Origin: Cantharellus purpuraceus
Taxonomy: Eukaryota; Basidiomycota; Agaricomycetes; Cantharellales; Hydnaceae
Assembly: GCA_025174535.1 (NCBI GenBank)
Contig: JALBUN010000042.1
Span: forward strand, 1 to 48,707
Reading direction: 5' to 3'
Length of the DNA stretch: 48,707 nucleotides
Shown: piece after piece, positions 1 through 48,707 of the stretch
Layout: every line of letters starts with the position of its first letter
Position numbering within the stretch: position 1 is the first letter of the stretch
Notes under the pieces: generated by a model
What the model saw: the letters and a program-made list of their open reading frames with translations, nothing else
What the model was told of the DNA's origin: nothing
Database searches by the model: none
Made by a program: the position numbers and the translations under genes

Positions 1-356
1 GGGAAATGGAAGGAGGTTGCAGTCTATAGCGGGATTTTGAGTCGTTTGAGGAGGAAGGGCGTTTCGGTTCCGTGTGTAGGTTGCATGCCCCGGTGAGGGG
101 CAACGTCCTCCAGGTTCGGGGCCCTATAATCACCAGTGTAACATCTAAACGCTGGCCCTCTTTCAGTTCTCGCGACCCCGCGCGCCACGCCTCATACAAC
201 TGCTCCTCCGTCTCTAGCTGTCGCTCCAGGTAGCCCAGGGGCGTCCTCTCCCTCCCCTCATATGGCCCCAGGCCTGCCACATCCCCAGCGGCGCTCCCCG
301 TATCGAACCTGGCACTGCTGGGACTAGGCCCGAATACCCACCCAGCGATGTGAAGC
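1..356 (-). CDS. Unidentified protein, partial exon running off the left edge
   Basis: On the minus strand a frame stays open from a plausible 3' splice site (CAG at 359-357) to the window edge, about 118 codons without a stop. The peptide is charged (it contains EGRERTPLGYLERQ and EAWRAGSRELKEG) and has ordinary protein composition. No start codon is visible, so it should be an internal or 3' exon of a gene continuing left of the window. I do not recognise the family. The WD40-like fragment at 487-783 is on the same strand just upstream and could be an earlier exon of the same gene, but no clean splice joins them. That a coding exon exists is moderately sure; its identity is not known. Confidence 0.4.
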
Positions 357-486
357 CTGATTCAAGCGTCAATAGTATCCAGACGCACTGGACGTGTCAG
401 AGGGGACAGAGGACTCCTTGCTGCTCTTGCGCAACAAGCGGTTCATGAGTGAAAAAGGGGCGTCTTCACTGTGGGGGTCGCGAATG

Positions 487-783
487 TTAGCTGGTAGAAA
501 ACACGGCTGGAAGCCACAAGCAAGTCAAGCATGACTCAGAGCGGGACGGGTTAGTCCAATCGCGAGCAGTGATGCACGCTGTGCGTCCGGGATGCACAGC
601 TACCTCAGAAATTGTCCGAGGATGAACCGCCGTGCCTGCCCCTGAAGTCATCCTCACGTACACTCCAGCACTCCCATTCAATGCTGTAATGCCTCCCTCC
701 TGAGCAGCAATAGCGAACTTGTGACCGTCGGAGGTCCATGCAGTCGTGAAGCATGCATGCAGGGCCATGAGGGAATGTGTCAA
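487..783 (-). pseudogene. WD40-like fragment
   Basis: The minus-strand frame contains TAWTSDGHKFAIAAQEG, which resembles one blade of fungal WD40 proteins (pattern: aWSPDGrKfAvasQeG), possibly the DUF2415 type. After about 30 residues the resemblance fades and the usual W-D end of the blade is missing. The frame begins at a TTG codon, so this is not a complete gene. It may be an exon upstream of the open frame at 1-356, or a decayed scrap. The family call rests on one short motif. Confidence 0.35.
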
Positions 784-1545
784 GAGGAAATGTGGGTGGT
801 CACTGCAGCATATGAGGGTGGAGGTAGAAATCTGACGTGCACGTGTGAGATACTATAGTTAGAACCCCCCATTTTCGAAAATTTCTGCAATCTATTTTCC
901 CTCTATCCCCATAACTCATAACTTTTACTAAGGACTCCTAACATGCATATAATGTATAAAACGAGACAAGCTAGTTACGAAACAGACTAGATCTTTTTAT
1001 CTCCAAGTTGTTCTGATAACTTGCATTTTTGGAAGTGATCACACTGTTCTCCTCATAACTCTTCGAAACCACAATCAATTCTCGTAAACTCAATCACATC
1101 TGCTTCTTCTTATTCATATCTAGGCCGTAAGACGCCTATAGGACTTTACGAACGCGCATATACTCTGCCTTATCAGAAGCGCCGGCCCCTATCACTTCCC
1201 CTGCATTCCAATTGTCATCTAATCGACTTCGAGCCTCGCAAGGCATCGCACTTGGGTTTATAATACAGCAGCAGCTAGAATACAAATGAGCCAACCACAA
1301 GATGCAATCCGGAATCGTTGCTACGGCCGATATACCCAAAGGCGTGCTGATCCACCAACTCGATGGACTCATGTCCGCTGATAGGACTCATGTCCGCCGA
1401 TAGCATCAATTTTGGATTCACATCCGTTGCAGGCTCCAGTGGCAGTACCACTAGTCTTGGTAGAAATTGTCTTGGAAATAGGAAATACAAGCGTGACCCC
1501 CAGCCCCAATTTATTATGTATCCCGTCATCAGGAAACGTCCTGAA
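784..1545. other. Non-coding stretch, AT-rich in part
   Basis: No convincing coding frame. About 850-1130 is AT-rich with runs of T and A. A short near-repeat (GACTCATGTCCG at about 1366 and 1386) lies close to the SET remnant. Nothing regulatory could be assigned. Confidence 0.4.
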
Positions 1546-1693
1546 CAAAGTGGCCCTGGCACGCAGACTGACTTCTCACGGCCCTGCGTGGTTTGTTAAT
1601 CACTCGTGCAGCCCAAATTGTAGAGTACGTTTCCTTCTCCCTTCTACCAAGTGTATTCTTTGTGCTTCACTCACCGGTGGCTCTCATCTGCAG
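1546..1693 (+). pseudogene. SET-domain fragment (histone methyltransferase-like) with adjoining intron
   Basis: The plus frame reads PAWFVNHSCSPNCR at about 1583-1624, close to the conserved SET-domain core (R/W-F-x-N-H-S-C-x-P-N-C) that forms the active-site pseudoknot of lysine methyltransferases. It is followed by a good intron: GTACGT at 1625, branch-like CTTCACTCAC and CTGCAG ending at 1693 (69 bp, phase 0). The rest of a SET domain (GxGxG, the post-core E-x-x-x-x-Y motif) is not evident in any frame nearby, so I regard it as a gene remnant. The ten-residue core is too specific to be chance. Which SET subfamily it came from cannot be told. Confidence 0.55.
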
Positions 1694-2139
1694 CTCAAGC
1701 CCTTCCGACGTACCAACGCATGGGCCCAGGTGGCTGCGATGTTGATGCTGGCGGGGATGGACGGGGTGGGGGTGGGTGAGGGAATAGGAGGTACGGGTCA
1801 GGGGGAAATACTCACAATGCAGAGGCAAAGTCGGCATTGTGCACACCGAGGGGCAAGTCCTCAAGACAGATGCCCTTGAAGCCAGGCTATTTACTGCCGC
1901 AACGTCAGTGGTGGCAGCAACATGCATTGCAAGGGAGAGATGTACACCCCCTCTCGACCGAGGTATCGGAGCCCGTTGAAGCGTGCATGATGGAGCGGGA
2001 TTGCAGGCGATGGCGTACGCAACGGAGAGCGATGCGGGAGAGTGTCTGTGTCGGTGTGAGTGAGATGCCACGCAAAGCACAGGGGGACTCACCTCTGTTC
2101 CATACACACCCCTTCTCACAAATGTGTCTGGTACCCAAC

Positions 2140-2999
2140 GGGCATAGCGGTAGAGGAGGGCATGAATGCGGGGGTGGACTGGAAAAGGCCGAGGAAAGGG
2201 GTGGCACGGCCGCGCTAGTCAATCAGGGCGGCGATGCCTGTGGTGTCGTCGTCGCGGTTAATGGCGCTGTCATCGACGCTCTCGTTGTCTTGGAGGACAT
2301 CCGAGCCGCGGGCGAGCATGCCGAGGGGAGGTCCGAGATGACATCAAAGGTCATATAATTAAGCCAAGCGAGAAGATCAACGAAACCACGTTCCTCGACC
2401 AAGTTGGCCTCTTGGCTGCCTCTCGCACGCCCCAGCGTCTCCGCCCCCAGCCTCAGGCCCCTACCCGGACCTGTTCCTGGGTTGCACCGCCGACGCATTG
2501 CACGTCGAGGGCACGAGGATGCGCAAATTGCGTCTTACCCATGCCTCGTACGCGCGTGCGCACGCCAAACTAAACGGGTGCGCGAGTGCGCGCCTTCGTC
2601 TGGCGTGGCCCGCACGCTCCTGGGTGCTGAAGAGGCTGGGAGTGCCGCCCACGTAGAGAGCACGGTAAAACGGCGCTTTGGGGAGGGCTGCAGCGCCGTG
2701 AGCGTAGATGATAGCCGGTGAGGAGGGTGTGGAGCAAGAGACGTGGGTCGGGGAGAGGCGTACGAGGGGGCCGTATTTGCGCGGGTGAGTGGGATGGAGA
2801 GAGTAGGGAGGGTTAGGGGAGGCATACCCTGTGCAGGTGATGCACGAAGAAGTAGCGTTTTCCGGTGCGGGTGTAATATGCGAAGGAGGGCGGTGTGGCG
2901 GGCTGGCCACGGGCCAGGAATGTCGCGGAGGGGGTCAGGGCGGAAGGCGTAGCGGAGGAGAGCGAGGACGGAGAAAGCAAGGATGAATAGAGCGAGCAT
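2140..2999 (-). pseudogene. Cytochrome P450 remnant, N-terminal part only
   Basis: Reading leftward from an ATG at 2999-2997, the product begins with a hydrophobic membrane anchor (MLALFILAFSVLALL) and the proline hinge LRDIPGPW typical of microsomal P450s. In other frames follow GKRYFFVHHLH, then YGPLVRLSPTHVS and ERAGHARRRRALAHPFS (the conserved region before helix C), then VDLLAWLNYMTFDVISDL and LGMLARGSDV. All are in the right order for a basidiomycete P450. Frameshifts fall near 2885 and 2315. The intron starting at 2827 (GTATGC) has no obvious AG acceptor. The I-helix, ExxR and heme-binding FxxGxRxCxG motifs are not found, so it is a 5' fragment and a pseudogene. The enzyme would have been a heme monooxygenase anchored in the ER. 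Confidence 0.75.
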
Positions 3000-3192
3000 T
3001 CTAGTGGCGACAATGGTTGTCTTTTCAAATTTAAGGAAATTATAATGGAGGAGCATGTGTCGGACGGATCTCAGTCGGGCACGAATCATAGCCTAGTGTC
3101 GCACCAGGACTTTTGAGCACTATTGCACAATAAGCCGCCGGCCCTCGGAACATCTCGCTTTCACTCAAGGAAATTAAAGAATGAATATTTGC

Positions 3193-3455
3193 GGAACTCA
3201 GGTGCCATGGTGTGATGAATCGCACCCCAACTCTGGGGGTAAGACGCATGTGAAGAGCGCTCAATTCGTGGGACCATCGATGAAATACATACAATAAGAC
3301 AGCGAGAGCATCTAATCGTGGAATTCAGGTGCCTACGTGCACATGGCATGATGAATCGCACCCCAACTCTGGGGGTAAGACACGCGTGTGAAGAGCGCTC
3401 AATCCGTGGGACCATTGATGAAATACATACAACAAGACAGCGAGCGCATTCAATC
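3193..3455. repeat. Two-unit tandem duplication (~130 bp units)
   Basis: Units at about 3193-3319 and 3320-3455 share long identical blocks (GATGAATCGCACCCCAACTC, GTGAAGAGCGCTCAAT, CATACAACAAGACAGCGAG with few changes). They differ by a small insertion near 3333 and scattered substitutions. No coding role is evident. Confidence 0.7.
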
Positions 3456-4367
3456 CTGCACCTCGTCGTGTGAATCTCTTTCCACTCACCACTCTCTTTT
3501 TCAAAACTCTCAATCCGGATCCAGCCTTGATACTCCTTCCACGAACACCAACAAATCCTGCCGGCCCTGCGCCGCGCCCAGGAGACACGGGACTAGCGGC
3601 ATTACTAATAAGCATTCCCTTCCACCGATGAATAGCACTTCACAAAGTGCTTCGCATTTTTCATGGCTCTCATCCTACATGAATTACATTCATTACCAGA
3701 CAGTGGCGTGCATACTACATAACTCGTGGCTCTGGGGCAGAAGCATGGTTTGTATGTCATTGTGTCGACCCAGCTGTCATTGTACCACTTGTAAGGACCC
3801 AAGTAGCTAGCTAACACCTGTGGGTGGGCCTGGCTCTTATATAGTATTTCTCTATTGGAATGTGGAACTTAGGATCTATGGTGCCCATGGAGGTTAAGGC
3901 CTAAATACAATTCACAAGTGACATGTCAATATGTAAACACCTGCATGCAAATGAATTTAGCTTCAGAAACGATACTGCCTCATGACCATCATCCACTGAT
4001 GATGATCTGAATCTAAACATGACCAATGGATACATCATGTCATGCTCTGAAGGTCTATAAGGTCCAAGGTGTTACATCCTGTAACACCAAGTCTGATCTC
4101 CAGACTTCATCTCCATTTCCTTCTACTCCTTGTCTGTCAACTCCATCTCTGACAACCCTGAATTCTGCTATTGTTCTCTTAATAAGTAGTTTCTTGTTAT
4201 GGGTTACAACAACCCATCACCTTTTATATTGCTTAGTATTAGTTTGGACTTGGGCCCAAATTCCAAACTCCTTTCCAGGTTGTACTCCATATCCATCTTA
4301 TTGTTCTCTTACTTTAGTTTTGTCATTCATTTCTTCACATACTTATATGGGCTACTCTCTGTATGTT
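3456..4367. other. No gene recognised; degenerate, partly transposon-like sequence
   Basis: Open frames here are short and overlap on both strands. From about 3840 the base composition turns AT-rich and CpG-poor like the decayed retroelements to the right. A TGTTACATCCTGTAACA inverted motif lies near 4070. I cannot assign a family. Confidence 0.4.
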
Positions 4368-5129
4368 TGTTATGATTATATTCATTAATGCCCAGATCCC
4401 TGTCTAATCCACTCAGATCCCCATGCACATGAAATCTATACTCCATTTGGAAACCATCACATCTCCATTTAGTCTGTCCAATCATCACTATTGACCTCAC
4501 TCATCCACCTCCAGTTCTGATTGATGCATCAGCATCACCATAGGAACCCAGACATCCATCCCTGTTGGACTCAGACATATTCATGTAAGGCTGTTGGCCT
4601 TGGAGACCCATCACCAGAGTAACTATTATTAGATTTCAAATATGTATTTAAGTTGTGTGACTGGGGACTTCATTCCCCAGTTTAAATATCAAATCACACC
4701 TAGCTCCTAAGTCCAATCCAAACTATCTAAGTCATACTCCATCTCTGAAATCTTGGGCACTGGTATTAGTGAGGGTGCAGCACATAAGCTGAAGCCAAGT
4801 CTGTTCTGACCCCCACAACACACTCTGATCACCACTCTGACTCTGACCCCTGACTCCAATCCAAGTTCTGACCCCCCAATTGGATCTAGTGCATAACAGT
4901 ATATTTGAACTGCCATACTCACTCCTACCTCAATGCCATGATCCACTGCCAATTCCAAATGTGCACAAACTGTTGAGTTGCCTGCTCCCAGCATCAACAC
5001 CATCTCTTAAGTTGTCAAAGAACCAATGGGCCATATAGAGGCTGTCAATGAAGAAGATGATACTCCACCCTCCCTGAATCTGGTGCAAGCCATCTCCCTG
5101 CTCACCAGCAGCATCTGTACCTCACAAGC
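4368..5129 (+). mobile_element. Truncated old copy of the chromodomain gypsy element (LTR + leader + gag start)
   Basis: 4368-4898 aligns along its length with the 515-bp LTR at 7291-7805 (same TGTTATGA start and GTGCATAACA end). It continues through the leader and the first part of gag, ending at about 5129 where similarity stops inside gag. Compared with the intact copy, nearly every CpG has become TpG or CpA (for example CCGTCGGACTTGGACATA against CTGTTGGACTCAGACATA). The ATG followed two codons later by TGA at the presumed gag start is shared with the longer copy. It is an inactive relic. Confidence 0.85.
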
Positions 5130-5865
5130 TTGTTGAAAATTCTGCCTTGCTGGGGGGGTGTAGAGAGTAGATTTCAAATAATGACAGAGGGAGTGATGGG
5201 AACTGGGTGTATATGTAGTTGAATTGAAGATATATCTTGGGAGTATCCTCGTACAAAGTTTGATGAGATTTGGTGTAGTCCTTGTCTAGATATTGACAAT
5301 TTGAGCAGGGATCAGAAGCAGATGACTCAAACGAGAGTAAATGCTTAATATAAAATCAACCAGTGGAGCTTAGGTGTCACAAAATGGGATTCGAGTAGAT
5401 ATTGCAATACTTTAGAAGAGTATGCAAAGGCTTGAAGAAACTCGAGTTTGTTCTGGAGTTATTCCAGAAACGGGTAGTTCAGACACAGTCAACAAAAACA
5501 AGTGAGAGCAAATTCTCTGGTCCATTTCATATCTAGCTAAGCATATTTTATACAAGATATGTGTCCTTAGAACATGTGATAAAGGTCCTGAATCATTTGA
5601 AACATGGGAAAGAAACTTGTGATAAAAACGAAATGGGGGTGGAGCCAATAGGGGAAAAATGACAAAATAAAATATAAAAGAAATATAGGAGAATAATCTG
5701 ATGGGTGTGGAGCTTACAGGGGCTTCTCCTCTTCCCTCCTAACCATTTACCCTCACTTTCCTACCTCCCCCTCAACCTCCTGAGCCTCCTATGTGCTCCT
5801 GTTCCCCCTCTCTCCTAACCCCTTTCTCCCATAATCAACATATTCTAGGGACAGATGAACTCCCT
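5130..5865. other. Leader of the copia element / no gene seen
   Basis: AT-rich sequence between the gypsy relic and the copia gag. A 5' LTR of the copia element should lie here or just left, but its partner 3' LTR is lost, so its borders cannot be defined. A pyrimidine-rich run (5720-5830) precedes the gag start. Confidence 0.35.
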
Positions 5866-6750
5866 ATGGAACGAAATACCACTACTACATTGGTTGGAGG
5901 AATTCAACTTGCAGGAGAAGTCCCCCTTGCACAGAAGATTGACAAATGGCATGACAGAAACAATGCCAGCTACAACCAGACCCTCCTATGCATTTCACCT
6001 GAGCAACAAACTGTGATCGACGAGACTGATAGAGCTTTGGAGGCCTGGATGATCCTAACAAATAAATTCAAATCAAAGGATACAAGCAAAATCAGCATTG
6101 TAAGGACAAGATATGAAAACTATCACATGGTGGAAGGCCAGTCTGTCAGTTCATACCTAACAACAATGAAAGAATACAGAAGTCAGCTTGGAAAAATGGG
6201 AAAGCTTATACCCAACTTGACTCATGCTGCCACAATCCTGTGAAACATTCCAGAATCCTGGCAATCCATTGCTCAAACTATCCGAATGATTCACATGGAT
6301 GTTAATGAGATCAAGCAGAAATTGGAAGCACATGAAGCTGATCTTAGTGCACTGGAGATTTCCAGCCAAGCCACTATTGCATTCACTGCCAGATTCATAC
6401 CTCAAAGCTGAAGCATCAGCAACCCAAGAATGCCTAATAACAATCCACAACCTACATTCACTCCCACTCCATTCCAATCCCCTAACCAAAGAACAAATTA
6501 CTATTGCATGAATTGTAGGAAACAAGGCCACACTTCAATCAAAGGTTATGCACAAGGTGGCAGAATGGAGGGCCAAGCACCATGGAATAATCAGTTTGGA
6601 TTGAATATTACTCCAAACAAAATCTCACCACCTGCTCCTTCAGTCTCTAATCATTCCACTGCCTCAAGCATTCCCAAAATGATGGCTCCAGCAAGATTAG
6701 CCAAACAGAAGAGGATGAATATCACTCTGATGGCTGCCCTGATGGCATGA
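5866..6750 (+). pseudogene. Copia element 1: Gag (UBN2-type), decayed
   Basis: From the ATG at 5866 the frame encodes a copia Gag: DETDRALEAWMILTNKF, RTRYENYHMVEGQSVSSYL and the following helices match the UBN2/Retrotran_gag family that builds the virus-like particle. TGA at 6241-6243 (expected NIP context with Arg) and TGA at 6409-6411 break the frame, which then continues to a zinc knuckle at about 6505. The knuckle is CMNCRKQGHTS with the last cysteine replaced, so CX2CX4HX4C is incomplete. A further frameshift before 6788 separates it from protease. The element is inactive. Confidence 0.8.
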
Positions 6751-6787
6751 ATATGAACCTGACAAAGAGCCAAAGCTAATTGTATCA

Positions 6788-7290
6788 ATGAATACTCTAG
6801 TGTTCTCTTCAATTGAGGAAATGACTCACCTATGGTTCATGGACTCAGCCACATCCAGCTATATATGTGAAAACAGATGGATGTTCAAGACAATGTATAC
6901 GGTCTCTACCCTCATGATTGAGACTGCAAGTGGAGAATCTTTCACTGCCAACAAACAAGGAACCATTGATATTACTATTCATTCAGACAAAGTGGATGAT
7001 GTACCAGTGACCCTGCATGACATCATATATGTCTCAAAACTCAATGTAAACTTATTATAGCAAATGCAAATGTGAATGTATCTTTTACCAAAGATTGCTT
7101 CTATCTGTCCATAGAACACTATAATTGCACAGGGTTCAAAAGTCAACAATCTATTTGCATTCCATGCTACAATGGAACCCACTCACAAACAAGTCCATTC
7201 CTCTATGGAACCATCAGAGGCGACCCTTTGGCACCACCGATTTGCACATGTAAGTTATTCTACGATTGACAAAATGTTGAAGGGCAATAC
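6788..7290 (+). pseudogene. Copia element 1: protease and GAG-pre-integrase part, interrupted by gypsy
   Basis: The frame at 6788-7060 has the aspartic-protease region of copia polyproteins: MDSATSS in place of the usual D-S/T-G triad (G to A), then LHDIIYVSKLNVNLL. After a TAG at 7058-7060 a frame at 7172 on shows LWHHRFAHVSYSTIDKMLKGN, the GAG-pre-integrase H-x-R-x-x-H-x-S signature. The reading frame is cut at 7290 by the gypsy 5' LTR and resumes exactly at 16259 (KGN | TVIS). The AATAC at 7286-7290 is the duplicated target site. Confidence 0.85.
7286..7290. repeat. Target-site duplication AATAC (left copy)
   Basis: AATAC directly precedes the 5' LTR and recurs at 16254-16258 directly after the 3' LTR, as expected for Ty3/gypsy integration (5 bp). 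Confidence 0.95.
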
Positions 7291-7805
7291 TGTTATGACT
7301 ATATTCATTAACGCCCAGATCCCCGTCCGATCCCCTCAGATCCCCATGCACATGAAATCTATACTCCATTTGGAAACTGCCACGTCTCCATTTACCTATC
7401 CGATTGTCACCACCAATTCCGCCCATCCGTCTCTGGTTCCAATTGATGCATCAGCATCACCATAGGAACCCAGACATCCGTCCCCGTCGGACTTGGACAT
7501 ACTCATGTAAGGCCGTCGGCCTTGGAGACCCATCACTGGAGTAATTATTATTAGATTTCAAATATGTATTTAAGTTGCCCGACTGGGGACTTCATTCCCC
7601 AGTTCGAATATCAAATCACGCCTAGCTCCTAAGTCCGATCCTAACTCTCTAAGTCGTACTCCGTCTCCGAAGTCTCGGACACTGGTATTAGTGAGGGCGC
7701 AGCACATAAGCTGAAGCCAAGTCCGTTCCAACCCCCACGACATACTCCGACTCCGACCTGACCTCTGATCCAATCTCCAACCCCAATCGGACCTAGTGCG
7801 TAACA
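7291..7805 (+). repeat. Gypsy 5' LTR (515 bp)
   Basis: Starts TG, ends CA. Same length as the 3' LTR. Contains a TATGTATTTAAG stretch near 7563-7574 that could serve as a TATA element. Differences from the 3' LTR are almost all C/T or G/A at CpG. Confidence 0.95.
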
Positions 7806-7837
7806 GTATATTCGAACTGCCATACTCACTCCTACCA

Positions 7838-8928
7838 ATGCCATGATCCATTGCCAATTCCGAACGCACCCAAATCGTCAAGGTACCCGCCCCCAGCATC
7901 GACACCATCCCCGAGGTCGTTGAAGAACCGACGGACCACATAGAGGCCGTCAATGAAGAAGACGACACCCCGCCCTCTCCAAATCTGGTGCAAGCCATCT
8001 CCCTGCTTGCTAGCAGCATCCGTAACCCACAAGCCCCTAAGTCCCAGACCAAGGTCTGAGAACCTGACCCATTCGATGGCTCTGATCCGCGCAAGCTCCA
8101 GCCATTCTTGGTGCAATGCCAGTTGAATTTCCACGATCGCCCCGACGCATTCACATCCGATCGGGCGAAGGTTACCTTCGCCATGTCCTATCTCAAGGGC
8201 ACCGCACTGGACTACTTTGAGCCAGCGCTCATGGACGACTCTGATGACCCGATATGGTCAGAGGACTACTCCAACTTCATCTCCGAGCTTCGGACCAATT
8301 TCGGTCCGTACAACCCCGAAGCTGATGCCGAGAATGAACTTGATCGACTTCAGATGAAGGAAAATCACAAAATCGCAAAATACATTGTGAGTTTCCAGCA
8401 GCTAGCTCCAAAAGTCCAATGGGGCGACACCGCACTCCGACGCCAATTTTACGTTGGACTCCCATCCCGCATCAAGGACAAGATATCACGCATCGGTAAG
8501 CCGGATAGTTTGGCTACCCTTCGCAAGCTTGCCCAATCCATCGACACCTGTTATTGGGAACGTCAATCTGAGGTCTCCCACGAAAATTCGGCTAACAACA
8601 AATCGGACAAATCATCGGACAAAACTCCAAAGTCCAACAAGGGGTCCGATAAGCAAACACTGGTAACGCTGCCGCTTCCGGTTCTGGTCAGAACAACTCC
8701 GGCACCAGCAATAACTCCAGAGCTCGCAAGAGTACTCTGGACCTCTCCACCAAGCTGGGAAAGGACGGGAAACTTACCCAGCAGGAACGCCAGCACCGCA
8801 TGGACAACAACCTCTGTCTGTTCTGCGGGAAGCCTGGTCACCAAGCCAAGGATTGCAACAAGGCAACCTCGTCCGCAGCAAAGGCAAAGGGCCGCGCCGC
8901 CAATGCCACGATGGACCAAAAAAAATAG
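7838..8928 (+). pseudogene. Gypsy Gag (capsid + CCHC knuckle), interrupted
   Basis: The Gag frame runs from the first ATG (7838) but meets TGA at once (7844-7846) and again at 8057-8059, just before EPDPFDGSDPRKL. Both fit an original CGA (Arg). The Retrotrans_gag core follows (VTFAMSYLKGTALDYFEP, FGPYNPEADAENELDRL, RRQFYVGLPSRIKDKI). A one-base shift near 8655-8662 moves the downstream part to another frame, where the nucleocapsid knuckle LCLFCGKPGHQAKDCNK (CX2CX4HX4C, intact) lies at about 8812-8865. The frame ends at TAG 8926-8928, immediately after a run of eight A. Gag would package the RNA. The TGA at codon 3 is also in the 4.4-kb relic, so true initiation may differ. Confidence 0.85.
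8919..8928 (+). promoter_or_regulatory. Putative -1 ribosomal frameshift site between gag and pol
   Basis: In Gag frame the end reads CAA AAA AAA TAG. The heptamer A-AAA-AAA (8919-8925) is a canonical X-XXY-YYZ slippery site followed directly by the stop. A slip of one base back reads ATA GTA AGC and enters the pol frame, which is open to 9213. Known retroelements use this arrangement to set the Gag:Pol ratio. I did not establish a downstream pseudoknot. Confidence 0.6.
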
Positions 8929-10193
8929 TAAGCAGTCCTATAGCCTCCGTACAGGCTGAGGGCTGCATTGGTACTCCCCATATGACAGACGAGGTCCGCC
9001 TGAATGCATCCGCTCTTTCCCACTCCGACTCCCTTACCCTCCTTGTCCACTCCAACTCCATTCCCGATGCCACTATTCAAGCATTAATTGACTCCGGTTC
9101 TACTCACTGTTTCCTCGATTCCTCTTTTTCCAATTTACATAAACTCCATACATACACCATAACTCCGATACCACTCCGATTATTTGATGGCACTACTAAT
9201 GCTGTTATTTCATGAGCTATAGATCTGTCTATCTGTTTTTCTGTTGGAGAAATCCAGACCCTTACATTCTATGTTACTCCGCTTGACTCCAGCTGTTCTG
9301 TGGTTCTCGGCCATAACTGGCTCACCCGCTACAATCCATTGATTGACTGGGCATTGGGCCATATCACATTCCGTTCTCCAGTACAGGCTGTGTCATCCCC
9401 GACGTCACCAGCAAATATAGGTGTGAAATTATCTTCTGCCTCCGCTGACCCCGCTCTGATAGATACTCCGTCTACCCCTCTGTTTATATCGATGGTGGAC
9501 GCTATGGTCTTCGCCAGACTAAGCAAGCTGGACGGTTCTCACACATTCCAGGTCCACCTCTCTGACCCAATATTCCTTGCCGCTCGTTCTGCCCGATCCA
9601 CTCCACCGGACCTCTCTATGGTTCCCAAGGAGTATCATGAGTTCGCTGACGTGTTCAGCAAGTCTAAAGCTGACTCTCTAGCAGAACACTGACCATATGA
9701 TCTCAAGATCGAACTGGATGACAACTCCACCTCTCCGCTTGGCCCTATCTACTCGCTATCACAAAAAGAGCTACTGGCTCTCTGGACATTCATAGACGAG
9801 AACTTGGCCACGGGCTTCATCCGCCCATCCCTATCTCCTCATGGAGCTCCGGTCCTATTTGTCCGCAAAAAGGATGGATCACTCCGTCTATGCATCAACT
9901 TCCGTGGGCTCAACAAGATCACCAAGGAAGACCAATACCCCATACCCCGCACTGCAGACCTACTCGAGAGTCCTCGAAAGGCTAAGATCTACTCCAAAAT
10001 AGATCTCCGACACGCCTACCATCTAGTCCACATCCGAGAAGGCGATGAATGGAAAACGACCTTCCGCACACGATATGGATCTTTCGAGTGGTGTGTCATG
10101 CCCTTCGGACTAACCAATGCTCCGGCCGCCTTCCAGAGGTTCATGAATGATACCTTCGCCGACCTCCTCGATGTGACCGTCCTCATTTACTTA

Positions 10194-10758
10194 GACGCTT
10201 GTTCAGAAATACAACAAATATGTATGTACAACCTATTTTCCTCAAATTTTATACAATACACTTCAATTCAAACTTATTTTCATATTTCAACATGATTCTC
10301 AAATTTTACACAATATACTAGATTAAAACATATTTTGATATTTTGGCATAATTCTCAAAAATAATTGTTTTTTCCCCATTTAGTGGTGGCAACTCCCTTG
10401 AGGGAACATCCAAATATCATTGATTCTTTCTTATACAATACTTGTAACATAATTTGAACTATCTTTAATCCCCACCTGGTATTTGTATATCTAAATACCC
10501 TATATAATACCAATTATATTCATATATACATTCCTATTATATCCATGTAAATAATTATGTTCATCTCAACCAAATATCTTATCTTTTAAAGTTTATTAAA
10601 ATATAGAATATATGTTTATATTTATGAAAATTTCACACATCCAAAATCTTTTAAGATATCCAAATTGTAACTCCCTGGCTTTATGTATCATTGAAATCCT
10701 GATGTATATCTCCTATACATCAGAATATTGTATACTGACATGATTCCGAACAAGTGTC
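10194..10758. mobile_element. MITE-like element 1, inserted in the RT YLDD codons
   Basis: 565-bp AT-rich non-coding insertion. It begins GACGCTTGTTCAGAA and ends TTCCGAACAAGTGTC, 15-bp terminal inverted repeats with two mismatches. A 3-bp duplication TTA flanks it (10191-10193, 10759-10761). Removing the element and one TTA restores the RT frame through the catalytic Tyr-Leu-Asp-Asp. Near its right end it has an internal hairpin (CTGATGTATA / TATACATCAG). No transposase; the superfamily is unclear (3-bp TTA would suit PIF/Harbinger, but the sister element has TAT). Confidence 0.85.
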
Positions 10759-11215
10759 TTAGACGACATTCTGGTATATTCGGACAACGAAGAAGAACAT
10801 CGGACACATGTCCGAGAGGTACTCCAACGTCTCCGAAAGCATGGCCTCTTCGCCCGCTGACAAATGCGAATTTCACTCCGACTCGGTCAAATACCTAGGC
10901 TATATCCTCTCCCCGGCAGGATTAACAATGTCCGACGACAAAATCAAAGCCATACAGGAATGGCCAGAACCCCAGAAAGTCAAGGACATACAGTCCTTCC
11001 TTGGGTTCGCCAACTTCTACTGCTGCTTTATTCACGGCTACTCTGATATCACTGTTCCGCTCACCCGACTCACTAGGAAGGGTATCCAATGGAATTTCAC
11101 TGATGAATGTAGACAGAGTTTTGAGACCTTGAAAAAGGCCTTTACTTCCGCTCCGATACTGACTCATTGGGTTCCAGATGTTCCCATCCTTTTATAGACC
11201 GACACCTCCAACTAT

Positions 11216-11776
11216 GACGCTTATTCAGAAATACAACAAATACGTATGTACAACCTATTTTCCTCAAATTTTATACAATACACTTCAATTCAAACTTATT
11301 TTCATATTTCAACATGATTCTCAAATTTTACACAATATACTAGATTAAAACATATTTTGATATTTTGGCATAATTCTCAAAAATAATTCTTTTTTTCCTG
11401 ATTTAGTGGTGGCAACTCTCTTGAAGGAACATCCAAATATCATTGATTCTTTCTTATACAATACTTGTAACATAATTTGAACTATCTTTACACCTGGTAT
11501 TTGTATATCTAAATACCCTATATAATACCAATTATATTCATATATACATTCCTATTATGTACATGTAAATGATTATGTTCATCTCAACCAAATGTCTTAT
11601 CTTTAAAAGTTTATTAAAATATAGAATATATGTTTATATTTATGAAAATTTCACACATCCGAAATCTTTTAAGATATCCAAATTGTAACTCCCTGGCTTT
11701 ATGTATCATTGAAATTCTGATGTATATCTCATATACATCAGAATATTGTATACTGACATGATTCCGAACAAGCGTC
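11216..11776. mobile_element. MITE-like element 2, inserted at the start of RNase H
   Basis: 561 bp, nearly identical to element 1 in the same orientation, with termini GACGCTTATTCAGAA and TTCCGAACAAGCGTC. TAT is duplicated (11213-11215, 11777-11779). Excision of the element plus one TAT rejoins SNY to ALAVILS in frame, just behind the first RNase H aspartate. The two elements are 457 bp apart and could be independent insertions of one active family. Confidence 0.85.
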
Positions 11777-13738
11777 TATGCACTTGCCGTGATCCTGTCC
11801 ATCATTTCTCCAGACAACGGACAAGTCCACCCGATCGCTTTTCACTCGCGTACATTTATGCCCCCCGAACTGAACTATGACGTCCATGACAAAGAGCTCC
11901 TTGCCATATATGAAGCCTTCCGGATATGGAGACACTACCTTGAAGGTCCCTCCGACCCGGTGGATGTCATAACAGACCACAAGAACTTGGAATACTTCTC
12001 CACAATGAAACTGCTCACCCGGAGACAGGTCCGATGGTCCGAATACCTATCTCAGTTCAATCTCATTATCTGTTTCCATCCAGGTCGACTCGGAGCAAAG
12101 CCTGACGTGCTAACTAGACGCTGGGATGTCTACCCTAAAGAGGGGAATAGCGACTATGCCACTGTAAACCCCCACAACTTTCGTCCTGTGTTTACTAACG
12201 AGCAGCTGGCATCGTCCCTATGAGCATCCACCCTCATGACTCCCACTCTCCGAGCTGTCACCATTATGGACATCAACCAACTCCATTCCGACATCCGCTC
12301 ATCGCTCCGATCCGATCCTGTTGTGGTTAAACACTTGGACAACCCTTCTGATCCAAAATGGTCACTTGACCCCAAAGGACACCTCCGACACAACAACCGG
12401 ATATACGTCCCCAACGCCAACGGCCTCCGACTCTGAGTTTTGCAGTATTATCATGATCACCCGATCTCCAGCCACTTCGGGCAAAATCGCACACAAGGAT
12501 TAATCTGACGAGACTATGTATGGCCAAAAATGTGGGAATACATTCAACACTACTGTAACTCCTGCACCATGTGTATGTGCTCAAAATCGCAAAGGCACAA
12601 ACCCTACGGAACACTCAAACAACTTCCGATCCTGGAGCAACCATGGAACTCCATCTCCATGGACTTCATAGAGAAGCTCCCCCCATTGCTTGGATATGAC
12701 ACCATACTTGTGATTGTCGACAGGTTCGCCAAACAGTCACTATTCATTCTGACGCATGACACCATCACCTCCGCCTCGCTAGCTAAATTGTTCGTTCTCC
12801 ACGTGTTCTCTAAACATGGAGTCCCGTCGCATGTCACGTCTGATCGGGGTTCGGAGTTCGTGTCCTCCTTCTTCCACACATTAGGAAAGGCTCTCGACAT
12901 GAAGCTCCATTTCACCTCTGGATACCACCCTGAAGGAGACGGACAAACAGAACAAATGAATCAGTCACTGGAACAATATCTCTGAATCTATTGTAACTAT
13001 CAACAAGACAACTGGGCTGATCTACTTCTGATCGCAGAGTTTGCCTACAACAACGCTCCAAATGCGACTACCGGCATCTCTCCGTTCTTTGCTAATAAAG
13101 GCTACCATCCGAACATCTCCGTCCACCCCAAGAAAGAACTTGCCTCCACCAAAGCCTGCCAATTCGTAACCGACCTCGATCAACTACACCAACATCTCCG
13201 AGAGACCATCTCCGATGCCCAGAAACAATATCAAGTCTCCGCAGACCGACGCCGCATCCCGGCTCCAGACCTGCAAATCGGAGACAAAGTATTTGTTAAG
13301 GCCGAACACTTCCGGACCACCCGTCCATCGAAGAAACTCTCTGAGAAATACTTAGGTCCTTATGAGGTCATTGCTCGCGTGGGCAGCAGGTCTTTCACCC
13401 TCTGCCTCCCAGACCACTTCCGAGCAGTTCATCCGGTCTTCCATATATCAATGCTCAAACCTGCTACCACGAACGAGATCTCCGGTCGCACGCAACCTCC
13501 ACCTCCCCCGATCATCATCGAAGGAGATAATGAATATGAGATATCCGAGATCCTGGACTCGAAGATCGACCGTCGATACAAGTGCAAGCTCCAGTACTTA
13601 GTCAAATGGACTGGGTACGAAGGCATCAATGAAGAGCCTTCATGGATCTCCGCATCCAAACTCGATCATGCATCCGAATCCGTCTCCGATTTTCACTCTG
13701 CTTATCCAGACAAACCTGGCCCTCTTATGAATCTTTAA

Positions 13739-13887
13739 GTTCCATTACTAATGCTAATTCTACTATTTTGCATCACCATTTTATTACAAGTCAAGGGAAA
13801 TTACCAGCCTGCTCAAAAAGCTCCGAAGGAATCACTCCGCCTCATTCTTTCTCTGTTCCGAAATTTATAATCATTTTCATTTTTATT
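13739..13887. other. Spacer between pol stop and antisense ORF 3' end
   Basis: About 150 bp, T-rich on the plus strand in its second half. It would carry the 3' ends of both convergent transcripts. No clear terminator motif was assigned. Confidence 0.4.
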
Positions 13888-15621
13888 TTATACATTGCGT
13901 TTCCTTTTCCCCTTTCCCTTATCTACCTCAGGCTCCGTCTCCGACTCCTCATCACTCTCTACATCCGACACCCAATCCTTCTCATCTCCCATGTCCGAAT
14001 CCTCGTCCAACGGGGCTGTGAATTTCCGCAACCGACGTAACTTGGCTGTCTGACGACCCTCCAGAACCTCCTTCCGTTTCATCGTCCTCACCAAGTCTAC
14101 CAACAACCCCTCCGTCCGCCGAAGGTGCTCCAACTGTAGGTTAACCAGCCGGATAAGCTGGCCCACAGTGCTATTGGGCGCCAAAATGTGCCCCGTACCT
14201 GCACCGGTCATCGCCCCTTCCGATCCAATGCCACTACCCCCGGCTGCCACAGCACCCGTCTCCATCCGCCTCTTTTTGGTCGGACGACCCTCCGATTCCT
14301 TCTCCGCCCCTCCTTGTACCACTAATCGGGGCTTGACGCTCTGACTCTGGGGATCGAACTTCCCACTGATCCTACACTCTCCTTTCCAACCCCGACAACG
14401 ATCGCAGGACTGAAGTCGGCGAGTCGGGCTGGTAGGCCACACGCACTCCACACCCGCATCACGACATAAGTCGCAAGTTACGCCGGGTCCGCCAAATGGC
14501 TCCGTTGGAGCCAGAGCCTTGGGTGGTCTGCCCCTTCTCGCTGCGGCCTCCAAGCGTTCCCTCTTCTCCTTGTCCTGCTGTTCTGCTGCCGCCTTCTCCA
14601 TCTCACGCCTCCGAAGCTGGATCGCTGACCTTGCAACACACAGCTCCTTCTTACGGGTCGCCAACACGCGACTCTCTGCCTTGCACCATATGACCCTCCG
14701 ATCTGCCTCTCGCTTCTCTGTATCAGCACTCAGGTACGCCTTCAGGGAAAAGACCGCGACGTCGAGGTTCTTCTTAGTGGTAGCGGCATAGAGCTCCACT
14801 CTTTTGCAAGCCTCAACCGCAGCTACCCAAGCCATCTCCTCATAAGAATTCGAAGTAGGATCCGGCTCCGCATCCGTCCCAACATCCATGCCCACCTTGG
14901 GCTCCGCAGTTGCATCGAGCTCCACATTGGCATTGGGATCCGCTTCCACCTCCGCCCTCTCTGTCTCTGCCGCATCATCTTCCTCAGCTGCCCCTAACTC
15001 AAATAAGGGCCGTGCCCGCGGACGTAATGGCGAGTCCTCCACAGTGACAATCCTCGAACGAGTCGCCTCCATCCGTGTAACGGAGATGATGGTGACTTCC
15101 GGGGTCCCTGTCCATATTGGCACACTCGGACTTCCTGGGTGGCTGGTTTCCCCTGCCCCGGTCACCTCCTCTACCTCCATGGCCGCCTCTAACTCGTGCG
15201 CCTGCTCCTCCACTTCTTTCAGTCTCACAGCCTCCATCGCTGCCACAAGTTCCTTCACCATGCGGGCCCTCTCGGCCTTTGCTTCCTCCTCCTTCCGTCT
15301 CCGTTCCGCCTCCTCCTCCTCCTTCCATCTCTGTTCTGTCTCCTCCTCCTCCTTCCGTCTCTGTTCCATCTCCTCCTCCTCCTTCCGTCTCCGTGCTGCC
15401 TCCTCCTCCTCCTTCCGTCTCTGTTCTGCCTCCTCCTTTTCCTCCTTCCATCTCCGTTCCACCTCCTCCTCCTCCTTCTGTCTCCATTCTGCTTCCTCCT
15501 CCTCTTTCCGTTTCCGCTCCTCTTCCTCTTCCTTCCGTTGGGCCAAGAGCAACTGCTCCAGCTCGGCCACACTCATGCTTGCCAAAGGGTTTGACATCGT
15601 TGAGGATAAGACCTCAATCAT
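13888..15621 (-). CDS. Antisense accessory protein of the gypsy element: coiled coil, AT-hook, Zn2Cys6-like cluster
   Basis: A 577-codon frame, uninterrupted and opposite to gag-pol, fills the space between pol and the 3' LTR. Residues ~20-125: E/K/R-rich heptad-like repeats (EEEAERRRKEEE), a predicted coiled coil encoded by a ~30-bp DNA repeat. Residues ~230-270 acidic. Residues ~359-367: RRGRPPKAL, an AT-hook core. Residues ~383-416: six cysteines spaced CX2CX6CX12CX2CX6C, the Gal4-type zinc-cluster spacing. ~449: PTKKRRM, NLS-like. C-terminus: acidic stretch ending KGKGKRKRNV. A TATAAAAGG box lies 7-17 nt before the first ATG, so Met9 (MSNPLASMS) is a likelier start than Met1. It looks like a nuclear DNA-binding protein. 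Function unknown; regulation of the element or host is inference. Confidence 0.8.
   Translation of the reverse strand: MIEVLSSTMSNPLASMSVAELEQLLLAQRKEEEEERKRKEEEEAEWRQKEEEEVERRWKEEKEEAEQRRKEEEEAARRRKEEEEMEQRRKEEEETEQRWKEEEEAERRRKEEEAKAERARMVKELVAAMEAVRLKEVEEQAHELEAAMEVEEVTGAGETSHPGSPSVPIWTGTPEVTIISVTRMEATRSRIVTVEDSPLRPRARPLFELGAAEEDDAAETERAEVEADPNANVELDATAEPKVGMDVGTDAEPDPTSNSYEEMAWVAAVEACKRVELYAATTKKNLDVAVFSLKAYLSADTEKREADRRVIWCKAESRVLATRKKELCVARSAIQLRRREMEKAAAEQQDKEKRERLEAAARRGRPPKALAPTEPFGGPGVTCDLCRDAGVECVWPTSPTRRLQSCDRCRGWKGECRISGKFDPQSQSVKPRLVVQGGAEKESEGRPTKKRRMETGAVAAGGSGIGSEGAMTGAGTGHILAPNSTVGQLIRLVNLQLEHLRRTEGLLVDLVRTMKRKEVLEGRQTAKLRRLRKFTAPLDEDSDMGDEKDWVSDVESDEESETEPEVDKGKGKRKRNV
15289..15515. 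repeat. ~30-bp tandem repeat array encoding the coiled coil
   Basis: Units of the type CTCCTCCTCCTTCCGTCTCC (plus strand) recur about eight times with drift. On the minus strand they encode E/K/R repeats. The array is in frame in the antisense ORF and would expand or contract in multiples of ten codons. Confidence 0.75.
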
Positions 15622-15627
15622 GCCCCT

Positions 15628-15638
15628 CCTTTTATATG
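15628..15638 (-). promoter_or_regulatory. TATA box of the antisense ORF
   Basis: On the minus strand the sequence reads CATATAAAAGG just upstream of the antisense ORF. It lies in internal sequence next to the 3' LTR, so the antisense gene appears to have its own core promoter. With a usual 25-35 nt offset, transcription would begin between the first and second ATG. Confidence 0.5.
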
Positions 15639-15738
15639 TCTCCAGACCCCCAGTATAACTCCGACCACACCCAATCGTCTCACCTATTCAATCCATGGAC
15701 ATGAGGCCTCAGGGGCTCGGCCTTAAATGGAGAGATAC

Positions 15739-16253
15739 TGTTATGACTATATTCATTAACGCCCAGATCCCTGTCCGATCCCCTCAGATCCCCACGCACA
15801 TGAAATCTATACTCCATTTGGAAACCGCCATGTCTCCATTTACCTATCCGATTGTCACCGCCGATTCCACCCATCCGTCTCCGGTTCCAATTGATGCATC
15901 AGCATCACCATAGGAACCCGGACATCCGTCCCCGTCGGACTTGGACATACTCATGTAAGGCTGTCGGCCTTGGAGACCCATCACCAGAGTAATTATTATT
16001 AGATTTCAAATATGTATTTAAGTTGCCCGACTGGGGACTTCATTCCCCAGTTCGAATATCGAATCACGCCTAGCTCCTAAGTCCAATCCTAACTCTCTAA
16101 GTCATACTCCGTCTCCAAAGTCTCGGACACTGGTATTAGTGAGGGGAGAGCACATAAGCTGAAGCCAAGTCCGTTCCGACCCCCACGACATACTCCGACT
16201 CCGACCTGACCTCCGATCCAATCTCCGACCCCAATCAGACCTAGTGCATAACA
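15739..16253 (+). repeat. Gypsy 3' LTR (515 bp)
   Basis: TGTTATGACT...GTGCATAACA, the same length as the 5' LTR. It is preceded by a short purine-rich stretch (AAATGGAGAGA, 15725-15735) that could be the polypurine tract, and followed by the target duplication AATAC (16254-16258). Confidence 0.95.
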
Positions 16254-16258
16254 AATAC

Positions 16259-18285
16259 TGTCATCAGCCTACCTGCAAAGATCAACCTCAATCAAATCAG
16301 TCAATGTACCAACTGCCCATATGGAAAGCAAGTGCATACACCATTCCAGAATGTAGAAGAAATCCCCAAGGACACAGGCAATATAATCACATCGGATCTC
16401 TGTGGTCCCTTCAAACCATCCATCAGAGGATACAGATACTTGTATCAATCTCAAGATCAGATATGTTAGCATTGAATTTTTGAAGAACAAGGAGTGTAGG
16501 ACAGTCACTGATTTGTTCAAGCGCTATCTAGCATGGATCATGAGGCAAAAAGGTGCACATGTTAAGAGAATAAGGACTGACAATGGTGGTGAATATACTG
16601 GACATGAATTCCAAGAGTTATGCAGTGAGCTGGGAATAACACATGAAACTACTTCACTGTATACTCCAGAGCACAACGGGATTGCTGAAAGATACAATAG
16701 AACACTTCAAGAAGGCTCGCTCACCCTTTTGCATGACTCCAGTCTGCCCAACAAATTTTGGGTGTCAGCAATCCATATGGTGAACTTCATCAAAAACCGC
16801 CTACTTCACAGTCATATCAATATGTCCCTGCATGAAGCCTTCTGGGGAAACAGGCCCAGAATAGATTGGCTAAGGATGTATGGTGCAAAGTGCCTGGCCC
16901 TCATACTGAAACCTATCAGAAGAAAGGGCAACTTCAGATCAGTGGAAGGAATATTCATCGGGTACTTTGATAACTCAAAGTCATACAAGATATGGATCCT
17001 GTGCACCCATACCATTGTGAAGGCTCGCAATGTCATATTTGATGAAGTAGATCACATTGAATGGAATGTGGATGTCCTCCCAGACCTCTGGAGAAAGGAC
17101 ATACTGATTCAAATCAATTCTATTGAAGCACTAACGCCTGCCACCCAATGGACTGAGGACCATGAGCTTCCCTTCATCCCTAGAGAGGTAGGAGTTGAGG
17201 AAGAGGCTGGGATCAAAGGAGTGGATGGAGATGGAGGAGCAAGGGAAGACGGAATGGCTGGTGGAGGAGTGAGGGAAGAAGGAACCACCAAAGAAGAAGG
17301 AGAACCAGAGGAAGAAGAAACATATGCACCCAAGGACTTCAAGTGGGGCACCTGGCTCGGCCTGTCCAACATTACCTATGGACAGGGAAAACGAATCAAG
17401 GCCTATATTCCAAGATATCAGCTTTTTCAAACAGTATAATCTATTTGGAACAAACCAAACAAGCTTTCCTTACACTCGCTGAGGATGAGCTGGCCAACTA
17501 TGCAGATGCAATGAAATCCATCGATACTTCTGAATGGAGAAGAGCCTATGAAACAGAATATGGAACCTGGTGAGTTACAAAATGTGGACACTCATTGAGA
17601 AACCGACTCACACAAACATAGTTGGCAGCAGATGGTTTTTTTGCATCAAAAGGGATAATATGGGCAACCTTGATAAATGAAAGGCCAGATTCATCGTGCA
17701 AGGCTTCTCTCACATCCCAGGCATTGATTTCAATGAGACATATTTCCCTACCATCTGATTCACATCCATATGACTCATATTTGCACTTGCCATCCAGTAT
17801 GGCCTTGAGCTGCATCAAATTGACATTAAGGGGACATACCTGAATGGTGCACTTGAGGAGACTGTTTACATGAAACAGCCCAAAGAATTTGTTGTAAAAG
17901 GGAAGGAACATCTCATTTGCAAGCTGAATAAGGGTATCTACAGCCTCAAGCAGTCTGGACAAGTCTGGTACCAGACACTAAAAGAGAAGTTGGTGAAACT
18001 TGGTTTCAAACCTGGAGAGGCTGATGGAACCATCTACTTTTAAAACAAGGAACTGGGATCCATTGAGATAGCTGGCTGGTATGTAGATGATGGGCTACTG
18101 GCAACAAACATGAAGGAGGCAATGGAGGGACTTGTTGAGGATATTAGCGACACATTTGATATCCAAGACCCGGGTGAGCCAACGTGTTTATTAGGCATTA
18201 AAATCCACAGGGATCAAACTGATGGGACACTACATATATCCCAACCTGCATTTATTGATACAATGGCCAAATGCGGGGTTAGGGT
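16259..18285 (+). pseudogene. Copia element 1: integrase and reverse transcriptase, 3' end lost
   Basis: Continues the pol frame cut at 7290. Integrase: CTNCPYGKQ zinc site, catalytic SDLCGPF, RTDNGGEYTG and PEHNGIAERYNRTL (D, D, E all present), with a frameshift near 16455. An acidic linker (~17185-17330) follows. RT: WRRAYETEY, ELHQIDIKGTYLNG, IYSLKQSGQVWYQTL and YVDDG, with stops at 17571, 17757 and 18041. The sequence ends inside RT at MAKCGVR, where the left arm of the large inverted repeat starts (18286). RNase H and the 3' LTR are absent here and to the right of the inverted repeat. Inactive. Confidence 0.85.
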
Positions 18286-19038
18286 TTTGACTCAAGGCAT
18301 CAAATCAAAGAGGCGTGACGGACCTTGTCGTGGAGCCCATTGAGACGAAGCGTGAATGCCTTGATGTGGTGAAGCTCATCCATTACAATCCATTCCTTCA
18401 TCGTAACGACGATGAAAGCTTCCAAAGGGCGGTGCTGTGAACCCATCAATACGCTATCCCGCAGAAAGTTGAGGTATCCTCCACGAGGATCGCAAATGAC
18501 TGCTACCTGCTCTGGCATCGGCTGAACCCCGCACAGGTGATGCGCATGATACGAGTTTACGGCACCTCGTATTCTTTCCATGAGCAGTGCCATCTGTCCC
18601 ATGCTTTAAGAGAATGTCTTGGGTCTTTAGAGTCGCTCTCAAATTGTCTGCTGCCTTGGAGAATAATTCGATTGATGCCAGGGTATCCGCGAGTATCAGA
18701 TGCTATAGTCCTAGAGCACGGTGAGCGGCATGCCTCTCCCCAAGTATACTGCCCCAGGAGTGGCCATAGAGATCATAGTCATCCCGGACCCTGAAATGAG
18801 CCAGAACAGTATCCAGTTCGTACAGGAACATATCGTGGTTTCGGAATGTCACGTCACCATTTTTCTCTGGAAGATGTGTGGAGTTGCCTTTTCTTGCGCC
18901 ATAAAGGATGGTGGGTATAGAGCGTGTTCCACAAGAGAACAGAGATAGTGCCAATTGGGCCTGGACAATGATCTGGTAGCTCAGCCGCAAGCCACGATAA
19001 TAGTGACCAGCTGGCCATACACATAGTCTGTATTTCAC
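18286..19038 (-). pseudogene. Proline iminopeptidase-like pseudogene, left-arm copy (3' truncated)
   Basis: Mirror copy of the pseudogene at 25172-26011 (see there). It carries the same GHSWG nucleophile motif, the same stop after AHRALGL and the same frameshifts. It ends at the arm border 18286, so the last part of the alpha/beta-hydrolase domain present on the right is absent here. Confidence 0.75.
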
Positions 19039-19848
19039 CCGCCAGTCAAGGAGTCCTCTAGCCTAGCCTATGGTCAGCCAACCCAAGTCTACTAGGAGTT
19101 GGAACAAAGTGCAGCTCAGTGGGCTTGAAGTGTGATATACATCCTCTTTGCCTTCCCTCAAGGATCCTTCATGACTGGTTGTACTGCAGAGTCAGCTCTT
19201 ACACCCAATGGTCATGGTCATAAGTTGGCCGCCTCGTAAGTTTGGTAATTGCTTCCGCGTTATGTTACACTATGGGTGCCATGGTCATTGTGGGATATCG
19301 GGGTCAGTGGGTCCTTGAACCAGTCAGCAGACAGACCTTTCTCAAGGCAAGGTATCATGCCCCATAAATGAGCTAAGCTTTCTGCTCGTCTCAGCGAACG
19401 CGCCAAGCGGCTTGTTACGCCACCAAGTGGGTTACAAAATTGTTACTGACACTTGTAAAATTTTCTAGTGGAACAGATCTTCCGTCAAATGGCGGCGTTC
19501 TGCTGGCGCAGGAGAGTGTTCCAAAGTCCCTGGCGCGGGTTTTGCAAGCTGAACGGGTGAGGGGGTCGTAAAGAGAGAAGCGGGTCCGGCTAGAGGTGAG
19601 GATGGCAGACAATCAAAATGTCGCAAGAAAGATGGCAAAGTACAGAAACCCGCAGGAATCAAGGTGTGTTATGAAGTGCTCTGTTTCCTCCCCGTTCATG
19701 AGCATGACTTTCCCTGAATGGTTATAACAGCACGGTGAAAGCCTTGCCAAATATAACTGGTGAGTGGGCTGATCGACGTTGAGGGACCACAGCTGGAAGT
19801 GTCAAGCAGGAGAGTGGAAGACGAGATGCACATTCCGATCCCGAGGCC

Positions 19849-20202
19849 ATGCGCATGTCTCGTAACACTAACGAACGAGCTCTAAACTGTGAGAAAGCTG
19901 CCAAGGTCGCCAGCGCTGCCAAAAATGCTTCTGCCAAATCCCACCCTGCCACACCCAATCCGGCACCCACTACTTCTGTTCCCGCACCTGCACCTGCACG
20001 AAAAACAGAGTTTGAAAGAAGAGCACCCACAACACGGTTAAATGATATCGTTCAGGTGCCACCTAATTTAACAAAACTCCCTTGTGGGGCCGCAAAACGA
20101 ACTGCGCAGGAAGGAGGTGCGGTCGTGTCTAAGACGAACGGGGTAATATCAATGGCTCAAAAGCAAATAATGGAAGAAGAGAGGGAGCGAGCGATTCAAT
20201 GA
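19849..20202 (+). CDS. Hypothetical Ala/Lys-rich protein, left-arm copy
   Basis: 117 codons from ATG, identical to the right-arm frame 24008-24361. The N-terminus is rich in Ala, Lys and Asn (EKAAKVASAAKNASAK), then a Pro-rich linker, then NDIVQVPPNLTKLPCG and GVISMAQKQIMEEERERAIQ, a charged helix. After TGA the frame continues YGELKERTTAA, as if a CGA codon became TGA and removed the C-terminus. Upstream (~19480-19665) a lysine-rich open stretch may be an earlier exon. I do not recognise a named family; similar tails occur in uncharacterised basidiomycete proteins, from memory and unchecked. Confidence 0.45.
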   Translation: MRMSRNTNERALNCEKAAKVASAAKNASAKSHPATPNPAPTTSVPAPAPARKTEFERRAPTTRLNDIVQVPPNLTKLPCGAAKRTAQEGGAVVSKTNGVISMAQKQIMEEERERAIQ

Positions 20203-21854
20203 TATGGAGAACTCAAGGAGCGCACAACTGCAGCCTGATAGAAGAGAGGATTCGTAGGCTAGCTGAGGCCTATCACTCTTGCAACTCCTATCATGTATCC
20301 AGAAAGTGGGTCACATTTGTCATGTCTTGCTCCTTATAAATTCACCACCGTCGTAGCTCTATTGAGGATCTTATAATATAGATGGATGGTTTCAGATCAA
20401 ATCACTGAGTTGACTAACTGACCAAGGGTCAACTCTACTCCACGCATATCATGCAGCGCTGTCTTTGCAACATAATTCAAATGTAGTGGAAACAGCATTC
20501 ATACATTGTCGTCAAGATGTGTTAAATACCCTGTCTGTAATACTTTAGAGGTATCGGGACCGAGACAGTTTTCCCAAAACAGCTGAGAAGAATATCAAAC
20601 CCTGCTGCAGCACAACTCCAGAAACAATTTAATGTTTGTACTTTGGTTACAATCCTTTGTATTGGTCAATGCAGACTATATGCAGAAAGGTAATACATTT
20701 CTTAGCCACAAGAAATGAATAAGACTTCCAGAGTCTAGAGTTCATGGACACTTAGGGATCCAGATATTCCAAAAAGAGGGGAATGCACTTAGAGGCTAAA
20801 GGAAGTAGGTGGATGAATCCAACCGTCCAACCAGTGGCACTCAGAAGCGGGTAACAGCAATGTGTGAAGTAGTCTAGCAACTGCTTCACACAAGTTCAAG
20901 CTTCTAATGCTCTGCAAAGGCAGTACACACTAGCAACTTAAACAAGAGCACTAATGGCAGGACTATCGACAGACAATCTCACCCTGTAGATTTGTAGTCA
21001 CATGAGGCAGATACTACACTCACGCCCAAAGCAGGAATATCACTACTTTGAGTGCAATCAAGTACAGTTACACAACTGTAAAAGATCCTTGAACTGGTAA
21101 TCAACAGTTACTGAGATAGAGGATGACACTGTATGTCACTCTAGTCACACTGGTATGCAAAAGATGGGTAGAATAGGTTTTATATGTTAGAGGCAGAATG
21201 ACCTCCTTATATATTGTATTTACAGAAGCTGACTAATGGTTCTGGAATATTCTACCTATTAATAGATGGAAACTACTGGAAGATTGTGGAAGGTGGAAAA
21301 AAGGGGTAGAATATTCCAAACCAATCACAGGTTCTGATCACTGGACTAACACTGATTAGGAGCTGAATAATGATTCTGGAATGTTCTATCTAATAATAGA
21401 GGGAAACAGCTAGAATGTTATGGAAAGGGGTAGAATATTCCAAGGCAATCACCTGATTACTGGTTTGCACAGCCATGGATAGCCACATCTCAGGTGATGA
21501 TCTTCATAGAAAATAGTGCCCTGAGAGGCTGTGGTTGTCAAGTTAGAGAATATTTATTGATCAGAGACATCTGAGCTTGAATTCAGGCCGAATGCCTGGT
21601 CCAAAGGGGGAGAGCTGGCTGCGCAAAGGTTTGTGGGTGCCTATGGGTCCACAACTGTAGCACAGCAGAAATAAATGATTCTGGGCCGAGTTCTGCATGG
21701 AATATTCCTGAAAAAAATATGGAAAAATAGAGAATATTTGAATGAGTCCATTCCAGGTACAAGCATCAAATATATGCTGATATTTATGAATGGAAAAGCA
21801 AAGAATAGCACATTGGTGCTGCATAAATAGGATTTGATAGGGAAAAGGTGGTTC
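20203..21854. other. AT-rich, LTR-like inner part of left arm
   Basis: Mirror of 22356-24007. It contains two imperfect ~130-bp repeats around GGAATATTCTA / TAGAATATTCC (about 21235-21460) and, on the minus strand, a TATATAAGG box. Its outer limit near 20525 reads TGTTAAATACC, which would suit an LTR terminus on this strand. It is probably a retroelement LTR or LTR-adjacent sequence, but the borders are uncertain. Confidence 0.35.
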
Positions 21855-22355
21855 TCATATAGCTTCAGCTATTTTGTTGTTCATATTATGCACAACACAT
21901 TTATTCCTTGTAAAGAGCACTGGCATGTTGTTGTCAGCTAGCTTTTCTACTGAGATGAGATGTAAGATGGCTTTGGACACAGAGCACATTCTTAAGAACC
22001 ATGTACCGTCCCTTCTTGATAGAGATTTTATATTTCTTACCCCTATAGCTGCAATAGATAACCTTTGATAGCCCATGGTTGAATATGGGTGAGTTTGAGA
22101 AAGTCTCTATAATATGGGGAGCATGATGAGATGGCCACCAAGTCTAAGTGATAAGAAACATCCCTGGTTACTGTTGCTGTGGTTTCCAAGAATGACATCA
22201 AGTAATCTTTGGTATCATCCAAGTGCTGATGCAGTGGTTTCTTTACTGGCATTTCACTATGTGCTACCATAGAGTAATCAGATTCATCATTTGATAATGC
22301 ATAGGTCACACAGGCCTGTGGGTGTGCTTTGGTGACATATGCTGATTCTGTATAG
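21855..22355 (-). pseudogene. Copia protease-region fragment forming the spacer of the inverted repeat
   Basis: Minus-strand frames read TESAYVTKAHPQACVTYAL, then SPYYRDFLKLTHIQPWAIKG and LISVEKLADNNMPVLFTRNK. This is the Gag C-terminus/protease segment of a copia polyprotein, with a frameshift near 22060. The protease D-S-G is not preserved. It is single-copy here, 501 bp, bounded on both sides by the arms. It is clearly different from copia element 1. Confidence 0.75.
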
Positions 22356-24007
22356 GAACCACCTTTTCCCTATCAAATCCTATTTATGCAGCACCAATGT
22401 GCTATTCTTTGCTTTTCCATTCATAAATATCAGCATATATTTGATGCTTGTACCTGGAATGGACTCATTCAAATATTCTCTATTTTTCCATATTTTTTTC
22501 AGGAATATTCCATGCAGAACTCGGCCCAGAATCATTTATTTCTGCTGTGCTACAGTTGTGGACCCATAGGCACCCACAAACCTTTGCGCAGCCAGCTCTC
22601 CCCCTTTGGACCAGGCATTCGGCCTGAATTCAAGCTCAGATGTCTCTGATCAATAAATATTCTCTAACTTGACAACCACAGCCTCTCAGGGCACTATTTT
22701 CTATGAAGATCATCACCTGAGATGTGGCTATCCATGGCTGTGCAAACCAGTAATCAGGTGATTGCCTTGGAATATTCTACCCCTTTCCATAACATTCTAG
22801 CTGTTTCCCTCTATTATTAGATAGAACATTCCAGAATCATTATTCAGCTCCTAATCAGTGTTAGTCCAGTGATCAGAACCTGTGATTGGTTTGGAATATT
22901 CTACCCCTTTTTTCCACCTTCCACAATCTTCCAGTAGTTTCCATCTATTAATAGGTAGAATATTCCAGAACCATTAGTCAGCTTCTGTAAATACAATATA
23001 TAAGGAGGTCATTCTGCCTCTAACATATAAAACCTATTCTACCCATCTTTTGCATACCAGTGTGACTAGAGTGACATACAGTGTCATCCTCTATCTCAGT
23101 AACTGTTGATTACCAGTTCAAGGATCTTTTACAGTTGTGTAACTGTACTTGATTGCACTCAAAGTAGTGATATTCCTGCTTTGGGCGTGAGTGTAGTATC
23201 TGCCTCATGTGACTACAAATCTACAGGGTGAGATTGTCTGTCGATAGTCCTGCCATTAGTGCTCTTGTTTAAGTTGCTAGTGTGTACTGCCTTTGCAGAG
23301 CATTAGAAGCTTGAACTTGTGTGAAGCAGTTGCTAGACTACTTCACACATTGCTGTTACCCGCTTCTGAGTGCCACTGGTTGGACGGTTGGATTCATCCA
23401 CCTACTTCCTTTAGCCTCTAAGTGCATTCCCCTCTTTTTGGAATATCTGGATCCCTAAGTGTCCATGAACTCTAGACTCTGGAAGTCTTATTCATTTCTT
23501 GTGGCTAAGAAATGTATTACCTTTCTGCATATAGTCTGCATTGACCAATACAAAGGATTGTAACCAAAGTACAAACATTAAATTGTTTCTGGAGTTGTGC
23601 TGCAGCAGGGTTTGATATTCTTCTCAGCTGTTTTGGGAAAACTGTCTCGGTCCCGATACCTCTAAAGTATTACAGACAGGGTATTTAACACATCTTGACG
23701 ACAATGTATGAATGCTGTTTCCACTACATTTGAATTATGTTGCAAAGACAGCGCTGCATGATATGCGTGGAGTAGAGTTGACCCTTGGTCAGTTAGTCAA
23801 CTCAGTGATTTGATCTGAAACCATCCATCTATATTATAAGATCCTCAATAGAGCTACGACGGTGGTGAATTTATAAGGAGCAAGACATGACAAATGTGAC
23901 CCACTTTCTGGATACATGATAGGAGTTGCAAGAGTGATAGGCCTCAGCTAGCCTACGAATCCTCTCTTCTATCAGGCTGCAGTTGTGCGCTCCTTGAGTT
24001 CTCCATA
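22356..24007. other. AT-rich, LTR-like inner part of right arm
   Basis: Mirror of 20203-21854. On this strand a TATATAAGG box lies near 22998, downstream of GAATATTCC-type repeats, and TATTTAACA at about 23683-23691 could be an LTR 3' end. No TG start was fixed with certainty. No coding function seen. Confidence 0.35.
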
Positions 24008-24361
24008 TCATTGAATCGCTCGCTCCCTCTCTTCTTCCATTATTTGCTTTTGAGCCATTGATATTACCCCGTTCGTCTTAGACACGACCGCACCTCCTTC
24101 CTGCGCAGTTCGTTTTGCGGCCCCACAAGGGAGTTTTGTTAAATTAGGTGGCACCTGAACGATATCATTTAACCGTGTTGTGGGTGCTCTTCTTTCAAAC
24201 TCTGTTTTTCGTGCAGGTGCAGGTGCGGGAACAGAAGTAGTGGGTGCCGGATTGGGTGTGGCAGGGTGGGATTTGGCAGAAGCATTTTTGGCAGCGCTGG
24301 CGACCTTGGCAGCTTTCTCACAGTTTAGAGCTCGTTCGTTAGTGTTACGAGACATGCGCAT
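24008..24361 (-). CDS. Hypothetical Ala/Lys-rich protein, right-arm copy
   Basis: Identical to the left-arm frame 19849-20202. Starts MRMSRNTNERALN, ends RERAIQ at TGA, with the frame open again behind the stop (YGELKERTT). Because the right arm appears parental, this would be the original gene. The premature TGA suggests it is damaged. Lysine-rich coding-like sequence upstream (about 24545-24740, minus) may be a first exon. Confidence 0.45.
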   Translation of the reverse strand: MRMSRNTNERALNCEKAAKVASAAKNASAKSHPATPNPAPTTSVPAPAPARKTEFERRAPTTRLNDIVQVPPNLTKLPCGAAKRTAQEGGAVVSKTNGVISMAQKQIMEEERERAIQ

Positions 24362-25171
24362 GGCCTCGGGATCGGAATGTGCATCTCGTCTTCCACTCTC
24401 CTGCTTGACACTTCCAGCTGTGGTCCCTCAACGTCGATCAGCCCACTCACCAGTTATATTTGGCAAGGCTTTCACCGTGCTGTTATAACCATTCAGGGAA
24501 AGTCATGCTCATGAACGGGGAGGAAACAGAGCACTTCATAACACACCTTGATTCCTGCGGGTTTCTGTACTTTGCCATCTTTCTTGCGACATTTTGATTG
24601 TCTGCCATCCTCACCTCTAGCCGGACCCGCTTCTCTCTTTACGACCCCCTCACCCGTTCAGCTTGCAAAACCCGCGCCAGGGACTTTGGAACACTCTCCT
24701 GCGCCAGCAGAACGCCGCCATTTGACGGAAGATCTGTTCCACTAGAAAATTTTACAAGTGTCAGTAACAATTTTGTAACCCACTTGGTGGCGTAACAAGC
24801 CGCTTGGCGCGTTCGCTGAGACGAGCAGAAAGCTTAGCTCATTTATGGGGCATGATACCTTGCCTTGAGAAAGGTCTGTCTGCTGACTGGTTCAAGGACC
24901 CACTGACCCCGATATCCCACAATGACCATGGCACCCATAGTGTAACATAACGCGGAAGCAATTACCAAACTTACGAGGCGGCCAACTTATGACCATGACC
25001 ATTGGGTGTAAGAGCTGACTCTGCAGTACAACCAGTCATGAAGGATCCTTGAGGGAAGGCAAAGAGGATGTATATCACACTTCAAGCCCACTGAGCTGCA
25101 CTTTGTTCCAACTCCTAGTAGACTTGGGTTGGCTGACCATAGGCTAGGCTAGAGGACTCCTTGACTGGCGG

Positions 25172-26011
25172 GTGAAATACAGACTATGTGTATGGCCAGC
25201 TGGTCACTATTATCGTGGCTTGCGGCTGAGCTACCAGATCATTGTCCAGGCCCAATTGGCACTATCTCTGTTCTCTTGTGGAACACGCTCTATACCCACC
25301 ATCCTTTATGGCGCAAGAAAAGGCAACTCCACACATCTTCCAGAGAAAAATGGTGACGTGACATTCCGAAACCACGATATGTTCCTGTACGAACTGGATA
25401 CTGTTCTGGCTCATTTCAGGGTCCGGGATGACTATGATCTCTATGGCCACTCCTGGGGCAGTATACTTGGGGAGAGGCATGCCGCTCACCGTGCTCTAGG
25501 ACTATAGCATCTGATACTCGCGGATACCCTGGCATCAATCGAATTATTCTCCAAGGCAGCAGACAATTTGAGAGCGACTCTAAAGACCCAAGACATTCTC
25601 TTAAAGCATGGGACAGATGGCACTGCTCATGGAAAGAATACGAGGTGCCGTAAACTCGTATCATGCGCATCACCTGTGCGGGGTTCAGCCGATGCCAGAG
25701 CAGGTAGCAGTCATTTGCGATCCTCGTGGAGGATACCTCAACTTTCTGCGGGATAGCGTATTGATGGGTTCACAGCACCGCCCTTTGGAAGCTTTCATCG
25801 TCGTTACGATGAAGGAATGGATTGTAATGGATGAGCTTCACCACATCAAGGCATTCACGCTTCGTCTCAATGGGCTCCACGACAAGGTCCGTCACGCCTC
25901 TTTGATTTGATGCCTTGAGTCAAATAGTTCCAATTTGTCTAGTCATGTCACATAGCCATGCAGCATCACGAAGAAAAGGGGCTCTTCCTTAAGGTTGTGG
26001 GCGGCTTTTGA
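25172..26011 (+). pseudogene. Proline iminopeptidase-like (alpha/beta hydrolase, family S33) pseudogene
   Basis: Frames read NSTHLPEKNGDVTF, ELDTVLAHFRVRDDYDLYGHSWGSILG (GxSxG nucleophile), then LILADTLASIELFSKAADNLRA, HHLCGVQPMPEQVAV and MDELHHIKAFTLRLNG, all in the order of prolyl aminopeptidases, which remove N-terminal proline in the cytosol. A stop after AHRALGL (25505-25507), frame changes near 25560-25620 and a stop at 25908 break it. Beyond the arm end the C-terminus goes on (VK-stop-FQF, then HHEEKGLFLKVVGGF at ~25964-26008). The 5' part before 25172 is poorly preserved. The gene crosses the 25924 border, which identifies this arm as the source. Confidence 0.75.
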
Positions 26012-27124
26012 CAGCGTAGCTGACGACTTGGCTAATGCTGTACGTCAATTTCAACGGCCAAGATAGACAATGCAAGTTGAACTGACACCCTTTATTCTTC
26101 TTGATATACGCAGCACGTAAACAGGCATACCTATAAGCAACTGGCGATTGTTTCGTTCTGTAGTGTCCTCAAGCCTATAATTGATATGGCTATCGTCTTC
26201 GGACTGTGTTATCTATTGGATCGCACCGCCGAAGAAACCACCGAAGGACCCCATTTCATCCCACCCATTGCCATGACAGATCTCACCAACACCACCTTCG
26301 TCTCCTAATGTGCTCGAACATCCGCAACTTCCCATTATCCACCACAGCTCATCCACACAATCGCCGCGACTGTCTCGACCAGAATGGAAGTGCCTGCTCA
26401 GATTCACTATCGTGCTGATGCCTAGGAAGGTTCTAGGTGTTCAAAAAAAAAAAAACAGGAAAGGGACTCGTAGGAACTGGCAGCGACAGCTACGGTACAC
26501 ATTATGTGAAGGATCCGCGTCGGGTTTTTAATTGCATGCACGACTGATTCCGGGTTCATGTTTGTTATGTGTGCCCAGGGATATACCCGGCGTATCGTTG
26601 CCTAGTACTCCTGGCACGGATGTAAAGAACCCCGATACAACTACCATTGCTTTTACGGTAGTCTCTGTTGGATTATCAAGTCCGACGAAGATGAAGAAAA
26701 TGTTGTAGCCATCGGCATATTCAAAATCAAACAAGAGGTTTTACTGATGAGATTGGGACGCGAAGGGAAGGCTAAGGCTATCAAGTAATATACAGAAACT
26801 ATGGAACTCGGTCGAAATATTTAAGAAATGAGTCGGTACGTACACTTCAGTTGGGTGCATGGAGCAAACAGCTGAAGTGTCTACAGACGTCGTATAAGCT
26901 TTACATGTTATCAAAGCTCACAGAGACAGGAGGCGTGTACTAGACCATTATTTGTACTCATGGTCTTTGGTGGTGCTTGCCAATCCAATAATCGTTCCTA
27001 GAACGACACGGCAACAACTGCCGATCGCCACGTGTACATATGCACCTACTTGCGGTCAATACCTCCATCGATGGGGTCGCGCAAATGCTGAGGCGTTAAA
27101 AGTAGCCGACGAGCCAACATGACT
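26012..27124. other. No gene recognised
   Basis: Open frames are short and mutually overlapping. A run of 13 A lies near 26440. A hairpin with 12-bp stems (ACACTTCAGTTG, one mismatch) lies at 26842-26880 and resembles one in the copia LTR at 47837-47873. Otherwise nothing assignable. Confidence 0.4.
26842..26880. repeat. Short hairpin, ACACTTCAGTTG type
   Basis: ACACTTCAGTTG ... CAGCTGAAGTGT pair as a stem with one mismatch around a 15-base loop. The stem sequence recurs perfectly at 47837-47873. Confidence 0.6.
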
Positions 27125-28194
27125 TCAAGTCGCTAGCTGCCTCTCCATCGAAGCCTGCCACCCAAGCCTATGCGTGGCCTCGTCGGACAATCTCCAAACT
27201 TCCTCTTCAGAGAAGATGTCCTGGCAATAATAGCGCAGGTGCCGGCGGAAATGTTCATATCGAGAGAACATTTTGAGGCAGCCCGCCGGACATGTCAGCC
27301 CAACCACCAGCTGGTTTTTGCCTTACTCCCTGTACCTTTTCGGTGTTGCAAAGGAGCATGGAATGATGCCCAGTGCTTCTGAAAGTTGCGGGAGATGAGG
27401 CGACCACAGACCTGGCCGTTGGCGTCGACAACACCACATTTTCGGATTTTGGGAGAGCGTTGGTGTCTCTTTGACGATTTTTTCCTCGATGGGGGTGCTT
27501 CCGTCGTGTCCTGGGTGGGATAACGCGCCGCTGATGCAGCCGGTGCCGGCTGTGATGTCGACGCTACCGGCCATGGCCCTGGTGTCTGTGCATCCCTCCA
27601 TGAGGAGGCTGATGATGATGCAGCCGGGTATCCACCGCTGCGCATATCCAGCATTCGCTGGCTGTGGGGGTGTTGTGGAGTTCCACCCCATCCCCTGGTC
27701 GTGAACATTCAAGTATGTGCTGATGGTGGACCTGTACGCTGCGTCAATGCCACTCTGAGCCCTTGTCATGTCAAAGTCACTCACTGTCCACCATCTGGGT
27801 TTAAACGGTACAAGCTGTGTGTGGCCACATTCCACACACTGAAGCTGACCGGGGGCAACGGGTGGAAAATGACCCTTTTGTGGGTATCTTCCATATGCTG
27901 CCTCCCCCTCCCGTCCCCATCCCGTGCCCTGGGCAATTCTTGTCTGGCCCAGGCACGGGTCAGGTCCTTGCACCGGAGCATTAGTCCCTACTAATGCATC
28001 CGGCGATGGCTCCAGGGTGGGGAGCGTGACGCTGGTATGCAATGTGAGGACTCTCTACTAATGTATGTGTGGTCTTGCAACACTCACAAAGAAGTCTGGT
28101 CTATGCTTGTGGAGGTCGGGGTGATGCCCGCCCCCTGTGTGCCAAGCGTATTCAGTTGGAGGTCAGCCGCAACAAACCTAGTGAGCTCCAACAT
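27125..28194 (-). CDS. Zinc-finger protein, paralogue of the gene at 37.8 kb (one apparent frameshift)
   Basis: Proposed exons: 28194-28088, 28031-27738 and 27694 onward, with GT..AG introns of 56 and 43 bp that keep phase. The product has a finger RKCGVVDANGQVCG...HWASFH (C-x8-C...H-x4-H), matching RKCSYVDPDGKACR...HWFTCH in the second gene, and, after a frame change near 27320, CPAGCLKMFSRYEHFRRHLRYYC, a second finger, ending at 27125. The frame change has no usable intron (GT..AG only 25 bp), so this copy may be a recent pseudogene, or an error separates the halves. The coding-like sequence extends upstream to ~28330, where a TATATAAAC box (minus strand, ~28388) precedes it, so the true start is uncertain. 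Probably nuclear nucleic-acid binding; an orphan fungal family as far as I can tell. Confidence 0.55.
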
Positions 28195-28329
28195 GAAGTC
28201 CTCCTGTGTTACTTTGTCAATGCCATGCGTGAAGAAAGCATCACTGGCAGTTCTGGTAGGTCAAAGCCAGCGTCATTGAGCTCAGTGTGAGCATCAAATG
28301 TAAAGGAGGAGGAGTTGGCTAGAGACAAG

Positions 28330-30990
28330 TTGTTGAAGAGACAAAGCTGTTTGTTGGGAGTGTCCTTGCGGCAGGTGGCCGTTTATATACCGCAGTCTTG
28401 CTTTGTAGGTCGGTTTGCTATGTGTGCATTCTTACCAGATGCGGTGTGCAGTGTGTCACAACGTGGTGAACGCGTGGAAACCTTCTCTTGGGCGGCAGAA
28501 CTCCCAGATCTGCATTCATCAGCATATGACTCACTTGATTGGGGCTTCGATACCGTTTGGCATCTTGGAGTGGTATTGAGTCTGGCAAAGAAGACTAATC
28601 TAGCAAGATGCTGCTGGGAACCTGTAGGAGCTAATTTTATCCAATCTAATCATCCGAAGCGATGCATCACCTGATATGAGAACTGTATATAGCAGAATGG
28701 CATATGGCAGTTCACTCTTGGGTGGCACAGTACTATCGAGAGCAAAGGAAGGGTGCAATGCTGCTCACACAATGTGATATCGCCAGGTAGTATTGAAATT
28801 TGTGCCAATCTTGACTGCCGGTTTGTGGAAGTGAGATGAGTCTGCCCCGCATGGACTGCTTTCGAAATTGTACTGTGCATATCACACCGGGTATTACCTC
28901 ATGTTGTTATACATATTTGGGCGACCCGTTGACAGTCGGGACTGTGCGAAGAAGCTGGCTGAATGCAGTCGAACAAAGGAGCTCAGCCACGTTGGATCAG
29001 TCTCACATAATGTCGAGCTGTTCAATTATGTCCAGAGTGAATATCACGAAACACAACGTTCTTTGACGACAAATACCATAAACAATTCGACGCGTTTTGT
29101 GATGCTGTGGGAGATCGGTAAGACGTTGCGTCTTCTATCTCACCTCAATAGCCTTGTAGGTTCAAGAATTTGATACACGACCCACCCGATGAATGATGCG
29201 AAGGGGGCTGAGCAGGAGTGGGCCTCACATGATCATTCGGAATGAGGATCTAACCCTGAGCGGGCGCAGACTCGTCCCCAAGCGAGTACGTTCAAGATTT
29301 AAATCTACACTCATTATTCTTTCACACCATCATATCCATCGAATCTGGCCATTTCGTCATAGTTTTCGCCATACTCTATTATCCGCAATGAATTGCATCA
29401 TGGTTCCATCTTTACACTAGGAGATATGCAGGTACGTGTTGGGTGTTTGTGGTGTTTGTGGTGTTTGTTCATGGCGATGTGTCTGACAGGGGGGACATGT
29501 GGGATGTGATGTTTTATTTCAATCGAAAGGCGAGAAAGTGCTGTCTGGGAGAATCACGTAGAGCCCAAATCTTCAGGCAACCATCAGTTCAGCATTAGAA
29601 TAGAAAACACGACGCGTTGTACAAGTTTTTGACGCTGTTTCCGACAGGGGTGTGAAGCGGCATATGAAGAGAGTGTGGGGGATATGAGTAGGATCGTGTT
29701 GGAGTTGGTGGATCAGCAGCTTGTGAGGGTGAGGGATAGGATGGGGGGGTGAAGGAGGGAGGCATCTAGGACGGAAGCGATGAAGGCGGTGGATATATCT
29801 CCAGAGTAATATATGGTATGCTATTCGGCACATTAGCGTGCTTTTCGTATTCTATCTCTCGAGTCCCCCAGGATGGTCGTTGGTCGTTTGACTGTGAGGC
29901 ATGCATACACTGAGGTTGGAGCTTAGCTAGAAAGGAACTGTGCGAACAACGCGTTGGGAGTAGGTAGCACTCGTCTTATCGAGAGCCCGCGCCTGTTCTT
30001 AACTAGAACACCACCTTGACCGTCTTGTACTGTCCTGCATTCGCTCAATGTTGGTTACACGGAGAAGGGGTAAGGAATTTCACAAGCAGTATATGGTGAA
30101 TGGCAGCAACGGTGGCACATATAGAAGCGAGATGAAACAGGCTAGCATCTGGCTGCAAGGGATAGGAGTCTAAGTAGTAACCAAACAGGGTTGCATGGTT
30201 TTTTTTCAGAACTGACGGGCTGCCATGTGCGACATACAATGGTGAAAATAATATGTCGCTGTACTTCCATAGCAAATCCAGCTCGAATATTTACGGGGGC
30301 TGGAAACAGGTTGGAAGCAGGTTGGAACTGGGGGGCAGGAAGTCAGTCGCTTTTCCCGTCCTGAGAGCATTGACACCGTACATGTTGAAGGGTGTGATCG
30401 TCAGATGAGATTTATCTGATGAGTTGATAGATCGTCGTGTAGATAATCGAGTCTAATAGCAATGTTTGACAGTAGAGCGTAGTAGTCCAATTTTCAATTG
30501 GTTTCATGAATAAGCAAGAGAGTGAGTTGAAGGAATATACAATTCAGATTTGCTAGGGAACTACATATCTACGGTAAGCGTATTTATGCAAATGAAGGCG
30601 AACATGTCATCCGGATCATACATGTATACAGATAGGAGAGAAAATCGACCATGTGAGTGAAGAATTAGTGAATAGGGAGGTACAAAATGGGGATCGGATG
30701 TGATTAACAAGCGACCTACAGTAACGAGACATGGAGGGGGTTTGAGTCAATTGAGTGATAAATAGAAGATTAGATCGAAATACTCGTTACAAATATAAAA
30801 GCTAAGCATATACACTCATTACTCCTGATTAAATGGACGGGTGTTCGTGTGTGGGACAGTAACATGACAGTGTATCATGTCTGATGTTCGGATGGAGCTC
30901 AGTGACTGATTGTGAGGTACGATGGAAATACGATATTGATGTTTCATAACAGTACACACCTTTGAAAATAGTCGTGCCGGTTCCCACAAG
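28330..30990. other. No gene recognised; intergenic
   Basis: Several 60-119-codon frames lie here on both strands (for example 28868-29173 plus) without recognisable motifs. Short tandem words occur at ~29437-29470 (GTTTGTGGT) and ~30297-30327 (CAGGTTGGAA). From 30340 on the sequence is AT-richer and frame-poor, like ordinary intergenic DNA. Confidence 0.4.
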
Positions 30991-31067
30991 GGACCAACAG
31001 CGTGTCATGTTGCGAGAGGGATTGAATCAGAGATGGGGTGGACATGAGACATATGCTGTCTTGCTGA

Positions 31068-32102
31068 CTACTCACCGCAACATGCAGGTACTTCTCTAGC
31101 AGGCGACCAGAGATGCACATATGGCTTGGATGCTATTATGGATGCGCGGTTGGGACTGTGCGAGAGATCGTGCAGACTGGCTTGGCGCCACAGCAAGTCC
31201 TGGCCTTGTTCAGACACGTGCTGGTGTTGAAGAGAATGTCCAGTTGGATGCCTATCCATGACATAAAAGCGACACTGTTCGAGTAGGGTCTCTGAAGCCC
31301 GGGAGGACGGTAGTTTTAGTTATGGATCCATTGATGGAATGAAGCTAGGTCACGAACAAAGCTTGATGAATAGGATGTATCTACGCCGAATGTCAATGCA
31401 TGGAATAAACAGCAACAGATATGAGAACTGTTGGAATACGTTGCAGGCCATGCAAGGGTCTGGACCTGCTCGCCAACAGCCACGCAGCTCCGACTGATAG
31501 ACTGGAAGGCTGGCAAGGCCACCCAGAGGCAACTACATAAGAGAGCTAGGTCAGTATGGAATTGAGATCGACATGATCATCATGAAAGAGAGCTGGAACA
31601 GATTCTCACGGGCGCTACACCAAACGTGAAGGAAGTTGCGAAGGACAAGGAGGATACATGGGACGAGGGTTGTTTGCATTGGCTGTGCTTGCGACAGGTT
31701 TCGAGTCAGCTACTGCAAGGATATTCCCGTTGGGATCACTCACAAGGATGTGCTGGTACTGCTCAACAAGGAGACCATGGGATAGCGACCTGGTATGGCC
31801 CACATCTGGGAACAGGGTGGTAGAGCACGGGGTCATGCTGCGGAGCTACATCAACAGCGGGATCCATAAGGGGAACGCTGGTGTTGGCGTGGATGTCCTG
31901 CTGGGTGCCTGTCAGCGTCGAATGGATCACGCGAGGAAGTGCTTAACTGCGTGCGTTGTGTCGATGCTGACGCTACCAATGATGGTATATGGCACACCTC
32001 TGAACTACCGGCTGTTCCTGTGCGGGAGTTGATGCAATGCTCTTGCATAAGAGTCCCAGTCAGCTCTGTTGCCCTCACCCGCCATTTACAGCTGTGACTC
32101 AC
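31068..32102 (-). pseudogene. Possible decayed tetratricopeptide-repeat (TPR) gene
   Basis: On the minus strand two stretches (31259-31110 and ~31940-31840) share a pattern such as GCACGTGTCTGAACAAGGCCAGGAC and GACAGGCACCCAGCAGGACATCCACGCCAAC. These look like mutated versions of the 42-codon repeats of fungal TPR proteins (…LSNRLSELGR.D.A…), but the reading frame is lost in several places. The call is tentative: no frame reads through a whole repeat. On the opposite strand an ATG frame 31658-32032 (124 codons, hydrophobic N-terminus) is open but has no recognisable content. Confidence 0.25.
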
Positions 32103-33468
32103 CGGTGCAGCGACCCACAGGCAGACTATGAGCTAGGTCAGACGAATGGATAGGATATCCGCAAAGATTAAGGGGAAGGAAATGCGAGGGGTGTCATGGG
32201 AGACGCCTTAGAGCCGGCGTTGAGAAGGCAAGGGCGGAGGGTGAGGAGATGCATGAGGGTGCTAGTGGTGGAGCCTGGGTGGGCCTGGGCTTGCGTCTGC
32301 GGGGTATGCCCGGGAAAAACGATCTGATCGAGGCGCCAGAGACCCCAATCCCTTGTTTAGAACAGAGAACATTCGACCTGGAAGGGCCTAAAGTGCCGAC
32401 TTCATATAATCGATGATTGTTGGTGTCGAACATTGGCTGTAAGTGGCTAGACTGCACGTGAACTCAATATCGAACTATCCGTGTCTCGGATGAATCATAT
32501 ACCGAAACAATAGAACTCTTTGAAACAAATTTTCACAAAAGATTGACAGGATCTCCTGCTTATGGAAAAAGGCTAAAATTGGGTTTCAAACGTGCGATAC
32601 ACATCGACTACAGATCTTGGGCGATAAAAAAGAACCCGTGGGAGCCACAGCGTGTGTCACTTGCGCCCTGAGGGTCGGTTGCGAAGCGCGCTATGGGACA
32701 GAGCTATCAGCTCGACATATCAATAATATCACGTACAACAAATATATTCCCCCACGCGTCTTTACGCCATTAACCGGGATTCTGATGCCCCATGACATTA
32801 TCCCTTCGAAAAAGGCAATATTCTTGCTCATGGACAGCAACCTCGGGCATTCTCCAAGCACCATCCCAGATACAGAACTATTAGGTGAGTACAAGGGCAG
32901 ACCCCCAGGAGAATTCAGCTTGCGAAGAACGTCGGCAAAGCAACGTTCGTGTGGATGTGGATAGTCACGTCTGAGATCCAGGCTCAGGGTAGTCACAGGG
33001 CTGATGGATACATGCACAATGTACACACCATATCTGTCACACTCATTTATGCACTTATATCGATGTCGTGGACCCCATCGGTGGTATCCGAGGCATGACC
33101 ACTGGAAAGTGGGAGTCAACTGGCGTGCCACAGGGCGAAATCAATTGTTCCCAGTAGATCCAGTTGCAGTTCTCACGCAGATGGATTTGTCCTTGAGCAT
33201 TTGTGGTGCTGCCGAGAGTGAATTATTTCGTCCCAATCGTGCCCTCGAGCCTCGAGATATCGTCGCTATCCGAATCGGGAACTGATGAGTATTGAAACTC
33301 CGTGGCGCTTAGTGGCGTCCGCGGTGTTTAGCTATGTAGGTGGAATAGCCATTAGCTTGGGGCATTTATATGGATGGCTGTGTCAGCAGGTTCCACGCAG
33401 TATTTATACCCCCTCTGTCCCTTGTTTCCACCCCCCAACTTCTACCTTTCCCGCTCCACTGGTATGCC
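32103..33468. other. Unassigned frames on both strands
   Basis: A plus-strand frame (32617-32964; YIPPRVFTPLTGILMPHD, KKAIFLLMDSNLGHSPST) looks protein-like and ends near a GTGAGT donor (32886). A minus-strand frame (32691-33131) is equally long. I cannot decide which, if either, is coding, and recognise no family. Confidence 0.3.
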
Positions 33469-33824
33469 ATGGCTTCCCAGTTTTGCGTTGTAGGCGTTAT
33501 TGTCGTATCTCACCACAAATATATTGTCACCTCTTCCTATCCACATATTTTATTGGTAGCGGCGTTGTCTTCTGCGATGTTCCCCTTCCTCATCGTCACC
33601 TTCATATCTGTATCTGCGGATGTGACCATGTCTCACGCTGCGTTCAAGCCACTCCCATGGAGTGGACGTACACTTACTACCAGTGTACCGAGTATGTGCT
33701 CTCTCTCTTTCCTTTGTTGTTTGTATTTTTAATGCCGCGCTTTCCTCCTGCAGTTGATGAACGGCACCCGGTACAGAGCGTACTCTTGAACTTGAACAAC
33801 ATCACCCACCTCGACCGACAATGA
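33469..33824 (+). CDS. Small two-exon membrane protein candidate (97 aa)
   Basis: ATG at 33469, exon 1 to 33691, intron 33692-33753 (GTATGT..CTGCAG, 62 bp, pyrimidine-rich 3' part), exon 2 33754-33824 ending TGA. The splice is phase 1 and joins SVP to DERHPVQSVLLNLNN. The first half is hydrophobic (ASQFCVVGVIVV; SYPHILLVAALSSAMFPFLIVTFIS), suggesting one or two membrane segments. A TATA-like TATTTATACC lies about 65 bp upstream. No known family recognised. Exon 2 overlaps the 3' end of the minus-strand remnant at 33830-34600. Confidence 0.4.
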
Positions 33825-33829
33825 CCAGC

Positions 33830-34600
33830 GAGCATCTCCTTTAAGGTCTTGTAGCTGCATGAGGCATTCTCCAAAATGGCCGTACCCTCGGCCGATTCGA
33901 ATGCACCAACCGCCCCCACTGCACCGGGGCCCGCATTCATGAAGGAGCCATTGTCGATTCTGATACCGAGGCCCTCGTCCAAGACCTCCTGGCTATCAAA
34001 AATCGCGCCCGTGCCGTAAATGTAGAACATGTGGTTGTTTATGGTATCCCCCGAGAACAAAACTGACATTTCGTTGGGATTCCACATTGACTGCTGCACG
34101 GGAGGGGGGTTTTCACCGGGTTGGGTTTTCACCGGGTTGGGTTCATGTCAGATGGCCAGATCGTAAATGGACCCAAAGGACGTTCAGGTGAGTTTCTTGT
34201 CTCCCACGTTTTTGACACGGAAATAATCTTGTCGCGCCTCTCTATTAGTGCCTTGATCTCAGCCTCGTAAGCGTAAGACCATGGTCCCAGCATGAATGAC
34301 TGCATGGCCTGAGGATCGAACATGACAGGCTCGAAAATGCGGCCCCATATAGGGGAATAGTCGGGAGGCTTGTTGTCACGGGTGTAGAATGGATGATTTG
34401 CTGCCGTAGCCCAACGTCATGTCCCAATCTGTCGCGTCTCCACGCACTGCAAGTGGCAATGGTCTCAATAGCCTTGATGCTCCAGCCAGTTGTGGGTTTA
34501 TCGCGTCCTTGCATGTCTATTGCGGCGATTCCGCTCCACGCTATATTCACAACAATCAACGCCTTGCTGAGACGGTTGTTCATCTGTTCCAACCTCTGAA
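33830..34600 (-). pseudogene. Unidentified minus-strand gene, interrupted
   Basis: Three minus-strand stretches read like one protein: LIVVNIAWSGIAAIDMQGRD (34.55 kb), PPDYSPIWGRIFEPVMFDPQ with LGPWSYAYEAEIKALIERRD (34.38-34.23 kb), and MWNPNEMSVLFSGDTI with GTGAIFDSQEVLDEGLGIRI (34.09-33.9 kb). They lie in different frames and are separated by stops. A 16-bp perfect tandem duplication sits between them at 34110-34141. Composition is clearly coding but I do not recognise the family. The gene may extend right toward the small inverted repeat. Confidence 0.4.
34110..34141. repeat. 16-bp perfect tandem duplication
   Basis: TTTTCACCGGGTTGGG occurs twice in direct succession. Sixteen bases are not a multiple of three, so the event shifts any frame that crosses it. 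Confidence 0.9.
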
Positions 34601-35072
34601 CTATGCATCCTTGCTATCTGTCGCCTTCTGACCAGTGGATGTCATCTGGCTCGTCACACCTCCGTGTTCCGTGACCATCACCCCGCGGCTGGTCATTCCA
34701 CAGCTCCGTTATGTGCATATTGCGGAGCAGAGTGATATAGCAGCCTCCAACATACGACAGGCAACTGCGCATACATCCGCCTCTTATTTGAATGCCTCCC
34801 TACGCAGTACCTTGACACTCTACATCCATTCAAGTTCGCCTCTGTCAGGCCTGGAGGGCTGCCCCCCCGATAGGTTGGAATGCATAGCACTTGCTCTCGT
34901 TGGTGAAAACTGGGCCAGTCCACCCACAGACTTGCCTCCATTGTTGTGCACGTCAAAGACCATACATTCCAAGATATGTGTGCAAAATAACCCTTCTCTA
35001 TACTCCAACATTTTGAATCAAAGTTTGATGCTTGGCCGGCGGTGCGCAGACTCGGGGCAGGTTGCAGGGCTG
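34601..35072. other. Degenerate coding-like sequence left of the small inverted repeat
   Basis: A minus-strand frame (34693-35124) crosses the left border of the small inverted repeat without interruption, suggesting that the left side is the native context. No recognisable domain. Confidence 0.3.
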
Positions 35073-35600
35073 AACGCTGCCGCTCCTCTGCAGTCTCAGT
35101 TGCCATACGCTCTGAAATTAGCAATGAGTTTCATTAACTAAGGATGAGAATTCGAAAGCACCTTTATCCGTGAACCAAAACAGCCATCCCACCCATTGGC
35201 CTCATTGTCAACTTTCCAACCGTCGTTCTGCTCGGTCCCACGGTGAAATGGACCCCCTGGGTTGATATGTTCGGGTGCGAGCTTGTTCACGCCGGCGTAA
35301 CGGACAAGTTGCCTATAAAGGTCGAGATGACAACCGACGACGATGACGAACCATACCATATCAAGATAACCGAGCGTCATCTTTTCCTTGACGTCTCTCT
35401 AGATGCGCCTGCCATCCATCCTACTTTGAGGACGGCGCCCATCGAGTCTTCCGAGGCAAGGAGACAACTTGGGCTGAGGTGAGTGGCCCCATCCCTGATA
35501 TCTCTTATAGATACTCAGCCAACAGTTGGTGCGCCAGTTTGCAGGTTGCAGGGCTGCTAGAGAGAAGGCGAATGATGAAGCGGTTCATGACCTTGAAACG
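35073..35600 (+). repeat. Small inverted repeat, left arm (528 bp)
   Basis: Position x pairs with 71247-x. I saw one mismatch (AGAGAGAAGG against AGAGCGAAGG) in the stretch checked near the loop, and the frames in the two arms translate identically. Abutting the outer end is GCAGGTTGCAGGGCTG (35057-35072), which occurs again inside this arm at 35541-35556. Confidence 0.95.
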
Positions 35601-35646
35601 AACTGTTGTGGCTGCCGTGAATTGAGGAAATGGGATGAATTTGAAC
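35601..35646. other. 46-bp loop between the small inverted-repeat arms
   Basis: Unique sequence between the two arms. A transcript across it would fold into a ~528-bp hairpin. Confidence 0.9.
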
Positions 35647-36174
35647 CGTTTCAAGGTCATGAACCGCTTCATCATTCGCCTTCGCTCTAGCAGCCCTGCA
35701 ACCTGCAAACTGGCGCACCAACTGTTGGCTGAGTATCTATAAGAGATATCAGGGATGGGGCCACTCACCTCAGCCCAAGTTGTCTCCTTGCCTCGGAAGA
35801 CTCGATGGGCGCCGTCCTCAAAGTAGGATGGATGGCAGGCGCATCTAGAGAGACGTCAAGGAAAAGATGACGCTCGGTTATCTTGATATGGTATGGTTCG
35901 TCATCGTCGTCGGTTGTCATCTCGACCTTTATAGGCAACTTGTCCGTTACGCCGGCGTGAACAAGCTCGCACCCGAACATATCAACCCAGGGGGTCCATT
36001 TCACCGTGGGACCGAGCAGAACGACGGTTGGAAAGTTGACAATGAGGCCAATGGGTGGGATGGCTGTTTTGGTTCACGGATAAAGGTGCTTTCGAATTCT
36101 CATCCTTAGTTAATGAAACTCATTGCTAATTTCAGAGCGTATGGCAACTGAGACTGCAGAGGAGCGGCAGCGTT
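35647..36174 (-). repeat. Small inverted repeat, right arm (528 bp)
   Basis: Reverse complement of 35073-35600. It carries an 80-codon frame (35867-36109 plus; GGPFHRGTEQNDGWKVDNEA) whose mirror is on the minus strand of the left arm. The family is not recognised. To the right of 36174 the sequence differs from that left of 35073. Confidence 0.95.
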
Positions 36175-37700
36175 TGCTGAACAGCTTTCTCACCTCTATA
36201 TAGGGTCGTTCAAGGTAATTGGCTTGCTTTCTATCGCACACCTTTTGTCTAAAACTCTCCTAGTACACCTCGACACACGCTCCAATCACTTCCTTCTTTG
36301 ACAATGTGCGGTTGGAGTGATAGAAGGTGACATCGGATTGATTCAGATGCCGGGTCGGAATGGCGTCCCATGTTGAGCTGTGTCCGGGTAGTGTAGTGGG
36401 ATTATCTCTGGTTTTACGTCGAATACGTCGACTGCTTGTTTGTTGCATGATCGCGACTCTACATTCAACACCATATCATTGGTGGTTTCGTCTTTTCCTT
36501 GGTATCTTTAAGGGCAACACATTGTACTACATACACACACAAATATATATATAGCCATACTCCATCCTTCCTGATCTTCACACTGAACATAATCTATCCA
36601 TGTTGTCATCAACCGCATCATTCGCACTAGTGCATCATGCTGTCTTTCACCTTGCATGCCTTTTTGGCAAGCTAGGTCGCTTCACTGCAGAGAAAGGAGT
36701 TTATAACAGAAGCATAGATAACATGGGTGTACATCTGGTCGATGGCAACCTTCCGATCCTTTCCTAGAACCCAAACTCAACAGCATTCCTGGTGATGCAT
36801 TCGTGTTTTAATATTCGTTATGCAGAGAAATGTCATGGAGGCTTCGCAAGTGATATATGATGAAAGCGAGAAACGTGATGACGGAACATGTGAAAGCATG
36901 AAGATAAACAGGCCGACTTCTGAAAGCTCTGGACGGAAGACCAAGAGGTCAAACCCAGAGGAGAAATAGGGGCAGAAAAGGCATGGGGTCAAGTGATGTC
37001 AGCAACGTTTAGCAAGGGTGAGAAGAACATGTCGCATGCCCTAATCATGCAGCACAATTAACTAAAAACATTCTCCACAGGCCAGAAGCAGCCTGAAACT
37101 GGGGCTGTCAGTTATGTCTTAATTCCGGCACCTTGGAATGGAATTGACCCACCATGTATATCCTTTGTGTAGATATAGTTACCATGGGCTAGCTGTTGCT
37201 GGAAGACCTTCCCACAATAGCAACTCGATGAGGCAAAACCGCTTTGACCTTCTAGACCAGCAACGTGCCATGCATTATGGGTCAAGTGACCCTGAAGAAG
37301 TTGAAGTCATTATAAACTGGAACAACGCACAGTGCGCCAGCGATAGAGCCTGAAGCGTTGATTCAGGAAGGAGGAGAAAAATTGTAAGACAAGGGCCCTC
37401 ACTAAATGGGATGGCAGGTCCATCTTGATGCGACATAGTGTTCCTATTCATAGGTCACTGTTCACCCATGACTCGACGTCAGTAAAGGAACCATACACAA
37501 ATGACCAACGCCACCAAAGCAGCTCTTGCATGGTTGTAGTGTATCACTCGAGCATTTGCGCGCATACTCACGAAAGAACCATCGCTATCGTTACGAGCTA
37601 ACAGCCTGGTTCCGACATCAGAAGGGGGTCAAAGTCACTTTCCCTATTTCGGGGGGGCACCCAGGCTTTGTATTCGTCATGGTGTGGCACCTCGTGGCAC
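36175..37700. other. Intergenic; no gene recognised
   Basis: Only short frames. A small CA/TA microsatellite lies at ~36532-36555. The last part is the upstream region of the zinc-finger gene. Confidence 0.4.
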
Positions 37701-37714
37701 CTAAAGCCAAGGGG

Positions 37715-37724
37715 TTATATAAGG
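37715..37724 (+). promoter_or_regulatory. TATA box of the 37.8-kb zinc-finger gene
   Basis: TTATATAAGG lies 88 bp before the ATG at 37812, followed by a pyrimidine-rich leader, a normal fungal core-promoter layout. Confidence 0.6.
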
Positions 37725-37811
37725 AGAGGGAATTTGGCTGACTTTCACCAAGTGATTTCTCCCCTTCACCTCTTCTTGTCTGAGCTATTCCCAACGCTTA
37801 GTGGTTTTATC

Positions 37812-39719
37812 ATGTCTCGATTCACTGCTAACTTTGAAGAGTTTGACGCGCCCTGGAGCACGTTTGACGTGTCTGGCAGCTCTACGAACTTGGATTATCC
37901 AACGTGGCCCTGGTATGCCAACCCTCCCGACGCGGCCCCTCCAACTTCCATGGCCGGTCTAGATGGCAGTTCCGTCAGCTTTGATGACAGCCCCTTCTCC
38001 CAATCGCACGAGAGCTCTGTGGACTTTGATTATCCAACGTGGCCCTCGTATTCCAACCCTCCCCACGCGGCCCCTCTAACTTCCATGGTCGGTCTAGATG
38101 ACAGTTGCGTCAGCTTCGATGACAACCCCTTCTCTCAATCGCACGGCAGCTCTATGGACTTTGATTATCCAACGTGGCCCTCGTATGCCAACCCTCCTGA
38201 TGCAGCCACTTCAACTTCCATGGCCGGTCTAGATGGCAGTTGCGTCAGCTTCAATGAGTATGACTACCCCTACTCCCAATCACACCAACTCGAACCATTT
38301 GACTTCTTAAGTGAGTCAAAACCCTAGTACCGTGTCTAATATGAACAGCCTCCTCATCTTCAGTACACAGCTTTCCCACAGCCATCTGACGTATCGCAAG
38401 AGGCATTATATTCTACATGCTCAAATCCTGAGTGTCAACAATGTCTGGAAACAATATGGGCAAGCGCAGGAGTGCCATTCGAAGCCACGGCTGGTGAAGG
38501 GTCTGAAAGCTTAAACCAACCACAAGACCCAAGCCAGCTCATGGCTACGCCCTTCCTCCCGCAAGTTCCGCTGGCTACTCCCTCAATTTCCCTGTCGACG
38601 ATTCCTACTTCCGATACAGGGTTGGGGAGTAATGCGATACCTATGGAGCCCTACTGGGAGGGAGGGCCTGCACATCCGCAATGCGCCGAGGAGAATCGGT
38701 ACTAGTAGCAACCCCTCGTGTGTTTACACACTCGGCTATGCTGACGTTGTGAATTGCCAGTAATATGTCTCTATCCGAGGATTACTCGGGTCACCTCTCT
38801 GCGCTACCGATGCATCCCAGTCTGTCTGTCACGGGAAGTGCAATGCCTCATGATCATCATGATCATGAGATACCGCTTCTTTCGAGCGACCATGATGCAC
38901 TCGGGTATTTAGCGGGGCAGATGGCTGTTGTAAACCAAGGATATGAGACATCAGGCATCTTCGTTGGGGTTCTGAACCAGTGAGTGCATTGTATAGTCAT
39001 GGACGCAAATTTGACGGATCGGGTTTGACAGACCATACGGAGCTGACCCCAGCAGCTTAAACAATCTGAGTCACGACAGTGACACAACGTGGCAATCCAT
39101 ATCTGTGCCACATGCCGGTACAGTTGCTTTAGAGCAGCTGGAGGGATCATCCGCGGGGGTCCCCAAATCCCGCCCCACGGCTGCGGCATGGACTACAACC
39201 CCGTCGCACTCCATCCTTCCGCCTTCAATCCCAGCGCCTCCTACTCCGCATTTCAGTACACCGTCAGATATTATCCTCACCACAGGCCGCAAATGCAGCT
39301 ATGTAGATCCTGACGGCAAGGCATGCCGGCGGAGTCTGGAATCGGTGAGCAGCAGGAATGCGGCAAGACACTGGTTCACCTGCCACGCAATGAAGGAGCT
39401 CCTCCGTATTCGAGCAAAGACATTGCCCATGTCACAGGCAACGATCATCAATTCCACGGCAAGGAAATTGGCTGCGGAAAGATATCTGGGGATTTGTCCA
39501 CGGGAGACATGCATAGACAAAGGAAGACCCAGAGCCGAATTCGTGCGCGAAGACAGCCTGATTCGCCACATGGAAAACCCGAGGAGACACAAGGGTATTG
39601 CCATGTCAAGGCGCGAAGCGAGCAGATGGGCTCACGCGAACATGGAGGTTATGAGTATCTCGGACGAGTTCGGCAGCGCATACGAAGAGGCTGTTTCGAG
39701 GATATGGCACGGATACTGA
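37812..39719 (+). CDS. Zinc-finger protein with three 45-residue N-terminal repeats (four exons, 577 aa)
   Basis: Exons 37812-38310, 38371-38698, 38761-38979 and 39032-39719. Introns of 60, 62 and 52 bp have GT..AG ends and consistent phases, and together the exons give 578 codons with one terminal TGA. N-terminus: three copies of a 45-residue acidic repeat (DYPTWPxYANPPDAA...SFDDxPFSQSH), an activation-domain-like composition. Middle: low complexity, Ser/Pro-rich, with SNPECQQCLETIW. C-terminus: a finger RKCSYVDPDGKACRRSLES...RHWFTCH and a second Cys/His cluster CPRETC...DSLIRHMENPRRH, then a basic/acidic tail. It matches the finger region of the 27.1-kb gene. Likely a nuclear DNA-binding protein. 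Member of an uncharacterised fungal family; target unknown. Confidence 0.8.
37893..38294 (+). repeat. Three 135-bp tandem repeats inside the zinc-finger gene
   Basis: Units start at 37893, 38028 and 38163 (GATTATCCAACGTGGCCC). Period 135 bp = 45 codons, so the frame is kept. Units differ by a few substitutions, and the last ends with a short divergent tail. Confidence 0.9.
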
Positions 39720-40533
39720 GAGGAATCGATATTTGACAATGGAGCTCATGGCCATTCTTGAGGGGGTTTATATGGTCTGGCAGAACAAGGGGAGCGCAGG
39801 ACAAAGGGATGTGAGTCACGTGATGAAGTGATGGCCGGACATGGCATGTCGCCGTGAATAAATATTGTCGCGTTTGAAGTTTTTTTCTAGAGAGGCTTTT
39901 CTTGGAATTGAACCGGCATCTCCTGGTATGATTGTTGATTGAGAAACCACGTCTGAAATAAACAACATAAGGAATCAGATAAACGGCAAGATGGGATAAA
40001 GAACGGTGTGCACGCCGCCATCCGCTCCGGCCGCAGAAGCATCAGAGGCTTCCCCCCTCTTTCCCTTCGTATCCACATACCCAGGAACCAACCCCACTCC
40101 GAAGACTCTGCACCGTCTGTCCCGCCCGCAAACCCTCCGGCGCAAGAACATAACTCCACGGCTGCCGCCTCACGCTCACGTCGCGGCTCCTCAGCGCCGG
40201 GACGCTTGCGGTCCCCATGGCCAGAGACGCCTATCCTGCCGTGTTTGCAGCAACACCCCACTGAAATCACATGAGAAGTAGTATGGGTGCTTCGGGGGTG
40301 TTTTTCTTTTTCACTTGTCGCTCGTTTCACTTAACCCGAGTCAAGCTATGCGCTACTAGATATACCCTCTGATGGTCATCGGCGACAGAAACCCCCTCCG
40401 GTCGCAACACACACCAGCCCAGCCATTTTTTCTGCTCCAAAGGCGACGATGCGAATAAGGACGATGGCGCGTGCGATGGCGGAGACGATTCGACACGGTG
40501 TTCCCCATACACTGGCACCGGTGAAGATCAGAG
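39720..40533. other. No firm gene; GC-rich frames on both strands
   Basis: 40006-40281 (plus) and 39887-40330 (minus) are open in several frames because of GC-rich, Pro/Arg-rich composition. No motif supports either. This may include the 3' end of the zinc-finger gene and upstream exons of the next candidate. Confidence 0.35.
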
Positions 40534-41049
40534 ATGGAGCAGTGAGTTTCACGTCTCCGGAGATGAACCACGATAGAGCATACTAACAATCCATGTAACA
40601 TGGATGTTCCAGATACGAACACTCTCTGCGGTCCTTTTCCGGGCGGCGAAAACATGAAGATGGCACGCATTCTGTTCTCGTGGAGTGGAGACACGGATAC
40701 GTGACTGGGAGGAATTTTGGGACGCAAGTCGTGAGTCTTTTCATTCTATAGCGGTCTGAGATAATCAGCCTCAGTGCCTGAACAATTATCATAGGAGTAC
40801 GTGCTGCAGGCTATTTGGTCGGGAGGTATGTCTGCAGGACTAGAGGTGTTGTGTACAAGCCGTAAGTCTCACAACTGTGAAACGACATGCCCACTGAGGC
40901 ATTTACATTCTCTGTCAGTTCAAGTACCAATGATTCATAGGGGACTCGACGAGATTGGTGTGCTGGCGAGAGCCCACTCCCATCTCTTCCAGTTTCCCCC
41001 AGCCTCCAACACGCCTTTCCGTTTGGTGTGTAGACGTGACCAGGAATGA
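40534..41049 (+). CDS. Four-exon candidate gene (95 aa as modelled)
   Basis: Exons 40534-40541, 40613-40730, 40795-40825 and 40919-41049 add up to 288 nt with one terminal stop. Introns are 71, 64 and 93 bp, all GT..AG. The first contains a perfect branch-site TACTAAC (~40591), which is strong support for real splicing. The peptide includes EWRHGYVTGRNFGTQVEYVL, IHRGLDEIGVLARAHSHLFQ and a basic C-terminus. A stop lies just upstream of the first ATG in that frame, but an 8-nt first exon is unusual, so further 5' exons are possible. No family recognised. Confidence 0.4.
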
Positions 41050-41089
41050 GGTCAGACGCAACTTGCGAGTCTTCCGGTTTTAGACATGA

Positions 41090-41520
41090 TCTTCAGCTGA
41101 GGATACTATCCACCTTTGTAGCCTGAACATCAACGATGTGAATACGTTTTCGTACGTGTGAAGGATTGAGATGTTGGATGCAAGTTGTGAGTCTTATAAG
41201 TCTGGACAGAACATGCGATCGGGTTGGTGACTGTCTGCGTATCTTGGGGATCCGCAACAAGAATCTGCTGTGCCGGTGATCATCTTGCTCACAAGGACGA
41301 TCCCACTGATCGGCCACCCGTGATAACGGACATGTTAGCCCATTGTGGGGTGGATGCAGATTGGCGGTGTGCCGAGACATTTGAGGCCGCCAATGGCGGG
41401 TGTCGACAAGATTCTGCCAGTGCCTTGGCCCATGATCGTTGTGTACCCGCCACGCTCGAACACACTGCACAAGCTGATAAACAACAAGGACGATGATGCC
41501 AGGGTTTGCGTTCAAGATTT
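41090..41520 (-). pseudogene. DUF6533-like membrane-protein fragment (copy C)
   Basis: The minus strand reads ANPGIIVLVVYQLVQCVRAW, a membrane helix followed by the R-x-W seen in DUF6533 proteins. The segment aligns at DNA level with 47370-47595 inside copy B (shared blocks such as GCCGAGACATTT, GGCCGCCAATGGCG, GTCGACAAGATTCTG, GCACAAGCTGAT). It is a middle fragment only; flanking helices are not recognised. It lies directly downstream of copy A. Confidence 0.45.
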
Positions 41521-41963
41521 AGTGTGCACAGCTGTTATTGCAAGTAGAAAGCATAAAAGACTCATAGTGGTTCTGGTTGCCTTGATTATGCCTCAGGCCA
41601 TTGCTTCTTCCTCTTTTGAGGGGCGTGTGTCCATGCCTTTGTATTTGAGCATTGTGTGAAAGCTCCTGAGCAGGAGGGGAGGTTACTTCCATCGAACCGA
41701 CTACATTCTTCGAGTGCTGTCCTACATAACTCTAGGACGTTATGAAATATAGGATACAAATGCAGTTACGCAGTGAAACCGTTCAAATGACAACGTCTAG
41801 GATCTTCGTGCAGAGGTTGATGTGAATAAATACACGTTCTGCAGAGCTACACACGCTTTCCTCCACGTCCCACAGGGTTTGTGATAAAAATCATGCTATC
41901 TAGAAATTCGGTCATATCAATACTTCAGCTGATCAACATATTGACTAACTGGTGGGCCCGACA

Positions 41964-43660
41964 CTACGCGTCCAGCGGGATTTCAACATCTTGTGGCCGG
42001 GACTGAACTTCTACGAGCGCGATGTCGTTCTCCGTCGTCCCTGCAGGCACGTCCTCATCCGTAGGCATTGCCTCTTCCGGTGATGATTCACTCTCAATAC
42101 GCTCATCAGCGTCCGAATCCCCAAACTCTCCCATCACAGCGTCGTGCAGGCTTTGGGTGACTGCATGGAAGCTTCCGGGAGATATCGAAGGTAAGCCACA
42201 GGAGGTGTTGGTATTAGGGTGAGCATGGCTCCTTTGGAGGTCGAGGTGGAAACGGCAGATGATGATTGTGGACAAGCTGCATATAATTAGTCAATGACTG
42301 CAATGTCCGATTCGGACACACCTAATCTGACAAAATGTAAGGACATTTCGAAGGGTACGCTAAAGTTCGAGTTGGAGCGGCAAGCCAGTATATATCAATG
42401 TGTAACTCACTCGCAAGGCCTAGCATGTTTAATTAGTCAAGGAATAGGAATCAATATATTGACATACCAATGGCAGGATCGAATCTGAGGTTAGCACAAA
42501 CCTGGTAAAATATCAGTTCTGGATTCATTAGCGACGATAGCGGATGACATACCCGAATCTCATGACGCCTGATATTAATGTGTCTGTGAGCACTACCTTG
42601 GAACGGAGGCCATGACTTACTTTGCTGAGCCAGCAAGTGTGTGAGTGTCAGCCTGTTCCATGTTGACCGTTTGTATACTCTCCACGTTCCGAGTGTGCTG
42701 GCCAGTGTCACAGCCACCACTACCGTGTCAAACAAGATGGTCAAGATCCCAGTGACATCAACGACTGCAAGAAGGGAATCAATGACATCATCATGGAGAT
42801 CATTTTCACGTGTCGTACATCTGATATGTCATTGAGTACGGTGCACTTGAGACGATGTTGTACGCACATGTCTAGTGTGTGGGTTTGCTCACTGGTGTTG
42901 TCACACCTATCTATAATTGCTCCAGCCTGTGATGGCTGACGTCACACACGTCCACAGCAGTGCAGATATGCATACATACCAGGTGCAGTATAATGGCGAA
43001 AGCATCGAGAAGACCAAGGATGACTAACACCAGTCTCTTGTGTTCGGTGATGGCATACCAAGTAGAAGGCCTGCATGATCACTGTCGTCAATGATCTATT
43101 GCTGAGAATAAAAATCATATCACCTTGAACACCAAGGATTGGGAGGATCTGAAAAGTATCCAGGAAGTGAAGTAACCCATTACATCTCCTAATTGGTATG
43201 AATTTCTGCGTTACAAGGAATCCCCTTGAACTTACTACATTTACCAAGTGTCATCTGTGTCTGTCAAGGAGTCATCGAAGAAACACACCTGAAGTGATGT
43301 ATTCAAGAAATTCACGAAATTCATGAGTATCACTACCAAGAGTCCTAGTAGCGTGGGGTAGCGCGCTAGAAAATAGAGGACAGTTCCTAATTTTAACTTT
43401 CTATTCCATATGTAATCAACTTCGTGTCTCATTGTCAGGCAGGTATTGTGGGCAAGAAGGGCTGTCCGAGCGGAAGGCTATTAGCTAAGTTGCACACTAA
43501 GCTTTGTACTCACCAAAGGCAGCCATCAGAGTGTAATAGAAGATCATGCTGGTGCCATACGAGTTCAAATATTAATATTTCAACGCACTAATAACAAGTG
43601 GTCACATACTTATCCGACGCTACTTGAATCGCAGCTTGTGCTTGGGATGCCACGCCGATG
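41964..43660 (-). CDS. DUF6533-family seven-helix membrane protein (copy A)
   Basis: Minus-strand exons spell the family signature in order: QAQAAIQVASD | NMIFYYTLMAAF | HNTCLTMRHEVDYIWNRKLK with KLGTVLYFLARYPTL (the DUF6533 core), then TWYAITEHKRLVLVILGLL, ILTILFDTVVVAVTLASTL, GVMRFGFVLTSDSILPL, and the C-terminal STIIICRFHLDLQR followed by a 70-residue acidic cytoplasmic tail ending TAG at 41964-41966. Several introns have good ends (for example GTATGT near 43613 and GTATGTCATCC near 42555). Exons between ~43250 and 43090 are uncertain and no ATG was found at the 5' end. The family is abundant in basidiomycetes; role unknown. Confidence 0.65.
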
Positions 43661-46119
43661 ATGGGTTGCGTATACAGAAAGGACTAGAATATGGAGAATG
43701 CGATGGAAAGATGTCACAAGAGGCTCGTATATATACTGGAATCTCGGGGAGCGCCACTTGTATCAACCATTCAGATATCAACAGCGATCACCAGCTCAGC
43801 TTCTAATCATGATGCCATAGTGATTGAACCTAGTGGCTAAAGTGATGATGTTGGGCCCGGGTGTGTGGCGCGGCGCCTGTGTGGTGCGGCAAGTCCATCT
43901 CCGAACACATTCACAAGTCCCAAACTGTAGCTGTTTCCACGGCCAATTCATTAGGTTGAAGGCTTGAAAAAAAGACATTCTAACTGACAGATAAGAAGGC
44001 AGACCAGCAGATTCCTGCACCAGGTTTCAGCCGGCCTGAACCCGCCTGATGTTGCTAAACTCAGAGGCGCTTCTTGATTTGGCGCTATGTTGACAAGAGC
44101 ATATGCATCTATGACTTTGAATTCTGATTTATGAGGGAAGATGCAGGGTGAGGTGTCGTGGCAGCTGCTGTAGAACACTTGTTAAAAAATGAAACACCTG
44201 ATGTCCATTAGAATCAGTATCGATAGACAGAACAACCCAGTGCGCACCTGTAAGACATCCAGTCCACTAGCCGCTGATCGCTCGACATGAATAGTGAGGA
44301 AAGCCGCAGGAACCAACGAAGCCGATTCACAGAGAGATCCATTGGAGTGTCCCAAAGAACATTAGGGATCGTGAGATGCGCATTTCAGCCTTATTCTCCC
44401 AGTGGTCTAATATTTGACATAAATACAGACAGTTGGTGATATGGTGAACTGTGAAGAAAATTGTCAAGTCTCGCACTCCAGAATCAGCTGGACCAGTAGA
44501 GCGCTGCACCTGTACTAATCGATGCACATGCTGAGGTGCTCAGAGCTCAGACGCGATGCCTTGCATATAGAGAAGTCTTGAGCGCTTGGTGACGAAATTG
44601 GCTTGGATTATTCATGATCTGATACTTGGGAACATAACCATTGCATTGTGAATGATGGAAGTGGTAGATATCCTAAATAAAGTGCTGAAGAACTCCTCAG
44701 CAACTCAGGTGAGGTCAAGTTTGTCTGGTTGAGCTGGCATGGCAATTGCACGACTCACAACGACTCGGAGTGGCGCTATCTATCAGGTACTGTTCTCAAA
44801 ATGGACTGTGACACACCCACGCCACGTATTCCAGCAAACTCACGTTTGTCGGTATATTCCAAGTGAATATGACTGGCCCGAGATGCGTCATGCCGTACAG
44901 CAACAGAGATCTGAGCTGCTGCGTCCCTCACTGAGTGTACATCGAATCATTGTGATCGATGTGCAACTCCAACAGCACTTGCATCCTTACCGGTGGGCGC
45001 CTTTGCTGTCCCTGAGCTTGAGCCCAAGATTTGCCTTCACAGGCGGGCACGTGGCAACGGTCACGTTTTCAGCCACACGATCAGAGGGCAAAAATGGCAC
45101 CGTCGCAAAAACGTACAAACTGACTGTCCCGATGGGCTCTCAATTCGACGATGCCCTATTCAAGTTAGGACCCCGAGGCTGCGACGTCCGCGCATGCACA
45201 ACCCTCCCGGGCCGGCTCCTGCTCCTGCTCAAGCCACGCAAATTCCTCACCTCTGCAATGCGCGCACATGGCCTCGAACTGCGCACGCGTATACTCACTT
45301 GCACTCCCACACCCGCACTGTGTCAGAAAGGTGGGGTTTCCCAAAGGGGATGAGAGCGACGGCGGCGGGATACGACAACAAGAGCGAGGGCTGGGCGGGG
45401 AAGGGCGGGGGTAGAGTCAAGTGCAGTGACGTCCCCGCTGAGGACGGGGATGTGGGATTGTTATGGGCGAGAAGGGGGACGGGGAGGGCGAGGAAGTGGA
45501 CTGCGTGTGGGTGGACGAATCCTCAGTTGCCGGCCGGCAGGGCAGCCATGGGATGGGAAGGGCGTGGGGCATAAGACGATGGGAACGGGTAGGCGAATGT
45601 GCTGGGAGAGCTGGAGGCTGGTTGGTGGTAAAGCGGCTGCGAATATGGATCTGCAGCTGCGCTTGGAAGACCCACGAGACCGCACAGACAACCATAGCAA
45701 CATAGTGTATACGTCTTATTCGCGGCACAGGTGTATCCTTATATGGAGAGGGCTCCATCTGAGTAAAGGCTTGGTGCCTGTTCTTCATTATATCAGCCTC
45801 AACGCCTGCTATCGCAAGGACAGCCAAATGTGTTCAACTCAGATTTGCTTGATTGTGAATCCTACTTCTTCTGCTTCTATCGAGGCGTGGCTACGACTCG
45901 ACACATGTCCGGAGTCGAGTCGATTGCATTCTTCATGGTGTTGTAGATAAATTTGATCGGATGTTCGAACGACCAGGCCGCCCACATTTACAGGCTACTG
46001 ATATAACTGTTACATACTATCCTCCACAATCACACGGGATAATCGATCAATGATGAAAGCGCTGTGCATCAAGTCATCTGGTTGTAATACCAATAATCCT
46101 AACCCGAAAATAAAGGAGG
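43661..46119. other. No firmly supported gene
   Basis: Frames of 60-204 codons occur on both strands (44739-45353 plus is the longest, ATG-initiated) but show no recognised domain. A minus-strand open stretch ~45425-45180 encodes a cysteine-bearing peptide (TQCGCGSASEYT, MCAHCRGEEF) without an ATG, perhaps an exon. Overlapping Pro/Ser-rich frames lie at 45.4-45.8 kb. Confidence 0.35.
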
Positions 46120-47679
46120 CTAACTGATGGCCCGCCGCTACTACATCTTGTGCCTCTACAAGAGCGATATCACCCTCCGTCGCCCTGTTGGCACATCCTG
46201 ATCCGTAGACACTATCTCCCGCGATGATCCGGTTCGGACGCCCTCATGAGCGTGCGAATAGCTAAACTCAGCCATCACAGCACCATACTGGCCTTAGGTG
46301 GCCACATGAAAGCTTTCGAGGGGTATTGTAGGTATGCCTGAAGAGGTGTCGGTATTCAAGGGTGTTGATTATTGGAGGTCGAGGCGGAAGGGGCAGATGC
46401 AATATTTCAGTCGATGACTGCAATGTCTGACTGCGACTGAGGTCAAGGCATCAAATAAATATACCGATATACCAATGGCAGAATCGGACCAGTCAGAGAA
46501 ACGTACGAGAGATAGTCAGCACAAATCCTATAATGATTGATTCTGAATCCTTTTGGGAAGATAGCAGGAGAAATACCCAAATGCCAGATCTCGTTGGACT
46601 TGACCATAGCCGTTCCTGTTCCCGTTCCAGGTCGCATAGACATTGGCCCCGGCGAAGCCTGCAATTCCATTCTACACATTGCAGCATTAATCCACAGGCA
46701 GCGGCGGCATGTCCTGGATGAGAAAATGCACATCATATCCCTCAAACCTTCCGCTCGACATGCTCTTCAACCCGTGGACTGACGCCCCCTGTGCAAAATG
46801 ACACAGCGGCGTTGCAAAGGGTGAGCCTTGCCGCAGCGGCAAGCGGGATCACTGATATGCGTAAGTCGTCAATGACAGTGAGAGTGATGTTGATCCCAAT
46901 GCAGGCACAATTCCAGCTCTCCCTAGACCGCTCTCTCCCTGCCGCTCGGCTGGCATCATACGCCGGAACCGGCATCTACGGGGGTTATGATTGAACACGG
47001 TGGCAGGCGCAGTGAAGGGGTCGGAGTAAGGTCCAGCGGGCCACAGGTTGAGGGTGACCCAGCAGTGGAAAGTCGACTATCCGCAGTGGTTCCGGTCGAC
47101 GGACGACTCAGCATATACACCGGGAATTTTAAGTTTTAATTACATTGTGGTTTATTGCGCTGTTTTTTTTGTATATTCCTGTTTTTATCGCCGTTCCCGT
47201 AGCCGTGTCTGTAGGCATGGGCAGTAATGCCCGCGCGTGTGGGGGTAATAGTATCGCGTGCGTCGTGCTGCTACTGTGCTCCACGCTGCACGCCGAAGCC
47301 TGCCATGCCCAATCCGCCCCCGGGTTCGAGTTTCAGTCTACGGAGCCGGAGCCGCCATGTTCACGCGGACGATCCCACCGACGGTCCCCCATGATGACGG
47401 CCATGTGGGCCAATTGAGGGGTGGATGCCCATTGGCTTGGCTGGATGCCGAGACATTTCATGGGGCCGCCAATGGCGAGTGTGTCGACAAGATTCTGCTG
47501 CTCGGGGCCATGATCGTTCTTGGGTTTGCACACATTGCACAAGCTGATTAACAACGAACGACGATGACGACGCCATGGTTTGCATTCAAGGTCTTGATGT
47601 ATAGCTGACATAATCAATTTCGTGTCTAACTTTTAAGCAGGTATCATAGGTGAGAAGAGCTGTTTCGAGCGGAAGGCTG
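46120..47679 (-). pseudogene. DUF6533-family gene remnant (copy B), 5' end cut by copia LTR
   Basis: The C-terminal region 46130-46500 aligns with copy A (ACCAATGGCAG.ATCG, GGAGGTCGAGG.GGAA). The exon pair EIWHLG | GFVLTISRT is flanked by a usable intron (GTATTT..ATTATAG), and VRHEIDYV near 47605-47630 is the DUF6533 core, followed upstream by SLPLETALLTYDTCLK. The reading frame is damaged (W of the DYIW motif lost, acidic tail shifted). The copia LTR begins at 47680 within what would be an early intron or exon, removing the N-terminus. Confidence 0.6.
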
Positions 47680-48019
47680 TGTTGGAGTATCGAGGCCGAC
47701 GAACACGGAAGCATAGTTGAGGTACCACACAGTTCAACAGGCGCAAATACATAGGCATAGCGGTCGAGTACGGCGATACTCATTTTATTTTGCCCACCTG
47801 ACTTGATAGTATATAAGTTCAATATCGTTCTATCGGACACTTCAGTTGATTGCTCCCCGCACAACTGAAGTGTACGTTCCATTTCATTCTCATATGTCTA
47901 ACTACATTAACCGTGAGCTCTGTAGTTATATATCTAGGTAGCTACTGAATCTACAGTTGATTGCTCCCCGCACAACTGAAGTTTATATATCTAGTCCCTC
48001 TTCACATCCATATCTTCCA
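47680..48019 (+). repeat. Copia element 2, 5' LTR (~340 bp)
   Basis: Starts TGTTGGAGTATC directly after DUF6533 copy B sequence and ends TCTTCCA before a primer-binding site. It contains TATATAAG (~47809-47816) and an internal direct repeat of ~29 bp (47843-47871, 47954-47982; CAGTTGATTGCTCCCCGCAC) whose first copy forms a 12-bp-stem hairpin. The 3' LTR is outside the window, so the borders rest on TG..CA ends, the host-gene break and the primer site. Confidence 0.7.
47837..47873. repeat. Perfect 12-bp-stem hairpin in copia LTR
   Basis: ACACTTCAGTTG and CAACTGAAGTGT around a 13-base loop. The same stem, imperfect, is at 26842-26880. Confidence 0.7.
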
Positions 48020-48034
48020 GGTTATGGGCCCCGC
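48020..48034 (+). promoter_or_regulatory. Primer-binding site of copia element 2 (initiator tRNA-Met anticodon arm)
   Basis: GGTTATGGGCCC follows the LTR and is complementary to the GGGCCCAUAACC anticodon stem-loop of initiator tRNA-Met. Priming from a tRNA half is known for Drosophila copia-like elements. The ATG at 48024 inside it is complementary to the CAU anticodon, so it need not be a start codon. Confidence 0.6.
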
Positions 48035-48041
48035 TGAGCCT

Positions 48042-48707
48042 ATGATGTCCACCTTCACTACTAGCAAAGATGAAACCCTATTCCATGTTCCAAAGCTGGC
48101 GAACGACGGCTCAAACTGGGTTGCTTATAAAACACGTATGATATATGCAATTGCTAGCCGTGGACTGACCGGCTGCATCGAGGGGACGGCTGTGGCACCA
48201 ACACATCCAATCCTGAGCTCTACCGATGCACTCAAGTGAACTGAAGAGGACAGAAAGACCATGTCAAACCATGAAGCTATATTTGACAAGTGGAACCAGC
48301 GCGAGTACCTTGTGCGCGCCCAACTGGCTGCTAGCATTGAGGACTCCATGCTGATGAAGATTAGCCGCTGTGATACAGCAGCTGACATGTGGAAGTCCCT
48401 CTGCAGCGAGTTTGAGGGAAAGACCCGCATGGTCCAGGTGGATCTGCGTAGAAGGATGTTGGAGAAGAGGGCAAACGAAGGGGATGATATTCCTGCTCAC
48501 CTTGACTTAATCCGACACCTATACGAACGACTCTCTGGCATGGGAGCCCCACCCAGTGAAGATGACTACTCCTCCATGATCATATTGTCATTACCTGAAT
48601 CATATCAGGTACTATTGACAACCCTAGGCGATGCTGCTCAGCAAGCTGGAAACCCGTTGAGTTCTGATAACTACATCACCAAGGCGATCCAAGAATATGA
48701 ACGACGC
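48042..48707 (+). pseudogene. Copia element 2: Gag (UBN2-type), partial at right edge
   Basis: From ATG 48042 (MMSTFTTSKDETLFHVPKL): FHVPKLANDGSNWVAYKTRM, AAQL-type helices (LVRAQLAASIEDSMLMKI), KTRMVQVDLRRRMLEKR, SMIILSLPESYQVLLTTL. This is a standard copia Gag. One in-frame TGA at 48237-48239 (between ALK and TEED; an original Trp or Arg codon is plausible), otherwise open to the window end. A single defect, a clear LTR and a clear primer site make it the best preserved copia in the window. Whether the rest is intact cannot be seen. Confidence 0.85.

What the first reader, a model, noticed from the sequence alone, without database searches (positions are those of the whole stretch)
13888..15638. 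Intact 577-codon antisense gene inside a dead chromovirus: coiled coil + AT-hook + Zn2Cys6-like cluster with its own TATA box
The sense gag-pol of this element has at least eight stops, frameshifts and two insertions, yet the antisense frame over 1.7 kb has none. Its protein has DNA-binding marks (RRGRPPK; CX2CX6CX12CX2CX6C), two NLS-like clusters and a TATAAAAGG box placed for minus-strand transcription. Antisense accessory ORFs are known in some plant Ty3/gypsy elements. A Gal4-type cluster in such an ORF is not something I know described in fungi. It could silence, regulate or target the element, or act on host genes. Seen: the ORF, motifs and TATA. Inferred: function and selection.
Basis: partly seen in the sequence, partly recalled or inferred. 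Interest (0 to 1): 0.88.

Follow-up and report, generated by a model that had tools for sequence, protein, structure and literature searches.

The report
Antisense accessory gene in fungal retrotransposon
A very abundant fungal jumping element carries, on its opposite strand, a real gene kept working by natural selection that probably makes a nuclear DNA-binding protein with an oddly arranged zinc cluster; similar backwards genes are known in plant elements and in one grey-mould element, but this version looks new.

Summary
The ORF is real: 577 codons, minus strand, 13888-15621. It does not overlap gag-pol. It fills a 2-kb segment between the end of a chromodomain pol (13738) and the 3' LTR (15739) of a chromovirus, 7291-16253, flanked by AATAC duplications. 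The genome holds at least 40 long copies, this one included; TATA box plus leader occur 400 times (up to 3 mismatches) against 0 control matches. The antisense frame was under purifying selection: with CpG sites masked, omega is 0.26 in frame and 2.2 in both shifted frames over 38 copies; the end of pol gives 0.08. The LTR shows no codon-position bias. The intact state of this copy is not special: 8 of 40 copies are fully open, and 30 of 40 stops are CGA-to-TGA decay. The AT-hook is rejected: 30 of 40 copies lack it. The six cysteines are near-invariant, but Pfam Zn_clus matches the half-clusters in swapped order, below cut-off. Such antisense genes are known (Grande, Retand, Botrytis brtn): a new variant of a known kind. 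Most likely a nuclear DNA-binding accessory protein; transcription, translation and binding are untested.

The parts
7291..16253 (+). Whole chromovirus (Ty3/gypsy, chromodomain pol), with 5-bp target duplications AATAC at 7286-7290 and 16254-16258
   Evidence: LTR self-match 95.7%; boundaries TGTTA...TAACA and AATAC flanks read
7291..7805 (+). 5' LTR
8108..8959 (+). gag remnant
   Evidence: Pfam Retrotrans_gag 1.8e-9
9804..10295 (+). reverse transcriptase fragment
   Evidence: Pfam RVT_1 2.4e-23
10196..10757 (.). insertion inside pol, about 560 bp, absent from other copies aligned there (approximate limits)
11217..11772 (.). second, related insertion inside pol, absent from other copies aligned there (approximate limits)
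11762..12223 (+). RNase H part of pol
   Evidence: Pfam RT_RNaseH 4.8e-27
12509..13738 (+). integrase, Tf2-1-type SH3 and chromodomain part of pol; pol terminator at 13736-13738
   Evidence: Pfam rve, SH3_Tf2-1, Chromo; stop shared by 21 of 21 rows
13888..15621 (-). antisense accessory ORF, 577 codons from the first ATG; likelier start Met9 at 15597
   Evidence: omega 0.257 in frame with CpG masked, 38 copies
15628..15636 (-). TATAAAAGG box of the antisense gene
   Evidence: identical in 34 of 40 rows; box plus leader 400 times in the genome with up to 3 mismatches, control 0
15284..15533 (-). 30-bp tandem array coding a 10-residue E/K/R-rich coiled-coil-type repeat, variable in length between copies
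14518..14538 (-). RRGRPPK, the claimed AT-hook (residues 362-368); glycine at residue 365 in 30 of 40 copies, so not a family feature
14374..14475 (-). six-cysteine zinc-cluster-like motif (residues 383-416), half-clusters in swapped order relative to Zn2Cys6
   Evidence: Cys kept in 40, 40, 40, 39, 40, 39 of 40 rows; Pfam Zn_clus partial matches in 20 of 32 copies, best stretch always in reversed order
14266..14277 (-). KKRR basic cluster (residues 449-452), NLS-like
   Evidence: read; NLS reading is inference
14020..14169 (-). amphipathic helix after the zinc motif (residues about 485-534), possible dimerisation coil
   Evidence: helix in an otherwise poor single-sequence model, block pLDDT 72-88
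13891..13920 (-). basic C-terminal tail KGKGKRKRNV, NLS-like
   Evidence: read; KGKGKRK invariant in 20 of 20 stop-free copies aligned
15739..16253 (+). 3' LTR

Best explanation
This is an accessory gene of the retrotransposon, coded on the strand opposite to gag-pol in the segment between pol and the 3' LTR. It is transcribed towards pol from its own TATA promoter just inside the 3' LTR. It makes a nuclear protein of about 570 residues: a long E/K/R-rich coiled coil, a six-cysteine zinc cluster built from the two halves of a Gal4-type Zn2Cys6 cluster in swapped order, and a second coil that may dimerise it. The protein most likely binds DNA or chromatin and regulates the element, acting on LTR transcription or on the choice or entry of the integration site. 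Shown: the gene structure, its presence across the family, its purifying selection while copies were active, the conserved cysteines and the conserved TATA. Inferred: transcription, translation, nuclear location, zinc binding, DNA binding and the regulatory role.
For: The frame is shared by 40 long copies, this one included, and all 124 protein-level matches that were scored, of 854 candidates, are 78-100% identical. Old, non-CpG variants (minor base in at least 3 copies) by codon position 1/2/3 are 11/357, 6/340 and 38/329 (38 copies, Fisher p 8e-9). CpG-masked ML omega is 0.257 in frame, 2.23 and 2.19 shifted (38 copies); 0.22 against 1.5 and 3.0 in 16 copies chosen as open. The masked pol control gives 0.083 and unmasked LTR frames 0.79-1.22. 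No sense frame of the segment is stop-free in any of 38 copies. TATAAAAGG is unchanged in 34 of 40 rows; 0 of 34 non-CpG sites from TATA to Met9 vary among old alleles. Cysteines are near-invariant. Zn_clus matches 20 of 32 natural copies, and in all 20 the best stretch fits the swapped order. Plant parallels have nuclear or predicted DNA-binding antisense products.
Against: No transcript or protein evidence is available. The Zn_clus score never reaches the Pfam cut-off of 21 bits (10.0-18.6 in the 20 matching copies, no match in 12 of 32). Three of the 12 non-matching copies instead give weak matches to VioE, a likely chance hit, and one matching copy scores slightly better for an IS91 zinc domain. 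The AT-hook fails. Structure prediction from one sequence is poor (mean pLDDT 57.5 and 53.4) and the longer model gives no fold match. CGG-type half-sites in the LTR are not convincing once all pentamers are considered. Selection on the gene is weaker than on the end of pol (omega 0.257 against 0.083).
Confidence: 0.6

Rival explanations
1. The RNA matters more than the protein: the convergent antisense transcript pairs with the gag-pol RNA and controls the element through double-stranded RNA, and the ORF is secondary.
For: The gene is convergent with pol, and a sense RNA ending in the 3' LTR would run through it (layout). The TATA is strongly conserved. The plant review names this possibility.
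Against: Codon-position bias and omega below 1 in the ORF frame but not in its shifted frames need selection on the protein. The near-invariant cysteines, against hypermutated CpG arginines around them, are a protein pattern.
Confidence: 0.15
2. A structural or replication role in the particle or pre-integration complex (nucleic-acid chaperone, nuclear import) rather than a transcription-factor-like role.
For: Coiled coils and basic nuclear-type tails fit an adaptor. The review suggests pre-integration-complex transport for antisense products.
Against: An antisense mRNA is not the natural source of a particle protein (inference); the swapped Gal4-type halves point to DNA contact.
Confidence: 0.2
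3. Open by chance or by base composition, not a gene.
For: The E/K/R repeat is open in several frames because of its purine-rich strand. 32 of 40 copies are not fully open.
Against: Outside the repeat only this one frame is stop-free in any copy, and it alone has omega below 1 among the minus frames; LTR sites show no codon-position bias.
Confidence: 0.02
4. This one copy's ORF has been taken over by the host, which is why it is intact in a broken element.
For: The ORF is intact here while gag-pol is broken.
Against: 8 of 40 copies have the whole frame open and 22 of 38 are stop-free over residues 125-577. Substitutions private to this copy are 4 nonsynonymous and 1 synonymous, ratio 1.24, too few to show constraint.
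Confidence: 0.03

Closest known systems
brtn of Boty-like elements, Botrytis cinerea (Zhao et al. 2011; title seen in the reference list of PMC8365987, element named in PMC7264820; the paper itself is not held)
   Same: Antisense additional gene in a fungal element, placed between pol and the 3' LTR according to PMC7264820
   Different: Ascomycete; its sequence could not be compared; no zinc cluster was mentioned in the passages I saw
Retand antisense ORFs with TRP28 domain (plants; PMC11963269, abstract and passages)
   Same: Antisense ORFs between pol and 3' LTR, predicted DNA binding, SMC-type domains in some, tandem repeats in the region
   Different: Non-chromovirus plant elements; TRP28 (PF04195) was not found here; the word 'zinc' has 0 occurrences in that text
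Grande gene23 (maize; described in PMC7264820)
   Same: Antisense accessory gene with its own promoter, in the long 3' internal region; nuclear protein
   Different: Plant element; expression shown there, not here; no sequence link tested
Fungal Zn2Cys6 (Gal4-type) transcription factors, Pfam PF00172
   Same: CX2CX6CX12CX2CX6C spacing; each half resembles one half of the family; possible coil after the cluster
   Different: Halves in reverse order, score below cut-off; none of the genome's 42 Zn_clus matches lies at any of the 124 antisense-gene places
Antisense genes of deltaretroviruses such as HBZ and APH-2 (antisense HTLV products are mentioned; the name HBZ is recalled)
   Same: Nuclear regulatory protein from the minus strand, promoter at the 3' LTR side
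   Different: Comparison by analogy only; no homology tested

Membership tests
Antisense additional ORF between pol and 3' LTR (aORF-3R) | Lies between pol and the 3' LTR, opposite in sense to gag-pol | tested here: met
   pol stop 13738, ORF 13888-15621 minus, LTR 15739
Antisense additional ORF between pol and 3' LTR (aORF-3R) | Present in many copies of the family, with sequence constraint of the kind seen in pol | tested here: met
   40 long copies; omega 0.257, pol 0.083. Copies of the element without the ORF were not sought.
Antisense additional ORF between pol and 3' LTR (aORF-3R) | Transcribed from its own promoter | not testable with these tools
   Conserved TATA only; no RNA data
Zn2Cys6 binuclear cluster (PF00172) | Six cysteines with CX2CX6CX5-12CX2CX6-8C spacing (spacing rule recalled) | tested here: met
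   CX2CX6CX12CX2CX6C, cysteines in 39 or 40 of 40 rows
Zn2Cys6 binuclear cluster (PF00172) | Reaches the curated Pfam score (21 bits) | tested here: not met
   10.0-18.6 bits in 20 of 32 copies, no match in 12 of 32
Zn2Cys6 binuclear cluster (PF00172) | Basic half first, second half after | tested here: not met
   Best stretch: earlier half on profile 17-38 in 15 copies, later half on profile 1-14 in 5 copies, of 20 that match; two stretches in 11
AT-hook | Core RGRP (recalled) | tested here: not met
   Arginine at residue 365 in 10 of 40 copies only, CpG decay product
Chromovirus (host element) | Chromodomain at the integrase C-terminus, LTRs | tested here: met
   Pfam Chromo 1.9e-7; LTRs 7291-7805 and 15739-16253
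Retand TRP28 | PF04195 domain | tested here: not met
   No Pfam family at E up to 1 for the whole protein
brtn | Sequence homology to BRTN | not tested
   Sequence and paper not held

The most novel reading that the evidence does not exclude
A basidiomycete-type chromovirus has evolved its own antisense-coded transcription factor with a circularly swapped Gal4-type binuclear zinc cluster, the first such topology, which dimerises through flanking coils and binds CGG-type half-sites in its own LTRs to control hundreds of copies at once.
Probability: 0.2. Interest if true: 0.78.

Novelty: new variant of a known kind. Interest (0 to 1): 0.52.

Why it matters
Antisense genes at the 3' end of Ty3/gypsy elements have been seen in plants and in Botrytis, but their function is unknown. 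Here one is shown by its own copies to be under selection, in a fungus with hundreds of copies of its promoter sequence. It carries a recognisable, testable motif (six cysteines). If the swapped zinc cluster binds zinc and DNA, it would be an unusual topology of a large fungal DNA-binding family and would give a direct handle on what antisense retrotransposon genes do.

Tried and rejected
AT-hook as a family feature: rejected. In 12 further copies, read by eye, RGRP is in 3 of 12.

Host takeover of this copy: no support (8 of 40 copies fully open).

CGG half-sites in the LTR as binding sites: TCCGA on one strand is 7 against 1.2 expected, 0 of 500 shuffles. Over both strands it is 9 against 1.8, ratio 4.2, and the best pentamer of a shuffle averages 4.0. 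Density is 17.5 per kb in LTRs, 7.4 in gag-pol, 6.0 in the antisense-gene region and about 1.2-1.3 outside the element. Kept only as a weak lead.

Frame-preserving length changes of the repeat: 30 of 37 rows agree modulo 3 with this copy (itself included), but the unit is 30 bp, so this is not independent evidence.

Homologues elsewhere: two protein searches with the ORF gave nothing at E up to 1e-3, while the end of pol gave 3293 relatives of 3424 candidates, so fungal sequences are held. Both ORF searches hit the candidate limit, so distant relatives are not excluded. Viral contigs and genome contigs: none with the ORF; none with pol in viral contigs; five distant pol relatives (41-47%) in contigs of bacterial bins. 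In two of these (L051, L053) a gag-like frame, judged by eye, starts about 480 and 420 bp after pol, which leaves no room for such a gene; L049, L050 and L052 were not looked at. Structure models: poor; the second gave no Foldseek match in the PDB, the first was not searched. PDB by sequence: nothing relevant.

Literature: searches listed no zinc-cluster antisense retrotransposon gene and no circularly permuted binuclear zinc cluster, as far as titles, abstract starts and the passages I opened show. The library lacks most subscription papers, so this is not proof of absence. PMC5408684 (passages) describes additional ORFs in rotifer elements and showed nothing comparable. The species was not identified; the two named hits among the 120 pol hits listed are from Trametes and Amanita.
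Full report
WHAT IS THERE. The window holds a Ty3/gypsy element with both ends, 7291-16253, with LTRs at 7291-7805 and 15739-16253 (95.7% identical) and the 5-bp duplication AATAC on both sides. Sense remnants are gag (Retrotrans_gag), reverse transcriptase, RNase H, integrase, a Tf2-1-type SH3 domain and a chromodomain. It is therefore a chromovirus, broken into several frames and by two insertions of about 560 bp. Pol ends at 13738: this stop is shared by 21 of 21 rows compared. Between it and the 3' LTR lie 2 kb whose only constrained frame is on the minus strand: 13888-15621, 577 codons.

IS IT A GENE. The genome (40.15 Mb, 50 contigs) gave 42 DNA matches to the ORF, 40 of them long, this one included (a lower bound). 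A protein search with its C-terminal 323 residues scored 124 of 854 candidates, and all 124 matched at 78-100% identity; by my count of the printed rows 65 of 124 have no stop. I aligned this copy with 39 others (40 rows; L012 was left out because it is part of the same copy as L013). There are 40 stops in the 40 rows, 30 of them at codons 28, 304, 402 and 432. At each of these four the commonest codon is CGA, with TGA and CAA as the usual changes, which is CpG decay. Eight of 40 rows, this one included, have the entire frame open to the natural stop. Over residues 125-577, in the 38 copies that cover it, there are 19 stops in 17,170 codons in the ORF frame, against 666 in 17,175 and 714 in 17,177 in the shifted minus frames and 370, 227 and 481 in the sense frames; 22 of 38 copies are stop-free in the ORF frame and 0 of 38 in any other. 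The sense strand of this segment is not coding.

SELECTION. Most variation is CpG transition (338 of 478 polymorphic sites with both alleles in at least two rows), so I separated it. For variants with the minor base in at least three copies and outside CpG, positions 1/2/3 vary at 11/357, 6/340 and 38/329 sites (Fisher p 8e-9). Singletons show a weaker bias (45/357, 37/340, 56/329; p 0.02), as expected for decay after insertion. In the LTR (31 rows, some of them the two LTRs of one copy) the same test is flat (5/130, 7/133, 4/133; p 0.59), and in the last part of pol (21 rows) it is 0/202, 0/218, 17/198. Pairwise dN/dS is 0.39 pooled in frame, 0.72-0.80 in the shifted minus frames, and 0.92, 0.86 and 0.51 in the sense frames (40 rows); the sense frame at 0.51 shares its third positions with the ORF and has 227 stops. 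All control values by this method are thus below 1, so the codon models matter more. Codon-model omega without masking is 0.62 in frame, 1.18 and 1.21 shifted, from 16 copies chosen because their C-terminal frame is open; pol 0.49 with 1.30 and 1.52 shifted; LTR 0.79-1.22 from 16 of the 31 rows. With every codon that touches a CpG in any copy masked: 0.22 in frame, 1.49 and 2.98 shifted in the 16 copies, and 0.257 in frame, 2.23 and 2.19 shifted in the 38 copies not chosen for openness. Pol masked is 0.083; the LTR was not run masked. The antisense protein was therefore under purifying selection while the family was active, though less strictly than the end of pol.

PROMOTER. TATAAAAGG lies at 15628-15636 on the minus strand, ending 6 bp before the first ATG. 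It is unchanged in 34 of 40 rows; two rows have one change, three lack all or part of the box, and one has unrelated sequence there. From TATA to Met9, 0 of 34 non-CpG sites vary among old alleles; in the 84 bp upstream 2 of 69 do. The 32-base TATA-plus-leader sequence with up to 3 mismatches occurs 400 times in the genome, and 0 times when read backwards as a control. A start site about 30 bp downstream of TATA would fall after the first ATG, so Met9 or Met16 is the likelier start; this is inference.

PROTEIN. It has an E/K/R-rich 10-residue repeat (30-bp array), helices before and after a six-cysteine motif, basic clusters and an acidic-basic tail. Helices were predicted in single-sequence models of low overall confidence. 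The cysteines are kept in 40, 40, 40, 39, 40 and 39 of 40 rows, although arginine codons around them are heavily decayed; in 12 further copies read by eye, 10 of 12 keep all six. Against Pfam the whole protein gave no family at E up to 1. I then scanned the 56-residue piece around the motif from this copy and from the 31 other copies in which it is stop-free (8 first picked by hand, then the remaining 23). Zn_clus is matched in 20 of 32, at 10.0-18.6 bits against a cut-off of 21, and not matched in 12. In 15 of the 20 the best stretch is the earlier half on profile positions 17-38, the second half of the family; in the other 5 it is the later half on profile positions 1-14, the first half. Eleven of 20 have two stretches; the table prints only the best, so the place of the other is inferred. 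No best stretch has the canonical order. The halves are thus in reverse order to the canonical cluster, on weak but consistent scores. Chance-level matches to VioE (3 copies) and an IS91 zinc domain (1 copy) also appeared. None of 42 Zn_clus matches in the genome lies at an antisense-gene place. The AT-hook of this copy (RRGRPPK) fails: 30 of 40 rows have glycine at residue 365, and the 10 arginine codons all follow GGC, as CpG decay would produce.

HOW IT MOST LIKELY WORKS. The best reading is a nuclear DNA-binding accessory protein, made from an antisense transcript, that regulates the element's expression or its insertion. Plant counterparts support this class of reading: gene23 of Grande is nuclear and has its own promoter (PMC7264820, first two of three parts of the text read), and Retand antisense ORFs carry a predicted DNA-binding domain (PMC11963269, abstract and passages). 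The CGG-site idea for the LTR is weak. An effect of the antisense RNA itself may coexist.

KNOWN OR NEW. Antisense genes between pol and the 3' LTR are an established kind, in plants and, as brtn, in Botrytis (PMC7264820; reference title and passages in PMC8365987). Two distant pol relatives in eukaryote-like contigs of bacterial bins have no room for such a gene, which suggests that the gene belongs to a sublineage. What is new, as far as searches show, is the zinc cluster, its swapped halves, and a demonstration of selection from copies in a fungus. The database searches for homologues of the ORF were negative but limited, against a strong pol control.

Noticed in passing
18286-21869 and 22341-25924: Inverted repeat with arms of about 3.58 kb (at most 5 mismatches) and a 471-bp spacer: a large hairpin, or an assembly or recombination product.
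   Followed up: partly
16387-18343: Copia-type integrase (rve, SH3_retrovirus) next to the chromovirus, with further broken frames read.
   Followed up: partly
G000:C48:467083-467865: Four Zn_clus matches within 0.8 kb on one strand, possibly one gene with several zinc clusters.
   Followed up: no
L023 (144-1426): A second, more diverged partial copy of the antisense gene (80-84%) lies within 10 kb of a longer copy.
   Followed up: no
L049-L053: Ty3/gypsy pol sequences sit in contigs binned as Trichormus and Bacteroidetes, which points to eukaryotic contamination of these bins.
   Followed up: partly
4365-4664: A stretch 62% like the LTR lies 2.9 kb upstream of the element, perhaps an old solo LTR.
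   Followed up: no
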